Assembly: GCF_000382705.1 (NCBI RefSeq)
Contig: NZ_ARQE01000007.1
Span: 433 to 64,432 of the forward strand
Direction: 5' to 3'
Source: Aureimonas ureilytica DSM 18598 = NBRC 106430
GTDB taxonomy: Bacteria > Pseudomonadota > Alphaproteobacteria > Rhizobiales > Rhizobiaceae
Length of the DNA: 64,000 nucleotides
Part shown: piece after piece, positions 1 through 64,000 of the stretch
How positions within the stretch are numbered: position 1 is the first letter of the stretch
How the letters are laid out: each line of letters opens with the position of its first letter
Notes under the pieces: model-generated
Told to the model about the DNA's origin: nothing
Seen by the model: the letters and a program-made list of their open reading frames with translations, nothing else
Databases searched by the model: none
Program-made: the position numbers and the translations under genes

Positions 1-564
1 GGGCCGAACAACTTCATGGTCATGGCGTCCGGCGCCGCCTTCGGTTGGCGGGGAACGTTTCAGCACATGCTGGGTATCGCGCTCGGCTTCTCTTTCATGA
101 TGGGTGCCGTCGTCCTCGGCTTCGGCGCGATCCTGGAGCAATTTCCCCACATCCTCGTGGCGCTGCGGTTCGTGGGTGCAATCTGGCTCCTGTGGCTTGC
201 ATGGCAGCTCGCTCGCGTAGCGCTCACGCCTCTAACTAAGGCATTGACCTCGGAACCGGCTGTAGAAGCGGCGCGTCCCTTGAGTCTCTTCCAAGCGGCG
301 ATGTTCCAATGGGTCAATCCGAAAGCCTGGATGATGGCGGTCGCAGCGAGCGCCGCATATTCCGGGGTGTCTTCGGATCCTGTGAGGCGCGCGCTCATCA
401 TGATCCTGACCTTCGCGGTGGCCGCTGTGATCTGCAACAGCGCCTGGGTTCTGGCGGGAAAGGCGCTTCAGCGGCTGATGGTGGGCGGCAACAGTGCCCG
501 CATCGTCAACCTCATCATGGCCGCTCTCGTCGTGGTGAGCGCCGCGCTGATCCTGATGGGGTAG
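1..564 (+). CDS. LysE/RhtB-family amino-acid exporter, 5' end cut by window
   Basis: The reading frame is open from base 1 and begins with GPNNFMV, the hallmark GPNN segment near the N terminus of LysE/RhtB exporters, so only a few N-terminal residues lie outside the window. About 187 residues follow. The hydrophobic segments are consistent with the five or six membrane helices of the family, and the stretch QWVNPKAW is the second conserved family motif. Family members export amino acids or homoserine lactones across the inner membrane; the substrate cannot be read from sequence. It stops at TAG 562-564. A 341-base gap with no recognised gene follows, apart from the zinc-type palindrome near its end. 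Confidence 0.88.
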   Translation, partial: GPNNFMVMASGAAFGWRGTFQHMLGIALGFSFMMGAVVLGFGAILEQFPHILVALRFVGAIWLLWLAWQLARVALTPLTKALTSEPAVEAARPLSLFQAAMFQWVNPKAWMMAVAASAAYSGVSSDPVRRALIMILTFAVAAVICNSAWVLAGKALQRLMVGGNSARIVNLIMAALVVVSAALILMG

Positions 565-856
565 GTCGAGCCCCTGCACGCAAATGCAGGGCGCGGCCTT
601 GCCCAATTTTTGAATATCGGCAATCCAACCTGATGCTCCAAAAGGAGACTGACAGCATTCCACCCAAGCGCGCCGTTCCGCGCCCGAGAAGCAGACGGCC
701 TGAAGCGGCTCATCCCCTGTCGGCCCACTGGCGTCGATCACGCGCAATCCCTGACTTTCCGGACAGGAACGTCCGATCGGCATCGCACGGGCGCATCCGG
801 CCTGCGCGATCCGGCGCGACGGAATCGCGTCTGGCGATCAAGCCGGGGTTGTCATC

Positions 857-874
857 GTAATAATATAACATTAC
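857..874. promoter_or_regulatory. Zur-like palindromic operator
   Basis: The 18-mer GTAATAATATAACATTAC is an imperfect palindrome (7 of 9 positions pair) that closely resembles the GTAATGTTATAACATTAC form of proteobacterial Zur boxes. It lies 31 bases upstream of the start codon of a zinc-binding-protein gene, where a repressor would block transcription. The match is by eye. Zur as the cognate regulator is inferred from the motif and the neighbouring zinc genes. Confidence 0.65.
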
Positions 875-905
875 AGCCCTTGCCACGGTCTTTCGTGGAG
901 CTTCC

Positions 906-1877
906 ATGCGCAAGCTATTCATCGCCGTCTCGTGCGGCTTTCTCGGCAGGACGGTGAAGACGAGCCTCGGCCTCGCGCCACTGCTCCTCTCCAGCGTCTT
1001 GCCGGCGACGGCTGAAGCCGAACCGCTGCGCGTCGTCGCCAGCTTCTCGATCATCGGGGATCTCGCCCGAGAGGTGGGCGGCGAGCACATTGCGCTGACG
1101 ACGCTCGTCGGCTCGGACGCCGACGCGCATGTCTACGAGCCGCGCCCGGTCGACGCGAAGGCGCTCGCCCGGGCCGACGTCATTCTCGCCAACGGGCTCT
1201 CCTTCGAGGGGTTCCTGCCGCGCCTCGTCGCGGCGAGCGGCGCGAGCGCGCCGCTGGTGGAACTCAGCGAGGGCGCCGACATCCTGACCGATCCCAATGG
1301 CGGCCACTACCATTTCAACGGTGGCAAGGCGGTCTTCCACGCGACCCCGAACGATCCGCACGCCTGGCAGTCCATCGCCAACGCCAAGGTCTATGTCCGC
1401 AACATCGCCAAAGCCTTCTGCGACGCGGACCGGTCCCATTGCCCCGTCTATGAGGCAAATGCGAAAGCTTACGGCGAAGAGCTGTCCGGTCTCGACGCCG
1501 AGATCAAGGCGGCCCTCGCCGCCGTGCCGGAGGACCGGAGAACCGGCGTCGTCGGCCACAACGCCTTTCGCTACTTCGAGCGCGATTACGGCGTCACCTT
1601 CCTGTCGCCGCAGGGCATCTCGACGGGGTCCGAAGCGTCCGCCGCCAATGTCGCCGCCCTGATCCGCGACATCCGCGAGAAGCGCGCCGTGGCGGTCTTC
1701 GCCGAGAACATCTCGAATACCAGGCTGATCGAGCGGATCGCGTCGGATGCGGGCCTTGAGCTCGGCGGCACGCTCTACTCGGACGCCCTTTCGGCCGCGG
1801 ACGGTCCCGCGCCGACCTATGCCGAGATGATGCGCGCCAACGCGCGGACCATCGCAAAGGCCCTCGCCTCCGACTGA
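906..1877 (+). CDS. aztC: Zinc ABC transporter substrate-binding protein (ZnuA/AztC type)
   Basis: A 323-residue periplasmic cluster A-I metal-binding protein. The first ~38 residues are a signal peptide ending near ATAEA. Expected metal ligands are visible: His in AHVYEPRP (~residue 77), a short His-containing loop with HYH, then DPHAW, then GHNAFRYFERDYG and, near the C terminus, AEN. The His-rich loop is short, as in AztC, rather than the long loop of ZnuA. It delivers Zn(II) to an ABC permease. No permease or ATPase gene is adjacent, so the AztAB-like partner must be elsewhere. The next gene encodes an AztD-like zinc chaperone, which is why I favour the aztC name over znuA. A Zur-like box precedes it, so induction under zinc starvation is expected. 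Confidence 0.88.
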   Translation: MRKLFIAVSCGFLGRTVKTSLGLAPLLLSSVLPATAEAEPLRVVASFSIIGDLAREVGGEHIALTTLVGSDADAHVYEPRPVDAKALARADVILANGLSFEGFLPRLVAASGASAPLVELSEGADILTDPNGGHYHFNGGKAVFHATPNDPHAWQSIANAKVYVRNIAKAFCDADRSHCPVYEANAKAYGEELSGLDAEIKAALAAVPEDRRTGVVGHNAFRYFERDYGVTFLSPQGISTGSEASAANVAALIRDIREKRAVAVFAENISNTRLIERIASDAGLELGGTLYSDALSAADGPAPTYAEMMRANARTIAKALASD

Positions 1878-1938
1878 GGTCCAACCCTCCCCTTTCCCCG
1901 ACTCCCCTTTCCCGATCCCGTTTCCAATGGAGAAGACG

Positions 1939-3744
1939 ATGCTGCGACCCCTTGCCTGCGCGACAGGCCTATCGCTCGTCCTGGCGGCCCACGCCCTGGC
2001 GCAGGACGCCGAACAGGGCCACGAGGACGTCACGCTCTACCGCGTCTTCGTCGGCGATCACGACGCTCCGAAGGTCACGGCCTTCGACCTCGGCGATCCG
2101 GCCAAGCGCTGGTCGTTCGAGACGACCGGACAAGCCAAGCTGTTCGGCATCGACGACGGCTCGGCCGTCGTGGCGGTCCAGTCCGACAATGACAAGGTCG
2201 ACTTCATCCGCAGCGGCATCAGCCTGCACTCGCACGGCGATCATTCGGACATCTCGATCGCCGACCCGGCCGCCGTGGACAGGGCGCTCACCGGACCGCG
2301 CCCGTTCCACCTGATCGACCACGACGGCAAGGTCGTCATCAACTTCGATCGCGGGGGCTATGCCGAGATCGTCGACGCGCATGCGCTCGGCGAAGGCAAG
2401 GTCGAGGCGACCCGGCTTCCCCAGGCGCGGGCCCATCACGGCTATGTCGCGCCGATCGGCGACGCCTGGGTGACGAGCGTCGCGTCCGACGCGCCCGTCG
2501 AAGGCGGTGCTGCGCCCAAGCGCCTCGGTCTCCAGCAGGTGAAAGAGGACGGGACGCCCGTCGGCGAGGTGCAGACCTGCACCGGCATCCACGGCGAGGC
2601 CTTTTCCGGCGCCTATCTCGCGACGGGCTGCAAGGAAGGCGTCCTGACGGTCACCGCCGGGACGGACGGGCCGAGCTTCAAGATGCTGCCCTATCCCGCC
2701 GACCTGCCCGCAGGCGAAAGCACCGGAACGCTGCTCGGCTCGAAGGCGATGCAGGTGTTCCTCGGCAATTACGGCGCCAAGGGGCTCGTCGTCGTCGATC
2801 CCGTCGACGAGCCCCATTTTCGCCCCATCGAACTGCCCTTCCGGCGCATCGACTTCGCGCTCGATCCCGCCAATGCCCGCTTCGGCTACGTGCTGACCGA
2901 GGACGGCACGCTGCACCAGATCGACGTCCTCGACGGCAGGATCGCCAAGAGCGCCCGCGTCACCGAGCCCTACTCGATGGACGGACACTGGAACGATCCG
3001 CGCCCGCGCATCGCCATGGCGGGCGACGAGGTCGTCATGAGCGATCCCAGGGCGGGTGTGGTCCGCCGCATCGCCAAGGACACGCTGAAGGAGGCGGGCA
3101 CGATCGCCGTCGAGGGCGCGCCCTATAATATCGCCGTCGTCGGCGGCAGCGGCGTCGTCCACGAGGGCGACGGCCACGATCATGCGGGCCATGCCCATTC
3201 CCATGGCGACCCGAAGATCTATGCCGGCTATTTCGAGGACAGCCAGATCCAGGATCGGCCGCTGTCGGACTACGCAGGCGACTGGCAGTCGGTCTACCCC
3301 TATCTTCGGGACGGCACGCTCGATCCGGTCTGGCAGCACAAGGCCGAGAAGGGCACGATGGATGCGGCCGGGTACAAGGCCGAGTACGAGACCGGCTACC
3401 GCACCGATGTCGAGCGGATCACCATCGAGGGCGAGGTCGTCACCTTCTACAAGGACGGCAAGCCGACGAAGGGAACTTACGCCTATGACGGCCGCGAGAC
3501 GCTGACCTACAAGAAGGGCAACCGGGGCGTGCGCTTCATCTTCGAGAAGACGGGGGGCGACGCCGATGCCCCGCAGTTCATCCAGTTCAGCGACCATGGC
3601 ATCGCCCCGGCCAAGGCCGACCACTACCACCTCTACTGGGGCAACGATCGCGCCGCCCTTCTGAAGGAGGTGACGAACTGGCCGACCTACTACCCCTCCG
3701 CGCTGAAGCCTGCGCAGATCGTCAGCGAGATGATGGCGCACTGA
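1939..3744 (+). CDS. aztD: AztD-type zinc metallochaperone fused to a ZinT domain
   Basis: About 601 residues with a signal peptide ending near AHALAQ. I chose ATG 1939 because GGAG at 1929-1932 sits six bases upstream; the in-frame ATG at 1927 has no such site. Residues ~20-395 resemble AztD, the beta-propeller periplasmic chaperone that loads AztC with zinc, and include the His-rich turn HSHGDHSD. A His-rich linker (HDHAGHAHSHGD, ~residues 410-420) leads into a C-terminal ZinT/YodA domain, recognised by AGYFEDSQIQDRPLSDY, DHYHLYWGN and NWPTYYPSAL, which carries the HxH zinc ligands. AztD and ZinT are normally separate proteins, so this fusion would tether two periplasmic zinc carriers. The gene follows aztC by 61 bases and is probably co-transcribed under the Zur-like box. 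Confidence 0.85.
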   Translation: MLRPLACATGLSLVLAAHALAQDAEQGHEDVTLYRVFVGDHDAPKVTAFDLGDPAKRWSFETTGQAKLFGIDDGSAVVAVQSDNDKVDFIRSGISLHSHGDHSDISIADPAAVDRALTGPRPFHLIDHDGKVVINFDRGGYAEIVDAHALGEGKVEATRLPQARAHHGYVAPIGDAWVTSVASDAPVEGGAAPKRLGLQQVKEDGTPVGEVQTCTGIHGEAFSGAYLATGCKEGVLTVTAGTDGPSFKMLPYPADLPAGESTGTLLGSKAMQVFLGNYGAKGLVVVDPVDEPHFRPIELPFRRIDFALDPANARFGYVLTEDGTLHQIDVLDGRIAKSARVTEPYSMDGHWNDPRPRIAMAGDEVVMSDPRAGVVRRIAKDTLKEAGTIAVEGAPYNIAVVGGSGVVHEGDGHDHAGHAHSHGDPKIYAGYFEDSQIQDRPLSDYAGDWQSVYPYLRDGTLDPVWQHKAEKGTMDAAGYKAEYETGYRTDVERITIEGEVVTFYKDGKPTKGTYAYDGRETLTYKKGNRGVRFIFEKTGGDADAPQFIQFSDHGIAPAKADHYHLYWGNDRAALLKEVTNWPTYYPSALKPAQIVSEMMAH

Positions 3745-4152
3745 CGCAAATCCCGGATCGGCGTGGACGGGGCGCTCGGTATGTTGTGCCGGGTGCCCGT
3801 GTCCACGCCGAGGATTTGGCGGACAGGCATCCGCGTGCTCGCTGATCCCGTCCTGCCTTGCGCGTTCCGCGCCCGAAGCTTTCGATCGCTGTCGCTCTGC
3901 TCGAACGGCGTGCGTGGTCCGGGCGCCTCCGTGACGACATTGGCCCAGCGCAGGCGCGCTGGATCTTACTCTGACCTGGGGAACGCTGGGCAAGCCGGAC
4001 GGCCCGGTCGCAGGTGAACGGCGGCGCGCATGGGTCGCGACCGGTGGCCATTGCATCGTAGACGGCGAGCCGATCCCGCCCGTCGCCTTCGACACGCCCC
4101 GCTCCTGTCGAGGCTGCTTGCCGTCGGCTTGCCTGAAGGCGGTCGTTCGGTG
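3745..4152. other. Intergenic, no gene recognised
   Basis: A 408-base stretch between two convergently ending genes. Short open frames occur on both strands, but none has a plausible ribosome site or family resemblance that I can recognise. No clear terminator with a T-run was seen. Confidence 0.6.
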
Positions 4153-5394
4153 TTACCGGAAATGCTGCTCTACTCGCTTGACCGAGATTCCTCCCTTCAT
4201 GATGAGCGGCATGTTGCGTCCTTGCCCTGTCAGCAAGGCCAAGTCGTCCAGCGGGTTGCCGTTGACCGCGATGATGTCCGCGAAGGCACCCGGCGCGATC
4301 GTGCCGACGCGACCTTCCAGTCCGATCGCCTTCGCCGCGTCCGACGTCGCGGAGCGAATGACATTCATCGCGGGTAGGCGTTCGCCCCGGATGACGAACT
4401 CCTCCGATTGGTGCTCGTGCATCTCGCCCAGAAGGTCGGTGCCGTAGACCATCGTGACGCCGGCCTCGTGGAGGATGGACAAGGCTTCGAGGCCCGCGCT
4501 GCGCACGTCTTCGATCTTGGCGACCGAGGCGGAAGGGAGGCCGAGCGCCGCACCATCCTTGGCCAGACGATCATAGACGATATTGGTGGGCACCACGAAA
4601 GCTCCCTTCTCGCGCGCCAGGGCGGCGGTGTCCGGGCGGATCAGATTGCCGTGCTCGATCGAGATCACCCCGCATTCCAGCGCGCGGCGGATCGCTTCAT
4701 CGGTGTAGAGGTGGGCTGAGACGTAGGTCTGCGCGTTGCGCGCTTCCTCGACGGCTGCCGACACTTCCTCGCGCGAGAAGCCGAGATTGGCGATCGGATC
4801 GGTCGGGGACGAGACACCGCCATTGGCCATCAGCTTGATGAACTGCGCGCCCCCCATGATCTCCTCGCGGCAGGCACGGCGAACCTCGTCCACGCCGTCG
4901 CAGATGCGGCCGAGCGCTCCCAGGCGATCGGGATAATGCTCGACGGTGCGGCGGTTGTGGCGACCCCGATAGTCCGTGTGACCACCGGTCTGGGAGAGGG
5001 CCTTGCCGCAGATCACCAGGCGCGGACCTTCGATGCTGCCTTCCTCGAGCGCTTCGACGAGGCCATGGTCGGCGCCGCCCAGATCGCGGACCGTGGTGAA
5101 GCCGCGCAGCAGCATGCCCCGCATGATCCGTGCCGCGCGAAGGGCGACGAGCGAATTGGGTAGGTCGGCATTCGCCCCGAGGTCGAGCTTGGTCGCGATC
5201 ACATGGACGTGGCAGTCGATCAGACCCGGCAGAACGGTGAGGCCGGAGAGGTCGATCGTGGTCTCGGCCGCCGAGCGAATGCCGGGACCGACGTCGCGGA
5301 TCGTCTCGCCCTCGATGAGGATGTCGACGGGATCGCTCGGTCTGTCCTGCGAGCCATCGACGATCCGGGCGTTCTTGAGGAGGGTCAGGGTCAT
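4153..5394 (-). CDS. Metal-dependent amidohydrolase (imidazolonepropionase/prolidase-like)
   Basis: A 413-residue amidohydrolase-superfamily enzyme that cleaves a C-N bond in an amide or peptide-like substrate in the cytoplasm. The start at 5394 gives MTLTLLKNARIVDGS, the typical N-terminal strand of the composite domain; the open frame extends upstream but loses similarity. Metal-site features are visible: DCHVHV, Lys in FIKLMANGG (likely the bridging carbamate), His in SAHLYTD, His in SIEHGN, and Asp in YGTDLLGEMHEHQ. The C terminus has the usual PGAFADIIAVNGNPL segment. It is the last gene of an operon after an MFS transporter and a GAF protein, so its substrate is probably what the transporter imports. 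The substrate itself is not determined. Confidence 0.85.
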   Translation of the reverse strand: MTLTLLKNARIVDGSQDRPSDPVDILIEGETIRDVGPGIRSAAETTIDLSGLTVLPGLIDCHVHVIATKLDLGANADLPNSLVALRAARIMRGMLLRGFTTVRDLGGADHGLVEALEEGSIEGPRLVICGKALSQTGGHTDYRGRHNRRTVEHYPDRLGALGRICDGVDEVRRACREEIMGGAQFIKLMANGGVSSPTDPIANLGFSREEVSAAVEEARNAQTYVSAHLYTDEAIRRALECGVISIEHGNLIRPDTAALAREKGAFVVPTNIVYDRLAKDGAALGLPSASVAKIEDVRSAGLEALSILHEAGVTMVYGTDLLGEMHEHQSEEFVIRGERLPAMNVIRSATSDAAKAIGLEGRVGTIAPGAFADIIAVNGNPLDDLALLTGQGRNMPLIMKGGISVKRVEQHFR

Positions 5395-5429
5395 GCGGAA
5401 AACTCTCGAAAATGCGGGTGGCGCAGGCG

Positions 5430-5906
5430 TCAGCGAAGCGCAGCGGCCTGAAGGAAAGCGGGAATGAGAAGAGGGGCGAGTTCCTCCACGGCCGCCAGAT
5501 GCTCGGGGCCGTAGACATGTTCGCGGTGGGTCAGGTTCACCGTGCCGATGCAGCGCCCGTCGTAGACGATCGGGACATTGATCTGCGAGCCGCCGCCCAG
5601 AGCCTCGATCGTGGCATGATCGTAGAAGGCCCAGCGAAGTCCTTCGCGATCCCGCGCCAGGAAACTGCGGCCCTGTTTGATGACGTGATCGCCCCAAGGC
5701 GTGTCCGTCATCGGCTTGCGACCCGAGACGGGATAGCTGGCAGGGTCGCTCGTGTAGAGGCGCACGACCTCCGCGCCATCCACGACCAGAAGCGTCAGAA
5801 GGATGTAGCCGACCCTCTTCTTCAGGACCGCATCCAGTTGCGCGAAGAAAGGACCGGGTTGTCGGGGCTCGCCGAGCGAGCGGGTGAGGTCAACGAAGTC
5901 GTTCAT
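5430..5906 (-). CDS. Stand-alone GAF-domain protein
   Basis: A 158-residue protein made almost entirely of one GAF domain. The core spans about residues 20-150, with the strands LLVVDGAEVVRLYTS, QINVPIVYDGRCIGTVNLTHRE and a C-terminal helix. No output domain (kinase, GGDEF, HTH) is attached. Single-GAF proteins can bind small ligands or act as enzymes, as the methionine sulfoxide reductase fRMsr does, but the Cys pattern of fRMsr is absent: I see no cysteine. It lies between the MFS gene (60 bases upstream) and the amidohydrolase gene (35 bases downstream) in one operon, suggesting a role tied to that substrate. Function unknown. Confidence 0.8.
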   Translation of the reverse strand: MNDFVDLTRSLGEPRQPGPFFAQLDAVLKKRVGYILLTLLVVDGAEVVRLYTSDPASYPVSGRKPMTDTPWGDHVIKQGRSFLARDREGLRWAFYDHATIEALGGGSQINVPIVYDGRCIGTVNLTHREHVYGPEHLAAVEELAPLLIPAFLQAAALR

Positions 5907-5966
5907 GGAACTGTCCTCGACTGAAGCAGCCAGGGAAGAGCCGATGCCCCTCCCCGGCCGTGCTGC

Positions 5967-7385
5967 TCAATGCCTGATCTGGTCACCGGAGACGGCGAAG
6001 GCGCCGTTCCCGTTCTGCGAGCTCGATCCGGCGAACTCTTCCGCCTCGATGTCTTCCAGCGAGCGGTTCTTGGTCGGAATGCCGAGCAGCAGGACGGAAA
6101 GCCCGCCGACGAGCAGGATGCCCGTGGTCATGCCGAAGACCCCCGCGAAACCGCCGATCGGATAAACGGCGCCCACCAGGATCGGTGCTGCGATGCCTCC
6201 GATGCGCCCGATCGCCGAGGCGGTGCCGACGCCCGTCGCGCGGATGCGTGTCGGGAAGACCTCCGGCGTATAGGCGTATTCACCAGCGGCCACGCCGTTG
6301 ATGAAGAAGGACAGAACCATGGCCAGCAGGATCACCTGCGTGTCGCTCTGCGCGAAGGCGAGACCAAGCGCCGCCACGGCCGCGAGCGCCATATAGGTGA
6401 CGATCGTGTACGGCCGTCCGATCTTCTCGCAGGCCCAGGCGGCGGAGAAGTAGCCGGGGATCTGCGCCGCGAAGATCAGGATCGAGAAGGAGAAGCTTCG
6501 CGTCATCGTCATGCCGCGCTCCACGAGGAGGCTCGGAATCCACGTCATGAAGGCGTAGATGCTGAAGGTCACCGAAATCCAGAGCAGCCAGGTCATGATG
6601 GTGATGCGCCGGAAGCGAGGCGACAGAAGCGCCTTGAAATTGTCGATGAGCGAAGCCGTCGAGACGCTTGGCGCGGCGCGCATGGGCTCGGGCTCCGGCA
6701 GCGCGATGCCGCGCGCCCGGTAGTCCGCCTCGATCGCCGAGACGATGGCGTCGGCCTCTGCGTGGCGTCCGCGCGATTCCAGCCAGCGCGGCGATTCGGT
6801 CAGGCTGCGGCGCCACCAGAGCACCACGACGACCGGCAGACCGGTGACCACAAGCGCATAGCGCCAACCGTCCACGGACATGGGAACGAGGACGTAGCCC
6901 ACGACAGCCGAGATCACGAACCCGAAGGAGAAGAAGGCCGCGAGCGAGGCCGTGAAACGGCCGCGATACCGGGCGCCGACGAATTCCGACAGGAAGGGGG
7001 CAATGATCGCCGCTTCCGCGCCCATGCCGATGCCGCCGACGACGCGCAGCGCGAAGAACTGATGCCAGTCGTTGACGAGAGCACCCGCGAAATTGGACAT
7101 GCAGAACAGGACGAGCGCCCAGAGCATCACGTTCTTGCGCCCATAGCGGTCGCCGACACCGCCCGCGATCAAGGCGCCGACCAGAAAGCCCACATAGGTG
7201 CTGCTGGCGAGATAGCCGACCTGGAGGCTGGTCAGTTCCCACTGCACGCGCAAGGCGGGAAGCAGGAACGCGATGATGCCCGCGTCCCAGGCCTCGAACA
7301 TGTAGCCGAGGCCGCCCATCAGAAGCAGCTTGTATTGAAATTTCCCGACAGGGAGCCGTTCGAGCCGTGCGGCCGTTGCATGCAT
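5967..7385 (-). CDS. MFS transporter, sugar/aromatic-acid porter type
   Basis: A 472-residue inner-membrane transporter with about twelve hydrophobic segments. The signature GDRYGRKN lies in the loop between helices 2 and 3. A second family signature, RWLESRGRHAEADA, appears just before the large central loop, as in NiaP-like and aromatic-acid/H+ symporters. The C-terminal repeat contains EVFPTRIRATGVG, the other family landmark. It is the first gene of the leftward operon that continues to the GAF protein and amidohydrolase. It starts 160 bases from the presumed start of the divergent RpiR-type regulator. It probably imports the amidohydrolase substrate by proton symport. Substrate not assigned. 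Confidence 0.88.
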   Translation of the reverse strand: MHATAARLERLPVGKFQYKLLLMGGLGYMFEAWDAGIIAFLLPALRVQWELTSLQVGYLASSTYVGFLVGALIAGGVGDRYGRKNVMLWALVLFCMSNFAGALVNDWHQFFALRVVGGIGMGAEAAIIAPFLSEFVGARYRGRFTASLAAFFSFGFVISAVVGYVLVPMSVDGWRYALVVTGLPVVVVLWWRRSLTESPRWLESRGRHAEADAIVSAIEADYRARGIALPEPEPMRAAPSVSTASLIDNFKALLSPRFRRITIMTWLLWISVTFSIYAFMTWIPSLLVERGMTMTRSFSFSILIFAAQIPGYFSAAWACEKIGRPYTIVTYMALAAVAALGLAFAQSDTQVILLAMVLSFFINGVAAGEYAYTPEVFPTRIRATGVGTASAIGRIGGIAAPILVGAVYPIGGFAGVFGMTTGILLVGGLSVLLLGIPTKNRSLEDIEAEEFAGSSSQNGNGAFAVSGDQIRH

Positions 7386-7524
7386 GCGGATGTCCTTTCA
7401 AAGCAAGGAAGGGTCAAGAAGGCAAGGCATGAGGGTGCGATCGCTGGCGGGGGCCCTTCCGCGCGTCTAAGATCGGGTTGGATGCATGATGGGCGCGTCG
7501 TCACATCGCCGTCACGCAAAGATT

Positions 7525-7570
7525 GTTGCAACGAGTTTTTTTGAAATGCAACCTGCAAAATTTATTGCAA
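7525..7570. promoter_or_regulatory. Clustered TGCAA repeats, candidate RpiR-type operator region
   Basis: Within an A/T-rich patch unlike its GC-rich surroundings, TGCAA occurs four times (7527, 7547, 7554, 7566), and the first copy sits in the palindrome GTTGCAAC at 7525-7532. The patch is between the divergent MFS operon and the regulator gene, and overlaps the uncertain regulator start. Proposed as operator DNA from its position and repetition only. Confidence 0.35.
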
Positions 7571-8496
7571 AGCAGGCGACGGGTGGCGTCGAGGACTGGT
7601 TGCGCCGGTTGGAGACCGCCGGAGACCTGTCCCGTGCCGGCCATGACGTGGTTCAAGCCTTGGTGCGCGACCCGAACCTTGCTTCCTACGCCTCCGCTTC
7701 AGAGATTGCGGGCGTCGCCGGTGTCAATGTCGCCACTGTCACGCGCACGGCGCAAAGCGTCGGGTTTTCAGGCTGGCCGCAATGGCGCCAGGAAATCCGC
7801 GCGCGCTATCTGGGAACTCTGTCGGCGCCCGAGCTGAACGCCGTGCACCGGGCCGAGGCCGGCACAGGCCAGCCCTTCGACGACACGGTGAACCGGCATC
7901 TCCAGCAGGTCGCCGATCTTCGACGCAGCGCCGACAGGCAGGTCGTGCGCCTCGTCGCCGAAGGCATCGCCAAAGCCGAACGACGTCTGGTGATCGGCTC
8001 GGGGAGCTTCGCCTCCATCGCGCGCATTCTCGCCCACCATGCGACGTTGATCGGCTATCGCTGCGAACTGGCCGAGGACGGGGTCGCGATCGCCAACTCG
8101 CTCGGCGATATCGGGCCGAACGACATCGTCGTCGTAGCGACGTTCTGGCGCCTGTACAATTCAGCGATCCGGGCCGCCCATGACGCCAAGGCGCGAGGCG
8201 CCAGGGTCTGCGTCATCACGGATGCGGCGGTCGAGCAACTGACTTCGGTCTCGGACCATCTGCTCGTGGTTCCGGCGGAAAGCGCGTCCTTTTTCGCCAC
8301 CGTCGTGCCGGGCCTCTGCCTCGTCGAGGGGATCAGCGCCGAACTCGCCGTCATCGATCCCGAACGAAGCGCGCGTTCCATCGCGAATTTCGAGGAGCAA
8401 TGGCAGGCGCAGGACCTCCTGCACTTTCAAACCGCGCCCATGGACTCGAGAAGAGCCAATGCGCAGAGCGCCACCACCCAGAACGTCGAAGAGTGA
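7546..8496 (+). CDS. MurR/RpiR-family transcriptional regulator
   Basis: About 316 residues. The N-terminal HTH_6 domain (to ~residue 85) contains YASASEIAGVAGVNVATVTRTAQSVGFSGW, matching the RpiR recognition helix and the following GFSG segment. Residues ~125-265 form a SIS domain: RRLVIGSGSFASIA, DIVVVATFWRLYNSAIRAAHDAKARGARVCVITD. SIS domains of this family bind phosphosugars or related ligands. The start is uncertain: ATG 7486, ATG 7546 and TTG 7600 are all in frame. The A/T-rich patch at 7517-7570 looks non-coding, which argues against 7486. It is divergent from the MFS/GAF/amidohydrolase operon and is its likely regulator. Confidence 0.85.
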   Translation: MQPAKFIAKQATGGVEDWLRRLETAGDLSRAGHDVVQALVRDPNLASYASASEIAGVAGVNVATVTRTAQSVGFSGWPQWRQEIRARYLGTLSAPELNAVHRAEAGTGQPFDDTVNRHLQQVADLRRSADRQVVRLVAEGIAKAERRLVIGSGSFASIARILAHHATLIGYRCELAEDGVAIANSLGDIGPNDIVVVATFWRLYNSAIRAAHDAKARGARVCVITDAAVEQLTSVSDHLLVVPAESASFFATVVPGLCLVEGISAELAVIDPERSARSIANFEEQWQAQDLLHFQTAPMDSRRANAQSATTQNVEE

Positions 8497-8600
8497 ACGG
8501 GATGCCGGCTTAGTCCCTGCCAAACGCAGAGGCTGACGGTTGCCCTCATACCCGATCATCATGCCTCCGATCGCTCCCGCTCGGCATCAAGGGCATCGTC

Positions 8601-8872
8601 CACGGGTTCGGAGGCTTCGTTGCAAACAGTCGCTCGGATCGCAATGATCCCGTGCCGTTCACGTCACGGGCGACGAACATCTCGAAGAGCCGTGCGATGA
8701 AGCGTGCGTCCGATGTGCTTGCGAGGCTGTCCACCATCGAGCGGAACTGACCTGTCCGGAACATCCGCCGCGTCTCGAACCCCCGCCCCTCGAGCCCTCG
8801 AACCCTCGAATGGCGTTGTGCGCCGTCTTCTGCGATTGGAAACCTCGGACCGGACGGATACGCTGCGTCAGC
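8601..8872 (-). repeat. Dispersed ~270-bp repeat, copy 1 (inverted relative to copy 2)
   Basis: The reverse complement of 38204-38442 aligns by eye with this segment over nearly its full length. The best part, 8807-8872, is about 85% identical, and the rest is more diverged with small gaps. No transposase-like frame or terminal repeats were seen. It starts about 100 bases after the RpiR-type gene and runs directly into a truncated SnoaL-like remnant. Confidence 0.65.
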
Positions 8873-8931
8873 TTGCCGTGCTCGGACACCAGGCGAGGAC
8901 GCTCTCGACGAACGCCCAGCGCGATCGGGTG

Positions 8932-9129
8932 CGGCGCGAGCACGCTTTCGTCCTCGTCACCGAAGGCGACGAGTTGATCGCGCTCGGGCACTATAGCGGA
9001 ACGTACAAAGCGGAGAACGAGAGCATCCGCGCGCCCTTCCTCCATGCCGGGACGGTCCGCGATGAGCGGATCGTCCGGTTCGTCCAGTATATCGACACGG
9101 TCCTTGTCCAGCACGCACTGGAGGCGTGA
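8932..9129 (+). pseudogene. C-terminal fragment of a SnoaL-like/NTF2-fold protein
   Basis: About 65 residues resemble the second half of SnoaL-like NTF2-fold proteins: FVLVTEGDELIALGHYSG, then APFLHAGTVRDERIVRFVQYIDTVLV, the typical closing strands. The first half of the fold is missing. The frame upstream instead reads through the dispersed repeat at 8601-8872, so the remnant appears truncated by whatever event placed the repeat there. SnoaL-like proteins have varied functions, so no role is assigned. It ends with TGA at 9127-9129. Confidence 0.6.
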
Positions 9130-9439
9130 CGGACAGCCAACTCGAATGCCCCAGCTTCCGCATCTTACCGCACGATTCCTCGCGAGCCGGGCGATCGGAT
9201 CGTGCGGCCCCTGCGCAGCCGGTGAGAGGCGAGTAGGCCAGGAAAGCAGGCCCGCTCGGAGCGAGCCTCGCGGCCTTCCGAATGGGGTCGGATCAGTGGT
9301 TCATCCTCGCGAGTTCCAGCACGACGGCTGGAGGCGTGAGTCGGCCCTCTGGTGTTTAGCTGTGAACCAAATCGTCGCAGGAGTGTTTGACTGGGCGAAG
9401 CCGAGCCAATCGCGTCTTGGCCAACATCTGGAATTCCTC
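9130..9439. other. Intergenic, no gene recognised
   Basis: A 310-base stretch before the PRC-barrel gene. It should hold that gene's promoter, but I could not pick out convincing -35/-10 elements. No coding or RNA feature is recognised. Confidence 0.5.
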
Positions 9440-9925
9440 ATGAAGATCGCCTTCCTGACTGCCGCCACCGCACTGTTCGTTGCTTCGTCCGCCATGGCGC
9501 AAACCGCGACGCCTGCCGCGCCGGCAGCCACCACGGCGCCAATGACCGCAACCGCGCCGGCGCCCGGCACGGCCATGGACAACACGGGCGGCATGATGAT
9601 GGGCACCTCGGCGACCGTTGCTCTTAAGTACGTGACGCTGTCCGAGGCCGACATCATGGCCTCGCGCCTCGAGGACCTCGACGTCTACAACAACCAGAAC
9701 GAGGACATCGGCGAGATCGAGGATCTGGTGATCAAGGACGGCAAGACGATCAGCGGCGTCGTCGTCAGCGTCGGCGGCTTCCTCGGCATCGGCGACCGCT
9801 ACGTGCTGCTGGACCCCTCCAGCATCGTCCTCGCCGACCAGAACGGCGAGCTGCGTGCGATGGTGAATACCTCGAAGGAGGAGCTGACCAACGCTCCGGC
9901 GTTCACCTACGAGAACCGCGACTGA
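9440..9925 (+). CDS. Secreted PRC-barrel domain protein
   Basis: A 161-residue exported protein. It has a clear Sec signal peptide (MKIAFLTAATALFVASSAMA|Q), then a low-complexity Ala/Thr/Pro segment with Met/Gly (GGMMMG), then a PRC-barrel domain from about residue 70: ASRLEDLDVYNNQNEDIGEIEDLVIKDG followed by a beta-strand series. Such periplasmic PRC-barrel proteins are common in Rhizobiales, often as stress-related proteins of unknown role. The open frame extends upstream, but ATG 9440 gives the signal peptide. A strong terminator follows, so it is monocistronic. Confidence 0.85.
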   Translation: MKIAFLTAATALFVASSAMAQTATPAAPAATTAPMTATAPAPGTAMDNTGGMMMGTSATVALKYVTLSEADIMASRLEDLDVYNNQNEDIGEIEDLVIKDGKTISGVVVSVGGFLGIGDRYVLLDPSSIVLADQNGELRAMVNTSKEELTNAPAFTYENRD

Positions 9926-9948
9926 TCCTCTCCGGAGGTTTCGCGATC

Positions 9949-9978
9949 GGCGGCGTCCAATCGGGCGCCGCCTTTTTT
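9949..9978 (+). terminator. Rho-independent terminator after the PRC-barrel gene
   Basis: A perfect 7-bp stem, GGCGGCG (9949-9955) and CGCCGCC (9966-9972), is followed directly by six T residues (9973-9978). It lies 23 bases after the stop codon of the PRC-barrel gene. Confidence 0.9.
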
Positions 9979-10097
9979 GTAGGTGACGAGGAGCGGCGCA
10001 TGGTTCTGGAGAGTTGGTCGGGCCTCCTCGGGGTCCCCGATGTCGGGCCGTCGGCCTTACCCGAGGAGGCGCTCGTCCTCCGCGCGGACGCGGCCTG

Positions 10098-11228
10098 ATG
10101 TCTCGGATCGTCTGGCGCATGGTCCGCATCGCCCTTCTCGCGGTCTCCGTTCTCGGGCTGGCCGCGACCGCGATACCCCTCGTTCCCACCGACACATGGT
10201 GGATCCGCTTTCTCGACTACCCCCGCCTCCAGGTCGCCATCGTCATGCTGGCCCTTCTCGTGGCGGTCCTCGTCGCGCCCGGCCGGACAGGAACGACGTG
10301 GCTGGCAGCCGCGTGCTCGCTCGTCGCGATCGCCTGGAACGCGGTGCTGCTCGGACCCTATCTCGCCCCGATGGTCGCCCCCTGGCCCACGCCCGAGGTC
10401 GAGGCGGGCCGGTGTCCGGCCGACCGTCGCCTGCGCGTCCTCTCGGTGAACGTGCAGATGGGCAACCACCAGGACCGTCGCCTCTTAGAGATGGTCCGGC
10501 GCGTCGATCCCGACATCGCCTGGTTCCAGGAGACCAATGCGTGGTGGGAGGCGGAACTGGCGCCGCTGTCCGACACGATGCCGCACGGCGTCGCCGAGAC
10601 GCAGGACAACTATTACGGCATCCACCTGTTCTCGCGCCTCCCGCTGGAAGATGTGGAGGTTCGGTACCTCACGAACTCCCGGAACCCGTCGGCCTTCGCG
10701 ACGGCGACGCTGCCCTCCGGCGACAAGGCGAGGCTCTACGCCATCCACCCCCGCCCGCCGCAGGTCGGGCAGAGCACGGCTGAGCGAGACGGGCAGATGA
10801 TGGCGGTCGCGCTGGAGGCCCACGACGACACCCTGCCTCACGTCGTGATGGGCGACATGAACAGCGTCCCCTGGGAGGAGATCGCCGCGCGCCTTCAGCA
10901 TATCGGCGGCTTTCGCGACCCGCGCGTGGGGCGAGGTCTGTTCGTGACCTGGAACGCGAACCGGACGCTCCTGAAGTGGCCGCTCGACCACGTGCTGCCG
11001 GGACCGCGCTGGACGCTGGCGAGGCTCGAGGTGTTGCCGGAGTTCGGATCGGACCATCTGCCGCTGCTGGCGGAACTGTGCCTCGGACCGGAGCCGTCGG
11101 AACGCCGGACCGTCACACCCGCCGAATTGGCGGCAGCGCGGCAAACGGTCGAGCGGGGTCAGGGCAAGGCCGTCCAGCGCGGGGCGTCGGAACCGTTGGG
11201 CGCTGAAGGGCCGGAGGGCGATGACTGA
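10098..11228 (+). CDS. Membrane-anchored endonuclease/exonuclease/phosphatase-family protein
   Basis: A 376-residue protein. The first ~95 residues hold three hydrophobic helices, as in the EEP proteins often annotated YafD-like membrane members. The catalytic domain from ~residue 110 shows the family signatures in order: RVLSVNVQMGN, WFQETN with the metal-binding Glu, GDMNSVPW, and SDHLPLL with the Asp-His pair. ATG 10098 was chosen over the TTG at 10014, which adds an Arg/Gly-rich tract without similarity. A polar C-terminal tail of about 40 residues is not conserved. It probably hydrolyses phosphodiester or phosphate-ester bonds at the periplasmic face. No operon partner is evident. Confidence 0.85.
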   Translation: MSRIVWRMVRIALLAVSVLGLAATAIPLVPTDTWWIRFLDYPRLQVAIVMLALLVAVLVAPGRTGTTWLAAACSLVAIAWNAVLLGPYLAPMVAPWPTPEVEAGRCPADRRLRVLSVNVQMGNHQDRRLLEMVRRVDPDIAWFQETNAWWEAELAPLSDTMPHGVAETQDNYYGIHLFSRLPLEDVEVRYLTNSRNPSAFATATLPSGDKARLYAIHPRPPQVGQSTAERDGQMMAVALEAHDDTLPHVVMGDMNSVPWEEIAARLQHIGGFRDPRVGRGLFVTWNANRTLLKWPLDHVLPGPRWTLARLEVLPEFGSDHLPLLAELCLGPEPSERRTVTPAELAAARQTVERGQGKAVQRGASEPLGAEGPEGDD

Positions 11229-11412
11229 GGCGCGCCTTGAATGAAGGGTCAGTCTAGCGGCGAGGTCCGCTTCTTTCCGATCTCGCTTCGAAGCCGGCTC
11301 GCGCCGAACCGGCAGCGGGCGGCTTTATCCAAAAGGCTGGCTGAAAGCCCACAACCGCCTTTCCAGGCAGCCGGGGCCTTCAGGCCTGGGAAGACGGACA
11401 CCGGCAAGCGAC

Positions 11413-11429
11413 CCATCCGCTATCGACCC
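11413..11429 (+). repeat. 17-bp dispersed intergenic repeat core, copy A
   Basis: CCATCCGCTATCGACCC occurs identically here, at 52452-52468 and at 61336-61352, all on the plus strand and in regions without intact genes. A diverged version (CCCATCGGTTTTCGACCC) is at 37376-37393. Flanking bases share a looser pattern of A/G-rich sequence ending in AAGCG about ten bases upstream. Confidence 0.7.
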
Positions 11430-11450
11430 TTGCTCGTCGTTCCACGCCTT

Positions 11451-12218
11451 TCAGCTCTCAACCCGGGAGCGGACATAGGGTTTTCCCACTCGGACAGGTC
11501 GCTCTCTCCGGTTCGTTTCGGACTGGCGGGTCGAGAGCAGGCGCTTGGGAACGCCCCGTTCGCCCTGGGGCGCGGGGTCCTTGCGGATGATGGCGGCACC
11601 CGCGCCCAGGGCCGCCAGCTTGCCCCGGGCCATGTCGCGCGACAGCGGCGCCATCCCGCAGTTCGTCGCGGGGATGAGCTTGTCCGCGTCCACGAACCGG
11701 AGCGCCGTGCGCAGGGTATCGGCGACCTCTTCCGGCGTTTCGATCGCGTCGGTCGCCACGTCGATCGCGCCCACCATCACCTTCTTGCCCTGGATGAGCT
11801 CGATCAGGTCCATCGGCACGCGCGAGTTCCGGCATTCGAGTGAGACAATGTCGATCCCGGACTTGCGGAGGTTGGGGAAGGCCTTCTCGTAGTGCCGCCA
11901 TTCCGCGCCGAGGGTCTTCTTCCAGTCGGTGTTGGCCTTGATGCCGTAGCTGTAGCAGATGTGGACGGAGGTCTCGGCCTTGAGCCCTTCGGCCGCCCGT
12001 TCGAGGGCTGCCATCCCCCAGTCGTTCGCCTCGTCGAAGAAGACGTTGAACGTCGGCTCGTCGAACTGGACGATATCGACGCCGACGGCCTCGGGGCCCT
12101 CTTTGCCGATTCCCTGCCCTCTTCGCGACCATGGTGGCGCCGCCCGGACCCGTTTGGCGACGAGGCGGCGGAACGAGGTAAAATGATCCCCATCCTCGAG
12201 CGCGAATGAGATCTCCAT
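11451..12218 (-). pseudogene. Truncated cobalamin-independent methionine synthase-like (MetE C-terminal type)
   Basis: Residues ~45-210 of this 255-codon frame match the C-terminal half of the short MetE-like proteins (COG0620 type), which transfer a methyl group to a thiol. Zinc-ligand segments are present: SVHICYSYG, SLECRNSRVPMD and ATNCGMAPLS, as is VDIVQFDEPTFNVF. The N-terminal ~150 residues of a normal ~340-residue protein are absent; before GVDIVQ there are only about 40 unrelated residues. The last ~42 codons (11454-11579) also run past the normal end of the family. Truncated at both ends and beside repeat copy A, it is most likely a remnant. It ends up next to a sulfur-compound gene cluster, which may or may not be coincidence. 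Confidence 0.7.
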
Positions 12219-12352
12219 TCGTTGTCGCCGATCAATACATGAAAATAATGTACTGATCAGGTTCCGGCGATCTCGATGGCCCTCCGCCCGCCGAACCTCT
12301 CCGCCCTGAAGCGCGGACTCCGCTTCAGCCTGCGAACGGAAGGTTCTTCCTC

Positions 12353-13696
12353 ATGACGCACACGCGCATCACCCTCGGTCTCATGCTGCACGGAGCGGGC
12401 GGCAACATGAACTCCTGGCGTCATCCGGCCGGTCCGGCGGACGCCAGCGTGAACCTGCCCTTCTATGTCGAGCAGACCCGGCGCGCCGAGGCGGCGGGCT
12501 TTGCCTTCGTCTTCGTGGCCGACGGGCTCTATATCAACGAGAAATCCATCCCGCATTTTCTCAACCGGTTCGAACCGCTCACCATCCTGTCGGCGCTGGC
12601 GACGGCGACGACGCGCATCGGCCTCGCGGGAACGGTCTCGACCTCCTATAGCGACCCGTTCACGGTGGCCCGGCAATTCGCCTCGCTGGACCTCATCTCC
12701 GGCGGGCGCGCGGGCTGGAACGTGGTGACGACGCCGCTCGAAGGGTCGGGCCGCAATTACGGCCGCCCCCATCCCGAGCACGCGCTGCGCTACCAGATCG
12801 CCGACGAATATCTGGAGGTGACGCAGGGGCTCTGGGATTCCTGGGACGACGACGCGTTCAAGCGGGATCGCGAGAGCGGCCGCTTCTTCGATCGCGACAA
12901 GCTGCACCGGCTGGATCACAAGGGTCGCTTCTTCCAGGTCGAGGGGCCGCTGAACATCCAGCGCTCGGCGCAGGGCCAGACGGTCATCTTCCAGGCGGGC
13001 TCCTCCGAGGACGGCGTCAGCCTCGCCGGCAAATATGCCGACGCCGTGTTCACCCATTCGCCCTCGCTGGAGGAAACCCGCGCCTTCCGCGCCCAGGTGC
13101 GCGCCAGCGCCGTAGCGCATGGGCGCGCCTCGGCCGACGTAAAGGTGCTGCCGGGCATTCATCCGATCGTCGGCGCGACGCGCGAGGAGGCGGAGCGCAA
13201 ATACGAGATCATCCGCGATCTCGTCTCGCTGGAGGACGCGCTCGCCTATCTCGGCCGCTTCTTCGACCATCACGATTTCACGCAATACGACCCGGACGCC
13301 GCTTTCCCCGACCTCGGCGATCTCGGCGCCAACAGCTTTCGCTCCACCACGGACCGGATCAAGCGCGATGCCCGCGAAAAGGGGCAGACGCTGCGCGAGG
13401 CCGCTTTGTCTGCCGCGACACCCCGGCCGAATTTCCTCGGCTCGGGAGAGGAGGTCGCCGAGACGATCATCCACTGGATCGAGGCCGGCGCGGCCGATGG
13501 CTTCATCGTCGGCTTCCCGGTGTCGGCGGAGGGGCTCGACGATTTCGATCGCCATGTGATCCCGGTTCTGGAAGCGCGCGGCGTCTATGACCGCGCCCTG
13601 CCGGAAACGACGCTGCGCGGCAATCTCGGCCTGCCCTTCAAGCCGAGCCGTCATGCCGCCGCCGATGCGCCGACGGCGTCGCGGGCCTCGGCATGA
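12353..13696 (+). CDS. cmoJ: NtaA/DmoA-type flavin monooxygenase (CmoJ-like)
   Basis: A 447-residue FMNH2-dependent monooxygenase of the bacterial luciferase-like NtaA/SnaA/DszA/DmoA group. Visible family features are [13 protein letters not shown] near the N terminus, [40 protein letters not shown], and [12 protein letters not shown] followed by NYGR. These are the hallmark blocks of the long monooxygenases that cleave C-S, C-N or sulfonate bonds. The length is close to that of Bacillus CmoJ/YtnJ. It is the first gene of a coupled operon, and the next gene overlaps its stop by ATGA. With the deacylase, acetyltransferases and cystine-type ABC transporter it points to oxidative cleavage of an N-acetylated S-substituted cysteine. 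An external flavin reductase would be needed and is not encoded here. Confidence 0.85.
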
Positions 13697-14892
13697 GCGG
13701 CTCGCGCCCAGGAGGCGAGGCAGCGCGGCGATCGATCGCGCGCCATGCGGGGGAATTCGTGGTGCTGCGCCGCGATCTCCACCAGCATCCCGAACTCGCC
13801 TTTGCCGAGGAACGAACGTCCCGGATCGTCGCCTCGCTTCTGGAAAGCTGGGGCTACGAGGTGACGCGGGGGCTCGGTGGCACGGGCGTCGTCGGCACGC
13901 TGCGCCGGGGCAACGGGCCGCGCGCGCTGGGACTGCGCGCCGACATGGACGCGCTGCCCATCGCCGAGGAAACCGGCCTGCCCCATGCCAGCCGGACGGC
14001 CGGGGCCATGCATGCCTGCGGGCATGACGGGCACACGGCGATCCTTCTCGCCGCCGCGCGCTATCTGGCGGTGGAGGGCGGCTTTTCCGGCACGCTGCAT
14101 CTCATCTTCCAGCCGGCCGAGGAAATCGGCCAGGGCGCGCGCCGGTTGATCGCCGACGGCCTGTTCGACCGCTTCCCCTGCGATGCGGTCTTCGGCCTGC
14201 ACAATTGGCCGGGCGTTTCCGCAGGGCGTTTCGGTTTCGTGGCCGGGCCGGCCATGGCCTCGGTGGACTGGGCGCGCATCCGCGTGGCGGGCCGGGGCGG
14301 GCATGGCGCCGAGCCGCATTCGGCCGTCGATCCCGTGGTGGCGGCCGCCCATATCGTCACCGGCCTCCAGACCATCGTCTCGCGCAACGCCGCGCCGCTG
14401 GATCTCGCCATCGTCACGGTCGGCTCCATCCACGGCGGCTCGGCGGCCAATGTCATTCCCGACAGGGTGGACCTGACGCTGACGACCCGCGCCTTCCGTC
14501 CCGAGATCCGGCAGCTTCTCGAAAAGCGCGTGAAGACGGTGGCGACGCTTCAGGCCGAAAGCTTCGGGGCGCTGGCCGATATCGAATGGAAGGAGGGCTT
14601 TCCGAGCGTCGTGAACCACCGGCGCGAAACCGATCTCGCCCGCAGTGTCGCGCTCGACCTCTTCGGCGAGGCGGGCGTGGAGCCGGACTTCGCCCCGCGC
14701 ACGGCCAGCGAGGATTTCGCCTTCCTGCTGCAGGAGCGGCCGGGCAGCTATTTCTTCGTTGGCAATGGCGACAGCGCCCCGCTCCACAGCCCCCGCTACG
14801 ACTTCAACGACGCCTTGATCGAGCCCGCCGCGACCTATTGGGCGGCGCTGGCCGAAACCTTTCTCGTATCCCCGGAGACCCCGCATGGCTGA
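13693..14892 (+). CDS. M20-family amidohydrolase / N-acyl-amino-acid deacylase (SndA/HipO-like)
   Basis: A 399-residue M20D metallopeptidase-like deacylase. Metal-site segments are in the right order: [46 protein letters not shown] (Cys/His ligands), [15 protein letters not shown] (Glu pair), FGLHNWPG, the dimerisation-lid segment [16 protein letters not shown], and TASEDFAF near the C terminus. Relatives hydrolyse N-acyl amino acids such as hippurate, IAA-amino acids or N-acetylcysteine. It overlaps the monooxygenase gene by four bases and the acetyltransferase gene by eight, so translation is coupled. In this cluster it would release the free amino acid from the N-acetylated product after C-S cleavage. 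Confidence 0.88.
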
Positions 14893-15439
14893 CCGCATCG
14901 TCCAGACCACGCCGCTCGACCCGCGCGCCGCGCCGCTGATCGAGGATCTGATTCGCGAATATGACAGCCGCTACGGCACCTATTTCGACGCGGAAGGCGC
15001 GCGAGCGGAATTGAACCGCTACCCGGCCGAACTCTTCGTTCCGCCCCACGGCAATTTCATCCTCGTGCTGCGCGGGGGCGAGACGATCGCCGGCGGCGCG
15101 TTCAAGCGCTACGACGCCGGGACCGCCGAGGTGAAGCGCATGTGGACGCGGCCCGACCTGCGCCGCCAGGGGCTGGCAGCCCGCGTTCTCGCCGAGCTGG
15201 AACGCCTCGCCGCCGCCCAGGGCTACGGCCGCATCTATCTCACCACCGGCTTCCGCCAGCCAGAAGCCGTGCAGCTCTATCTGTCGCTCGGCTACGGCGC
15301 CCTGTTCGACACGAAGGCCAATCCCGAGACCTATCAGCGCCTGCCGTTCGAGAAGGTTCTTCGGCCGAGCGCTGCCGCCGGTCTTGCCGCTTTGGCGCAA
15401 GCCGCTCCCTCTCGGGACCTCGGAGGGCTTGCCCGATGA
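14885..15439 (+). CDS. GNAT-family N-acetyltransferase (first paralogue)
   Basis: A 184-residue GNAT protein. The acetyl-CoA-binding motif A is visible as KRMWTRPDLRRQGLAARVLAELERLAA, with the Q/RxxGxG/A-like loop RRQGLA, followed by a beta-strand/helix pair ending YLTTGFRQPEAVQLYLSLGYGALF. A second paralogue with the same FRQPEAV..YLSLGY block lies at 20306-20935 in the same cluster. N-acetylation of the imported S-substituted amino acid is the likely role, by analogy with SnaA/YtmI. The 3' end overlaps the transporter gene by ATGA. The final ~20 residues are Ala-rich and not conserved. Confidence 0.85.
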   Translation: MADRIVQTTPLDPRAAPLIEDLIREYDSRYGTYFDAEGARAELNRYPAELFVPPHGNFILVLRGGETIAGGAFKRYDAGTAEVKRMWTRPDLRRQGLAARVLAELERLAAAQGYGRIYLTTGFRQPEAVQLYLSLGYGALFDTKANPETYQRLPFEKVLRPSAAAGLAALAQAAPSRDLGGLAR

Positions 15440-17196
15440 GCCTCTCCGCTTCCTTCGACGCGGCGCTTGGCCGTTCCGCCAAGGGCGGGCGCGCAGAGGC
15501 CCCGACGCGCTTTCGCATCGTGCCCGCGCGCCACCCGCTGCGCGCGGTCGGCACGCTCGCCGCCCTTCTTCTCGTCGCCGCCGTGCTCCAGTCCACGCTC
15601 ACCAATCCGCGCTGGGGTTGGGACGTGTTCGCGCAATGGTTCTTCGCCGAGCCGGTTCTGGTCGGCCTTGGCCGCACGTTTCTTCTCACCCTCATCGGCA
15701 CGCTGTTGGGCTTCGGGCTCGGCACGCTTCTGGCGCTCGCCCGCGTCTCGGGCTCGCCGGCGATCTCGGCCGTCTCCTTCGCCTATGTCTGGGTGTTCCG
15801 CTCGATCCCGCTGATCGTGCTGCTGCTGCTTCTCAACAATCTCGGCTATCTCTACGAGACGCTGCGCCTCGGCGTGCCCTATACCGACATCACCTTCGCC
15901 TCCTGGTCCACGACGCAGCTCATCACGCCCTTCGCGGCGGCGGTGATCGGGCTGACGCTGAATCAGGGCGCCTATTCCGCCGAAGTCATTCGCGGGGGCA
16001 TTCTCTCGGTCGACCAGGGCCAGACGGAGGCCGCCGCCGCCCTCGGCCTGCCGCGCGGGCATCAGGCCCGGCGCATCGTCCTGCCGCAGGCCATGCGCTC
16101 CATCCTGCCGGGGGCGTTCAACCAGATCATCGGTCTGGCGAAGGGCACCTCGCAGGTCTACATCATCGCCCTGCCGGAACTCTTCTACACGGTGCAGGTG
16201 ATCTATCGCCGCAACCTGGAGGTGATCCCGCTCCTGATGGTGGCGACGGTCTGGTACTTCATCATCCTGACCGCGCTGTCGCTCATCCAGCGCGTGGTGG
16301 AGCGGCACTATGCCAAGGGCGCCCTTCGCAACCCGCCGCCTTCGATCCTGAGCCGGCTCTGGCCGACGCGCGCTGGCACCCCCGCTTCCGCCGAGAGCGG
16401 TGCCGTTCCCGCTCGGTGGACGAGCCGAAGCGATGTCGGCGGGGAAATCGAAATCCGCCACGCGCGCAAGAGCTTCGGCGAGGTCGCGGTTCTGAAGGAC
16501 GTGTCGCTTCGCATGGAGCCGGGCAGCGTGACCGTCATTCTCGGCCAATCGGGCTCGGGCAAGTCCACGCTCCTGCGCACGATCAACCATCTGGAGCGGC
16601 TGGACGACGGGATCGTGACGCTGGACGGCTCGCTGATCGGCTACCGCCGCGACGGCGACACGCTTTACGAACTGCCGGAAAAGGAGGTGCTGAAGCGCCG
16701 CGTCGATGTCGGCATGGTGTTTCAGGGCTTCAATCTCTTCCCCCATCTCACCGCGCTCGAAAACGTCATCGAGGCACCGATGGCGGCGCAGGGCCTCCCC
16801 CGCGCCGAGGCCGAGGCCCTCGGCCGCGAGCTTCTGGCCCGTGTCGGGCTCGGTGCCAAGGCCGACGCCTATCCCCGCCAGCTTTCGGGCGGCCAGCAGC
16901 AGCGTGTCGCCATCGCCCGTGCGCTCGCCTTGCGGCCCAAGGTTCTCCTGTTCGACGAGCCGACCTCGGCGCTCGACCCCGAACTCGTCGGCGAAGTGCT
17001 GGCCGTCATCCGCGAACTCGCCCGCTCCGGCACGACGCTCGTGATCGTGACGCACGAGATCGGCTTTGCCCGTGAGGTCGCCGACCGCGTGGTCTTCATG
17101 GATGGCGGCGAAGTGCTCGAAGTCGGCCCGCCGGCTCAGGTCCTCGGCGCGCCCCAGCATCCCCGCACCCGAGACTTCCTCGCCAAGGTGCTGTGA
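15436..17196 (+). CDS. Amino-acid ABC transporter permease fused to its ATPase
   Basis: A 586-residue fusion protein. Residues ~30-290 are a HisM/TcyL-type permease with about five helices and the EAA loop ([29 protein letters not shown]). Residues ~335-586 form the ATPase, with Walker [10 protein letters not shown] (~residue 371), signature LSGGQQQR, Walker [14 protein letters not shown] and the switch His in VTHEIG. These domains are separate proteins in most polar amino-acid importers, although fused versions are known in Rhizobiales. Only one permease type is present, so a homodimer would form the channel. ATG 15436 overlaps the preceding TGA. Two binding-protein genes follow. Confidence 0.92.
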
Positions 17197-17282
17197 ACGC
17201 CCGGTGGCGGCCGGGGGGCCTACCGCCCCGCCGCCAACTCCCGCCCTTTCCCCTCCCACCGCTCAACCCAAGGAGACACGCT

Positions 17283-18221
17283 GTGCCTTCATTGCTTCCG
17301 CGCGCCCTTTCGGCGCTCGTTCTCGCCGCCTCGCTCGGGCTCGCCACCGCCGCCTTGGCTCAGCCCGTGGCGGTCGATCTCGACCCCGCGCAGCCGGGCC
17401 GCATCCGGGCCGAGCCCGTTCCCGCCGCGATCGCGCTCCTGCCGAAAGACCTCAAGCTCGTCACCCCGGGCACGCTCTCCGTCGCGACCAGCCCCGGCCA
17501 GTTGCCCTTCTCGGTCTATGCCAGCGACACCAAGACGCCCGTCGGCGGCGAGCCCGATCTGGCGCAGCTCGTCGCCGACAGTCTGGGCCTCAAGCTCGCC
17601 ATCGAGGGCGTCGCCTGGGCCGACTGGCCGCTCGGCCTCACCTCCGGCAAATACGACGCCGTGATCAGCAACGTGACGGTGACGGAAGCGCGCAAGGAGA
17701 AGTTCGACTTCTCGACCTATCGCAACGACCTTCTCGGCTTCTACGTGCCGCTGGACAGCAAGATCCAGAAAATCGAGAAGCCCGAGGATGTCGCCGGGCT
17801 GAAGGTCGCCGTGTCGTCCGGCACGAACCAGGAACAGATCCTTCTCGGCTGGGTCAAGGCCAACGAAGCGAAGGGCCTGAAGCCGACCGAAGTGGTCTAT
17901 TTCGATGACGATGCCGTGCGCCAGCTCGCGCTTCAGTCGGGCCGGATCGACGCCTATCTTGGGCCGAACTCCACCTCCGCCTATCTGTCGGCGCGCGACG
18001 GCAAGACCCGGCTCGTGGGCAACTTCTCCGGCGGCTGGCCCGAGACGGCCGAAATCGCCGTCGCCACCCGGAAGGGCGCAGGTCTGGCGGAGGCGATCAC
18101 CGCCGCGATCAATGCGCAGATCGAGAACGGCAACTACGCCAAGGTCCTGGCGCGCTGGAACCTGTCGTCCGAAGCGATCGAACACTCGCGCACCAACCCT
18201 GCCGGCTTGCCGAAGAGCTGA
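17283..18221 (+). CDS. Polar amino-acid ABC transporter substrate-binding protein, copy 1 (TcyJ/K-like)
   Basis: A 312-residue family 3 solute-binding protein starting at GTG 17283; AAGGAGA at 17270-17276 supports this start. The signal peptide ends near ATAALAQ. Ligand-site landmarks are EPDLAQLVADSLGLKL, SGKYDAVISNVTVTEARKEKFDFS and SSGTNQEQ. It is a tandem paralogue of the next gene, sharing WADWPLGL, SGKYDAVISNV and RKEKFDFSTYR. Two binding proteins for one permease is also the TcyJ/TcyK arrangement of the Bacillus cystine/S-compound importer. It probably captures an S-substituted cysteine or cystine-like ligand in the periplasm. Confidence 0.88.
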   Translation: MPSLLPRALSALVLAASLGLATAALAQPVAVDLDPAQPGRIRAEPVPAAIALLPKDLKLVTPGTLSVATSPGQLPFSVYASDTKTPVGGEPDLAQLVADSLGLKLAIEGVAWADWPLGLTSGKYDAVISNVTVTEARKEKFDFSTYRNDLLGFYVPLDSKIQKIEKPEDVAGLKVAVSSGTNQEQILLGWVKANEAKGLKPTEVVYFDDDAVRQLALQSGRIDAYLGPNSTSAYLSARDGKTRLVGNFSGGWPETAEIAVATRKGAGLAEAITAAINAQIENGNYAKVLARWNLSSEAIEHSRTNPAGLPKS

Positions 18222-18231
18222 GCCCGCGCCC

Positions 18232-18257
18232 CCGCGCCGGTTTTCGCGCCGGCGCGG
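18232..18257 (+). other. Intercistronic GC-rich stem-loop between the two binding-protein genes
   Basis: A perfect 9-bp stem, CCGCGCCGG (18232-18240) and CCGGCGCGG (18249-18257), with an 8-base loop. There is no T-run, so it is more likely an mRNA-stabilising or attenuating element than a full terminator. Confidence 0.6.
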
Positions 18258-18292
18258 CCTTCCACTCGGTCTCAAACTGGAGCTTCCCCTCG

Positions 18293-19228
18293 ATGTCTCT
18301 TGCAAGCCTTGCACGCCGCGCCGCCGGCGGGTTCTTTCTCGCCGCGCTGCTGGCCGCCCCGGCTTGGGCGGTCGAGGGTTTCGACCTCTCGCCCGAGCAG
18401 GCGGGGCGCGTCCATGCCGAGCCCGTTCCTGCCGCGATCGCGGCCCTGCCCAAGGACGCGCGCTTCGTGAACCCCGGTCATTTAACCGTCGCGATCACGC
18501 CCGGCGGACCGCCGCTCGGCACCTATGCGACGGATGCGGCCACCGTCGTCGGCGCCGACCCCGACTATGCCTCGCTCGTTGCCGAGGCGCTCGGGCTCCA
18601 GCTCGATCTCGTGCCTGTCGCCTGGGCCGACTGGCCGCTGGGTCTGGCGTCGGGCAAATACGACGCCGTGATCTCGAATGTCGGCGTCACCGAACAGCGC
18701 AAGGAGAAGTTCGACTTCTCCACCTATCGCAAGGGGCTGCACGGCTTCTTCGTCAAGAAAGGCTCCGGCATCGGCCCGATCGCCGAGCCCAAGGACGCGG
18801 CGGGCCTTCGCATCATCGTGGGCGCCGGCACGAACCAGGAGCGCATTCTTCTCGAATGGAGCCGGCTCGACGTCGAGGCCGGGCTGAAGCCGATCGAGCT
18901 GCAATATTACGACGACGAGGCGGCCGGTCTCCTGGCGCTCCAGACGGGGCGCGCCGACGTGGTGGTCCGCCCCAACGCCCAGCTCGTGTTCATCGCCGCA
19001 CGGGACGGCAATATCGAGCGCGCGGGGACGCTCAGCGCCGGCTGGCCCCTGAAATCCGACGTCGCCATCGCGACCCGCAAGGGATCGGGACTGGCGCAAG
19101 CGCTGACGATCGCCACCAACGCCCTGATGGATCAGGGGCTCTTCCAAAAATCGCTTGAACGCTGGCAGCTCACCGAGGAAGCCCTGCCGCGCTCGCAGAC
19201 CAACCCGCCCGGACTGCCGAAATATTGA
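18293..19228 (+). CDS. Polar amino-acid ABC transporter substrate-binding protein, copy 2
   Basis: A 311-residue family 3 solute-binding protein with a signal peptide ending near AAPAWA. It aligns end to end with the preceding binding protein, at roughly half identical residues by eye. Shared segments are AEPVPAAIA.LPKD, WADWPLGL.SGKYDAVISNV.VTE, RKEKFDFSTYRK and GTNQE. The ligand-pocket region around KKGSGIGPIAEP and the DEAAGLLALQTGRADVV block differs, so the two copies may have different ligands or affinities. It closes the transporter part of the operon; the luciferase-like gene starts 80 bases downstream. Confidence 0.88.
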   Translation: MSLASLARRAAGGFFLAALLAAPAWAVEGFDLSPEQAGRVHAEPVPAAIAALPKDARFVNPGHLTVAITPGGPPLGTYATDAATVVGADPDYASLVAEALGLQLDLVPVAWADWPLGLASGKYDAVISNVGVTEQRKEKFDFSTYRKGLHGFFVKKGSGIGPIAEPKDAAGLRIIVGAGTNQERILLEWSRLDVEAGLKPIELQYYDDEAAGLLALQTGRADVVVRPNAQLVFIAARDGNIERAGTLSAGWPLKSDVAIATRKGSGLAQALTIATNALMDQGLFQKSLERWQLTEEALPRSQTNPPGLPKY

Positions 19229-19308
19229 CCTGGGCGCGCAGGCACGCCCCGCGCGCTTCGCCCCCACTTTTCGATCGACCCGATGCTCCCGCTTGCGAGG
19301 CCCCTTGC

Positions 19309-20295
19309 ATGACCTATCGTCTCAGCCTTCTCGACAAGAGCCCCGTCGCCACCTCTCCGGCCGAAGCATTGGCGACGAGCCTTGCCTATGCAAGCCTTGC
19401 CGACCGGCTCAGCTATCACCGCTTCTGGGTCGCCGAGCATCATGGCACGGATGCCCTGGCGAGCGCCGCGCCGGAGATTCTCGCCACGCATCTTCTGGCC
19501 CGCACGAAGCGCATTCGCGTCGGCACGGGCGGCGTTCTGCTCCAGCATTACAGCCCCTACAAGGTGGCCGAGCTCTTCGGCGTCCTCTCGACGCTCGCGC
19601 CCGGCCGGGTGGATCTGGGCATCGGCAAGGCGCCGGGCGGGTTGCCGTTCGGCACGCGCGCGCTGCAAAGCGAGCTCGCCGCGCCGCGCCGGCCCTTCGA
19701 GGCCAAGCTGCGCGATCTCGACCTGTTCCTGCGCGGCCCCGCGCCGGAGGGGCACCCCCTGGCCGGCGCCGAGGCGCTGCCGCGCGCCGCCGTTGCGCCC
19801 GAGCGCTTTCTTCTGGGTGCGAGCGAAGCGAGCGCCGCGCTGGCGGCGGAACTCGGCTGGGGCTTCGTCCATGCCGGCCATCACGACGGCGACGCGCCGG
19901 CGACCGAGCGCAGCCTCGCGCGTGCCCGGCAGGGCGGCCCGGAGCCGATCCTCGCCGTTGCGGCCTTTGCCGCACCGACGCGCGAGGAGGCGCGCGCCGC
20001 CGCAGCCCAGCGCATCTTCAAGCTGCATCTCTCCGACGGTCACGCCGTCAATCTCGGCAGTCTCGACGCCGTCGAGGCCTATGCGCGTCAGTATGGCGCC
20101 AAGCCCGTCAAGGTCGAGGAACGTCGTCCCCATGTCCTCGCCGGCACGCCGGACGACGTTCATGCCGAGCTCGCCGATCTCGCGCGCCGTCATGGCATCC
20201 GTGAATTCATTCTGGACTGCCCGGTGGCCGACCCCGTTCAGCGGCTGCGCTCGATCGAGCTGATCGCGGCGGCATCCCTGCGCGCAGCGGCGTGA
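19309..20295 (+). CDS. cmoO: Luciferase-like flavin monooxygenase, MsnO8/CmoO type
   Basis: A 328-residue LLM-class flavin-dependent oxidoreductase. ATG 19309 begins MTYRLSLLDKSPV, the typical N terminus of the MsnO8/YtmO group. Further landmarks are YHRFWVAEHHGTDALASAAPEI, RIRVGTGGVLLQHYSPYKVAELFG and LAPGRVDLGIGKAPGG. In Bacillus the YtmO/CmoO protein belongs to the same operon as CmoJ and the TcyJKLMN importer. A reduced-flavin cofactor and an S-substituted or sulfoxide-type substrate are inferred from that synteny and not from the sequence. It sits between the binding-protein genes and the second acetyltransferase gene on the same strand. Confidence 0.85.
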   Translation: MTYRLSLLDKSPVATSPAEALATSLAYASLADRLSYHRFWVAEHHGTDALASAAPEILATHLLARTKRIRVGTGGVLLQHYSPYKVAELFGVLSTLAPGRVDLGIGKAPGGLPFGTRALQSELAAPRRPFEAKLRDLDLFLRGPAPEGHPLAGAEALPRAAVAPERFLLGASEASAALAAELGWGFVHAGHHDGDAPATERSLARARQGGPEPILAVAAFAAPTREEARAAAAQRIFKLHLSDGHAVNLGSLDAVEAYARQYGAKPVKVEERRPHVLAGTPDDVHAELADLARRHGIREFILDCPVADPVQRLRSIELIAAASLRAAA

Positions 20296-20305
20296 GACGA
20301 GCGCC

Positions 20306-20935
20306 ATGAGCGATCGCCTTCTGGCTTCCAGCCCGCTCGCCCCGGAGGCGCGGCCCGTTCTCGACGGGCTCGTGGCCGAGTCTATCCTTCGCTATGGTTC
20401 GCAGGGGCGCGCCGATCCGAGGGCGGAGGTCGATCGTTACCCGCCGGAGGCCTTCGCGCCGCCCCTTGGCGCATTTCTCCTGCTGCGGCACGGCGAATGG
20501 ACGATCGGCGGCGGCGCGTTCATGAGCCATGATGACGAAACCGTGGAGCTGAAGCGCATCTGGACCCATCCCGACCTGCGCCGGCAGGGTCTGGCGCGGC
20601 GCATCGTTCTGGCGCTGGAAGCGGAGGCGGGCGCGCTCGGCTACACCCGCGCCTTCCTGACGACGGGGTTCCGCCAGCCGGAAGCCGTCTCGCTCTATCT
20701 CTCGCTCGGCTATCGCCCGCTCTTCGATCAGGCGGTGGACCCCGCCCTTTACCGGGTTCTACCCTTCGAGAAGCGGATCGGCGCGCGCGCGGGCGAGCCC
20801 GGCCGCTCCAGCCCGCGCCAGCCCAGCGCCACGCCGGACGCGGCCGTGATCGAAGCCTCCCGCATCAAAGCCGAGCAGGAGCGGGTCATTCTCGCGCGCC
20901 TCGCCCGCTTCCCCCTTCCGCTGGCCGCCGAATAA
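20306..20935 (+). CDS. GNAT-family N-acetyltransferase (second paralogue)
   Basis: A 209-residue GNAT protein paralogous to the one at 14885-15439. It shares ELKRIWTHPDLRRQGLARRIV (acetyl-CoA loop RRQGLA), FLTTGFRQPEAVSLYLSLGYRPLFD and a closing LPFEK. It adds a ~45-residue polar C-terminal tail rich in Arg, Ala and Glu that the first copy lacks. Two acetyltransferases in one cluster parallel the two Sna enzymes described in Bacillus for S-alkylcysteine handling and may acetylate different S-substituted substrates. It follows the luciferase-like gene by ten bases and precedes the third luciferase-like gene by seventeen. Confidence 0.85.
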   Translation: MSDRLLASSPLAPEARPVLDGLVAESILRYGSQGRADPRAEVDRYPPEAFAPPLGAFLLLRHGEWTIGGGAFMSHDDETVELKRIWTHPDLRRQGLARRIVLALEAEAGALGYTRAFLTTGFRQPEAVSLYLSLGYRPLFDQAVDPALYRVLPFEKRIGARAGEPGRSSPRQPSATPDAAVIEASRIKAEQERVILARLARFPLPLAAE

Positions 20936-20952
20936 TCTCGGAACGCCCCTTC

Positions 20953-21963
20953 ATGCCCCTGTCCCATATCGAGCATGTCGCCTTTCTCGTCCCCGGCAAT
21001 TACGAGGACGAGGACCCGCGGCGCGGCCTGGACGACACGCTCGGCCTTTTCGCGCTTGGCGAGACCTTGGGTTACGCCAGCGCCTGGGTGCGCCAGCGCC
21101 ATCTGGAGCGCGGCGTCTCCTCCGCCGCCACGTTTCTGGCCGCCGCCACGCAACGCACGACGCGCATTGGCCTCGGGACGGCCGTCATTCAGCTCGGCTA
21201 CGAGAACCCGTTTCGTCTGGCCGAAGACCTGTCGACCGTCGATGTCCTGTCGGGCGGGCGGCTCCAGGTCGGCGTGTCCGTCGGCCCGCCCCCCTTCGCG
21301 TCCCTGATCTCGGGTTATGTCGATCCGGCGGAGGGCGCGGATTACGGCCACGGGCGGGCCGAGCGGCTGGCCCGCGCCCTCTCCGGCGAACCCCTGTCTC
21401 GGGAGCCTCTCAGCGGCAACGCGGCCGGCGCGCAACTGCCGCGCCTTCGACCGCACGCCCCGGGCCTGACCGAGCGCCTCTGGTATGGCGGCGGCTCGCA
21501 GGCCTCCGCCGCCTGGGCGGGGGCTGCGGGCTTCCATCTTCTGACCGGCAACATCGTCAGCGGCGAGGGCACGGATGATTTCGCCATCGCGCAGATGGCC
21601 CTGGTCGACCGCTTCCGCCGCGAATGGTCACGGGGACGCCTGCCTCGGGTCGCGCTCGGACGGGTCATCCTGCCGACCGACGGCGCCTCGCCCGCGACGC
21701 GTCGGCGTTTCCAAGCCTTCGCCGCCTCGCGCCAAGAGCGCACGCTGACGCCCCAGGGAAGTCGCCGCACGTTGTTCCGCCCCGACATCGTCGGCTCCTG
21801 CGAGGCCATCCTGGACGAACTCGCGCGCGACCCCGTTCTGCCCTTCGTCTCGGAACTGCGTCTCGAACTCCCCTACGAGTTCGATGTCGAGGACTATGCC
21901 CAGATCCTTGCGGATTTCGCTGGGCTGTTCACCCCAGACAAGATCCGGTCGCGACCGGCCTGA
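20953..21963 (+). CDS. Third luciferase-like flavin-dependent oxidoreductase
   Basis: A 336-residue LLM-class protein, distinct from the two others in the cluster. Landmarks are GETLGYASAWVRQRHLERGVSSAATFLAAATQRTTRIGLGTAV, NPFRLAEDLSTVDVLSGGRLQVGVSVG and a C-terminal YAQILADFAGLF segment. The DVLSGGRLQ.GV motif is the flavin/phosphate region of the fold. It is the last gene of the rightward operon. No counterpart is obvious in the Bacillus cluster, so it may handle a substrate class particular to this lineage. Specific reaction unknown. Confidence 0.82.
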   Translation: MPLSHIEHVAFLVPGNYEDEDPRRGLDDTLGLFALGETLGYASAWVRQRHLERGVSSAATFLAAATQRTTRIGLGTAVIQLGYENPFRLAEDLSTVDVLSGGRLQVGVSVGPPPFASLISGYVDPAEGADYGHGRAERLARALSGEPLSREPLSGNAAGAQLPRLRPHAPGLTERLWYGGGSQASAAWAGAAGFHLLTGNIVSGEGTDDFAIAQMALVDRFRREWSRGRLPRVALGRVILPTDGASPATRRRFQAFAASRQERTLTPQGSRRTLFRPDIVGSCEAILDELARDPVLPFVSELRLELPYEFDVEDYAQILADFAGLFTPDKIRSRPA

Positions 21964-22233
21964 TCGACCAGGCGTGGCCTGTTGCCGATGGCTTCCGTCT
22001 GAATCGTCTCGCCTTGCGACCCGACCCTTTGCTGTGGTCGGACGGGAGACGGTTGGTCCCGACCCGTGAAACGGGTTCGGACTGCGCGAGACTTTTCGGG
22101 CACGATTTCTCGATGATGGGAGGGGGCCGATGCCGATGCCGACGGCTGCGACCTGTGTCGTGACGGCTCTCCCCGGTGAAGGCGATCAGGATGGGGCTGA
22201 CCGCGCCGCGCCGTCAGGACGCGGACCATCCCA

Positions 22234-23754
22234 TCAGCGATCAGGGTCCGCGAACTTCGCTTCGAGATAGCGCAAGTATGGCCCGGGCGTCAGCGCCTCG
22301 CCCGTCGCCTCGCGCAGGATCTCGTCGCGAGACCGCGAGCGGCCATGCCGGCAGACGGCATTCGTCAGATGGTCGCGCAGCCGGCCATAGTCACCCTCCG
22401 TCAAACCCTCGTCGAGACCGGGGTCCTTCGCGCGCAGGGCTTCCATGAGCTGGGCGGCCATGACGTTGCCGATCGTGTAGGTGGGGAAGGAGCCGAAATA
22501 GCCCGAAGACCAGTGGACGTCCTGCAGGCAGCCGCGCCGGTCGTCCGGCACTTCCAAGCCGAGGTCGCGGCGGACCGCCTCGTTCCAGGCTCCGGGCAGA
22601 TCGCACGGCAGCAGCGAGCCATCCATCAGGGCAGCCTCGATCTCGGCGCGCAGCATGACATGAAGATCATAGGTGAGCTCGTCCGCCTCGACGCGAATGA
22701 AGCCCGGTTCGACATAATTGACGGCGCGGGTGAAGCGCTCGGGCGACACGTCATCGACAAGACCCGGGAAATGCGACTTCAGGCGTGGAAGATTGCGCTG
22801 CCAGAAGGGAAGAGAGCGGCCGACATGGTTCTCCCACAGTCGCGATTGCGATTCGTGCGCGCCAAAGCTCGTGCCACCGACCGCGTAGAGGAGGATCAGG
22901 TCGGTCGCAAAGACCGTGCGGGTCAGATTCGGCGAGACGTTCTGCTCGTAGAGCCCGTGGCCCGCCTCGTGCATCGTTCCGAAGAGAGCGCCAGGCAGGA
23001 ATTCTTCGCGGTAGCGCGTCGTGATGCGCACGTCGCTTCGCGTCAGCGAAATCTCGAAAGGGTGCACGGCCGTGTCGATCCGGCCGCGCCCGAAGTCGTA
23101 GCCGGTCAGCTCGGCGAATTCGCGGCATAGCGCGCGCTGCGCCTCGACGGGAAAGCGCCGGTCGAACAGGTCGTCGCGCGCCCGCCCCCGCGCCGCGTCC
23201 AGGATCGGAAGGATGCCGGCGCGCAGGGTGGAGAAGAATGCCTTGATCGAGCCGGCGGTTTCTCCGGGCTCGTAGAGCGCGACCATGGCGCTATAGGGGT
23301 GGCCGTCATGGCCGATCGCCTCCGCGCTCTCGCGGGCGAGCGCGACGCTTTCGGTGAGATAGGGAAGAAACAACGCGAAATCATTGGTCTCGCGCGCCTT
23401 CGCCCAGGCCGCCCCGGCCACGGGGCCAAGTTCGGCCTGGCGTCGCAGCATGGCGCCGTCGACGCGTTCATGGTGAGCGATGGCGGCCTGGACGGTGAGC
23501 GCCGCGCGGCGGCTCAGGTCGTCGTCAGCCCACCCCTCCGTTTCGATGAGGAGGCCGTCGACCGCCCGCCGGGTCGCGGTCGACATGAGGCGATCGCGCG
23601 CGAGTCCCTTCAGCGTCGCGATCTGCTGCCCGCGCGTCTGGGCGCCGCCCGTCGGCATCATCGTGCGGTTGTCCCACTGAAGCAGGGCGACGGCACACAG
23701 GATGTCGTTGATTGCACCGATCTCTTCGGCCAGGACCTCGCTCGCGCGGCTCAT
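22234..23754 (-). CDS. M32 metallocarboxypeptidase
   Basis: A 506-residue Taq-type carboxypeptidase (M32), a cytoplasmic zinc enzyme removing C-terminal residues from peptides. The zinc motif HEAGH is present (TMHEAGHGLYEQ, ~residue 262). The other M32 blocks follow: GAHESQSRLWENHVGRS, which includes the third-ligand Glu, then ADELTYDLHVMLR and SSGYFGSFPTYTIGN. Length matches the family. Its start overlaps the stop of the upstream ABC ATPase gene by ATGA, so it is the last gene of the peptide-importer operon and probably trims imported oligopeptides. Confidence 0.92.
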   Translation of the reverse strand: MSRASEVLAEEIGAINDILCAVALLQWDNRTMMPTGGAQTRGQQIATLKGLARDRLMSTATRRAVDGLLIETEGWADDDLSRRAALTVQAAIAHHERVDGAMLRRQAELGPVAGAAWAKARETNDFALFLPYLTESVALARESAEAIGHDGHPYSAMVALYEPGETAGSIKAFFSTLRAGILPILDAARGRARDDLFDRRFPVEAQRALCREFAELTGYDFGRGRIDTAVHPFEISLTRSDVRITTRYREEFLPGALFGTMHEAGHGLYEQNVSPNLTRTVFATDLILLYAVGGTSFGAHESQSRLWENHVGRSLPFWQRNLPRLKSHFPGLVDDVSPERFTRAVNYVEPGFIRVEADELTYDLHVMLRAEIEAALMDGSLLPCDLPGAWNEAVRRDLGLEVPDDRRGCLQDVHWSSGYFGSFPTYTIGNVMAAQLMEALRAKDPGLDEGLTEGDYGRLRDHLTNAVCRHGRSRSRDEILREATGEALTPGPYLRYLEAKFADPDR

Positions 23755-24763
23755 GCTGCTCCTCCCGTTCCACCGTCATGCAGGTGACAGGCGGCGCGAT
23801 GACCCCGCGCCGCCTCCTTCAGCTTGGGCACTTCGACGCGGCAGCGCGGGCCGGCGTGCGGGCAGCGCGGATGGAACGTGCAGCCGGGCGGAGGGGCGAT
23901 CGGCGAGGGAATCTCGCCCCGGATCGGCCGGAAGCGTGCACGGCCCGCACCGATGCGCGGCACGCTCTCGAAGAGCGCCTGGGTGTAGGGGTGCAGAGGC
24001 TCGGAATAGATCGCCTTCACCGAAGCCAGTTCCACGATGCGGCCGAGATACATGATCGCGACCCGGTCGCTGACATGGCGCACCACGCCGAGATCGTGGC
24101 TGACGAAGAGCGCGGTGAGGCCGAGCGAGGCGCGCAGGTCCTGGAACAGATTCAGCACCTGCGCCTGGATCGACACGTCGAGCGAGGCGACCGGCTCATC
24201 CAGAACCAGGAGGTCGGGGCGCATGGCCAGCGCCCGGGCGATCGCCACGCGCTGGCGCTGGCCGCCCGAGAACTGATGCGGCAGCCGGTCGGCATAGTCG
24301 GCATCGAGGCCGACCTGCGACAGGAGTTCTCGCACATAGGTCCTGGCGTCGCGCGACGGCACGATCCCGTGGAGCTTCGGCCCTTCCCCGATCGTGTCGC
24401 CAACGGAGCGGCGCGGGTTGAGGGAGGCGAAAGGGTCCTGGTGGATCATCTGGACACGCGTCGTGACCTTCGAGATCTGGCCGCGATGTTCGATCGCGAC
24501 GGGCCCGCCCTCGAAGGCGAGCTGCCCTTCGCTCGGCACGGTGATGCCCGACACCATGCGCCCGAGCGTGGACTTGCCGCATCCGGACTCGCCGACGATG
24601 CCGACCACCTCGCCCCGGCTGACGGACAGATCGACCTCGTTGACGGCGCGCACGACCACGGGCTTCGCCCCACCTCGGAACGCCCCGGCGAGGCGCTCGC
24701 CAAGACCGGGGTGACGGGTGAAGCGTTTGGACACGCCCGACAGTTCGAGAAGCGTATCCGCCC

Positions 24764-24767
<4 letters not shown>
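23751..24767 (-). CDS. dppF: Oligopeptide/dipeptide ABC transporter ATPase (DppF/OppF type)
   Basis: A 338-residue ATPase. Walker A is GESGCGKST, the Q-loop is at IHQDPFASLNPR, the signature is FSGGQRQR, and Walker B is LLVLDEPVASLDVS. The C-terminal oligopeptide-ATPase extension contains PPPGCTFHPRCPHA, with cysteines typical of the 4Fe-4S or metal-binding tail in this subfamily. I start it at ATG 24767, which overlaps the previous gene's TGA (ATGA); the frame is open for 25 more codons upstream but without similarity. It energises import together with the partner ATPase. Confidence 0.92.
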
Positions 24768-25746
<979 letters not shown>

Positions 25747-25750
<4 letters not shown>

Positions 25751-26655
25751 CGGCGGCGCCTCGGATCGAGGAGATGGCGCACCCGGTCGCCCACGAGGTT
25801 GATCGCGATCACCGCGATCATCAGGGCGACGCCGGGATAGATCGACAGCCAGTGGCGGTCGGAATGGATGTACTTGAAGCCATTGGAAATGAGCGAGCCA
25901 AGCGAGGGTTCGGTGAGGGGGAGGCCGACGCCCAGGAAGGAGAGCGTCGCCTCCAGCGCGATGGCGCTCGCCACCTGCACGCTCGCCACGACGATCAGCG
26001 GCGGCAGGACGTTGGGCAGGAGGTGGCGGAACAGAACGCGGCTCGTGGGAAGCGGCGTCGATCGCGCCGCCTCGATATAGTCCTTGCGCCGCTCGGCGGA
26101 TGCCGCGCCGTGCGTGGTGCGGGCGAAATAGGCGTATTGCGCGATCACCAGCGCGACGATGATCTGCGCGAGGCCCTGCCCGAGCACGGCCACCAGCACG
26201 AGCGCGAGCAGGATCGCGGGCATGGAGAGCTGCAGGTCGACGATGCGCATGAGCAGCGCCTCCAAGCGGCCGCCGAAATAGGCGGCGCTGAGGCCGACCA
26301 CGACGCCGGCGGCGAGCGCCAGAAGGTTGGCGGTGAGGCCAATCACGAAGCTCGTGCGCAACCCGTAGAGGATGGCGGACAGCATGTCGCGGCCGACATT
26401 GTCCGTGCCGAGCCAGTGCACGTATTCGCCCGATCCGACCTCGCCCGGCGGCAGGAAGGCGTCCGCCCAGTCCAGCGCCGCCATGTCGTAGGGGTCCTGA
26501 GGCGTCAGCCAGGGCGCGCCGAAGGCGGCGACCAGCAGCAGTGCGATCACGACGAGGGCCAGCACCGCCACCGGCGAGCGGCGGTAGTCGCTCCAGATCT
26601 GGCGAAGGCGCAGGGTGCGGGTCTCGGCGGGCGGGGCGATGGCGGCGACGCTCAT
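25747..26655 (-). CDS. dppC: Oligopeptide/dipeptide ABC transporter permease (DppC type)
   Basis: A 302-residue inner-membrane permease. An N-terminal extension of about 20 residues precedes the first helix (SPVAVLALVVIALLLVAAFGAPWL). A periplasmic segment with LGTDNVGRDMLSAILYGLRTSF marks DppC/OppC proteins. The EAA loop YIEAARSTPLPTSRVLFRHLLPNVLPP contacts the ATPases. It pairs with the DppB-type permease encoded just upstream with a four-base overlap. Confidence 0.92.
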
Positions 26656-27632
26656 TCGCTCGCTCCCCCGCCCAGCCGCACGCGCGGGTCGAGCCGTGCG
26701 TAGACGAGGTCGACCGTGAAGTTGATCAGCACGAAGAGGATCACGACGAGCACGAGGTAGGCGACCATGACGGGGCGGTCGAGTTGGAGGATGGAATCGA
26801 TGATCAGCTTGCCCACGCCCGGCCAGTTGAAAACGCTCTCCGTGACCACCGCGAAGGCGAGCGTCGAGCCAAGCTCGAGGCCGAACACGGTGACCAGCGG
26901 GATCGAGATGTTCTTGAGGACGTGCGAGCGCACGATGCGCCCTTCCGAGAGGCCCTGCGCGCGGGCAAAACGCACGTACTCGGCGCCCATCGCCTCCACC
27001 ATGCCGGCGCGCGTCAGGCGGATCATCAGGCCCATGTTGAAGAGCGACAGGTTGATCGCCGGGAGGATCACGTGGCTCCAGCCATCCGCGGTGGCGAGCG
27101 AGGTGGGGATGCCGAAGAGCGAGCCGACCGCGCCGCGCCCGCCGGACGGCAGGACGCCGAGTTCGACCGCGAAGGTCATGATGAGGATCATGCCGATCCA
27201 GAAGGTCGGCACGGAGAAGCCGAGCACCGAGAAGGCCATGATCGCCTTGGCGGGCACCGATTCCGGCCGGTAGCCGGCATAGAGGCCGAGCGGCACGCCG
27301 ACGCCGGTCGCGATCGCGACCGAGACGAGGACGAGTTCCAGCGTCGCCGGCAGGCGCGAGAAGATGAGATCCACCACCGGCACGTTGTAGATCAGGCTGC
27401 GGCCGAGATCGCCGGTGGCAACGCCGGCGAGGAAGTTCGCATACTGGCGCCAGAGCGGCAGGTCGAGACCGTATTGCGCGATCAGCGCCGCGCGCGTCGC
27501 CTGATCGGCGCCCGGGTCGATCAGGACGTCGATCGGGTTGCCGATGGCGTAGACGCCCACGAACACGATGATCGACATGGCGAAGACGACGATAACGGCC
27601 TGGAAAAGGCGCTGGAGGACGAAGCCGGCCAT
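26652..27632 (-). CDS. dppB: Oligopeptide/dipeptide ABC transporter permease (DppB type)
   Basis: A 326-residue permease. I start it at ATG 27632 (MAGFVLQRLFQAVIVVF), where AAAGG lies about ten bases upstream, not at 27668. The N-terminal helix plus FVGVYAIGNPIDVLIDPGAD and the EAA loop EYVRFARAQGLSEGRIVRSHVLKNISIP are family landmarks. It is separated from the binding-protein gene by 67 bases that contain a strong hairpin, which probably sets a lower expression level for the membrane genes. Confidence 0.92.
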   Translation of the reverse strand: MAGFVLQRLFQAVIVVFAMSIIVFVGVYAIGNPIDVLIDPGADQATRAALIAQYGLDLPLWRQYANFLAGVATGDLGRSLIYNVPVVDLIFSRLPATLELVLVSVAIATGVGVPLGLYAGYRPESVPAKAIMAFSVLGFSVPTFWIGMILIMTFAVELGVLPSGGRGAVGSLFGIPTSLATADGWSHVILPAINLSLFNMGLMIRLTRAGMVEAMGAEYVRFARAQGLSEGRIVRSHVLKNISIPLVTVFGLELGSTLAFAVVTESVFNWPGVGKLIIDSILQLDRPVMVAYLVLVVILFVLINFTVDLVYARLDPRVRLGGGASE

Positions 27633-27660
27633 CGCGGACCTTTTGTCGAGGGGAATGAAA

Positions 27661-27689
27661 CCCGGCACTGCGCGTCGCGCAGCGCCGGG
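27661..27689 (-). other. Strong intercistronic hairpin between binding-protein and permease genes
   Basis: CCCGGC-A-CTGCGC, loop GTC, GCGCAG-C-GCCGGG: two perfect 6-bp blocks separated by one A/C mismatch. It begins ten bases after the binding-protein stop codon (minus-strand reading). On that strand only three T residues follow (TTTC), so partial termination or 3'-end protection of the binding-protein message is more likely than complete stop. Confidence 0.7.
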
Positions 27690-27699
27690 AATGCGGATC

Positions 27700-29271
27700 T
27701 TACTTCGCCGGCTTGATCAGGTAGGCCAGGGTCTCCTGGTCGACGCGCGGCTGGAAATCGACCGTATCGGCCTTGGCGGCCCACACCGTCTGCAGGATCA
27801 CGGTCGGGATCAGGGCGCGATCTTCCATGGCGATCTTCGACGTCTCCTCGAAGATCTTGCGGCGCTTCTCGTCGTCCAGTGTGCGCTGGCCCTCCTCGAA
27901 GAGCGTGTCGAACGCCTTGTTGGAGTATCCCGTGCGGTTGAAGGCGCCAAGGCCCAACGCCTTGTCGGCGGTGTGGACCATCGATCCGTAGGTGTAGGAC
28001 GCCTCGCCCGTGATCGTGCCCCAGGCCGACATCTGGACCGAGTAGTCGCCGCGCTGCGAGGCGGGGAAGAAGACCGTGCCGTTCAGGGCGTTGGCATTCA
28101 CCTTGAGGCCGGCCCGCGACCACATCTGGGCGAGCGCCTCGCACACCACCGAGTCGCCCGGCACGCGGTTGTTGGTGCAGGTGAAGTCGAACTCGAAGCC
28201 GTTGGGATATCCGGCCTCGGCAAGAAGCGCCTTGGCGCCCTTGAGATCGTATGTGGGCTCGGAGAGTTCGGTGGAGTAGCCGAAGAAACCCTCCGGCATC
28301 AGCTGGTTCGCCGGCTTGCCGAGACCTTCCAGGACGACGCGCACCAGCGTCTTGCGGTCGATCGCCTTGTCGAGCGCGGTGCGCACCTTGAGGTCGGCGA
28401 ACGGGTTGGCATCGACTTCCTTGCCGTCGACCTTCACCTTCTGGGGCAGGGTCGCCCCCTGAACGGGCTGAACGTTCAGGATGTAGAGCGAGTCGGAGAT
28501 GAACGTCTCCATGCTTCCGTCGCCCTTGATCGCCTGGTAGTCGCTCGCCGGGACATAGTTGATCAGGTCGACGCCGCCCGAGCGCAGGGCTGCGACGCGG
28601 GCGGCGTCGTCGGGGATCTCACGGCGCACCACGCGCTGCCAGTGGGGCTTCTCGCCCCAGTAATCCTCGTTGCGCTCGGCGACGAAATCGCCCTTGGGCG
28701 TCCAGGACACGAACTTGTAGGGTCCCGACCCGATCGCCTTGGCGCCGGAGTTGAACGCGTCGTTCTTGGCCTCGCCGGTGGACTTCGGCACGATGAAGAG
28801 GCGGATGAAGTCGTTGGGCAGCGACGGTGCGGTGCCATTGGTCGTGACGCGCAGTGTATACGGATCGACGACCTCCACCGACTTCACACGCTTGGTGTAG
28901 ATCGTCGTCGACATGGGGCCGGTGACCTGCGGAATGCGCTCAATCGAGAACTTCACGTCTTCGGCGGTCAACGGCTCGCCATTGTGGAATTTGACGCCGT
29001 CGCGGATCTTGAACTCCCACGTATCCTCGCCCGTCGGGGTCCACGACGTGGCGATGGCCGGCTGGAGCTGCAGGTTGTTGTCGACGCCGACCAGCGTGTC
29101 GAAGACATGGCGAAGCGTTTCGGCCTGGCTGCCGAGCGTCGACCAGTGCGGGTCGATCGAATCGGGGCCGGCCCGGACGCCGATCGTCAGCGTCTGGGCC
29201 TCGGCCGCCAAGGGCGCGGCCATCATCAGCGCGAGCGTGGCGATCGAAGCGTGCAGGAACTTGCGTGACAT
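27700..29271 (-). CDS. dppA: Peptide ABC transporter substrate-binding protein (family 5)
   Basis: A 523-residue periplasmic binding protein of the DppA/OppA class. The start is ATG 29271, which gives MSRKFLHASIATLALMMAAPLAAEAQ, a clean signal peptide, with AAGGGG upstream; the open frame to 29310 would run into an operator-like palindrome. Landmarks are TLRHVFDTLVGVDNNLQLQPAIATSWT, the EFKIRDGVKFHNGEPLTAEDVKFSIER block diagnostic for family 5, and a C-terminal DFQPRVDQETLAYLIKP. It captures the peptide or peptide-like cargo for the DppBCDF-type importer that follows. Confidence 0.92.
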   Translation of the reverse strand: MSRKFLHASIATLALMMAAPLAAEAQTLTIGVRAGPDSIDPHWSTLGSQAETLRHVFDTLVGVDNNLQLQPAIATSWTPTGEDTWEFKIRDGVKFHNGEPLTAEDVKFSIERIPQVTGPMSTTIYTKRVKSVEVVDPYTLRVTTNGTAPSLPNDFIRLFIVPKSTGEAKNDAFNSGAKAIGSGPYKFVSWTPKGDFVAERNEDYWGEKPHWQRVVRREIPDDAARVAALRSGGVDLINYVPASDYQAIKGDGSMETFISDSLYILNVQPVQGATLPQKVKVDGKEVDANPFADLKVRTALDKAIDRKTLVRVVLEGLGKPANQLMPEGFFGYSTELSEPTYDLKGAKALLAEAGYPNGFEFDFTCTNNRVPGDSVVCEALAQMWSRAGLKVNANALNGTVFFPASQRGDYSVQMSAWGTITGEASYTYGSMVHTADKALGLGAFNRTGYSNKAFDTLFEEGQRTLDDEKRRKIFEETSKIAMEDRALIPTVILQTVWAAKADTVDFQPRVDQETLAYLIKPAK

Positions 29272-29287
29272 GCCGGCGAACCCCTTG

Positions 29288-29311
29288 AGTGTTATATTAT
29301 GCCATAACACT
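29288..29311. promoter_or_regulatory. Perfect 8-bp-arm palindrome, candidate GntR operator
   Basis: AGTGTTAT (29288-29295) and ATAACACT (29304-29311) are exact inverted repeats around an 8-base spacer. It lies 16 bases upstream of the binding-protein gene start and 120 bases from the divergent GntR gene start. A regulator bound here would block the importer operon. The assignment to the GntR protein is by position only. Confidence 0.6.
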
Positions 29312-29430
29312 AGGGAGCGTTTCCAGCGCCGGTCAAGTCCAAATTTACGCCAGATTTATGCTGCAACTGCACAATTCTAGAGCTTTAATCCGGCTTGATG
29401 CCGCCGATGTAATGGTGCACTGATACATAC

Positions 29431-30480
29431 ATGAGCAATCTCGACACGCAGTTGGAACAGGTGGCAAACCGCATCGCGGCAGCGATCGACCGTGGCCTGT
29501 CGGTGCCGGTCAGCGTCCAGCTTCGCGGCGCCCTGGAATACGGCATCGCGTCGGGCGACCTGCCGGCCGGTTCCCAGTTGCCGTCCGTGCGCGCGCTCGC
29601 GGCCCGCCTCGGCGTATCGCCGGTCACGGTGTCGGGCGCCTATGCCGCCCTCCGCGCTTCGGGGCTGATGGAAGGGCGTGTCGGCGCCGGCAGCTTCGTC
29701 ACGAGGGGCGCCACCCCCGCGGCGGGTGGCGGAGACGCCCATCGCCTGCTCCAGACACGGATCGAGGATCTCGTCGAACTGGCGGAAGGGCTCGGGCTCG
29801 ATCGCCAGGAGCTCCTGCTGCGCGTCGCCAACGCGCGGGCGCGCCCGCGAGCCCTGCGCATCCTGATGCTCGGCATCTTTCCGGAAGCGACGCAAAGCTA
29901 CGCGGCGGTTCTGCGCACGCACCTGCCGGAGCGGGACGAGGTGCTGGCCGCAACGCTGCGCGACGCGCAGGACACGCGGCCCGCGGGCATCGATCTCGTG
30001 GTGACGCCGCTCAACGTGCGCGCCGAAGCGCAACGCCTCTTTCCGGGCCTGCCTGTGGTCGGCATGACCTTCATCCCGACCGAAACGACGCGCATCGAGC
30101 TGGCGCGGATCGCGCCCGAGGCGCGCGTCGCCGTGGTCTCGTATTTCGCCGAATTCCTGGCGCTCATGCGCGCCGGCATCCTGCGCTTCGCTCCGCACGT
30201 CTCGGCGACCGACGCGTGCCTGTGGGATGCGCCCGAGATCGACGAGGTCCTCGACCGGTGCGAGGTGCTGATCTTCGCCACCGGGGCCGAGAGCCTGCGC
30301 GAGCGCCTGTCGGCCGGTCAGAGGGCCATCGAATACCGCCACACCCCCGATCCCCACGCGATCCGAACCGAACTCCTGCCGGCCATGAAGGCGCGGCGCG
30401 AGACGCCCAGCATCGAGGAAGCCTCCGTTGAAGATAGAAGACAGCAACTGGTTCGAGATCGAAGCCTATCTGAAGCATGA
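29431..30480 (+). CDS. GntR-family transcriptional regulator with a large effector domain
   Basis: A 349-residue regulator. The winged helix-turn-helix covers residues ~20-90: SVQLRGALEYGIASGDLPAGSQLPSVRALAARLGVSPVTVSGAYAALRASGLMEGRVGAGSFV. It lacks the aminotransferase-sized MocR domain. The ~250-residue C-terminal part (RALRILMLGIFPEATQSYAAVLRTHL, TRIELARIAPEARVAVVSYFAEFLALM) resembles a ligand-binding Rossmann-like module that I cannot place in a named family. It is divergent from the dpp operon, and its 3' end overlaps the creatininase-family gene by 53 bases, which ties the regulator to both units. Confidence 0.82.
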   Translation: MSNLDTQLEQVANRIAAAIDRGLSVPVSVQLRGALEYGIASGDLPAGSQLPSVRALAARLGVSPVTVSGAYAALRASGLMEGRVGAGSFVTRGATPAAGGGDAHRLLQTRIEDLVELAEGLGLDRQELLLRVANARARPRALRILMLGIFPEATQSYAAVLRTHLPERDEVLAATLRDAQDTRPAGIDLVVTPLNVRAEAQRLFPGLPVVGMTFIPTETTRIELARIAPEARVAVVSYFAEFLALMRAGILRFAPHVSATDACLWDAPEIDEVLDRCEVLIFATGAESLRERLSAGQRAIEYRHTPDPHAIRTELLPAMKARRETPSIEEASVEDRRQQLVRDRSLSEA

Positions 30481-31129
30481 CGACCGCTGCGTGCTGCCGC
30501 TCGGCTCGACCGAGCAGCATGCCTATCTCAGCCTGTCGGTCGATTCGATCCTGGCCGAGCGCATGGCGACCGAGGCGGCGGAACCCCTCGGCGTGCCGGT
30601 CTTTCCGGTTCTCGCCTATGGCCTGACGCCCTATTTCAACGCCTATCCCGGCACGGTCTCCCTGCGCACGGTCACCTACATGGCCGTGGTGCGCGACATT
30701 CTCGACAGCCTCTACCGCAGCGGCTTCCGGCGCGTCCTCATCGTCAACGGGCACGGCGGCAACTCGCCCGTGCAGCCGGTGACCATGGAATGGATGGACG
30801 AGCGGCCCGGCGCCCGCGCCCGCTTCCACAACTGGTGGAACGCGCCGCGCGCCTGGGCCAAGGTGCAGGAGATCGACCCGAAGGCCAGCCACGCGTCCTG
30901 GATGGAGAACTTCCCCTGGACCCGCCTGCCCGGACGGCCCGTTCCCGGCGAGCAGAAGCCGATGGCCGACTTCGACCGGCTGAAGGACCGGTCTGCCGAA
31001 GGCGTTCGCGAACTCGTGGGCGACGGCAACTACGGCGGCTACTATCAGCGCGACGACGCCGAGATGGAGGCTCTCTGGCGCGTGGGCGTCGAGGAAACGC
31101 GCTCGCTTCTGGACGGAGACTGGCGTTGA
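30428..31129 (+). CDS. Creatininase-family amidohydrolase
   Basis: A 233-residue enzyme of the creatininase/MftE family, which uses two metal ions to hydrolyse cyclic amides or other C-N bonds. The metal-site blocks are LPLGSTEQHAYLSLSVDSILAE, SLRTVTY and the HGGN block in RRVLIVNGHGGN. The start is TTG 30428 with GAGGAAG just upstream. This gives the family-typical MKIEDSNWFEIEAYL N terminus, even though it overlaps the GntR gene. The last residues overlap the next gene (TTGA). Neighbours suggest it opens a lactam, or acts on an amide released from imported peptides. Its substrate is unknown. Confidence 0.85.
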   Translation: MKIEDSNWFEIEAYLKHDDRCVLPLGSTEQHAYLSLSVDSILAERMATEAAEPLGVPVFPVLAYGLTPYFNAYPGTVSLRTVTYMAVVRDILDSLYRSGFRRVLIVNGHGGNSPVQPVTMEWMDERPGARARFHNWWNAPRAWAKVQEIDPKASHASWMENFPWTRLPGRPVPGEQKPMADFDRLKDRSAEGVRELVGDGNYGGYYQRDDAEMEALWRVGVEETRSLLDGDWR

Positions 31130-32154
31130 ACCGGTCCGGCGAGCCGATCCTGATCTGGGGCGCCGGTGCGATCGGCGGCGTCCTCGGCGCCTATCTTCAA
31201 CGTGCCGGGCAGGATGTTCTCCTGGTGGATGTCGCAGGCGATCACGTCGAGGCGATGAACCGCGACGGGCTGGCGATCGAGGGGCCGGTCGAGGCGTTCC
31301 GCCAGAGCGTCCGCGCCTGTACGCCCGCAGAGGTCGAGGGCCGTTTCCGTCGCACGGTTCTGGCCGTGAAGGCCCATCACACCGAGGCCGCGCTCGACAT
31401 GCTCGCCCCGCACGTCGCGCAAGACGGCTTCGTCGTCTCGGCCCAGAACGGGCTCAACGAGACCGTCATCGCGAAACGGCTCGGCGCCGCGCGCACCATG
31501 GGCTGCTTCGTGAACTTCGGGGCCGACTGGCAGGCGCCCGGCCGCATCCTCTACGGCAACCGAGCCGCCATGGCGCTCGGCGAACTCGACGGCGCCGCGA
31601 CGCCTCGCCTGACGCAAATGCACGAGCTCTTCCGGCTCGTCGAGCCGCAGGCCGTGATGACCGACAACATCTGGGGCTATCTCTGGGGCAAGCTCGCCTA
31701 TGGCGCGCTCCTCTTCGCGACCGCCTTGACCCATGACTCCATGGCCGACGCCCTCGCACGCGAAACGCACTTTCCCGTCTTCGACACGCTTGGAAGCGAA
31801 GTGATGAGCCTTGCACGGGCCGAAGGCGTGGCGCCGCTCGGATTCAACGGGTTCGACCCCGACGCCTTTTCCGGAGCGCCGGGCTCCGAGGCCGCACGGC
31901 GTTCGGTCGCCGCCATGGCCGAGCACAATCGCCACACCGCCAAGACCCATTCCGGCATCTGGCGCGATCTGGCCGTTCGCAAGCGCCAAACCGAGGTCGA
32001 CGCGCAGGTTCTGCCGCTCGTCGCGATCGGGGGGCGTCACGGCATCGCGACGCCCGCTCTGTCGCGCCTCGTCGAACTCGTGCACGATCTCGAGGCCGGC
32101 CGCCGGGAGCAGTCGCTCGCCACTCTCGACGAGATGTTGCCCGCATGCGCCTGA
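31126..32154 (+). CDS. Ketopantoate-reductase-like NADPH dehydrogenase (ApbA/PanE family)
   Basis: A 342-residue protein starting at TTG 31126, which overlaps the preceding stop; GGAG lies about eight bases upstream. The N-terminal Rossmann fold is IWGAGAIGGVLGAYLQRAGQDVLLVD (residues ~9-35). LAVKAHHT carries the conserved Lys and VVSAQNGLNE follows. The C-terminal helical domain contains WGYLWGKLAYGALLFATALT. True PanE proteins reduce 2-oxopantoate, but genes like this in catabolic operons often act on other 2-oxo or 2-hydroxy acids. Given its place between a creatininase-family enzyme and an SDR, a role in the local pathway is likelier than pantothenate synthesis. Confidence 0.82.
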   Translation: MNRSGEPILIWGAGAIGGVLGAYLQRAGQDVLLVDVAGDHVEAMNRDGLAIEGPVEAFRQSVRACTPAEVEGRFRRTVLAVKAHHTEAALDMLAPHVAQDGFVVSAQNGLNETVIAKRLGAARTMGCFVNFGADWQAPGRILYGNRAAMALGELDGAATPRLTQMHELFRLVEPQAVMTDNIWGYLWGKLAYGALLFATALTHDSMADALARETHFPVFDTLGSEVMSLARAEGVAPLGFNGFDPDAFSGAPGSEAARRSVAAMAEHNRHTAKTHSGIWRDLAVRKRQTEVDAQVLPLVAIGGRHGIATPALSRLVELVHDLEAGRREQSLATLDEMLPACA

Positions 32155-32894
32155 GCCTTGCGGACCGCCGCTTCGTCGTGACCGGCGCCTCGCAGGGCAT
32201 CGGCCGGGCCATTGCCGCCCATCTCGTCGCTTCGGGTGCGCGTGTCGCCGTTCTCGACATCGACGCCGCCGGCCTCGATGCAGTCGAAGGCGCGACCGCG
32301 CGCATCGCCGCCGACCTCGGCCAGCGCAAGGACGCGCAGCGCGCCATCGCCGAAAGTGCCGCGGCGATGGGCGGCCTCGACGGTCTCGTCACTGCTGCCG
32401 GCGGCGTGCGGGGCCAGGTCGGGCGACCGCTCGAGACGATCGCGGAAGAGGACTTCGCCGCAATCCTCGACGCCAACCTGATGAGCGCGCTCTGGTGCGC
32501 GCAGGCGTCCCTGCCCTTCCTGAAACAGTCCGAGGCAGGCCGCATCGTCACGATCTCCTCGGGCGCCGGACTGCGGCCGAGCCTGACCGGCATCCAGGCC
32601 TATGCCTCGGCCAAGCACGCGCTCGTCGGGCTGACGCGTCAGCTCGCGCTGGAGCTTGGGCCCGCCGGCATCACCGTCAACTCCGTCGCGCCGGGCTTCG
32701 TCCTGTCGAACCCCTCCACCGAGCGCCAGTGGGACGCGTTCGGCCCCGAGCGGCAGGCCGAGGTCTTGAAGGGCACCCACATGCGGCGCCTCGGCACACC
32801 CGACGATATCGCGGCGGCCGCCCTGTTCCTCCTCAGCCTCGAAGCCTCCTGGATCACCGGACAGATCCTGTCGGTGGACGGCGGACGCGCGTGA
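32145..32894 (+). CDS. SDR-family oxidoreductase
   Basis: A 249-residue classical short-chain dehydrogenase. The cofactor motif TGASQGIG is at residues ~12-19, followed by an Asp at the end of beta-2 (VAVLDID) that suggests NAD(H) preference. Catalytic residues are Ser in TISSGAGL and the YASAK motif. The C-terminal part AALFLLSLEASWITGQILSVDGG is typical. It overlaps the upstream gene by ten bases. Probably oxidises a hydroxyl group in the pathway served by this operon. Confidence 0.88.
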   Translation: MRLSLADRRFVVTGASQGIGRAIAAHLVASGARVAVLDIDAAGLDAVEGATARIAADLGQRKDAQRAIAESAAAMGGLDGLVTAAGGVRGQVGRPLETIAEEDFAAILDANLMSALWCAQASLPFLKQSEAGRIVTISSGAGLRPSLTGIQAYASAKHALVGLTRQLALELGPAGITVNSVAPGFVLSNPSTERQWDAFGPERQAEVLKGTHMRRLGTPDDIAAAALFLLSLEASWITGQILSVDGGRA

Positions 32895-32917
32895 GACCGT
32901 TTGAAGAAAGCCATGCC

Positions 32918-33841
32918 ATGACCGACACTTTCGCTCTTGCCGTTCACGGCGGCGCCGGCACCATCGGGCGCGCGGCGCTGACACCGGACATCGAACGAGC
33001 CACCCATGCCGGCCTCGCCCGTGCGCTGGAGGCCGGCGCCGCGGTCCTGCGCGACGGCGGCGCGGCGCTCGACGCGGTGACGGCGGCGGTCTGTGCGCTG
33101 GAGGACGAGCCCCTCTTCAATGCCGGACGGGGTGCCGTGTTCACCAGCGCCGGCCGCCATGAGATGGACGCCGCCGTCATGAACGGTGCCGACCGGCGCG
33201 CCGGAGCCGTGGCCGGTCTCTTCGGCCCGCGCAACCCGGTCCGGGCTGCCCGCGCCGTCATGGAGCGGACGCCCCACGTCGTCCTGATCGGCGAGGCGGC
33301 GGAGCGTCTGGCGCGGGATGCGGGCCTGCCCTTCGAGGAGGCGGGCTACTTCTTCACGCAGAAGCGCTGGGACGCGCTGCAGGAAACACTGGCGTTGCGG
33401 GCGCGCGGCGAAACGTCGAAGGACGCCTCGGTCAGGCACGGCACGGTCGGCGCCGTCGCGCGCGACCGGCTCGGCAACCTCGCGGCCGCAACCTCGACCG
33501 GCGGGATGACAGGCAAGGCGCCGGGGCGGGTCGGCGACACGCCGGTGATCGGCGCGGGGACGCTCGCCGACGATGTCTGCGCCGTCTCCGGGACCGGCCA
33601 TGGCGAAGTCTTCATCCGCTTCGGCGCCGCCGCCGAGATCTCGGCCCGCATGCGCCACCTCGGCGAAAGCCTGGATATGGCGACGGCCCATGTCGTTCAT
33701 CGCATTCTCGCGCCCAATGACGGGTCCGGCGGCCTCATCGCGGTCGACCGGCACGGAAACGTCGCGCTGCCCTTCAACTCCGAAGGCATGTATCGCGGTT
33801 ACGTCAAAGGCGACGGGACGCCCGTGACGTCGATCTTCTGA
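32918..33841 (+). CDS. Isoaspartyl peptidase / plant-type L-asparaginase
   Basis: A 307-residue N-terminal-nucleophile hydrolase that self-cleaves into two subunits. The processing site is HGTVGAV, with Thr near residue 176 becoming the nucleophile. Further signatures are VHGGAG at the N terminus, LFNAGRGAVFTSAGRHEMDAAVM, and STGGMTGKAPGRVGDTPVIGAGTLAD after the cleavage site, including the Arg that binds the alpha-carboxylate. It hydrolyses beta-aspartyl dipeptides or asparagine. As the last gene of the unit opposite a peptide importer, it suggests that isoaspartyl or other unusual peptides are among the cargo. Confidence 0.9.
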   Translation: MTDTFALAVHGGAGTIGRAALTPDIERATHAGLARALEAGAAVLRDGGAALDAVTAAVCALEDEPLFNAGRGAVFTSAGRHEMDAAVMNGADRRAGAVAGLFGPRNPVRAARAVMERTPHVVLIGEAAERLARDAGLPFEEAGYFFTQKRWDALQETLALRARGETSKDASVRHGTVGAVARDRLGNLAAATSTGGMTGKAPGRVGDTPVIGAGTLADDVCAVSGTGHGEVFIRFGAAAEISARMRHLGESLDMATAHVVHRILAPNDGSGGLIAVDRHGNVALPFNSEGMYRGYVKGDGTPVTSIF

Positions 33842-34132
33842 CCGGCGCCCTCGGCGTTTGCAGGCCGTGTCGACGCGTCGATGGGTCCGCGAGCCCGCAA
33901 GGCCCTGCCTCGTGGGTTCCGGAACGGCGCCGGTCGGCGCAGCGCAAGGGACTGAAAGCGCGGGCCGGCCCGTTTGCGTCCCTCGGGCGGTCTCGCGTGC
34001 CGCCCGGAAGCGGTCATTCCGACGACAACAGGATGACCGTCCGATGAGCGCGATCGACCGATCGGCAGCCTTGCGGGCCCATGCCATTCGGCCCGATCAC
34101 GCTGGCGATCCATCCTGTTCTCTTGCCTTCGG

Positions 34133-36277
34133 TTAGAAGCGGTAGCGCAGGGAACCAATGACCTGGCGTCCTTCGGTGTAATAGCCGAAGCCGCCCGCGA
34201 AGACCGGGTCGCGCTTGTCGAAGACGTTGCGGACGTTGATCTGCGCCTCGGCCCCTTCCAGCTGTGCGTTCAGGCGCCGGAAGTCGTAGGAGGCCTTGGC
34301 ATCCACCAGGAACCGGTCGTCGTTGCGGAACGTGTTGGTGTCGTCGCCGTAGCTTTCACCGTCATAGCGCAGGCCGAGCCCCACACCCAGCCCTTCGGCC
34401 GGACCCTCGGCGAACGTGTAGGCGCCCCAGAGCGACACGCTGTGCTCGGGGATGCCGGAGGGCACCTTGCCCTGGTTGTCGCCCTGCGTGATCTCGAGGT
34501 CGAGATAGGTGTAGGCGAGCGTCAAGTCGATGCCGAGCGGAAGGCTCGTCGCGGCCTCGAGCTCGACGCCTTGCGAGCGAACCTCGCCGCGCTGAATCTG
34601 GAAGTTCTGGTTGACGGGGTCGGCGGCCAGGACGTTGGTCTGGACGATATGGAACACGGCCGCGCCGGCAGTCAGGTTCAGGTCGCTCGGCCGGTACTTC
34701 AAGCCCGCCTCGACCTGCTCGCCCTCGCTCGGTTCGAAGGACGCGCCCTCGAAGCTGCGCCCGATGGTCGGCGCGAACGAGGTCGAGTAGCTGAGGTAGG
34801 GCGACAAGCCGTTGTCGAAGAGGTAGCCCAGCCCGACGCGTCCGGAGAATTGGCTGTCGCGCTGTTCGGCATCGGTTCCAAGGCCGTTATTGGCCCGGTC
34901 CTGCGTGTCGAGCCAGTCGTGGCGTCCTCCGAGCGTCAGGACGAAGCGGTTCCACTCGACCTGGTCCTGGACATAGAGGCCGACCTGATCCTGGCGCGTC
35001 GTGACGTCGTAGAAATTGTAGCTCGGCCGTCCGATGAACTGCTGACCGTAGTTGAAGGTGACGAGGCTGAGGTCGGGAGCGGTCCCGAAGCCGATCTTGT
35101 GGCGCACGTCGACCGCGGTGTAGTCGAGCCCCGTCAGGAGCGTGTGCTCCAGCGCGCCCGTTGCGAACTTCGCCTCGGCCTGGTTGTCGATCGCGAAGGA
35201 GTCGAGCTTGTCGTTCACGACGACCGCCGAGCGGGACGCGCTCAGGCGATCGGGCCGGATGAAGCCGATCGTGGTGTAGGGCGAATCGGTGTAGATATGG
35301 GCGTAGCGCACGTTCTGGCGCAGGGTCCAGGTCTCGTTGAACTCGTGCGAGAGTTCGTAGCCTGCGCGTCCCTGATCCTGCAGGAAGGTGCCAAGCGCAG
35401 GATCGCCCGACTCGATGCCGGTAAAGCGGCCGTTCTCGTTGTAGATGCCCGGGTTGCCGCCGACCTCGTAATGCGAATACTCGCCCAGAAGCGTGAAGGA
35501 CGTCGCAAGGTCCTCGGAGCGGAATGTCAGCGCGGGCGCGATGTAGATCCGGTCGTCGGGGACCGAGCGAAGGTCGGTGTCGGCGCTGCGCGCCAAGCCC
35601 GTCAGGCGATAGAGGACGTTGTCGTTCCCGTTCACCGGGCCCGACACGTCGAACTGGGCCTGGTAGCGGTTGTTGTTGCCGATCTGGGTCTGGACCTCGT
35701 GGAAGGGCTGATCCGTCGGTCGCTTGGTGACGAGGTTGACGATGCCGCCGGGCGAGCCGCCTCCGTAGAGCACCGAGCTCGGCCCTTTCAGCACGCTGAT
35801 CGCCTCCAGGCCGTAGGGCTCGGTCTTGAACAGGGAGAAGACGCCGTTCAACTCGCGCAGCCCGTCCCGGTAAACGCCCGTATAGGTGACGTCGAAGCCG
35901 CGGATGTAGAAGGCGTCGAACCGGTTGTCCAAGCCGAACGCGTCGACGCGAACGCCGGGCGTGTAGGTGAGCGCCTCCTTGAGCGTCTGGACGCGGCGGT
36001 CGTCGAGCTGCTGGCGCGTGACGACGTTGACGGTCTGGGGGACCTTGGCGAGCGGGGTGTCGGTCTTGGTTCCGACGCGGGCCGAGGTTGCGACATAGCC
36101 ATCCTGCTGGACGCCTCCCCCCACGCCCACGCTCGGATTGCCGCCGACACCGTCCACGACCACCGTATCGAGCGTCACCGCGTCCTGGGCAGTGGCCGGC
36201 ACGGCCGCGCAGATCGCAACGAGGGATACGCTGAACATTCCGAGGCGAAGGAGGGACAGATCGGAGTGCGAAGACAT
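34133..36277 (-). CDS. TonB-dependent siderophore receptor
   Basis: A 714-residue outer-membrane receptor of the ferrichrome/FhuA-like siderophore class. It has a signal peptide ending near AVPATAQ, a TonB-box-like DTVVV just after, and a plug domain (~55-165) with PLAKVPQTVNVVTRQQLDDRRVQTLKEALTYTPGVRVDAFG and GGGSPGGIVNLVTKRP. A 22-strand barrel ends in the aromatic YRF. A RirA-type box overlaps its likely promoter, so iron repression is expected. The divergent neighbour is a siderophore-esterase-like hydrolase, which fits uptake of a ferric siderophore with ester bonds. No cognate ABC genes are adjacent. Confidence 0.93.
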   Translation of the reverse strand: MSSHSDLSLLRLGMFSVSLVAICAAVPATAQDAVTLDTVVVDGVGGNPSVGVGGGVQQDGYVATSARVGTKTDTPLAKVPQTVNVVTRQQLDDRRVQTLKEALTYTPGVRVDAFGLDNRFDAFYIRGFDVTYTGVYRDGLRELNGVFSLFKTEPYGLEAISVLKGPSSVLYGGGSPGGIVNLVTKRPTDQPFHEVQTQIGNNNRYQAQFDVSGPVNGNDNVLYRLTGLARSADTDLRSVPDDRIYIAPALTFRSEDLATSFTLLGEYSHYEVGGNPGIYNENGRFTGIESGDPALGTFLQDQGRAGYELSHEFNETWTLRQNVRYAHIYTDSPYTTIGFIRPDRLSASRSAVVVNDKLDSFAIDNQAEAKFATGALEHTLLTGLDYTAVDVRHKIGFGTAPDLSLVTFNYGQQFIGRPSYNFYDVTTRQDQVGLYVQDQVEWNRFVLTLGGRHDWLDTQDRANNGLGTDAEQRDSQFSGRVGLGYLFDNGLSPYLSYSTSFAPTIGRSFEGASFEPSEGEQVEAGLKYRPSDLNLTAGAAVFHIVQTNVLAADPVNQNFQIQRGEVRSQGVELEAATSLPLGIDLTLAYTYLDLEITQGDNQGKVPSGIPEHSVSLWGAYTFAEGPAEGLGVGLGLRYDGESYGDDTNTFRNDDRFLVDAKASYDFRRLNAQLEGAEAQINVRNVFDKRDPVFAGGFGYYTEGRQVIGSLRYRF

Positions 36278-36331
36278 GAAGGTGGGCCTCGGAGATGCGA
36301 AGAAGAATTCAGGGCTCCCAGCTATGAAACG

Positions 36332-36346
36332 TGATTTTTTGAGTCA
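36332..36346. promoter_or_regulatory. RirA-type iron box (TGA-N9-TCA) overlapping the receptor promoter
   Basis: TGATTTTTTGAGTCA fits the TGA-N9-TCA iron-responsive operator described for RirA regulons in alphaproteobacteria. On the minus strand the same bases overlap TTGACT (36347-36342), a good -35 hexamer for the receptor gene; the -10 is weak by eye. An operator over the -35 would give repression under iron sufficiency. The divergent esterase gene starts about 90 bases away. Confidence 0.55.
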
Positions 36347-36437
36347 ACATTTGTTCAGGCCTTGATCACGGTCTCTCCCGCATAAAATCACTCGCGCTTA
36401 CGGATTGCCGATCGGTGCAGCAGAAAGGTCACGCGTC

Positions 36438-37328
36438 TTGACCCCGTTCCAGCCTTCCCTCCAGCCCGTCGGTCTCGCCGAGACCCAGTTCTTCGATCTG
36501 CCGAGCGCGATCGAAGCGGGGGTCTGGCGCATCTTCGTCCATATTCCCTCTGGTCCGGTGCCCGAGGACGGATGGCCTCTGCTCGCGATCACCGACGGGA
36601 ACGCGATGATCGCGACCGCCGTCGAGACCCTTCGCTTGCAGGGCGCCCATCCAGGCGCGACCAACGTCACCCCGGGGGTCGTTGTCGCCATTGGCTATCC
36701 GGGTCCGGGCACGCACGACCCGTTGCGCCGCGCCTTCGATCTTTCGCCGCCGCCCGGTCGCACCTATCCGCCCTTCACCCCGGACGGGCCGCCGGTCCTC
36801 ACGGGCGGGGCCCGCCGCTTCCTCGACGTGCTGGAGAACGAGGTCCTGCCGATCGTGGAAAGGCTCGCTCCGCTCCACGCGACGCGCCGCACACTGTTCG
36901 GCCATTCATTCGGCGGCCTCTTCGCGCTCTACGCCCTGTTCGAGGGAACCCGAAGCTTCACGCGCTTCGTGGCGGCCAGTCCGACCATCTACTGGGAAGA
37001 CGCCATTCTCCTGGAGGCCGAGCGACGCTTCGTCGCGACGTTCGTCCCCGAGCCAGAACGCAAGATCGTCGTCCATCTGGGGGCGGGAGAGTTCGAGGGC
37101 GACGCGCTCGCGCCTTTTCAGCTCGACCGCGACGACACGCAAGCCCGACTGGCCAAGGCCAGGCTCGCACGAACGCTCGATCTGACCCACGAGATGGCGA
37201 TGCGTCTCCAGATGTTACCCGACTTCAGGGTTCACTACGAGCGCTATGGGAACGAGACCCACATGTCGGTGCTGCCGATCGCGGTCTCGCGGGCGCTCCG
37301 CACGGCATTCGAGAACCATCCCGCATAG
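36438..37328 (+). CDS. Alpha/beta-hydrolase, siderophore esterase-like (IroE/BesA type)
   Basis: About 296 residues. The Ser nucleophile is in FGHSFGGLFALYAL (~residue 156), the acid is probably in the following strand region (HLGAGEFEGD), and the His is in GNETHMSVLP near the C terminus. This arrangement and ASPTIYWED match the esterase-D/IroE group that hydrolyses siderophore esters. The start is TTG 36438 with AAAGG nine bases upstream; an in-frame TTG at 36405 is the alternative. It is divergent from the TonB receptor, so it probably releases iron from the imported siderophore. No signal peptide is seen. Confidence 0.82.
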   Translation: MTPFQPSLQPVGLAETQFFDLPSAIEAGVWRIFVHIPSGPVPEDGWPLLAITDGNAMIATAVETLRLQGAHPGATNVTPGVVVAIGYPGPGTHDPLRRAFDLSPPPGRTYPPFTPDGPPVLTGGARRFLDVLENEVLPIVERLAPLHATRRTLFGHSFGGLFALYALFEGTRSFTRFVAASPTIYWEDAILLEAERRFVATFVPEPERKIVVHLGAGEFEGDALAPFQLDRDDTQARLAKARLARTLDLTHEMAMRLQMLPDFRVHYERYGNETHMSVLPIAVSRALRTAFENHPA

Positions 37329-37461
37329 CCTCTCTGGCGCGTCCGCTTCGTTCAGCCTCTGATCCGAAAGCGGCCCATCGGTTTTCGACCCGTCCCTGTC
37401 CTTCCCCGGTCGCCGCGACATATCTCGACGCGGACATCGCGACCAAAGGAAACTCTTGGGC

Positions 37462-38016
37462 ATGACGACGCAGAAGGAGCGGATGCTCGCGGGCGAGAAC
37501 TACATGGCGAGCGATCCCGAACTCGCTACAGCCCACGCCCGTGCGCAAACCCTTCTCGCCTGCTTCAACGCCTTGCAGGGCGACAATGTCGACGGGCTGA
37601 CCGGCATTCTCGGCCAACTGCTCGGGCATCTCGGCGAAGGCGCCATCGTCAAGCCGACGCTGCGCTGCGACTATGGGTGGAACATCTCGATCGGCGCGCG
37701 CAGCTTCGTCAACTACGACTGCGTCCTTCTCGACTGCAACACGATCACCATCGGCGAGGAGGTCCAGATCGCGCCGGGGGTCCACATCTACACCGCCACG
37801 CATCCGCTCGATGCCGCGACGCGGCGGGCTGGCTGGGAGTCCGCCCTTCCCGTCGTGATCGGGAGCGGAGCATGGCTCGGCGGACGGTCGATCGTGTGCC
37901 CGGGGGTGACGATCGGCGAGAATACCGTGGTCGGTGCCGGAAGCGTCGTGACGAAGGATCTTCCGGCAAATGTCCTAGCCGTCGGGAGCCCTTGTCGCGT
38001 GATCCGCTCGATCTGA
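37462..38016 (+). CDS. Maltose/galactoside O-acetyltransferase-like (left-handed beta-helix)
   Basis: A 184-residue hexapeptide-repeat acetyltransferase. Its start MTTQKERMLAGENY is the standard beginning of maltose/galactoside O-acetyltransferases, and the catalytic His lies in IYTATHPLDAATRR. The beta-helix repeats run through NISIGARSFVNYDCVLLDCNTITIGEEVQIAPGV and end with VVGAGSVVTKDLPANVLAVGSPCRVIR. An in-frame TTG at 37456 has a better-spaced AAAGGAA, but family length favours ATG 37462. It transfers acetyl from acetyl-CoA to a sugar hydroxyl. It lies alone, with a diverged copy of the 17-bp repeat just upstream (37376-37393). Confidence 0.87.
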   Translation: MTTQKERMLAGENYMASDPELATAHARAQTLLACFNALQGDNVDGLTGILGQLLGHLGEGAIVKPTLRCDYGWNISIGARSFVNYDCVLLDCNTITIGEEVQIAPGVHIYTATHPLDAATRRAGWESALPVVIGSGAWLGGRSIVCPGVTIGENTVVGAGSVVTKDLPANVLAVGSPCRVIRSI

Positions 38017-38203
38017 GGCTCCAGCACCCGGCCGAGCTCACGGCGGCTTTCAGCCAGCGTGTGCGGAAGGCAGACCGGACCGACAAGAACCCGGCCACCA
38101 ACGAGGCGATCGCCATGCCGAGCCGGGAGGGGCGGCGCGCACCCTATTGCCGGCATCGGCAGGTCAAATATCCGAACGACCGCCTCGAGTCCGACCCCGG
38201 CGG

Positions 38204-38442
38204 GCTGACGCAGCGCATCCGTCCGGTCAGGGGCTTCCAGTCGCAGGAGACGGCGCACAAGGCGATCCGGGGTTTCGAGACGATGCGGGATGGGTCCGGA
38301 CGGGTCCGTTCCGCTGGATGCTGGACAGTCTCGCTGGCGGATCGGACGGCTCTTCCGGGTGTTCAACGCCCGCGACGCGAACAGGACGGGATCATCGCGA
38401 CCCGACGGGCGGTCTGCAACCCAGCCTCCGGCGAACCCTCGT
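38204..38442 (+). repeat. Dispersed ~240-bp repeat, copy 2
   Basis: Inverted relative to 8601-8872, and about 85% identical over the first ~65 bases (38204-38270), less so beyond. It fills most of the 443-base gap between the acetyltransferase gene and the end of the FAD oxidoreductase gene. Conceptual translations of either copy show stretches such as RLFRVFNARDANRTGS but no known domain. No target-site duplication was seen. Confidence 0.65.
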
Positions 38443-38459
38443 CAGGCGATACGGACGGC

Positions 38460-39743
38460 TCAGGACACGATGTCGGCGAACTTGTAGTAGGCCAGCGTGG
38501 CGGAGACGTACAATTTCCGAAGGGCATGAAACGGGATCGCCTCGATATCCACCACGGGCAGCGGAAGACGGTTCGGGTCGCCCGACACCAGGTAGTCGCC
38601 GATCCACTCGCCCATTTTCGACTGCAGCGCGACGCCCCGTCCCTGGCAGCCGACGAGGATCAACAGTCCGTCGGCCGGACGATGGAGATGCGGCAGAAAA
38701 TCCCGCGTGATCGCGACGCGGCCACCCCAGCGGAACTCGATCGGCTGGTCCGAAAGAACGGGATACGCGCGGGTCAGCATGCGTTCCACATGGCGATAGT
38801 CGGCTGGCGATCTCGGTTCGGCGAACGTGCCGCGTCCCCCCATGATGAAACGCCCCTCGCGATCCCGCCGGAAGTAGGACAGCAGCCGTCTCGTATCCGA
38901 GGCAACGACACCATCCCGCAAGATGGTCGCGCTGAGGTTCGAGGCCAGAGGGGTCGTCGCGACCTGGAAGCTGTTGGCGGCAATCATCGACTGTTCGAGC
39001 TTCGGCCAAAGTCCCGTCGAATGCGCATTGGTGCACACGATCACGTCGCGGGCGGTGACGGCCGGGCCGAGATCGGTTCCGATCCGCCAGCGATCGCCCG
39101 TAGGTGTGAGGGCGGTCGCACGCGTGCGCGTCGCGACCTTCGCCCCTTCCTTCAGGGCGGCACGCGCCAAACCACGGGTGTAGCTGAGGGGTTGGACGCT
39201 GCCGCCGCGCCGATCGAGCCATCCGGCGTGATAGACGTCGGTGCCGAGACGCTCGGCCATCTCCTCGCGGGTCAGTTCCACGACGTCGGCGCCCAGCCGC
39301 TTCCATTGTCGGCAGCGATCCAGCGCGAGGGGTTCGGCAGCCGTCGAGTGGGCAGGCTGCGCCCATCCCGTGCGCGTGTCGTCGCAATCGATGCCGTGAC
39401 GGTCGATCAGTTCGAAGACCTTGGCGGCCGTCGATCCGAAGAGTTCGGCCGCCCGCCTTCCCCCCTCTTCTCCGAAAAGCTTCACGAGCCCGTCGGGATC
39501 ATACTTGATGCCGGGAATGACCTGCCCACCGCTTCGACCGGAGGCGCCCCAACCGATCTCGCCCGCTTCGATGACCTGAACGCTCCGCCCCGCCTCGGCA
39601 AGGTGCAGGGCGGTGGACAGACCCGCGTAACCGCCGCCGATCACGGCGACATCGACGGATATGTCGTCTGCGAGAGGTGAAGTGGCCGGCGGTTCCGCCG
39701 CGGTGGCAGCCCAGAGCGACGGGGGGAGTTCGAGCTTGGTCAC
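38460..39743 (-). CDS. FAD-dependent amine/amino-acid oxidase (PuuB/DadA-like)
   Basis: A 427-residue DAO-family flavoprotein. The dinucleotide motif VAVIGGGYAGLSTALHLAEAG is at residues ~31-51, followed by GWGASGRSGGQVIPG, the covalent-FAD/substrate-side segment typical of gamma-glutamylputrescine oxidase-like enzymes. Further blocks are GGSVQPLSYTRGLARAA and a C-terminal RWGGRVAITRDFLPHL and GCQGRGVALQS. It oxidises an amine or amino acid to an imine with release of ammonia. It is the last gene of the IclR-led operon, eleven bases after the transporter ATPase gene, so the imported amino compound is its likely substrate. Confidence 0.88.
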   Translation of the reverse strand: MTKLELPPSLWAATAAEPPATSPLADDISVDVAVIGGGYAGLSTALHLAEAGRSVQVIEAGEIGWGASGRSGGQVIPGIKYDPDGLVKLFGEEGGRRAAELFGSTAAKVFELIDRHGIDCDDTRTGWAQPAHSTAAEPLALDRCRQWKRLGADVVELTREEMAERLGTDVYHAGWLDRRGGSVQPLSYTRGLARAALKEGAKVATRTRATALTPTGDRWRIGTDLGPAVTARDVIVCTNAHSTGLWPKLEQSMIAANSFQVATTPLASNLSATILRDGVVASDTRRLLSYFRRDREGRFIMGGRGTFAEPRSPADYRHVERMLTRAYPVLSDQPIEFRWGGRVAITRDFLPHLHRPADGLLILVGCQGRGVALQSKMGEWIGDYLVSGDPNRLPLPVVDIEAIPFHALRKLYVSATLAYYKFADIVS

Positions 39744-39754
39744 GGATCGAATGC

Positions 39755-40483
39755 CTATTGTTTGAGAACGCGTCGAAGGAAGTCGCGCGTGCGTTCATGC
39801 CGCGGCTCGGTGAGAACCTCCTCGGCGGGTCCTTCCTCGACGATGAGGCCGCCGTCCATGAAGAGCACGCGGTCGCCGACCTCGCGGGCAAAGGCCATCT
39901 CATGCGTGACGACCAGCATGGTCATGCCCTCGTCGGCCAGTTCGCGCATCGCGCCGAGCACTTCTCCGACCAGTTCGGGATCGAGCGCGGAGGTCGGCTC
40001 GTCGAAGAGGATCGCCTTGGGCCGCATGGCGAGTGCCCGCGCGATGGCGACGCGCTGCTGCTGACCACCGGACAAGGCGGCCGGAAGATTGTTCGCCTTG
40101 GACGACAGGCCCATCTTCGCGAGGAGCTCGCGCCCATGCTCCTCGGCCTGAGCGCGTGGTTCGCCCTTCACGTGGATCGGGCCCTCCACGACGTTTTCGA
40201 GCGCGGTGCGATGGGGAAACAGGTTGAAACGCTGAAACACCATCGTGACGGACTGGCGCATGTCGCGGATCGAGGCGTCCCTGCGGTCCACCTTGGCGTC
40301 ATCGATCGTGATGAGACCATCCTCGTAGCTTTCCAGCCCGTTGATGCAGCGGAGAAGCGTGGACTTCCCGGAGCCGGACGCGCCGATCAGGCAGACGACC
40401 TCGCCCTTCCGCACCTCGCAGTCGATACCCTTGAGGACCTCCAGCTTTTCGAACCGCTTGTGGACGTTCTGAAGTCGGATCAT
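39755..40483 (-). CDS. Polar amino-acid ABC transporter ATPase
   Basis: A 242-residue ATPase of the GlnQ/HisP class. Walker A is GASGSGKST, the Q-loop is [10 protein letters not shown], the signature is LSGGQQQR, Walker B is [13 protein letters not shown], and the switch is VTHEM. It ends with the usual [15 protein letters not shown] 40483 overlaps the permease stop by ATGA. It works with the single permease and binding protein encoded upstream. Confidence 0.94.
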
Positions 40484-41133
40484 TGCGGGCTGTACCTCCG
40501 TTCCAGATAGGACGCGAGAACGATCAGCGGGATCGAGAGTGCGAGGTAGAGCAGGGCGACGAGCGTGTAGACGGTCATGTTGTCGAAGGTGGACGCAGCC
40601 ACGAGCTTGCCCTGCATGGTGAGTTCGGCCACCGTGATGACGGATGCCTGCGAAGTATCCTTCAGCAGCATGATCATGGTGTTGCCGTAGGGCGGGAGGA
40701 CCGTTCGGATGGCCTGAGGCAGGATGACCCGCCGCATCATCAGGGACCATTTCATCCCGATCGACTGGGCCGCCTCGATCTGCCCCTTGTCGATGGCTTC
40801 GAGGCCTGCCCGGAAGTTCTCGGCCATGTAGCAGGAATAGGCGATGCCCAGGCCGATCGCGCCGGCCTGGAATGCGCTCAGTTCGATACCGAACTCCGGT
40901 AGAACGAAGTAGATGTAGAAGAGCTGGACCAGGATGGGGATGCCGCGCACGGTGTTGACGACCGTCTTCGACACGAACACCAGCGGCCCGATGCCAGAAT
41001 AGCGCATCAGTGCCCAGACCAAGCCGAGGACAGTCGAAACCACGAGCGCCGCGATTGTCAGCGAAACGGTGATCACGACACCCTGGAACAGGATAGGCAG
41101 GTACTGTCCTGCGGAGTGGATGGCTTGCATCAT
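40480..41133 (-). CDS. Polar amino-acid ABC transporter permease
   Basis: A 217-residue HisM/GlnP-type permease with about five helices. The EAA loop reads [29 protein letters not shown], and [19 protein letters not shown] is a second landmark. Only one permease is encoded, so a homodimer is expected. It lies 27 bases downstream of the binding-protein gene and overlaps the ATPase gene by four bases. Confidence 0.94.
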
Positions 41134-41160
41134 GCGATTGGCCCCCCGGTTCCTGCGCCC

Positions 41161-41904
41161 TTACTGGATGCCCCATTTGGCGGCGAGCGTGTCGACGGTG
41201 CCGTTCGCCTTGAGCTTGGCGAGGGCCGAATTCAGCCGGCCCAGCAATTCGGTCTCGCCCTTGCGCACGCCGAGAGCGACCGAGCCGACATACTGGCTCT
41301 CGTAGTCGGCGAGCTGGATGTTCGGGTAGCGACCCTGCGAAAGCTGGTAGGCCATGATCGGACGGTCGCCCATCCCGGCCTTGATGCGTCCGCGGTTCAC
41401 TTCGGCGAGGATGTCGGCAAGGGAGTCGTAGACGCGCACCTCACCGAACTTGCCGGAGGCTCGCAGGTTCTCGAGGTAGACGGTCCCCTGCTGGACCCCG
41501 ATGACCTCGCCGGCGAGTTCATCGAAGGAGGCGGACAGGGTTTGGCTTCCCCCCTTGGCCACGACGATCCCCTCGCCATACGGCAGGACAGGGTCGGAAA
41601 AGTCGATGACCTGCTTGCGGGCCTCCGTCGCCAGCATCGCGGCCGAGATGATGTCGATGCGGTTCGAGGTGAGGGCCGGGATCAGGGAGCCGAAATCCAC
41701 CGGCTGGACCTGCGGTTCGAAGCCCGCCTCCTCGCCCACCGCCTTGACGAGATCGACCATCATGCCCTGGATCTGGTTCGATCCGACGTCGAGGAAGGTG
41801 AAGGGCACGCCGGTCGGCGTGGACCCGACCTTCAAGGGCTCGGCAGCCACGGGCGCGGCGAGCGTGACGAGAAGCGTGGCGGCGAGCAATGTCTTCCTGA
41901 TCAT
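41161..41904 (-). CDS. Polar amino-acid ABC transporter substrate-binding protein
   Basis: A 247-residue family 3 binding protein with a signal peptide ending near APVAA. Core segments are [60 protein letters not shown] and [12 protein letters not shown]. Its ATG overlaps the end of the iclR-type gene (ATGA), so the importer is made in fixed ratio with the regulator. The downstream amine oxidase suggests an amino acid or polyamine-conjugate ligand. Confidence 0.92.
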
Positions 41905-42713
41905 GCCGAAGTCCTTTTTGCGAGGGGGTGTCGATTGGTATGCAGGTAGCTGCCCGAAGAGATCGATCGCACCGTCTGAATGAGCGTCGGTGCGAGTTCG
42001 GCTTCCATCCGGTCCATGGTCCAGCGGCTTGTCGGCCCTGAAATGTTGACGCAGCCCAGCGTCCTTCCGTCCGGTCCGATCACCGGCGCCGCGATATTGA
42101 GGTCGCCGACGTAGAACTCCTCCTCCGCCCGCGCGAAGCCGCGTTCGCGCGCTTCGTCGACCCGCTGCATGATCGCTTCGGGATCGGTGAGGGTCTTTGC
42201 GGTGAACGGGCGCTTCTGCGCGCCTTCGACGATCTTCCAGGCGTCCTCGCGCGGGAGGGTCGAGAGGAAGGCACGTCCGGACGCGGCGCAGTACATCGGA
42301 ATGCGCGTGCCGAGCGGCATGTGGATGAAGAACTGCCGGTTGGCGGTGAACCGGGCAAGATAGACCATCTCGTCGCCGTCCGGTTCGGACAGGTTCACCG
42401 ACTCGCCGCTCACATCATTAAGTTCGTGCAGATGCGGGTTCGCGCGCTCGATGAGCGGGTCCATCGAGAGGTAGTAGGTCCCGAACTCGAGCGAGCGCGG
42501 CGTCAGCCGCCAGCGCTTGGCCTCGTCCTTGCGAAGATGTCCCAGCACTTCGAGCGTGTGCGTGAAACGCTGCGCCGCGCTCTTGGTGATCCCGGCTTCG
42601 CCCGCGATTTCCGTGAGACTGAGAGACGCGCGCCCTTTGAAGGCGCGCAGGACATCGAACGCACGCTCGACGCTCTCTACGAACAATTTGCTCTCGCGGG
42701 GATCTTTGTCCAA
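41901..42713 (-). CDS. IclR-family transcriptional regulator, first gene of operon
   Basis: A 270-residue regulator. The N-terminal winged helix is at residues ~12-75 (VESVERAFDVLRAFKGRASLSLTEIAGEAGITKSAAQRFTHTLEVLGHL). The effector domain (~90-260) contains MPLGTRIPMYCAASGRAFLSTL and IAAPVIGPDGRTLGCVNISGP. The start is TTG 42713 with no strong ribosome site; no later in-frame start keeps the family N terminus. A long inverted repeat begins seven bases upstream of this start. Having the regulator first in its target operon implies direct autoregulation. Confidence 0.9.
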   Translation of the reverse strand: MDKDPRESKLFVESVERAFDVLRAFKGRASLSLTEIAGEAGITKSAAQRFTHTLEVLGHLRKDEAKRWRLTPRSLEFGTYYLSMDPLIERANPHLHELNDVSGESVNLSEPDGDEMVYLARFTANRQFFIHMPLGTRIPMYCAASGRAFLSTLPREDAWKIVEGAQKRPFTAKTLTDPEAIMQRVDEARERGFARAEEEFYVGDLNIAAPVIGPDGRTLGCVNISGPTSRWTMDRMEAELAPTLIQTVRSISSGSYLHTNRHPLAKRTSA

Positions 42714-42719
42714 CAGAAT

Positions 42720-42769
42720 ATCGCTCTGCGCTACTTTAAACCTCTAGGCAATATTAGACGCAGAGCGAT
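42720..42769. promoter_or_regulatory. Inverted repeat with 11-bp arms upstream of the iclR-type gene
   Basis: ATCGCTCTGCG (42720-42730) and CGCAGAGCGAT (42759-42769) are exact inverted repeats around a 28-base A/T-richer spacer that contains TTTAAA and AATATT, where a promoter could lie. Arms separated by nearly four helical turns would suit looping or two dimers. Candidate operator for the IclR protein. Confidence 0.55.
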
Positions 42770-43207
42770 CGGGCCTTGTCAAATGCAATACCGCGGCAGG
42801 GCAGCTGCGCTCCAGAAAGGGAGGAAAGGTCGCGCAGCGCTGGCGCCGACCGCGGCTCGGCTTGCGAGCGGTTGCCCCCGACGGCGGAACAAGGCGAAAG
42901 GTTCTGGCACGACGCGCAAAGGCCGGCGCCGCCCCGACATCAAGCTGGACCGCGCCAAGAGCGGGTCGGGCTGTGTTGTCGTTTCCAGGGGCTCGAGGAA
43001 AACGGCCGCTCATCCGTCCAGATGCCGGAAAGCTGACTGTCGCCTTTTCACCCCATCATGCCGATCAGCCCGGCGGACGCGGGCGCTGGGAAGCAGCCCA
43101 TGCGCTTTCGCGCCCGATCCTGCCGCTTCGTTTCGAAGGGCCAGGGCCGTTCACGTTGACGCTTCACGGTCGATCCGAAGGGCGCGATCGCGGGGTGGGA
43201 CCGACGA
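42770..43207. other. Intergenic, no gene recognised
   Basis: A 438-base stretch between the IclR operator region and the end of the yjfC-like gene. Short frames are present but none resembles a known family. No repeat or terminator with a T-run was identified. Confidence 0.5.
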
Positions 43208-44371
43208 TCAATCCTGAATGACGTGCGGCACGAAGCGCGAAAGGTTGCGGGTGATGCGCGAGCGGTCCTCCCGGATGCCGAGCCCTGCCGCCTCGGTCCC
43301 GACGATCCAAGTGCCGAGCACGGCGAACTGTCCCTCGGCCTCGAACAAGGACGTCAACGCCTGGATGACGCTCCGGCCCGACCCATAGTCGCCGTCGGTC
43401 GCCTCGTCGGTCTCGCCGGCCTTGAGGATCGAGATGTTCTCGCCCTCGCGCGAGAAGAAAGGCTTGCGCACGCTGTGTTCGAGTGCCGCCGCCCTCGGAT
43501 CGCCCTCGAAATAGGCCGGAAGGAGGTTCGGGTGACCGGGATGCCGCTCCCACAAGAGCGGCAGGATGCCCTTGTTGGACAGGATCGCCTTCCAGGCGGG
43601 CTCGACCCATTGCGTTCCGGACGCCGAAAGATGGGGCGCGAAGGGCTCGCGCATCATGTCTTCCCAGGGGTAGAGCTTGAAGCAGCGGTCGATCACGCGG
43701 TCCTGCGGATCGGTGAAGCGGCCCAGCGCGTCGACGCCGATCGCCGCCATGTCGATGAGCGCCGTGCGATGTCCGGCCTGAACCGCGCAGTCCATGAGAT
43801 AGGCGGCGGTTCCGCGATCCTCGTCGCTCTCGGTCACCGCCGCGAAATGGAAGATGCGGTCGGCCGGAAAGGCGCCGAAGGCCGCGATCAGGCTTTCCTG
43901 CAGGAGGTTGAACTGATCGGCGTCGCCGGCAAGACGGCCGAGCTCGATCTGGTCGGTCAGCCAGTTGTGCTGGAAATAGGCCGCCTCGAAGATGCCCGTC
44001 GGCGTGTCGGCATTGTATTCCAGGAGCTTGGCCGGACCGCGCCCATCATAGGCGAGATCGAAGCGCCCGTAGAGCGAGGGTTCGCCGGAGGCGAAGGACC
44101 GGCGCACGAAGTCGAACTGCTCCGGCGGGATGTCGAGCTGGGCCATCAGCGCGTCGGACTGCGCCACCTCCGCCACGAGGTCGAGGCAGAGGTCGTGCAG
44201 AGCCTGCGTCGGGGCTTCGATCTCGTCCTCGATCTCGGCGAGGCTGAAGCGATAATAGGTGTCGTCGAGCCAGTAGGGCTCGCCGTACATCTCGTGGAAG
44301 CCGAAGCCGAAGCCGACGGCCTCGGCTTTCGCTTGCCAGCCCTCGCGCGGCTCGATCCGATGGCGCTCCAT
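43208..44371 (-). CDS. yjfC: Glutathionylspermidine synthase-like ATP-grasp protein (YjfC/YgiC)
   Basis: A 387-residue ATP-grasp ligase-like protein, the same length as E. coli YjfC. Landmarks are YGRFDLAYDG..AKLLEYNADTPTGIFEAAYFQHNW, FKLYPWEDMMREPFAPHL, the lysine-bearing ILSNKGILPLLWERHPGHPNLLPAYF, VRKPFFSREGENISIL and ALGTWIVG-like GTWIVGTEAAGLGIREDRSRITRN at the end. Family members lack the amidase domain of the Gsp enzyme, and the true ligation substrate is unknown. Last gene of the leftward arm K-L-M-C of the yjf cluster, two bases after yjfM. Confidence 0.9.
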   Translation of the reverse strand: MERHRIEPREGWQAKAEAVGFGFGFHEMYGEPYWLDDTYYRFSLAEIEDEIEAPTQALHDLCLDLVAEVAQSDALMAQLDIPPEQFDFVRRSFASGEPSLYGRFDLAYDGRGPAKLLEYNADTPTGIFEAAYFQHNWLTDQIELGRLAGDADQFNLLQESLIAAFGAFPADRIFHFAAVTESDEDRGTAAYLMDCAVQAGHRTALIDMAAIGVDALGRFTDPQDRVIDRCFKLYPWEDMMREPFAPHLSASGTQWVEPAWKAILSNKGILPLLWERHPGHPNLLPAYFEGDPRAAALEHSVRKPFFSREGENISILKAGETDEATDGDYGSGRSVIQALTSLFEAEGQFAVLGTWIVGTEAAGLGIREDRSRITRNLSRFVPHVIQD

Positions 44372-44373
44372 CC

Positions 44374-44952
44374 TCAGCCGCCGAAGGAAAAGCCGCTGCG
44401 GCTGGACGACAGGCCGCCGAAGCCGCTGCGCGAGACGGTGCGGGTGTTGACATTGGCCGGTCGCGGGGTCCCGACCTTATTGCCGATCACCGGATCGGAC
44501 CGGTAGGTCGTCCCGTTCCGGCCGGTGAAGATCGGCGTCGGGCGCGAATAGGACCCGCCGCTCACATAGCTGCCGTAGGAATTGTAGTTGGTCATCCGCT
44601 GCACGGCGGAGGAGATCAGGTAGCCGGTCATGAAGGGCAGGAAGAAGCTTCCCCCGCCCGAGGCGCCGGCCTGGTCGCGCGGCACCTCCATGCATCGACC
44701 GGCCCCATACTCGGTCTCACAGGCCGCCTGGCCGTCGAATTTCGGGGCATCGCGCAGGTGCTGGCTGAGGGCCGCCTGATACTCGGCATTGCAGATATTG
44801 TTGTCGATACCGGCTTCGATGCACTGCGTCGGCGAGGTGAAGAGCGTGTCGGCGGACGGCTCGTCGCCGCAGCCCGACAGCGCCAGTCCGCTCGCGGCGA
44901 TGGTGCCGAGCGCCAGAAGCGGCGGCCTGTTGGAGATGAAGCGTCTGGTCAT
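44374..44952 (-). CDS. yjfM: DUF1190 lipoprotein (YjfM/YgiB-like)
   Basis: A 192-residue lipoprotein candidate. The signal sequence ends with the lipobox-like LALSGC (Cys ~residue 28). The DUF1190 core has the conserved pattern SPTQCIEAGIDNNICNAEYQAALSQHL with paired cysteines, then CETEYGAGRCMEV. A Gly/Ser/Tyr-rich C-terminal tail ends SRSGFGGLSSSRSGFSFGG. The function is unknown; in E. coli it lies beside the ATP-grasp gene, as here. Confidence 0.87.
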   Translation of the reverse strand: MTRRFISNRPPLLALGTIAASGLALSGCGDEPSADTLFTSPTQCIEAGIDNNICNAEYQAALSQHLRDAPKFDGQAACETEYGAGRCMEVPRDQAGASGGGSFFLPFMTGYLISSAVQRMTNYNSYGSYVSGGSYSRPTPIFTGRNGTTYRSDPVIGNKVGTPRPANVNTRTVSRSGFGGLSSSRSGFSFGG

Positions 44953-44965
44953 GGCCTCTCCCCGT

Positions 44966-45367
44966 TCAATAGGTCATGCAGGCGGCATTGAGCATGCCGA
45001 CCGCGAGCGAGATGCCGGCGGACCAGAGCCCCGCCGCCATCTCGCCATTGGTGATCCGCTGCGGCAGCCCGCGCATCGTCAGGCTGGCGACCCCGAAGGC
45101 GATGGCCTGGAAGATCGCGCCGATCAGCGCCCAGATCAGGAAATCGACGAGGGACACGGAGTTGGCGGCGGCCGAAGCGAGCGGCAGCGAGAAGCCGAGG
45201 ATCGCGCCCAGAAACGCGACGACCGCCGTGGCGTTGCCGGTGCGGATCAGCGTCAGCTCGTGCTGGGGCGTGAGCGCGGAGTAGAGGACCGAGAAGGCGG
45301 CGAGCGAGCCGAGCCCGGTGGCGAAGTAGGCGAGAAAGGCCGGCAGGCCTGCGACGTAGCCGAACAT
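44966..45367 (-). CDS. yjfL: DUF350 inner-membrane protein (YjfL)
   Basis: A 133-residue protein with four hydrophobic helices, one DUF350 unit pair: YVAGLPAFLAYFATGLGSLAAFSVLYSALTPQHE, ATAVVAFLGAILGFSLPLASA, DFLIWALIGAIFQAIAFGVA, and GEMAAGLWSAGISLAVGMLNAACMTY. The start is ATG 45367; the frame is open further upstream without similarity. DUF350 proteins are often encoded with PspA and ATP-grasp genes and are thought to act at the inner membrane. Confidence 0.88.
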   Translation of the reverse strand: MFGYVAGLPAFLAYFATGLGSLAAFSVLYSALTPQHELTLIRTGNATAVVAFLGAILGFSLPLASAAANSVSLVDFLIWALIGAIFQAIAFGVASLTMRGLPQRITNGEMAAGLWSAGISLAVGMLNAACMTY

Positions 45368-45408
45368 GCTGCGGAATGTCCTGTGTTCGTGGAACGAGGG
45401 CCGACGGG

Positions 45409-46074
45409 TCAGAGGCGGCGGATGTCGGCCGCCATCAGCCCATAGCCGAGGATGAATTCGATCGAGGAGCCTTGCGAGGCCGCCGTCCCGAGATCGCGCT
45501 CGATATTGATCAAGAGCATCTCGCGCGCCTGTCCGAGCGGCCGGGCATAGAGCATGCAGGACTGGTGGATCTCGCGGCGGCTCTCCCCGTCGTCCACCGT
45601 TTCCACGAACTCCACGAGATCGGCCCGTCCCGTCCCGTCGCCCCAGAAGCGCTCGAAGACGATGTCGTCTGCGTCGTAGCGCGGCTGGCCGATGAGGCCG
45701 GAGGGGCCGCGCCAGCGCGCCCAGTCCGCCGCGCCCGCCGGCACCACCGAGTCCCAGGGTTGGTAGACGCTGACGTCGAGAAGCTCGTCGCCGGGCGTCG
45801 CGGACGTCGAGAGGATCTGGAGGATCGTGTTGTCGGCATCGTAGTAGCGCGACAGGACCGTCTGCGCGTCGAGCCGCGCCTCGCCATAGGCGGCGACCAG
45901 CATCATGCCGCCGGACGGCAGCGCCATGGCGGGCTGCGCTCCGACCGCCATGGCCTGGAGGCTCAGCGTGTCGATCTCGATCCCGCCCCCGATGGCGACG
46001 CCGAGCGGCCCGTGCTCGGCGGGCAGCGCCGCTTGGTTGCCGCCCGATCCCCAGCCGAAGATGCGTCCGATCAT
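45409..46074 (-). CDS. yjfK: DUF2491 protein (YjfK)
   Basis: A 221-residue soluble protein, close to the 219 residues of E. coli YjfK. It starts at ATG 46074 (MIGRIFGWGSGG). Recognisable blocks are ALPAEHGPLGVAIGGGIEIDTL, YYDADNTILQILSTSATPGDELLDVSVYQPWDSVVP, DDIVFERFWGDGTGRADLVEFVE and YARPLGQAREMLLINIERD. Function unknown. It is the first gene of the leftward arm and is divergent from yjfI, with 93 bases between the two starts. Confidence 0.87.
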   Translation of the reverse strand: MIGRIFGWGSGGNQAALPAEHGPLGVAIGGGIEIDTLSLQAMAVGAQPAMALPSGGMMLVAAYGEARLDAQTVLSRYYDADNTILQILSTSATPGDELLDVSVYQPWDSVVPAGAADWARWRGPSGLIGQPRYDADDIVFERFWGDGTGRADLVEFVETVDDGESRREIHQSCMLYARPLGQAREMLLINIERDLGTAASQGSSIEFILGYGLMAADIRRL

Positions 46075-46167
46075 CGCGTTCCACCTTGTGCCGTTCGCTA
46101 CAACCCTTATGACATGCTGGCCGCCCGACGGAAGGGCAGGAACGGTTCGAGACGGGAGTTTGCAGAC

Positions 46168-46593
46168 GTGGCCAACTTGAATCTCGCATCCCTGACGGAG
46201 CTCTTCGCCTCCGATCCCCCCGCCCTCGGCGACGTCGACGTGACGATCGAGGGTGATGTCCTGCGGGTCACGCTGAAGGAGAAGGGCCATCTCGACGTCT
46301 TCGTCGTCGCAGGCGGCGACCAGATCCTCGCCAGCGTCATGCTGGCACCCGCCGAGAGCGTGCCCGAGCGCAGCGCCTTCGAGCGCCTCGCGCTGAAGAC
46401 GCACAAGCTGGTGCCGCTCTCCACCTTCGGCATCTCGATCGTGAACGGCCAGGAGTGGTACGAACTCTTCGGCTCGCTCTCGGCCCGCTCGTCGGCCGAC
46501 GTGGTGGTGGAGGAGGTCGCGGTCCTGGCCAGCAACGCCGAGGATGCGGCAAGGCTCATCGAGGAATGGCGCAACGGGGAGATCGCGGCATGA
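46168..46593 (+). CDS. yjfI: DUF2170 protein (YjfI)
   Basis: A 141-residue protein. GTG 46168 was chosen because GGGAG lies about nine bases upstream and it gives the family-length N terminus NLNLASLTELFASDPP; ATG 46114 is also in frame. DUF2170 landmarks are DVFVVAGGDQILASVMLAP, KTHKLVPLSTFGISIVNGQEWYELFGSLSARSS and an acidic C terminus ENAEDA-like (SNAEDAARLIEEWRN). Its stop overlaps the start of the PspA-like gene (ATGA). Function unknown; it probably works with the PspA homologue. Confidence 0.86.
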   Translation: MANLNLASLTELFASDPPALGDVDVTIEGDVLRVTLKEKGHLDVFVVAGGDQILASVMLAPAESVPERSAFERLALKTHKLVPLSTFGISIVNGQEWYELFGSLSARSSADVVVEEVAVLASNAEDAARLIEEWRNGEIAA

Positions 46594-47336
46594 GCGTCTG
46601 GGGCAAACTGTTTTCCGCCGTGCGCGGCGGCATCAACGAGGCGGCCGAAAGCGCGGCCGACACGCAGGCCCTGCGCATCCTCGACCAGGAGATCCGCGAC
46701 GCCGACAACGCCCTGCGCAAGGCGCGCTCGGATCTCGCCGGCATCATGGCATCGGCCAAGGCGCTCGGGCGCCGCGTCGACGAGGCGCGGGCGAAGGACC
46801 AGAAGGACCTGGAATCGGCCCGTGCGGCGATGGCGGCCGGTCGCGAGGACCTCGCCCGCCAGCTTGCCGACCGCATGTCGCGCAATCGCGCCGACATGGC
46901 CCGCGACGAGGCCGAATTGCAGCGCCTCCAGGGCGCGCAGGCGCAGATGCTGCGCGCCGTGCAGGACACCGAGACGCGCATCCAGACGATGCGGCGCGAG
47001 GTGGAGAGCGTGAAGGCGAACGAGTCGCTCCTGCAGGCGCAATCGGCGATCGCCTCGAGCCATGCCGGCGTCAACTCGCGGCTCGGCAGCGCGATGGAAT
47101 CGCTCGAGCGCGTCAAGCGGCGGCAGGAGGCCGTCGCGGGACGGCTCGAGGCCGGCGCCGAATTGCAGGCCCTGCAGAGCGGCTCGTCGCTCGACCAGGC
47201 GCTCCTGGAAGCCGGCATCGGCGGCCCCCGCTCCTCGTCCGACGACATCTTCGCCGAGATCACGCGCAGCGAGGCTCCGAAGTCCATCTCCCACGAGCAG
47301 CCCAACGCCACCATCACGTATCAGCCGAAACCCTAA
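46590..47336 (+). CDS. yjfJ: PspA/IM30-family protein (YjfJ)
   Basis: A 248-residue protein that is mostly coiled coil between residues ~25 and 190, rich in Ala, Arg, Glu and Gln, in the PspA/Vipp1 (ESCRT-III-like) pattern. The N-terminal amphipathic helix MSVWGKLFSAVRGGINEAAE would contact membranes. The C-terminal ~60 residues are less conserved and end in ITYQPKP. Such proteins polymerise on damaged inner membranes. It is encoded with YjfI in the rightward arm, while the membrane partners are in the opposite arm. Confidence 0.88.
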   Translation: MSVWGKLFSAVRGGINEAAESAADTQALRILDQEIRDADNALRKARSDLAGIMASAKALGRRVDEARAKDQKDLESARAAMAAGREDLARQLADRMSRNRADMARDEAELQRLQGAQAQMLRAVQDTETRIQTMRREVESVKANESLLQAQSAIASSHAGVNSRLGSAMESLERVKRRQEAVAGRLEAGAELQALQSGSSLDQALLEAGIGGPRSSSDDIFAEITRSEAPKSISHEQPNATITYQPKP

Positions 47337-47589
47337 GGCGAAGCTCAGGGGGCATCTGGCCGACAACCGACATCCCGGAAATCTTCCGGGGTGCGGTAAC
47401 TCGGGCTCCGTTGCACGGGGTCTGGCGGCTGGAAACTTGTTCGACCGCCTCCATCCATCGACGGCCGACAGCGTCGGAATATCGGCATTCTGGAAACATT
47501 GGTGCCAAACTGGAGGGGAAACTGCAGGCGGGGCGATCTGCTTTGGCCAACTTTTCTCCGTTTCCGCTGGTCCGAAAATCGTTGCAACG

Positions 47590-47990
47590 GAGCCATAAAT
47601 CGAACATTGGCCGCGCGGCGCGTGTCTCCACGGCGATGAAGGTGAGAAAGCTGATCCCTCCGACGCCGGCCAGCACGATGCGGAGACGATCGGCGCCCAG
47701 CCCCTGACCCTGCGTGATGAGGTGGACGAGGCGGAACACGGCAAGCGACAGCGTCGCCATGCCTGGCAGGTCGATCCGGACGGCATGAGGATTGGAGGAA
47801 TCGACCACGCCCGTCCGTGCGGGCGCGAGCGTGACGAGCGCCAGCGCCGCATGGACGAGGAACGCCCACTCCCAACTCGCGACGGCGATCGCCAGCCCGC
47901 CGATCAGCGGGCCGAAGCCGAGGCCGATCCCGAAGATGACGCCCCACCAGCCGAACGCCGTGCCGCGTTCCGGTCCGTCGCGGATCGCCG
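47590..47990 (-). pseudogene. Internal fragment of an MFS (DHA2-type) transporter
   Basis: An uninterrupted frame on the minus strand reads AIRDGPERGTAFGWWGVIFGIGLGFGPLIGG, then ASWEWAFLVHAALALVTLAPARTG, then DLPGMATLSLAVFRLVHLITQGQGLG and RAARPMFDLWL, the central helices of a DHA2 drug/H+ antiporter. Nothing upstream supplies the first helices, and downstream of FDLWL (~47590) similarity is lost, so only about 130 of ~480 residues remain. It lies between the yjf and lld loci. The 253 bases from 47337 to 47589 show no recognised gene. Confidence 0.7.
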
Positions 47991-48111
47991 CGCATCGAGA
48001 CCGAGGCAGGGCTCGGAGGTGCGACCCTGCCCTCTTCGGTCAGATGCCCCCGGATGGCGTTGATGATCGATCTGCGCTGGCGAACCGGACGAGCCGCCGG
48101 ACCGGCCGTGT

Positions 48112-49257
48112 CTAACGGAAGCGCAGGTTGGAGCGGGACAGGTCGCCGATCTCGGCGCAGCCCATCAGGCGCATGGAGCGCTCGATCTCGCTCCGCATCA
48201 GTTCGAGCGCGCGTTCCACGCCCGGCTGTCCGGCTGCGGCGAGAGCGAAGAGATAGTAGCGCCCGAGCCCGACGGCCTTGGCGCCGAGGGACAGGGCCTT
48301 CAGCACATGCGTTCCGCGCTGCACGCCGCCGTCCATCATCACGTCGATCCGGTCGCCGACGGCGTCCACGATCTCGGCCAACTGATCGAAGGCGCTGCGC
48401 GACCCGTCGAGCTGGCGCCCGCCGTGGTTGGACAGGACGATGCCGGTGCAGCCGATGTCGACGGCGCGCTTGGCATCCTCCACCGTCATGACGCCCTTCA
48501 GGCAGAACCGACCGTTCCAGTGCGCCACCATCTCGGCGACGTCGTCCCAGTTCATGGAGGGGTCGAGCATCTCCGTGAAGTAGCGGCTGATCGAGACCGT
48601 GCCGCTGCCCATGTCCACGTGGCTGTCGAGCTGCGGAAGCTTGAACTTCTCGTGCCGGAAATGGTTGATCGCCCAGCCGGGCTTGACCGCGAATTGCGCG
48701 ATGCCGGCCGCATTGAGCCGGAAGGGAATGGCAAAACCGGTGCGCTTATCGCGCTCGCGATTGCCGCCGGTGATCGAGTCCACCGTCAGCATCATGACCT
48801 CGACGCCCGCCTCCTTGGCGCGCGCCATCATCTCCCGGTTCAGGCCGCGATCCCTGTGGAAGTAGAACTGGTAGACCTGCGGACCCGAGCTGATCGCGCG
48901 AGCCTCTTCGAGGCTGACGGTTCCGAGCGAGGACACGCCGAACATCGTGCCGAACTTGCCGGCGGCCGCGGCCACCGCTCGCTCGCCGTCGTGATGGAAG
49001 AGCCGCTGGAGCGCCGTCGGCGAGCAGTAGAACGGCAGCGCAAGCCTCTGCCCCATCACCGACACGGACAGATCCACCGTCTGGACGCCGCGAAGGACGC
49101 TCGGCAGGAGATCGCAGGTCTCGAAGGCGGCGGTGTTCCGGCGATAGGTGACCTCATCGTCTGCCGCGCCGTCGATATAGTTGAAGATCGGCCCCGGAAG
49201 ACGTCGTTTCGCCAGGCGCCGGAAGTCATGGAAATTGTGGCAGTCGTGAAGGCGCAT
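48112..49257 (-). CDS. lldD: FMN-dependent alpha-hydroxy-acid dehydrogenase, L-lactate dehydrogenase type
   Basis: A 381-residue TIM-barrel flavoprotein starting MRLHDCHNFHDFRRLAKRRLPGPIFNYIDGAADDEVT. Active-site blocks are the catalytic SNHGGRQLDGSRSAFDQL (His/Arg), MMDGGVQRGTHVLKALSLGAKAVGLGR for FMN phosphate, and YQFYFHRDRG. It oxidises L-lactate (or a near relative) to pyruvate, feeding electrons to quinones at the inner membrane. Encoded downstream of a lactate permease gene that is broken. The frame is open beyond 49257, but the family starts at this ATG. Confidence 0.92.
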   Translation of the reverse strand: MRLHDCHNFHDFRRLAKRRLPGPIFNYIDGAADDEVTYRRNTAAFETCDLLPSVLRGVQTVDLSVSVMGQRLALPFYCSPTALQRLFHHDGERAVAAAAGKFGTMFGVSSLGTVSLEEARAISSGPQVYQFYFHRDRGLNREMMARAKEAGVEVMMLTVDSITGGNRERDKRTGFAIPFRLNAAGIAQFAVKPGWAINHFRHEKFKLPQLDSHVDMGSGTVSISRYFTEMLDPSMNWDDVAEMVAHWNGRFCLKGVMTVEDAKRAVDIGCTGIVLSNHGGRQLDGSRSAFDQLAEIVDAVGDRIDVMMDGGVQRGTHVLKALSLGAKAVGLGRYYLFALAAAGQPGVERALELMRSEIERSMRLMGCAEIGDLSRSNLRFR

Positions 49258-49450
49258 GTGTCTGGATCTTCCCTGGAAATGGCCGCCGGATCGCCGCGCT
49301 CCGCGCGTCCATGCTGGCGCGACCGGCCTTGTGTGCGAAACGGCAGCATCCGTTCGTCGCGGAACCGTCTTGAAGGCGCGGCCCACGACGAACGGGCGCT
49401 CCGGCAAGATGCGGCTGACGACGGGCGGTTCGTTGCCGTCTTGTGAGCGG

Positions 49451-49476
49451 GGCCCGGAGGAAATCTCCGCCGGGCC
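49451..49476 (-). other. Hairpin between lldP and lldD
   Basis: GGCCCGG (49451-49457) pairs with CCGGGCC (49470-49476). Inside it GGA pairs with TCC after one mismatch, leaving a 4-base loop. There is no T-run on either strand, so it is probably a processing or attenuation element. Confidence 0.5.
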
Positions 49477-49496
49477 TCGTCTCGTTCCTGTGCCGA

Positions 49497-51109
49497 TCAG
49501 GCGGCGAGTGCGCGAGCCCTCAGGTGGCCCTTGTTCGTCGCCATCGTCGTCAGGACGATGGCAAGCCAGGCCGCGGCAAGCGCCAGCCACAGTCCGCCGT
49601 AGATCAGGTCCATACCGATCAGGCCCGCTGGGACGACATAGTAGGCCATCGGGATCAGCGTCATGCGGATGATTTCTCCTTCACGATCCTTCAGGCCTAC
49701 CACGGCGGAGGCCGCCACGACGTTGTGCACGCAGACCATGTTTCCGGCCGCGCCGCCGACCGCCTGGAGGGCGACGACGATCATCGTGCCGAACCCGGCC
49801 AGCCCGATTTGTTCGGCCGCGGAGAACTGGAACAGCGCGAACATCATGTTGGAGACGGTGTTGGACCCGCCGCCGCCCCCATCATCGTCCCGGCCGACCG
49901 GGACCAGGCCCGTGCGTAGGCCCGGCTGCTCATGCGATAGAGCCCGAACGCGATCAGCGAGGAGAGGATCAGGATCGTGCCCGGAGCATGGAGGAGCTGC
50001 GACGACGCATCGATCCCGGAGCCGAAGAGATCGTTGAAGGCGATCGTCGCGTTCGGGGACGTCAGGGCCGCCTTGAGGGGGGCGATCGTGCGCGTCGCGA
50101 TCAGGAGTGCGGCGACGATGATGTAGGGCGACCAGGCTGTGAGCAGGGAGATGGGACGGGCTTCGCCCGCGTCCTTGGCCTCTGCCTCGCCGGGCGTCAT
50201 CGAGCCGAACCAGTGATCGTTAGCGGCTTCCCGCGCCGGGAAGTCGAAGCGGTCCTTCGGCATGAGGAAGCCGGCCCGCGCGGCGGGAACGACGATGAGA
50301 AGGCCGACGAGACCGCCCACCACCGAAGGGAATTCGGGGCCGAGAAGCTGCGCGACGATCGTATAGGGCACGGTGAAGGCGATGCCGGCGAACAGGGCGA
50401 ACTTCCAGACGCGGAAGCCGTCCGCGAAGGACCGGTTGGCTCCGAAAAAGCGGGTCATCATGCCGACCATCATCAACGGAATGACGAAGCCGACGACGGC
50501 ATGGATGACCGCGACGTTCGCGGCGACATGGATCACGTACTCGGCCGTCGACAGCGGAGCGACGCTCGTGGCCACCTCGGGGCTCGACCCGAGCCCCATC
50601 TTGATGCCGACGAGCATGGGCGTGCCGACCGCGCCGAAAGAGACCGGGACCGACTGGATGATGAGCGTGACGAGGACGGCGGCCATGGCCGGGAAGCCGA
50701 GGGCGACGAGAAGCGGAGCGGCAACGGCCGCAGGGGTTCCGAAGCCGGAGGCTCCCTCGATCATCGAGCCGAACATCCAGGCGATGATGATCGCCTGGAT
50801 TCGGCGATCCGGGGTCAGGTCACTGAACCCACGGCGGATCGTCCGGATCGCACCGCTTTCCTCCACGGTCTGGAGAAGGAGGATCGCGCCGAAGATGATG
50901 AAGAGCAGCGTGAGCGCCGTGACGATGCCGTTCGCCGTGGCGCCGGCGACGACGGAAAACGACTGTCCCCAGACCGTGAGAGCCAGCGCCAGCGTGGCGA
51001 GATAGGCCATCAGCATGGCCAGTTTGGCGGATCGTCGCATCACCATGAGCAGCAGGAAGACGACCGCGATCGGCGTCACGGCCAGCAAGGCCAGCAGGCT
51101 TTCATTCAT
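49497..51109 (-). pseudogene. lldP: Lactate permease, broken by an internal deletion with frameshift
   Basis: The first frame (start ATG 51109, [26 protein letters not shown]) follows LctP/LldP for about 410 residues, through [27 protein letters not shown] and [18 protein letters not shown]. It then slips out of frame and stops at 49844. The second frame (to 49497) resumes exactly at the conserved [10 protein letters not shown] and continues LQAVGGAAGNMVCVHNVVAASAVVGL..REGEIIR to the C terminus. The normal segment between these points, roughly 45-55 residues including membrane helices, is missing. This is a deletion and not a one-base reading error. Unless two half-proteins assemble, lactate import by this protein is lost. 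Confidence 0.82.
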
Positions 51110-51381
51110 GATACGGATTTCCTCCCGAAACATGGTCCTGCGCTGGCCGACCACCAATGCCGGACCACCTTTTCCGGCAAATGGCCAAATGCCTTGACCA
51201 AGCTTCGACGTTGCGCGGCCCGTACGGCCTGTCGGCCGCCTCATTAGAGCCGGAAGACCAGTTCGACCATCGACGACGGCAATTGTTGGTGTTTCAGCGC
51301 CGCTGAAGGCATGCAAGGCAGGCTCGGCGGTGCTATACAATCTCACGCTATACGGGCGTCACCTCCACCCCCGAAGGCCAT

Positions 51382-51400
51382 TGGTAAAATCATTTTACCA
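51382..51400. promoter_or_regulatory. 19-bp perfect palindrome, FadR/LldR-type operator
   Basis: TGGTAAAATCATTTTACCA is a perfect palindrome around a single central base and contains the outer TGGT...ACCA of FadR-subfamily GntR operators. It is 38 bases upstream of the regulator gene and about 270 bases from the lldP start in the divergent direction. A second exact palindrome, TTCAGCGCCGCTGAA, lies at 51293-51307 nearer lldP. Confidence 0.75.
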
Positions 51401-51438
51401 GACCAGTCAACCGCACCCAGCGAGGGTTCAAGAGCGAC

Positions 51439-52248
51439 ATGGAAAAGTTCAAGGCGGATGGAGGCGGCTCGAAGGAGGATAGCGTCGTCGAACGAACGGC
51501 TCGACATCTCGAAGAGCTCGTTCTGGAAGGCTCTCTCGCGCCCGGGGACCTCCTTCTCCCCGAGCGCGAACTTGCGATCCGACTGAGTGTTTCGCGGCCA
51601 ACGCTTCGCTTGGCGATCAAGATCATCGAGGATCGCGGCCTGATCCGGTCGGTGCCGGAAGGTCGAATCGTAGCCCCCATCGGCCGCGCGATCACAGATC
51701 CCCTCATGGAACTCATGTCGGCCCATGGCATGGTCGTCGACGACTATCTCGAGTTTCGCTACACGACCGAACGGATGGCGGCCGAACTCGCGGCGCGCCG
51801 GGCCAACGATGTCGACCGGGCACAGCTCAAGCGCTGCATCGATGCCATCGACGCGGCGCACGAACGAGGCGTGGAGCAGGACGAAGCGGATGCGGACGTC
51901 GATCTGCACATCGCCGTCTACGAGGCGAGCCACAACCTCGTCGTCCTTCACGTGATGCGTGCCCTCTCGGGAATGCTGCGAACGGGCATCATCGAGAACC
52001 GGGGCAAGCTCTTCCAGCGGCCGCAGACCCGAGACGCCCTGCGCGCACAACATCGGGCAATATACGAGGCAATCGAAAGAGGGGATGCGGAAGCGGCCGG
52101 AGAGGCTGCCGAAGCGCATGTCCGGTACACGCACGATGCTTTGCGGGAGGTCAACGCAGCTGAGGCGCGCCTGCATGTTTCACTGAGGCGGAGCCGAGGA
52201 GGCCGCGTTAGTACGAAGAGCTTCGACGAGAAGAACGGTTCAAACTGA
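51439..52248 (+). CDS. FadR-subfamily GntR regulator (LldR-like)
   Basis: A 269-residue regulator. The winged helix (~15-85) reads VVERTARHLEELVLEGSLAPGDLLLPERELAIRLSVSRPTLRLAIKIIEDRGLI. An FCD effector domain (~105-235) includes EFRYTTERMAAELAARR, the metal-ligand Asp/His run DADVDLHIAVYEASHN, and AQHRAIYEAIERGDAEAAGEAAEAHVRYTHD. The divergent lactate genes suggest lactate or another 2-hydroxy acid as effector. The polar C-terminal ~25 residues are not conserved. A further 301 bases downstream hold only the 17-bp repeat copy B. Confidence 0.88.
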   Translation: MEKFKADGGGSKEDSVVERTARHLEELVLEGSLAPGDLLLPERELAIRLSVSRPTLRLAIKIIEDRGLIRSVPEGRIVAPIGRAITDPLMELMSAHGMVVDDYLEFRYTTERMAAELAARRANDVDRAQLKRCIDAIDAAHERGVEQDEADADVDLHIAVYEASHNLVVLHVMRALSGMLRTGIIENRGKLFQRPQTRDALRAQHRAIYEAIERGDAEAAGEAAEAHVRYTHDALREVNAAEARLHVSLRRSRGGRVSTKSFDEKNGSN

Positions 52249-52451
52249 GAACTGGACGATCTGCATCTGACAGCGTCGAAGCGATCCGGCGTTTGATCTG
52301 AGCTTGGCGTCCGACATCCTCGAACCAAACGCGGCAAACCTAAAGTGCGAGCCGCCCGTCCGCGTCTTGCATCTCGTCGCTCGAAGCAGACCGCCGGAAA
52401 ACCATCCATGCGCGTCGGTCGGCGCCAGAAAGGCGGACGTCCGGAAGCGGT

Positions 52452-52468
52452 CCATCCGCTATCGACCC
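52452..52468 (+). repeat. 17-bp dispersed intergenic repeat core, copy B
   Basis: Identical to 11413-11429 and 61336-61352. It lies in the 301-base gap between the FadR-type regulator gene and the SUKH gene, preceded by the same kind of purine-rich AAGCGG flank. Confidence 0.7.
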
Positions 52469-52549
52469 ATCGTCGCCGATTTCCTAGCGGGTCTTCGGAT
52501 CCCGGAATAAGACCATGACCTGAACGCCTCTGCGGTGCGGTGAGAACCG

Positions 52550-53077
52550 CTACCCTTTCGTCGAGCCGATCGTTGGCGGAAAGCCTTCGCTATCGACGTA
52601 GGTCCTCAGGAAGTCCGCGAAGCTGTCCGCCAGAACGCCCCATTCGGCGGGACCGACTTCATGCCAGGCATCCAGCACCGGCTCGATGCCGTTCGGTCCG
52701 CGAGGGCCGAAGACAAGGACTTCCTGCCCGTCGGTATGACAGAACGGAATGTAGGGCCATTCCTCGAGGTCGGGGTCGATGTCCTTCTCCCGCAGAAAGG
52801 CGTCCTGGTATTCCCTGACGAGATCGGCGCATCCACGAAGATGATGGCTGTTCCAACATCCGTCCGCGAACGCCCTTTCGTCGGCCTCGTCCACCGGATC
52901 AGGAGAGATGAACCCGCCGTCGTGGAGCCGTAGAAACATCCTGTAGGCTTCCGGTAGCGAGAGCCCCATCACAGCTTCGGCGTCGGCGATCTCTTTCGCG
53001 CTTGCAGGGGGTTGAAAGAAGGCCCGGCCTTGAAGGCGGACGATCAGACGGCTGAGTTCCGCCAGCAGTTCGACCAT
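52550..53077 (-). CDS. SMI1/KNR4 (SUKH) family protein, orphan immunity-like
   Basis: A 175-residue protein with one SUKH domain over about residues 20-165: PPASAKEIADAEAVMGLSLPEAYRMFLRLHDGGFI, then EWPYIPFCHTDGQEVLVFG and WGVLADSFADFLRTYV. In bacteria many such proteins are immunity factors for polymorphic or contact-dependent toxins, though some are isolated. No toxin gene is adjacent; the neighbour is a decayed serine recombinase. The start is ATG 53077, with TTG 53083 as an alternative. Function as an antitoxin is possible but unsupported here. Confidence 0.82.
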   Translation of the reverse strand: MVELLAELSRLIVRLQGRAFFQPPASAKEIADAEAVMGLSLPEAYRMFLRLHDGGFISPDPVDEADERAFADGCWNSHHLRGCADLVREYQDAFLREKDIDPDLEEWPYIPFCHTDGQEVLVFGPRGPNGIEPVLDAWHEVGPAEWGVLADSFADFLRTYVDSEGFPPTIGSTKG

Positions 53078-53174
53078 GTTCAACGCCTTCTCGATGCGAC
53101 ACGTCCGAGCTTCGCTGCGGGACGTCAGCTTCGATCGAGTGAATGCCCGAAAGGAGAACGGAAGAAAACCACCC

Positions 53175-53558
53175 CTAGCTCACGGTCTCGCCTCGTTTGG
53201 AGACGCCATCGCGCGCCCGCTGGATCGTCAGGCGGCTGACCGCGAACTCGCGGGACAGTGCAGGGACGGAAGCCCCCTCCCCGATCCGTTCGACCACTAT
53301 GCGCTTCTGCTCGGGTGTCAGCTTTGCCGGACGTCCCAGCACCTTGCCCTGCTCCCTGGCCCGGACCAGCCCGGCTTAGGTGCGCTCGATCAGAAGGTCT
53401 CGCTCGAACTCGGCCACCGCATTGATGACGCTCATCGTCATGCGGCTCGTGGAACTCGTCAGGTCGACGCCGCCCGAAGCCAGTTAGTGAACCTTCACGC
53501 CCATGCCGGCCAGGCGTTCACGACGAGAAGCGAAACGGCACAAGCGATCCACCTTGAC
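53175..53558 (-). pseudogene. Decayed serine recombinase (Pin/resolvase family)
   Basis: Minus-strand translation gives VKVDRLCRFASRRERLAGMG, then VKVH, a stop codon, [35 protein letters not shown], a second stop, AGLVRAREQGKVLGRPAKLT, and a C-terminal helix-turn-helix SVPALSREFAVSRLTIQRARDG ending in TAG 53175-53177. This is the familiar order of a Pin/Hin-type invertase from the middle of the catalytic domain to its DNA-binding end. The N-terminal part with the catalytic Ser is gone and two in-frame stops interrupt the rest. Confidence 0.85.
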
Positions 53559-53577
53559 ACGCGAAGCTCCAACCAAG

Positions 53578-53595
53578 CATGTAACGTGTTACATG
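53578..53595. promoter_or_regulatory. Palindromic operator upstream of GntR gene
   Basis: CATGTAAC (53578-53585) and GTTACATG (53588-53595) are perfect inverted repeats with a two-base spacer. They end 20 bases before the ATG of a GntR gene that heads its own operon, fitting autoregulation. Confidence 0.65.
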
Positions 53596-53615
53596 TTAGA
53601 AGTGGAGATGTGGGC

Positions 53616-54305
53616 ATGCCCGGCCGAAACACGCTGCGGATCGTGCAGCCGCCGTCGCTCGCGGCGATGGTGGCGGATCGCCTGCGCGACGCGATCGTCG
53701 ACGGGGAGTTCGCCTTGGGTGAGAACATCTCCGAAGAACGGCTCTGTGCGGCGTTCGGTGTCAGTCGGTCGCCCGTCCGCGATGCCTTGAACGCATTGCA
53801 GTTCACAGGGCTCGTCGAGGTGCGCCCGAAGCGCGGCAGCTTCGTCTTCAACCCGACGGAAACGGATGTCGCGATGCTATGCGATTACCGGTTCATGCTG
53901 GAGCGCGAGGCCGCGCTGATGGCGGTGCGCGTGGCGCGGGACGACGTGGCGGCCGGGCTCGAGGCGGCGGTGCGTCAGATGTCGCAAGCGCACACGGGCG
54001 GCGACCGTCGCGCCTATGGTCACGCGGACACGGCTTATCACGGCGTCTTTTTCGCCTGCTGCGGCAACTCCCTCGTCCGCGATGCCTATCGGCTGGCTGA
54101 GGCGAAGCTCGCGACGCTGCGTACGCTTCTCACAGCGCCCTTCGACGAACGGCGCGAGTCTGGCCTGATCCAGCATCAGGAGATGGCCGAAAGGCTGCTC
54201 GACGGCGACGAGGCTGGCTTCGTCGCCAAGCTCAAGATGCATGCCGACTGGAGCGACAGACTGCCAGCCACGCTATCGCCACAGCAGGAGGGACCCGGTT
54301 TATGA
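53616..54305 (+). CDS. GntR-family regulator (FCD type), first gene of TRAP operon
   Basis: A 229-residue regulator starting at ATG 53616, with GGAG eight bases upstream. The winged helix (~12-75) is SLAAMVADRLRDAIVDGEFALGENISEERLCAAFGVSRSPVRDALNALQFTGLVEVRPKRGSFV. The FCD domain (~85-215) includes CDYRFMLEREAALMAVRVA and GHADTAYHGVFFACCGNSLVRDAY with the usual Asp/His metal ligands. Its end overlaps the next gene by four bases. It probably senses the hydroxy acid or sugar acid taken up by the operon's TRAP transporter. Confidence 0.88.
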   Translation: MPGRNTLRIVQPPSLAAMVADRLRDAIVDGEFALGENISEERLCAAFGVSRSPVRDALNALQFTGLVEVRPKRGSFVFNPTETDVAMLCDYRFMLEREAALMAVRVARDDVAAGLEAAVRQMSQAHTGGDRRAYGHADTAYHGVFFACCGNSLVRDAYRLAEAKLATLRTLLTAPFDERRESGLIQHQEMAERLLDGDEAGFVAKLKMHADWSDRLPATLSPQQEGPGL

Positions 54306-55171
54306 TCGATCAGACGAAGGTTCTGCGGGGACTTCTGACGCAGCGGGGGATCGTTGCCGCCCCTGGAGCACCGGATGCGCTTTCGGCGCGACTGGTCGCC
54401 CAATCGGGCTTCCCGGCCGTCTACATGACCGGGCTCGGGGCGACGGCGAGCCGGCTCGGGGCCCCCGATCTCGGTCTGCTTGGCCAAACCGAAATGGCCG
54501 AGCAGGCCCGCGCGATGGCGGCCGCAGCCGACATTCCGGTGATCGCCGATGCCGATACCGGCTATGGCGGACCGCTGAACCTGCGCCGAGCGGTGGCCGA
54601 TTACGCGCGGAGCGGTGTCGCCGCCTTCCATGTCGAGGACCAGCAGATGCCCAAGCGCTGCGGCCAGCTGGCCGGCGCGCGGCTAGTCCCGCCGCTCGAG
54701 GCCGAAGCGCGCCTGCGCGCCGCCATCGCCGCCCGCGACGCCTGCGGCCGTGATATGCTGGTGATCGGGCGGACCGACGCGCTCGGCAGCGAAGGCATGG
54801 AGGCTGCGCTGGAACGGGCGCGGCGCTACGGCGATACCGGCGTCGATCTCGTTTTCGTCGACGGCATCCGCACCGTAGCCCAGGTCGAGGAAGTCGCCCG
54901 AGCCCTGCCGAACCCGAAGGTGGTCAGCCTCGTGGACGGCACGGACGCGGCCCGGCTCGGGCTGGACGAATTGCAGGACATGGGCTTCTCGATCTGCCTG
55001 TTCGCGCTGACCACGCTTCTGGCGAGCCTTACGGCACAGGCCGAGGCGCTGCGACGCCTGCGCACCGATCGCCGCATCGCCGCCAACCCGCAAGGGTTCG
55101 ACTATGCGCGCTTTTCCCAATTGGTCGATCTCGCCGGGCATCAAGCCTTCGCGCACGAGTTCGAAGCGTGA
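54302..55171 (+). CDS. PEP-mutase/isocitrate-lyase superfamily enzyme
   Basis: A 289-residue TIM-barrel lyase or decarboxylase. Landmarks are PGAPDALSARLVAQSGFPAVYMTGLGATASRLGAPDLGLL, VIADADTGYGGPLNLRRAV (Mg-binding Asp), FHVEDQQMPKRCGQL (the KRCGH-type loop with Gln in place of His), and LVIGRTDALGSEGMEAALERARRY. Relatives include 2-methylisocitrate lyase, oxaloacetate decarboxylase and carboxy-PEP mutase. The Gln where lyases have His may change the chemistry. It is coupled to the GntR gene and the SDR gene by overlaps. Confidence 0.85.
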   Translation: MIDQTKVLRGLLTQRGIVAAPGAPDALSARLVAQSGFPAVYMTGLGATASRLGAPDLGLLGQTEMAEQARAMAAAADIPVIADADTGYGGPLNLRRAVADYARSGVAAFHVEDQQMPKRCGQLAGARLVPPLEAEARLRAAIAARDACGRDMLVIGRTDALGSEGMEAALERARRYGDTGVDLVFVDGIRTVAQVEEVARALPNPKVVSLVDGTDAARLGLDELQDMGFSICLFALTTLLASLTAQAEALRRLRTDRRIAANPQGFDYARFSQLVDLAGHQAFAHEFEA

Positions 55172-55890
55172 CGGTCCCGGTTGTTTTGATCACCGGCGGC
55201 GCTGCGGGCATCGGGCTTGCGATAGCGCGGCGGGCCGTGAACCGGGGCGCCGCCGTCTGGCTGTGGGACCGGGACGAACGCGCCCTGGAAGCGGCGCGGG
55301 CCGGACTTGGCGCTTCGGCGCGCACGCAGGTCGTCGACGTCTCGGACGAGGCAGCACTGGCCGAGGCCGAGGCGGCGCTCGCCGGCCGGCCGCCGACGCA
55401 TCTCGTCAACAACGCGGGCATCCTCGGTCGGCCCATGCCGCTCGACGCGATGGAGGCCATCGAGATCGCCCGCGTTCTTGCCGTCAACGTGTCCGGCACG
55501 CTCCTGGCCACCTCGGCCTTTCTGCGCGCCCGCCTGCCACATCCGGGCGCCGCCATCCTGAACATGTCCTCGATCGCCGGCACCAACGGCGGGTCGCCCG
55601 GCCACGCGCTCTACGGCGCGACCAAGGCGGCGCTCCTTGCCCTGACGCAGGCCATGGCGCGTGACCTCGCGCCGGCCGTGCGTGTCAACGCCCTGGCCCC
55701 CGGCATCATCGACACGGACATTCAGAAGGCCGTTTTCGCCGACCGCCAAGCGCTTCACGCAACGGCCGCCGGCATTCCGCTCGGCCGGGTCGGCACGCCG
55801 GATGAGGTGGCGGAGGCCGCCGAGTGGCTGCTCTTCGCCGCCCCGTACGTCACGGGAGAAACCATTCGCGTTGGAGGAGGGCGCAAATGA
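55168..55890 (+). CDS. SDR-family oxidoreductase
   Basis: A 240-residue short-chain dehydrogenase starting at GTG 55168, which overlaps the previous TGA. The cofactor motif ITGGAAGIG is at residues ~7-15, NNAG follows around residue 85, the catalytic Ser is in LNMSSIAGT, and YGATK supplies Tyr and Lys. The C terminus VTGETIRVGGGRK is typical. It probably interconverts a hydroxyl and a ketone group on the imported substrate. The next gene starts within its stop codon. Confidence 0.88.
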   Translation: MTVPVVLITGGAAGIGLAIARRAVNRGAAVWLWDRDERALEAARAGLGASARTQVVDVSDEAALAEAEAALAGRPPTHLVNNAGILGRPMPLDAMEAIEIARVLAVNVSGTLLATSAFLRARLPHPGAAILNMSSIAGTNGGSPGHALYGATKAALLALTQAMARDLAPAVRVNALAPGIIDTDIQKAVFADRQALHATAAGIPLGRVGTPDEVAEAAEWLLFAAPYVTGETIRVGGGRK

Positions 55891-56390
55891 AACAACTGAA
55901 CCACTTGTTCTTTAGAGCCATCGACATCGCCCTCGTCGCCCTCCTGGCGGCGATGACGGCGATGGTCTTCGGCAATGTCGTGCTGCGTTACGGTTTTGGC
56001 TCGGGGCTGGACTTCTCGGAGGAGATGTCGCGCTTCTGCTTCGTCTGGCTGATCTTCCTCGGCTCGATCGCCGCCATGCGGCGCGACCTGCACATGGGCT
56101 TCGATTCCGTCGTCGTCTCGGTCGGACCTAGGACGCGTCGCATCCTCCTGGCAATTGCGAACGGCCTGATCCTCGCCTGCTGCCTACTCCTTCTAGCCGG
56201 TACGCTCATGCAGTGGCACGTCAACGCCACGAACGCCGCGCCGGTGACCGGCATGCCGATGAGCTGGCTCTTCGGTGTGGCCGTGCCGATGAGCCTCGCC
56301 ATCGGCCTGATGGCCGGCTGGCGCATGATCGGCTACGCGAGTGGCCGCCTGACCGATGCTCCGGTCGCGCAGGGCGAGTTGCACGAATGA
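55887..56390 (+). CDS. dctQ: TRAP transporter small permease (DctQ)
   Basis: A 167-residue inner-membrane protein with four helices: IALVALLAAMTAMVFGNVVLRYGFG, EEMSRFCFVWLIFLGSIAAMRRDLHMGFD (the conserved EE..R and RRDxHxGFD segment), ILLAIANGLILACCLLLLAG and WLFGVAVPMSLAIGLMAG. It starts at ATG 55887 after GGAGGAGGG and overlaps the large permease gene by four bases. Confidence 0.93.
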   Translation: MKQLNHLFFRAIDIALVALLAAMTAMVFGNVVLRYGFGSGLDFSEEMSRFCFVWLIFLGSIAAMRRDLHMGFDSVVVSVGPRTRRILLAIANGLILACCLLLLAGTLMQWHVNATNAAPVTGMPMSWLFGVAVPMSLAIGLMAGWRMIGYASGRLTDAPVAQGELHE

Positions 56391-57664
56391 GCCTCGTCAT
56401 CTTCCTGGCGGTCCTGGGCGCGGCCATGGCCGTGGGCGTGCCCATTGCCTTCTCCCTGATCCTGTGCGCGGTCGCCATGGGTTTCGCCCTCGACATGTTC
56501 GACCCGCAGATCATTTCGCAGCGGATGATCGTGGGCGCTAACAGCTTCACGCTTCTGGCCATTCCCTTTTTCCTGCTCGCCGGCGAACTCATGAATGCGG
56601 GCGGCATGTCGCGCCGGATCGTCGCCTTCGCGATCTCGCTCGCCGGGCATTTCCGCGGCGGTCTCGGGGTGGTCGCGATTTTCGCCGCCATCATCCTGGC
56701 GTCGCTGTCCGGCTCGGCGGCCGCCGACACCGCGGCGCTCGTGACCATGCTCCTGCCGATGATGCGAGGAGCCGGCCACGACGAGGCGCGTTCGGTCGGC
56801 CTGCTCGCCTCCGGCGGCATCATCGCGCCGATCATCCCGCCTTCCATCGCCTACATCATCTTCGGGGTGGCCACCAATCTGTCGATCAGCCAGCTCTTCA
56901 TGGCCGGCATCGTGCCGGGCGTGATGATGGGTGCCGGCGCGCTGGCGGCTTGGATGGTCGTTTCGCGGCTGGACAACGTGGCGCCGCTTCCCCGCGCCAG
57001 CTGGGCCGAGCGCGGACGGGCGACGCGCGAGGCGGCCTGGGCCCTCGGCCTGCCGGTCATCATTCTCGGCGGAATTCGCTTCGGCATCGTCACGCCCACC
57101 GAGGCGGCGGTCCTGGCCGTGGTCTACGCGCTCTTCGTCGGGCTGGTCGTCTATCGGGAGTTGAAGCCCTCGCAGCTCTTCGAGGTCTTCCGAAACGCCG
57201 CGACGACCACGGCGGTCGTCATGCTGCTTGCGGCCGCCGCGCTGGCCACCGCGTGGTTCGTCTCGATCGCCGACCTTTCGGGCATCGTCCTGGAGTTGGT
57301 CGAGCCGCTCATCGAGCATCCCAAGCTGCTGATGGCCGTCATCATGCTGCTCGTCATCGCCGTCGGCACGGCGCTCGATATGGGACCAACCATCCTCATC
57401 CTCGCCCCGGTGCTCCTGCCGGTGGTCAAGGAAGCGGGGATCGATCCGATCTATTTCGGCGTCCTCTTCGTCATCAACTGCGCCATCGGCCTCGTCACGC
57501 CGCCGGTCGGCATCGCGCTGTCGGTCGCCTCCGGCGTCTCCGGCGTCTCCATGCACCGCGCCTCCATCGGCGCGCTGCCCTTCATGATCGCGCAGATCGG
57601 CGTCCTGTTCCTGCTGGTCCTGTTTCCGCAGCTGGTGCTGTGGCCGATGGAATGGCTCCGCTGA
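56387..57664 (+). CDS. dctM: TRAP transporter large permease (DctM)
   Basis: A 425-residue membrane protein with about 12-13 helices. Landmarks are FTLLAIPFFLLAGELMNAGGMSRRIV, ASLSGSAAADTAALVTMLLPMM and GGIIAPIIPPSIAYIIFGVATNLSISQLFMAGIVPG in the first half. NCAIGLVTPPVGIALSVASG lies in the second half, with the conserved TPP. It uses the sodium gradient to drive import of the acid delivered by DctP. Confidence 0.94.
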   Translation: MSLVIFLAVLGAAMAVGVPIAFSLILCAVAMGFALDMFDPQIISQRMIVGANSFTLLAIPFFLLAGELMNAGGMSRRIVAFAISLAGHFRGGLGVVAIFAAIILASLSGSAAADTAALVTMLLPMMRGAGHDEARSVGLLASGGIIAPIIPPSIAYIIFGVATNLSISQLFMAGIVPGVMMGAGALAAWMVVSRLDNVAPLPRASWAERGRATREAAWALGLPVIILGGIRFGIVTPTEAAVLAVVYALFVGLVVYRELKPSQLFEVFRNAATTTAVVMLLAAAALATAWFVSIADLSGIVLELVEPLIEHPKLLMAVIMLLVIAVGTALDMGPTILILAPVLLPVVKEAGIDPIYFGVLFVINCAIGLVTPPVGIALSVASGVSGVSMHRASIGALPFMIAQIGVLFLLVLFPQLVLWPMEWLR

Positions 57665-57711
57665 ACGGAGCCTCGAAGTATCCAACGTCGTCTCTCGGGA
57701 GGAGAACAAGA

Positions 57712-58722
57712 ATGAAACGCAACATGAGCGCCTTTCTCGGCACCGCCATCATCGCTTTGTCGTTGACGGCCCCGGCCGGCGCGGAGGTCGGCCGCCACAC
57801 GTTCAAGATCTCGAACGGGGCGGCGGAGGATCATCCGGTCTCCGCAGGCGTCAAGGGCATGTCGGCGTGCCTGGAAACCAAGACCGACAAGAAGATGAAG
57901 CTGCGAGGCTTCTACAACGGCGAGCTGGGTGACGACGCGGAGGCCACGCAGTCGGTCCGCTCGGGATCGATCGAGATGGTCGTCACCGGTGCCGCCGCCA
58001 TCGGCGGGATCGAGCCGGCGATGAGCGCGTTCGAGCTCCCCTTCCTGTTCAATTCGGACGCCGAGGTGGACGCGGTCATGACCGGTCCCTTCTTCGATCA
58101 CGTGGCGGCCAAGATGCCGGCGCACGGTCTCGTGCTGCTTTCGATCTGGGAGAACGGCTTCCGCAACGCGACCAACAACAAGCATGCCATCGAGAAGGTC
58201 GAGGACTTCCAGGGCCTCAATTTCCGCGTCATGCAGAACCCGATCTTCCTCGACACCTTCCGCCGCTTGGGGGCCAATCCGGTGCCCATGGCCTTCGGCG
58301 AGGTGTTCACCGCGCTGGAGACGGGCGCCGTGGACGGCCAGGAGAACCCGCTGCCGCTGATCCAGGCCAGCCGGTTCTACGAAGTCCAGAAATACCTGAC
58401 CCTGACGCGCCATGCCTATTCGCCGACGCCGGTTCTGATCTCCAAGACGGTCTGGGACAAGCTGACGAACGAGGAGCAGGACCTCATGCGTACCTGCGCC
58501 GCGGATGGGCGCGTCAAGCAGATCGAACGCTCTCGCGCCGCAGTCGAAGAGGCGCTGAACGAGCTCAAGACACACGGCATGACGGTGTCCGAGCTCGGCC
58601 CGGAGGAAACCGCTCGTCTGCGCGAGATCGTCGCCCCGGTCTACGACGCCGCCATGTCGACCGTCGGACGGGAGAACTACGACCGTCTGACGGGCGAACT
58701 CGAAAAGCTGCGGGGCAACTGA
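57712..58722 (+). CDS. dctP: TRAP transporter substrate-binding protein (DctP)
   Basis: A 336-residue periplasmic protein with a signal peptide ending near APAGA and a strong ribosome site, GGGAGGAG. Family blocks are FKISNGAAEDHPVSAGVKGM, FYNGELGDDAEATQSVRSGSIEMVVTG, LSIWENGFRNATNNKHAIEKVEDFQGLNFRVMQNP (with the carboxylate-binding Arg) and FTALETGAVDGQENPL. Ligands of this type are usually C4-C6 carboxylates or sugar acids. A large hairpin follows the stop codon. Confidence 0.92.
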   Translation: MKRNMSAFLGTAIIALSLTAPAGAEVGRHTFKISNGAAEDHPVSAGVKGMSACLETKTDKKMKLRGFYNGELGDDAEATQSVRSGSIEMVVTGAAAIGGIEPAMSAFELPFLFNSDAEVDAVMTGPFFDHVAAKMPAHGLVLLSIWENGFRNATNNKHAIEKVEDFQGLNFRVMQNPIFLDTFRRLGANPVPMAFGEVFTALETGAVDGQENPLPLIQASRFYEVQKYLTLTRHAYSPTPVLISKTVWDKLTNEEQDLMRTCAADGRVKQIERSRAAVEEALNELKTHGMTVSELGPEETARLREIVAPVYDAAMSTVGRENYDRLTGELEKLRGN

Positions 58723-58738
58723 CCCCGCGCTGCCGCTT

Positions 58739-58768
58739 CCGTTGCGGCGCTCCCCTGCGCCGCAACGG
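58739..58768 (+). other. Perfect 12-bp-stem hairpin after dctP
   Basis: CCGTTGCGGCGC (58739-58750) pairs exactly with GCGCCGCAACGG (58757-58768) across a 6-base loop. It is 16 bases after the dctP stop and 21 bases before the next start, without a T-run. Expected to stabilise the dctQMP message or reduce read-through into the enzyme genes. Confidence 0.8.
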
Positions 58769-58789
58769 CTCCTCTTCCAAAGGTTGATC

Positions 58790-60199
58790 ATGCCAGTAGA
58801 AGCCCAAGCCTGCCTCGCCGCGCTCGCCTCCGCCTTTTCCGGCTCGGCCTTCCTGCCCGGCGCAGAGACCCCCGCGCGCAACCTGCAGGACACGAGCTAC
58901 CTGCCACCCCAGATGCCGCTCGCCGTCGTGCGGCCCGACACGCCGGAAGGCGTGGCAGAAGCCGTCCGGATCTGCGCCCAGCATGGCGTCGCGGTCGTAC
59001 CGCAAGGCGGTCTCACGGGTCTGGCGGGCGGCGCGCATCCGATCGCCGGTGCAGTGATGCTGTCGCTGGAGCGGCTGCAGGGCATCGAGGATATCGATCC
59101 TGCGGCCTCGACCTTGACGGTGCGTGCCGGAACGCCGTTGGAGGTGATCCAGCGCGCCGCCGACGATGCCGGCTTCTTCATTCCCCTGGACCTCGGGGCA
59201 CGCGGCTCGTGCCAGATCGGCGGAAACCTCGGGACCAATGCCGGCGGCAACCGCGTCATCCGTTACGGCATGGCGCGCGAGATGGTGCTCGGTCTGGAAT
59301 ACGTGCTGCCGGACGGTACGCTCGTCACCAGCCTGAACAAGATGATCAAGAACAACGCGGGATACGACCTGAAGCAGCTGTTCATCGGTTCGGAGGGCAC
59401 GCTCGGCGTGATCACCCGCGCGGTGCTGCGCATGCAGCCGCGCCCCGGTTGCGTCAACGCCGCCCTGTGCGGCGTGGATGACTATGCCGACGTTGTATCG
59501 CTTCTGGGCGCGGCGCGGCGCGGCCTCGGACCGATGCTCTCTGCCTTCGAGGTCATGTGGGCCGATTACTGGTACGAAGCGACCACGACGGTCGGCGTGC
59601 GCTCTCCGCTGACGGGACAGCACCGCTTCTACGTGCTCGTCGAGGCGCAGGGTCTGTCCGACGAGATCGACGGCCCCAGGTTCCAGGGCTGGATCGAGGC
59701 GCAGTTCGAGAGCGGGCTCGTCTCCGACGCAGCCATCTCGCAGAGCATGGGAGACGTAGCCGCCTTCTGGGCGACACGCGACGCCTGCTCCGAGTTCGGC
59801 AGTCGCCTCGGGCCGCATGTCGCCTTCGACATCGGGCTTTCCGCCGCGCGGATGGACGATTTCGCGGTCGCCTGCCGAGCACAGCTCGCCGAACGCGTGC
59901 CCGACGCCATGTCCGTGTATTACGGGCATATCGGCGATGGAAACCTGCATCTGGTGGCGCGCTCGCGCAGCGCCGAGACACAGCCGATGTCGCAGATCTC
60001 GGCTGCGGTCTACGAGACCGTCCGCGACTTCGGCGGGACGATCTCGGCCGAGCACGGCATCGGTCTCTTGAAAAAGCCCTACCTCTCCTACTCCCGCAAT
60101 CCGCAGGAATTGGCGCTGATGCGGCGCCTGAAGGCCGCGCTCGACCCGCAGTCTATCCTGAACCCCGGCAAGGTATTCGACATGAGGGACATGGCATGA
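58790..60199 (+). CDS. GlcD-type FAD-linked 2-hydroxy-acid dehydrogenase
   Basis: A 469-residue flavoprotein. The FAD-binding PCMH domain spans ~45-220: RPDTPEGVAEAVRICAQHGVAVVPQGGLTGLAGG, GARGSCQIGGNLGTNAGGNRVIRYG, KNNAGYDLKQLFIGSEGTLGVIT. The C-terminal oxidase domain carries HIGDGNLHL with metal-ligand His and EHGIGLLKKPYL, ending PQSILNPGKVF. Relatives oxidise D-lactate, glycolate or D-2-hydroxyglutarate to the 2-oxo acid. Its place before the aldolase gene suggests it makes the 2-oxo acid that the aldolase splits. Confidence 0.9.
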   Translation: MPVEAQACLAALASAFSGSAFLPGAETPARNLQDTSYLPPQMPLAVVRPDTPEGVAEAVRICAQHGVAVVPQGGLTGLAGGAHPIAGAVMLSLERLQGIEDIDPAASTLTVRAGTPLEVIQRAADDAGFFIPLDLGARGSCQIGGNLGTNAGGNRVIRYGMAREMVLGLEYVLPDGTLVTSLNKMIKNNAGYDLKQLFIGSEGTLGVITRAVLRMQPRPGCVNAALCGVDDYADVVSLLGAARRGLGPMLSAFEVMWADYWYEATTTVGVRSPLTGQHRFYVLVEAQGLSDEIDGPRFQGWIEAQFESGLVSDAAISQSMGDVAAFWATRDACSEFGSRLGPHVAFDIGLSAARMDDFAVACRAQLAERVPDAMSVYYGHIGDGNLHLVARSRSAETQPMSQISAAVYETVRDFGGTISAEHGIGLLKKPYLSYSRNPQELALMRRLKAALDPQSILNPGKVFDMRDMA

Positions 60200-60981
60200 A
60201 CCGGTTGAAGAAGCGTCTCGCCGCCGGCGAGCAGGTGGGTGCGGCCTGGATCGAACTCGGTAATCCCGATGTCGCGGAGATCATGGTCCGGCATGGCTGG
60301 GATACGCTTGTCATCGACGGGGAGCACGGCGTCGGCGACCTCAACGACTGGGTGGCCGTCGCCCGCGCGGCGGAGGCGGCTGGTGCGGATGTGGTGCTGC
60401 GCGTGCCCGACGGGGCGGACACGACGCTGAAGCGGGCGCTGGACCGCGGGTTCCGCTCGCTGATCGTGCCGATGGTCAACACGGCGGCCCAAGCACAGGA
60501 TATCGTCGCGTCCTGCCGCTATCCCGGCCTTGGGCGGCGCGGCTACGCAGCGCCGATCCTTCGCGCCTCGGACTGGGGCGCGCGATCCGGCTACGCCCGA
60601 CGGGAAGCGGCCGACGAACTGCTTCTGATGCTCCAGTGCGAGCACATCGATGCGGTCGAGAACCTGCCGCAGATCGCCGCCGTGCCAGGCGTCGACCTGA
60701 TCTTCGTCGGCCCGAACGACTTGGCCGGATCGATCGATCACCTCGAGCGCATGGAAGAGGCGGCGCCCCAGGAACTGCTGAAGCGGATCGAGGCGTCGGC
60801 CGCCACGGCCGGCATGCCACTGGCCACGATTCTCGGCGCGGGACGAGGTTGGAGCGATCTGCGCGCTCTGGGCTATCGGTTCATGATTGGTCCCAACGAC
60901 ATATCTCTGCTGATCGCGGGCGCCCGGTCCAGCGCAGCCGAGCGCGACGATGCGGCAAAGGTTGATGTGCGGGTATACTGA
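60196..60981 (+). CDS. HpcH/HpaI-family 2-oxo-acid aldolase
   Basis: A 261-residue class II pyruvate aldolase. Landmarks are LVIDGEHGVGDLNDW (metal/catalytic region), VPMVNTAAQAQDIV, YPGLGRRGYAAP, and VDLIFVGPNDLAGSI. It reversibly cleaves 4-hydroxy-2-oxo acids to pyruvate and an aldehyde. The KRALDRGFRSLIVPMVN block is the family phosphate-free binding loop. ATG 60196 overlaps the dehydrogenase stop. A weak 6-bp stem-loop (60995-61014) follows without a T-run. Confidence 0.9.
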   Translation: MNRLKKRLAAGEQVGAAWIELGNPDVAEIMVRHGWDTLVIDGEHGVGDLNDWVAVARAAEAAGADVVLRVPDGADTTLKRALDRGFRSLIVPMVNTAAQAQDIVASCRYPGLGRRGYAAPILRASDWGARSGYARREAADELLLMLQCEHIDAVENLPQIAAVPGVDLIFVGPNDLAGSIDHLERMEEAAPQELLKRIEASAATAGMPLATILGAGRGWSDLRALGYRFMIGPNDISLLIAGARSSAAERDDAAKVDVRVY

Positions 60982-61120
60982 CCCTGACGTGACCCCCGCT
61001 TTTCATCCAGCGGGAGTGAGAGTCCTGTCTTGATCTGAGCTGCTCCCGATCGTTGGACCGCCGGAAGCTGGAGTTTCCCGGCTTCGTCACGACGGCGGGC
61101 CGGTAGCGCCGTCGGGATTG

Positions 61121-61228
61121 ATGAACGAGATCGAGCACGGACAGATCGAGATGTCGGTCCAAGATCCGGACGGCTACCTGCTGCGCTTGACGGAACGCCT
61201 GGGAACGCGTCCCGTGTCGGGCCTGTGA
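61121..61228 (+). pseudogene. C-terminal scrap of a glyoxalase/VOC-family protein
   Basis: Thirty-five codons read EIEHGQIEMSVQDPDGYLLRLTERLG, the typical final strand and DPDG turn of vicinal-oxygen-chelate proteins. Nothing upstream provides the rest of the domain. It lies in the 468-base gap between the HpaI gene and the convergent lyase gene, just before repeat copy C. Confidence 0.65.
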
Positions 61229-61335
61229 GGCGACGACGAATGGCTCACAACGCCGGCTCGATCTCATGCGCCGACCGACCGCTAACCACCCGGTCCGGTC
61301 TCAGGTGATCGAGAAAGCAGACGTCCCGAACCAGC

Positions 61336-61352
61336 CCATCCGCTATCGACCC
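61336..61352 (+). repeat. 17-bp dispersed intergenic repeat core, copy C
   Basis: CCATCCGCTATCGACCC, identical to the copies at 11413 and 52452. About 20 bases upstream lies AAGCAGACGTCCCGAA, similar to the flank of copy B, so the true unit is probably about 35-40 bases. Confidence 0.7.
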
Positions 61353-61449
61353 GAGTGCGACTTTCGACGAGCATCGCCGGGTGATCCGAAGCGGACATCG
61401 AACAGTCTTGAACAGGACCTGGCGACATCGTCTGCGCGTTGGCGGTCCA

Positions 61450-62361
61450 TTACGAGGACAACGGCGGGAAAGCGCTTTTTGCGATCTGACCGTCGAGCGC
61501 CTCGTAGTCGAAATAGCCGATCGTCTCGTAGAGCTCGGCGCGCGTTTGCATGTATGGGAGCATGGCCGTAGCAGCGCCGTCGCGCGCAATCGCGGTATAG
61601 AGCGCCTCCTGGGCCTTCGCGGCGACGCGCAGCGCGCTGACGGGCCAGATCACCATCGCATAGCCGAAGCTCTCGAACTCGGCGGCGGTGAAGGCCGGCG
61701 TGCGGCCGAACTCGGTCATGTTGGCGAGAAGCGGCACGCCCGGCAGCGCGTCGGCAAAGGCGCGGAACATCTCGGCGCTCGTCAGGGCCTCGGGGAAGAT
61801 GGCGTCGGCCCCGGCCTCGAGATAGAGCCGGGCGCGGGCGATGGCGGCCTCCAGACCTTCGCTCGCGGCCGCGTCCGTGCGGGCGATGACGAGGAGATCG
61901 CGCCGTGCCCGGATCGCCGCCGCGACCTTGGCGGCCATGTCGCCGGGGCTCGCCAGCCGCTTGTCGGAGAGATGGCCGCATTTCTTCGGCAGGATCTGGT
62001 CCTCGATGTGGATGGCGGCCGCCCCCGCCGTCTCCAGCGCCGCGACCGTCGCCATGACGTTCAGCGCCTCGCCGAACCCCGTGTCGGCATCGACCACCAC
62101 GGGCAGTCCCGAGGCGCCCGCCACCTGCCGGACGAAGAAGGCGACGTCGGCGGCCGTCATGATGCCGAGATCGGGCAGGCCCATCGAGGCGCTCATGGCC
62201 GCGCCCGAAAGGTACAGTGCCTCGAAGCCGGCCCGCCGCGCCTGAAGCGCGGCAAGACCGTTCTGGGCGCCGGGCAGGCGCAGGATGCCCGGCTGGGCCA
62301 AGCGCTCGCGGAGCCGGCGTCCGGCCGGCTCCTTCGTTGACAGGTCGTTGAGATAGCTCAT
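61450..62361 (-). CDS. 2-methylisocitrate lyase-like (ICL/PEP mutase superfamily)
   Basis: A 303-residue lyase starting at ATG 62361 (MSYLNDLSTKEPAGRRLRERL). Landmarks are ILRLPGAQNGLAALQARRAGFEALYLSGAAMSASMGLPDLGI, VVVDADTGFGEALNVMATV, IHIEDQILPKKCGHLSDKRL with the complete KKCGH loop, and VIARTDAAASEGLEAAIARARLY. The intact KKCGH and length suit 2-methylisocitrate lyase or a relative, unlike the Gln variant at 54302. It follows tctA by thirteen bases in a tctB-tctA-lyase operon, so it probably acts on an imported tricarboxylate. Confidence 0.88.
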   Translation of the reverse strand: MSYLNDLSTKEPAGRRLRERLAQPGILRLPGAQNGLAALQARRAGFEALYLSGAAMSASMGLPDLGIMTAADVAFFVRQVAGASGLPVVVDADTGFGEALNVMATVAALETAGAAAIHIEDQILPKKCGHLSDKRLASPGDMAAKVAAAIRARRDLLVIARTDAAASEGLEAAIARARLYLEAGADAIFPEALTSAEMFRAFADALPGVPLLANMTEFGRTPAFTAAEFESFGYAMVIWPVSALRVAAKAQEALYTAIARDGAATAMLPYMQTRAELYETIGYFDYEALDGQIAKSAFPPLSS

Positions 62362-62374
62362 GGCCTCGGTCCCC

Positions 62375-63916
62375 TCATTCCGGCGGCAGGCGGGCGTCGA
62401 CCGCAAGCGGCGCATCCGGCTTGCGAAGTCTCGCAAGGACCATCGGCATGACCAGCATCAGGGCGGCCGCCGTCCAGAGCACCACGGCGATCCAGCTCGA
62501 CCAGAGGATCGACACCTCGCCGGCAGAAAGCGACAGCGCGCGGCGCAGGTTCTGCTCCAGGATCTTGCCGAGCACAAAGCCGAGGATCAGCGGCGCCATC
62601 GGCACCGACAGCCTGCGCAGCCACCAGGCGATGACGCCGACGACGACCATCAGCACGAGATCGAACCCCGCCGACTTGCCGGAATAAACGCCGACCGCGC
62701 TCACCACCACGATGAAGGGCACCAGCGTCCAGGCCGGAACCGAGAGCATGCGGGCGAAGAGACCGACGAAGGGGATGTTCATCGCGAGCAGCATCACGTT
62801 GCCGATGAAGAGCGAGGCGATGAGGCCCCAGACGAGTTCCGGCTGGCTCGTGAAGAGCACCGGGCCGGGCGTGATGTTGTAGAGGGTCAGGACGCCGAGC
62901 ATGATCGCGGTCGTGCCCGATGACGGGATGCCGAGCGTCAGCATCGGGATGAAGTTGGAGTTGGAGGCGCTGTTGTTGGCCGCCTCGACCGAGGCGAGAC
63001 CGCGAAGGTCCCCTCGCCCGAAGCGGGCGCCCTGGGGGTCCTGCCGCTCGACGATGCGCTTCTCGGTGGAATAGGCGAGCACCGAGCCGACCGTGCCGCC
63101 GGCGCCCGGCAGCAGGCCGATGAAGAAGCCGATGGCCGAGCCGCGCAGCGTCGCCATGTTGGTGAGGCGCATCTCGGCGAGGTTGAAGAGGCTGCGCCCC
63201 ATGCTCTCGACCTTCGTCGGGATGCCGGCGCGGTGGCTCTCGTAGAGCAGCAGCAGTTCCGAGATCGCGAAGAGGCCGATGACGATCGTGGCGAACTGGA
63301 TGCCGTCGATGAGGTTCGGCATGTCGAACGTGTAGCGAAAGACGCCGGAGTTCGGATCGATGCCGACCGTGGAGAGCGCGAGGCCGATGCCGACCGCGAG
63401 CAGCGCCTTGACCGGCTGGTCAGCAAGGAGGCCGGCGAGCGAGGCGAAGGCGAAGACCATCAGCGCCACGTATTCCACCGGCCCGAAGGCCAGCGCCCAG
63501 CGCGATAGGACGGGCGCGGCGATGACGATGCCGACGGTGGCCAGCATCGAGCCGACGAAGGAGGTCCAGGCCGAAAGCGAGAGCGCGATGCCCGCCTTGC
63601 CCTGGCGCGACAGCGGATAGCCTTCGAGCGCCGTCATCACCGCCGAGGCCTCGCCCGGCACGTTGATGAGGATGGCGCTGATGCGCCCGCCATATTCTGA
63701 GCCGATATAGATCGACGCCATCAGGATCATGGAGGATTCGGGCGGCAGGCCGAGCGCGAAGACGACGGGCACCAGCATCGCCACCGCGTTGACCGGCCCG
63801 AGGCCCGGAAGAACGCCGACCATGGTACCGACCACGGCCCCGAGCGCGGCGAGCGCAAGATTCATCGGCGTCGCGGCGACCGAGAAGCCGGTGAGGAGAA
63901 AGCCGAGCGTATCCAT
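62375..63916 (-). CDS. tctA: Tripartite tricarboxylate transporter large permease (TctA)
   Basis: A 513-residue inner-membrane protein with about twelve helices. Diagnostic blocks are ALGAVVGTMVGVLPGLGPVNAVAMLVPV, IYIGSEYGGRISAILINVPGEASAVMTALEGYPLSRQGKAGIAL, FFIGLLPGAGGTVGSVLAYSTEKRI and LTLGIPSSGTTAIMLGVLTL, the two conserved Gly/Pro-rich repeats of the TTT family. ATG 63916 overlaps the tctB stop by ATGA. The partner TctC binding protein is presumably beyond the window. Confidence 0.95.
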   Translation of the reverse strand: MDTLGFLLTGFSVAATPMNLALAALGAVVGTMVGVLPGLGPVNAVAMLVPVVFALGLPPESSMILMASIYIGSEYGGRISAILINVPGEASAVMTALEGYPLSRQGKAGIALSLSAWTSFVGSMLATVGIVIAAPVLSRWALAFGPVEYVALMVFAFASLAGLLADQPVKALLAVGIGLALSTVGIDPNSGVFRYTFDMPNLIDGIQFATIVIGLFAISELLLLYESHRAGIPTKVESMGRSLFNLAEMRLTNMATLRGSAIGFFIGLLPGAGGTVGSVLAYSTEKRIVERQDPQGARFGRGDLRGLASVEAANNSASNSNFIPMLTLGIPSSGTTAIMLGVLTLYNITPGPVLFTSQPELVWGLIASLFIGNVMLLAMNIPFVGLFARMLSVPAWTLVPFIVVVSAVGVYSGKSAGFDLVLMVVVGVIAWWLRRLSVPMAPLILGFVLGKILEQNLRRALSLSAGEVSILWSSWIAVVLWTAAALMLVMPMVLARLRKPDAPLAVDARLPPE

Positions 63917-64000
63917 CAGAGGAGGTCCCCGAGGATGCCCGTCGGCAGGACGACGTCGAGCCCGTGGTCGAAGAGGAGGAACGAGCCGACCGAGAGGACG
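63916..64000 (-). CDS. tctB: Tripartite tricarboxylate transporter small permease (TctB), partial
   Basis: Only the last 27 codons are in the window: VLSVGSFLLFDHGLDVVLPTGILGDLL, matching the amphipathic C-terminal end of TctB (last helix then a short LP.G.LGDLL tail). The stop TGA overlaps the tctA start codon. The 5' part lies outside the window, so nothing further can be said of its regulation. Confidence 0.8.
   Translation of the reverse strand, partial: VLSVGSFLLFDHGLDVVLPTGILGDLL

Follow-up and report, generated by a model that had tools for sequence, protein, structure and literature searches.

S-alkylcysteines occur in plants, and the chemistry of their salvage has been worked out in Bacillus subtilis. 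They arise from detoxified electrophiles, as described in the accessible part of PMC10863075, and common bean seeds store gamma-glutamyl-S-methylcysteine, according to the available portion of PMC3606967. In the published scheme for the monooxygenases CmoO and CmoJ the substrate is acetylated, oxidised, cleaved, reduced and deacetylated (PMC10863075). The gene order of the B. subtilis ytmI/cmo operon is taken here from the accessible text of PMC11487621. The original prediction for the locus described below had credited this operon with the degradation of S-(2-succino)cysteine, which, in the parts available of PMC9706529 and PMC12757645, is the work of a separate scm (yxe) operon.

By comparison of sequences, we consider it rather likely that a nine-gene cluster in Aureimonas ureilytica is a proteobacterial-type S-alkylcysteine salvage operon, a variant of the Bacillus one that was probably acquired horizontally. 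The main addition is LLM3, an extra monooxygenase that often travels with the proteobacterial cluster. A literature search, with subscription papers mostly outside its coverage, returned no title or abstract opening describing the proteobacterial cluster or LLM3; the conserved cluster with LLM3 provides a concrete enzyme set and a testable growth phenotype.

Organization of the cluster

Nine genes occupy positions 12353-21963 on the + strand of the window, by which we mean the whole 64-kb stretch of A. ureilytica DNA that was analysed, and all of them lie where the original prediction had located them, on one strand.

12353-13696, +: LLM1, putative CmoJ-type FMN-dependent C-S monooxygenase
13693-14892, +: M20 amidohydrolase, putative N-acetylcysteine deacetylase
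14885-15439, +: GNAT1 (PF00583), putative N-acetyltransferase for S-substituted cysteine
15436-17196, +: fused permease-ATPase of a polar amino acid type ABC importer (BPD_transp_1 + ABC_tran)
17283-18221, +: SBP1, family 3 solute-binding protein (PF00497), GTG start assumed
18293-19228, +: SBP2, family 3 solute-binding protein (PF00497)
19309-20295, +: LLM2, MsnO8-family CmoO-like monooxygenase, putative S-oxygenase
20306-20935, +: GNAT2, second acetyltransferase (PF00583), adjoining LLM3
20953-21963, +: LLM3, third luciferase-like monooxygenase (PF00296)

Neighbouring genes overlap at three of the eight junctions (4, 8 and 4 nt), which makes the earlier description of mostly overlapping starts and stops too strong; the other five are gapped, by 86, 71, 80, 10 and 17 nt. 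A scan returned one promoter-like site, against a mean of 0.5 in shuffled sequence, and 11 terminator-like sites, against a mean of 5.3.

Monooxygenases related to CmoJ and CmoO

LLM1 scores 500 bits against TIGR03860, the NtaA/DmoA family (cutoff 280), and among PDB chains it matches 3sdo with 604 bits and YtnJ with 524 bits, the next match having 267. It is 55.8% identical to B. subtilis YtnJ, which we take to be CmoJ, whereas its identity to a monooxygenase from a Niallia cluster with a 2SL-type Lyase_1 gene is 43.9%. In a quick tree with a midpoint root and 34 open forks, built after removal of matches with less than 28% identity or less than 85% coverage, LLM1 and YtnJ fall in one clade with an SH-aLRT value of 98. 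The branch of the Niallia enzyme, which is long in this tree and serves as a surrogate for ScmK/YxeK, does not include LLM1. With the Listeria CmoJ-type enzyme as query, LLM1 is the best match in the genome (500 bits versus 54 for the next place), and the reverse search covered the Listeria operon genes only; the names CmoO, CmoI and CmoJ were assigned here in Listeria from one gene product that is 77% identical to YtnJ and from gene order. Judged by this placement, LLM1 is a CmoJ-clade C-S monooxygenase, in agreement with its prediction as an NtaA/DmoA-type counterpart of CmoJ.

LLM2 scores 303 bits against TIGR03558, the MsnO8 family (cutoff 167), it is 38-43% identical to the CmoO-like enzymes of three Bacillota, and a one-way search of the genome with the Listeria CmoO-type enzyme ranks it first (207 bits versus 139 for the next place). 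These results bear out the predicted MsnO8-type counterpart of CmoO and suggest that LLM2 is a CmoO orthologue, a weaker case than that of LLM1 as CmoJ, which has a tree behind it as well.

Deacylase, acetyltransferases and importer

The M20 enzyme scores 341 bits against TIGR01891 and 323 bits against the DoeB2 model, below the cutoff of 550, and YxeP is its best relative in the PDB (260 bits), which accords with the prediction of a counterpart of N-acetylcysteine deacetylase in that the two are related. The predicted amino acid importer is likewise present, as a polar amino acid type permease-ATPase with two family 3 binding proteins. The ATPase half is 50% identical to the Listeria ATPase, and its best NCBIfam model is the cystine TcyN model (306 bits, below the cutoff of 406), with ectoine EhuA at 296; SBP1 scores 92 bits against the lysine/arginine/ornithine model and 84 against the cystine model, both below cutoff.

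SBP1 and SBP2 are paralogues with 54-56% identity, and GNAT1 and GNAT2 are 55% identical. Identities to the Bacillota proteins are low, at 23-26% for the binding proteins against the Listeria one and at 26-28% over only 57-79 residues (27 bits or less) for the acetyltransferases against GNATs from the cmo regions in Listeria and Niallia. For this reason we call the GNATs and binding proteins analogous to those of Bacillota, orthology being undetectable at the level of sequence. The prediction of a pathway analogous to the Bacillus one is supported in that LLM1 is CmoJ-type, LLM2 is CmoO-like, the M20 enzyme is a relative of an N-acetylcysteine deacetylase and a polar amino acid type importer is present; the support does not extend to orthology of the GNATs and binding proteins, nor to S-(2-succino)cysteine as substrate.

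The third monooxygenase

LLM3 carries a conserved WVRQRH motif and is, as predicted, a third luciferase-like monooxygenase with no assigned substrate. Its best-scoring NCBIfam model is TIGR04027 (LLM_KPN_01858), but its score of 103 bits is well under the cutoff for that family (413). In a tree from which matches below 30% identity or 75% coverage were dropped, LLM3 forms a clade (100/99) separate from the relatives present in congeners, whose identity to it is 30-38%. The nearest PDB entry to its predicted structure (pLDDT 90.8) is the Klebsiella enzyme 8k74, followed by MsnO8; activity on poly(acrylic acid) with NADPH has been reported for 8k74, and the accessible part of that report mentions no link to sulfur (PMC11354265).

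Among the best 80 of 577 confirmed LLM3 matches, LLM3 lies inside an LLM2-LLM1-GNAT-ABC-SBP cluster in 60 loci, a rate among close relatives, with four of the six sequences of the query alignment having come from clusters. Genes were called by analyst-set thresholds of percent identity on the + strand (LLM1 55, LLM2 45, GNAT 48/55, ABC 60, SBP 50, M20 55). In 14 plasmid loci that were picked by LLM1 and chosen for spread from the 30 best-listed of 1267 records, LLM3 is in one piece in seven, broken or partial in three, and not found within the 10-12 kb flanks in four. A GNAT2-like gene also directly precedes LLM3 in A. vitis (L040) and in locus L054.

LLM3 is not explained by the Bacillus scheme. 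In our reading LLM3 and GNAT2 form an accessory module; that this module may widen the substrate range, towards another S-substituent or sulfoxide isomer, is a guess. Tentatively, LLM3 might catalyse a reaction that the Bacillus pathway lacks, for instance by oxidising the aldehyde product of CmoJ, or by acting on a class of S-substituted cysteines or on sulfoxide isomers that are out of reach for CmoO and CmoJ, in which case the common proteobacterial cluster would be a three-monooxygenase pathway whose chemistry is so far undescribed.

Distribution and probable horizontal acquisition

Other proteobacteria have most of these genes too, with protein identities of roughly 49-78%, and the cluster is therefore more than a chance arrangement. 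It was predicted to be an alphaproteobacterial counterpart of the Bacillus operon, and it does occur here and in rhizobia, but it is not confined to alphaproteobacteria, being found also in Burkholderiales and a Stenotrophomonas. A search across the class with LLM1 at E 1e-150 found 3 of 385 genomes, the source genome among them. No close copy of either LLM1 or LLM3 is present in any of 60 relatives, which makes horizontal gain of the cluster likely. Base composition was set aside as a sign of transfer (67-70% GC in 2 kb windows of the cluster versus 64-72% in the flanks). This version of the cluster is apparently mobile and conserved across rhizobia, Burkholderiales and others.

Sulfur genes accompany a minority of the best 80 of 577 loci, in which single-query tblastn found cysteine synthase in 3, MsuE-like genes in 11 and flavin reductase-like genes in 4. 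Within about 4 kb of the cluster, cysteine synthase is annotated in L039, L043, L046 and L180, an ssuE/msuE FMN reductase in L042 and L175, and a cystathionine beta-lyase in L184. A relative of gamma-glutamylcyclotransferase lies in the flank of 7 of the same 80 loci, all from mutually close Rhizobium.

Proposed pathway and alternative substrates

We infer each reaction step and substrate from the genes. The importer would take up an S-substituted cysteine, which a GNAT would N-acetylate; LLM2 would then oxidise the thioether to a sulfoxide, and LLM1 would cleave the C-S bond of the resulting N-acetyl-S-alkylcysteine sulfoxide to give N-acetylcysteine sulfenic acid and an aldehyde. The sulfenic acid would be reduced by a thiol system encoded outside the cluster, and the M20 enzyme would remove the acetyl group to yield cysteine. 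FMNH2 would be supplied by a reductase encoded elsewhere in the genome, which has five FMN_red genes, none of them in the window. CmoI and RibR are absent, as predicted: tblastn with the Listeria glutaredoxin-family protein gave no CmoI-like match in the window at E 1e-4, and the sole flavokinase found in the genome is on contig 4, outside the window, a RibR-type riboflavin kinase not being annotated in the Listeria operon either.

Several observations count against S-alkylcysteine salvage, namely the label of 3sdo, the modest identity to CmoO, the GNATs and binding proteins of undetectable orthology to those of Bacillota, the SBP1, EhuA and DoeB2 scores, the missing CmoI, the few sulfur genes, the lack of an M20 hit in 20 of 60 canonical loci (among the best 80 of 577 LLM3 matches), and LLM3 itself. 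Mercapturates, which are already N-acetylated S-conjugates, might instead be imported and cleaved directly, with the GNATs acting elsewhere, and this would suit both the two GNATs of undetectable orthology to Bacillota ones and the N-acetylated sulfoxides that are CmoJ substrates (PMC10863075). We regard it as unlikely, with a transporter of polar amino acid type and a GNAT in 60 of 60 LLM1-carrying loci (among the same best 80), which fits intracellular acetylation. Degradation of S-(2-succino)cysteine as in the scm/yxe operon, with LLM1 as a 2SNAC monooxygenase, would share the logic of GNAT, monooxygenase, M20 enzyme and amino acid importer, and the best PDB match of the M20 enzyme is YxeP itself, while LLM1 is 44% identical to the Niallia monooxygenase; however, the nine products include no Lyase_1 protein, a CmoO-like partner is present where the scheme in the accessible part of PMC12757645 uses none, and LLM1 groups with YtnJ/CmoJ outside the surrogate's long branch in the quick tree, a position on which this main substrate was set aside as very unlikely. 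Most improbable is the desulfurisation or oxidation of another substrate (NTA/EDTA, an alkyl sulfone or dimethyl sulfide), which takes literally the NtaA name of the LLM1 family and the nitrilotriacetate monooxygenase label of 3sdo, a label whose basis we have not seen, since DszA (247 bits), EDTA monooxygenase (207) and dimethyl-sulfide monooxygenase (199) score far below YtnJ and no sulfonate-type transporter is among the nine genes.

Comparison with known systems

The roles that we assign to individual genes of the B. subtilis ytmI/cmo operon are in part presumed. Like the scm (yxe) operon, the Aureimonas cluster would follow a logic of acetylation, breakdown and deacetylation, with an M20 enzyme related to YxeP/ScmP, but it has no 2SL among its nine genes, its LLM1 is off the 2SL-cluster monooxygenase branch and it carries two further luciferase-like monooxygenases. 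With the ytmI/cmo operon it has in common the CmoJ-clade and CmoO-like monooxygenases, a GNAT, an M20 deacylase and an amino acid ABC importer with two binding proteins, whereas it lacks CmoI, RibR and a YtnM-type product, has its permease and ATPase fused, and adds a second GNAT and LLM3. Rhizobium johnstonii 3841, an example of the rhizobial plasmid clusters, carries on pRL10 (RL_RS28510-28550), on one strand, LLM2, LLM1, M20, GNAT, permease-ATPase, two SBP genes and LLM3, as in the Aureimonas set, but in another order, with one GNAT and with a DsbA-domain protein and MsuE downstream. The position of LLM2 also differs, after the binding proteins in Aureimonas and before LLM1 in canonical relatives.

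Gene content and layout

The cluster at 12353-21963 comprises nine genes, all on the plus strand, and the profile searches agree with the gene calls of the original prediction: three luciferase-like monooxygenases (LLM1, of the NtaA/DmoA family; LLM2, of the MsnO8 family; LLM3, luciferase-like), an M20 amidohydrolase, two GNAT acetyltransferases (GNAT1 and GNAT2, 55% identical), a fused permease-ATPase and two family 3 binding proteins (SBP1 and SBP2, 54-56% identical). The genome contains eight Bac_luciferase matches, including LLM1, LLM2 and LLM3. The starts and stops had been described as mostly overlapping, which is too strong, as overlap occurs at three of the eight junctions and gaps of 10-86 nt at five; this spacing makes a single transcript plausible. 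Both gene content and protein families give good support to the proposed S-substituted-cysteine pathway, read here as S-alkylcysteine salvage.

LLM1 and the CmoJ-type monooxygenases

Judged by its sequence, LLM1 is of the CmoJ type. Its top solved relative is 3sdo (604 bits), labelled nitrilotriacetate monooxygenase; Bacillus subtilis YtnJ, which we take to be CmoJ, scores 524 bits, with 55.8% identity across 423 residues, and the next PDB chain 267 bits. The Bacillota reference was a cmo-type operon of Listeria, which reads ssuE, GNAT, SBP, two permeases, ATPase, LLM, glutaredoxin family, LLM; its final LLM is 77% identical to YtnJ. This Listeria CmoJ-type enzyme, used as a query in the genome, retrieves LLM1 with 500 bits and the next-best place with 54 bits. 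In a quick tree of 114 rows, a single 78-row clade (SH-aLRT 98) unites LLM1, YtnJ and the Listeria enzyme and excludes the monooxygenase of a Niallia cluster (Lyase_1 of the 2SL type, GNAT, SBP, M20, monooxygenase), a long-branched surrogate for ScmK that does not itself carry that name.

Two arrangements at other loci were observed. Plasmid loci of Pantoea and Ewingella (L132, L139) combine a CmoJ-clade enzyme and a GNAT with a different multi-gene importer, annotated merely as ABC transporter, and L139 also has an MsnO8-family gene. On a Niallia taxi megaplasmid (L147), one cluster combines an NtaA-family monooxygenase with a lyase of the 2SL type; if the monooxygenase is YxeK-like, its pairing with 2SL is one reported as rare for yxe loci in PMC9706529.

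LLM2, M20 protein, importer and accessory functions

With the Listeria CmoO-type enzyme as query, LLM2 is the top match in the genome (207 bits) and a contig 1 gene comes second (139 bits); LLM2 is 38-43% identical to CmoO-like enzymes from three Bacillota. For the M20 protein, YxeP is nearest among solved structures, and the DoeB2 deacetylase model gives 323 bits, under its cutoff. The top models are TcyN (cystine) for the ATPase half, with EhuA scoring close, lysine/arginine/ornithine for SBP1 and cystine for SBP2, all below cutoff. The GNATs and binding proteins appear too distant from their Bacillota counterparts for an orthology call. Listeria CmoI- and SsuE-type proteins had no match in the window at 1e-4, nor had MsuE, flavin reductase, DsbA-domain and cysteine synthase queries. 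The sole flavokinase found in the genome is on contig 4; five FMN_red genes are distributed over contigs 1-4.

Other features of the window, including a second fusion of the same importer class, are:

34133-36277, minus strand: TonB-dependent siderophore receptor (TIGR01783 above cutoff); ferrioxamine B and FhuA models best, though below cutoff
39755-41176, minus strand: second permease-ATPase fusion (TcyN model 347 bits, below cutoff)
41167-41835: weak binding-protein match beside this fusion
53076-55171, plus strand: weak PhnR-like regulator match, then PrpB/PEP-mutase-type enzyme, both below cutoffs

Distribution of related clusters

We scanned named genomes with an LLM3 alignment and took the best 80 of 577 confirmed matches, to which the counts of this and the next paragraph refer. 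Same-strand LLM2, LLM1, GNAT, ABC and SBP genes flank LLM3 in 60 of the 80, termed canonical, and M20 is also present in 40 of these 60, which belong chiefly to Rhizobiaceae, other alphaproteobacteria and Burkholderiales, with one Stenotrophomonas. The commonest order is LLM2, LLM1, (M20), GNAT, ABC, SBP, SBP, LLM3, and it varies in Burkholderia and Paraburkholderia; the window differs from the usual order in that LLM2 and GNAT2 stand between SBP2 and LLM3. The last recognised gene upstream of LLM3 in the canonical loci is SBP (57), ABC (2) or MsuE-like (1), at a median of 32.5 nt from the start of the LLM3 match (range -4 to 258). LLM1 is lacking in 20 of the 80, including actinobacteria, Pantoea and Agrobacterium, and two of these (L070, L084) retain part of the gene set.

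Sulfur-type neighbours occur in a minority of the 80 loci (cysteine synthase 3, MsuE-like 11, flavin reductase-like 4). Annotated near the cluster are cysteine synthase on Haematobacter, Terrarubrum, Methylobacterium and Roseomonas plasmids, cystathionine beta-lyase in Ensifer, and FMN reductase in R. johnstonii and Comamonas. A DsbA-domain protein follows LLM3 in 15 of the 80, all rhizobial, and lacks CxxC in R. johnstonii; as a guess, it might replace CmoI.

In the reverse view, among 14 plasmid loci chosen via LLM1, LLM3 is intact in seven (L043, L175, L180, L181, L182, L183, L184), broken or partial in three (L044, L177, L178) and not found in four (L045, L046, L176, L179). Carried by 10 of these 14 plasmid loci, and set in a canonical cluster in 60 of the best 80 of 577 matches, LLM3 is a common yet dispensable member. 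In L044, L177 and L178, on rhizobial plasmids, the remaining genes of the cluster are matched across 85-100% of their length, as if LLM3 decays before them.

LLM3

The structure model of LLM3 has a luciferase fold (pLDDT 90.8, pTM 0.89); the nearest solved structures are 8k74 (25% identity) and MsnO8 (22%), and in the profile search LLM3 falls under the TIGR04027 cutoff. LLM3 and its relatives form a separate 87-row clade (100/99). The pattern W[VI]R[QH]RH, present in 77 of the 80 LLM3 sequences (best 80 of 577) and without a match in the other three, aligns to LEHH of a luciferase structure, which places an arginine at the position of that luciferase's first histidine, presumably catalytic. 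EHH occurs in 60 of 63 LLM2 homologues.

Mapped on the LLM3 tree, the label "in the cluster" requires five changes, against a shuffled mean of 19.8, and none of 500 shuffles reached so low a number. The association is therefore strong, yet LLM3 has moved between contexts. The window LLM3 branches with six Agrobacterium/Rhizobiales copies (99/84), in whose flanks no CmoJ-clade enzyme was seen; in two (L040, L054) a GNAT2-like gene immediately precedes LLM3. The window cluster thus looks composite, a canonical salvage cluster joined by a GNAT2-LLM3 module.

Origin of the cluster

Sequence comparison makes horizontal gain of the cluster likely. Among 60 relatives, LLM1 had no match above 45% identity (E 1e-60) and LLM3 none above 38% (E 1e-20). 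By contrast, copies of LLM1 in organisms as distant from one another as Bosea, Stenotrophomonas, Paraburkholderia and Haematobacter share 71-77% identity with it, and a Rhizobium rhizogenes copy of LLM3 reaches 76%. Next to the cluster lie an M32 carboxypeptidase gene and three Opp genes, for which two congeners have counterparts at 82-92% identity; the 18 and 10 kb stretches examined there had no cluster-gene match beyond ABC ATPase cross-matches. However, M32 was found in only three of 20 relatives (two of the three examined), so the M32/Opp block is patchy too, which counts against a simple reading as horizontal gain. The GC content of the cluster is not different.

The feature just upstream of the cluster and divergent from it, at 11451-12218 on the minus strand, is a fragment of methionine synthase (PRK09121) in which model positions 1-167 are missing; it is probably a truncated relic. 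Another place in the genome (C7:92683-93276) is 83% identical to it over the matched stretch.

Comparison with published pathways

According to PMC10863075, S-alkylcysteine is first acetylated and CmoO then makes the sulfoxide; cleavage by CmoJ yields sulfenic acid and aldehyde, with reduction and deacetylation next. PMC9706529 and PMC12757645 assign S-(2-succino)cysteine to the scm/yxe operon, and the latter names YxeP (ScmP), YhaA and YtnL as N-acetylcysteine deacetylases.
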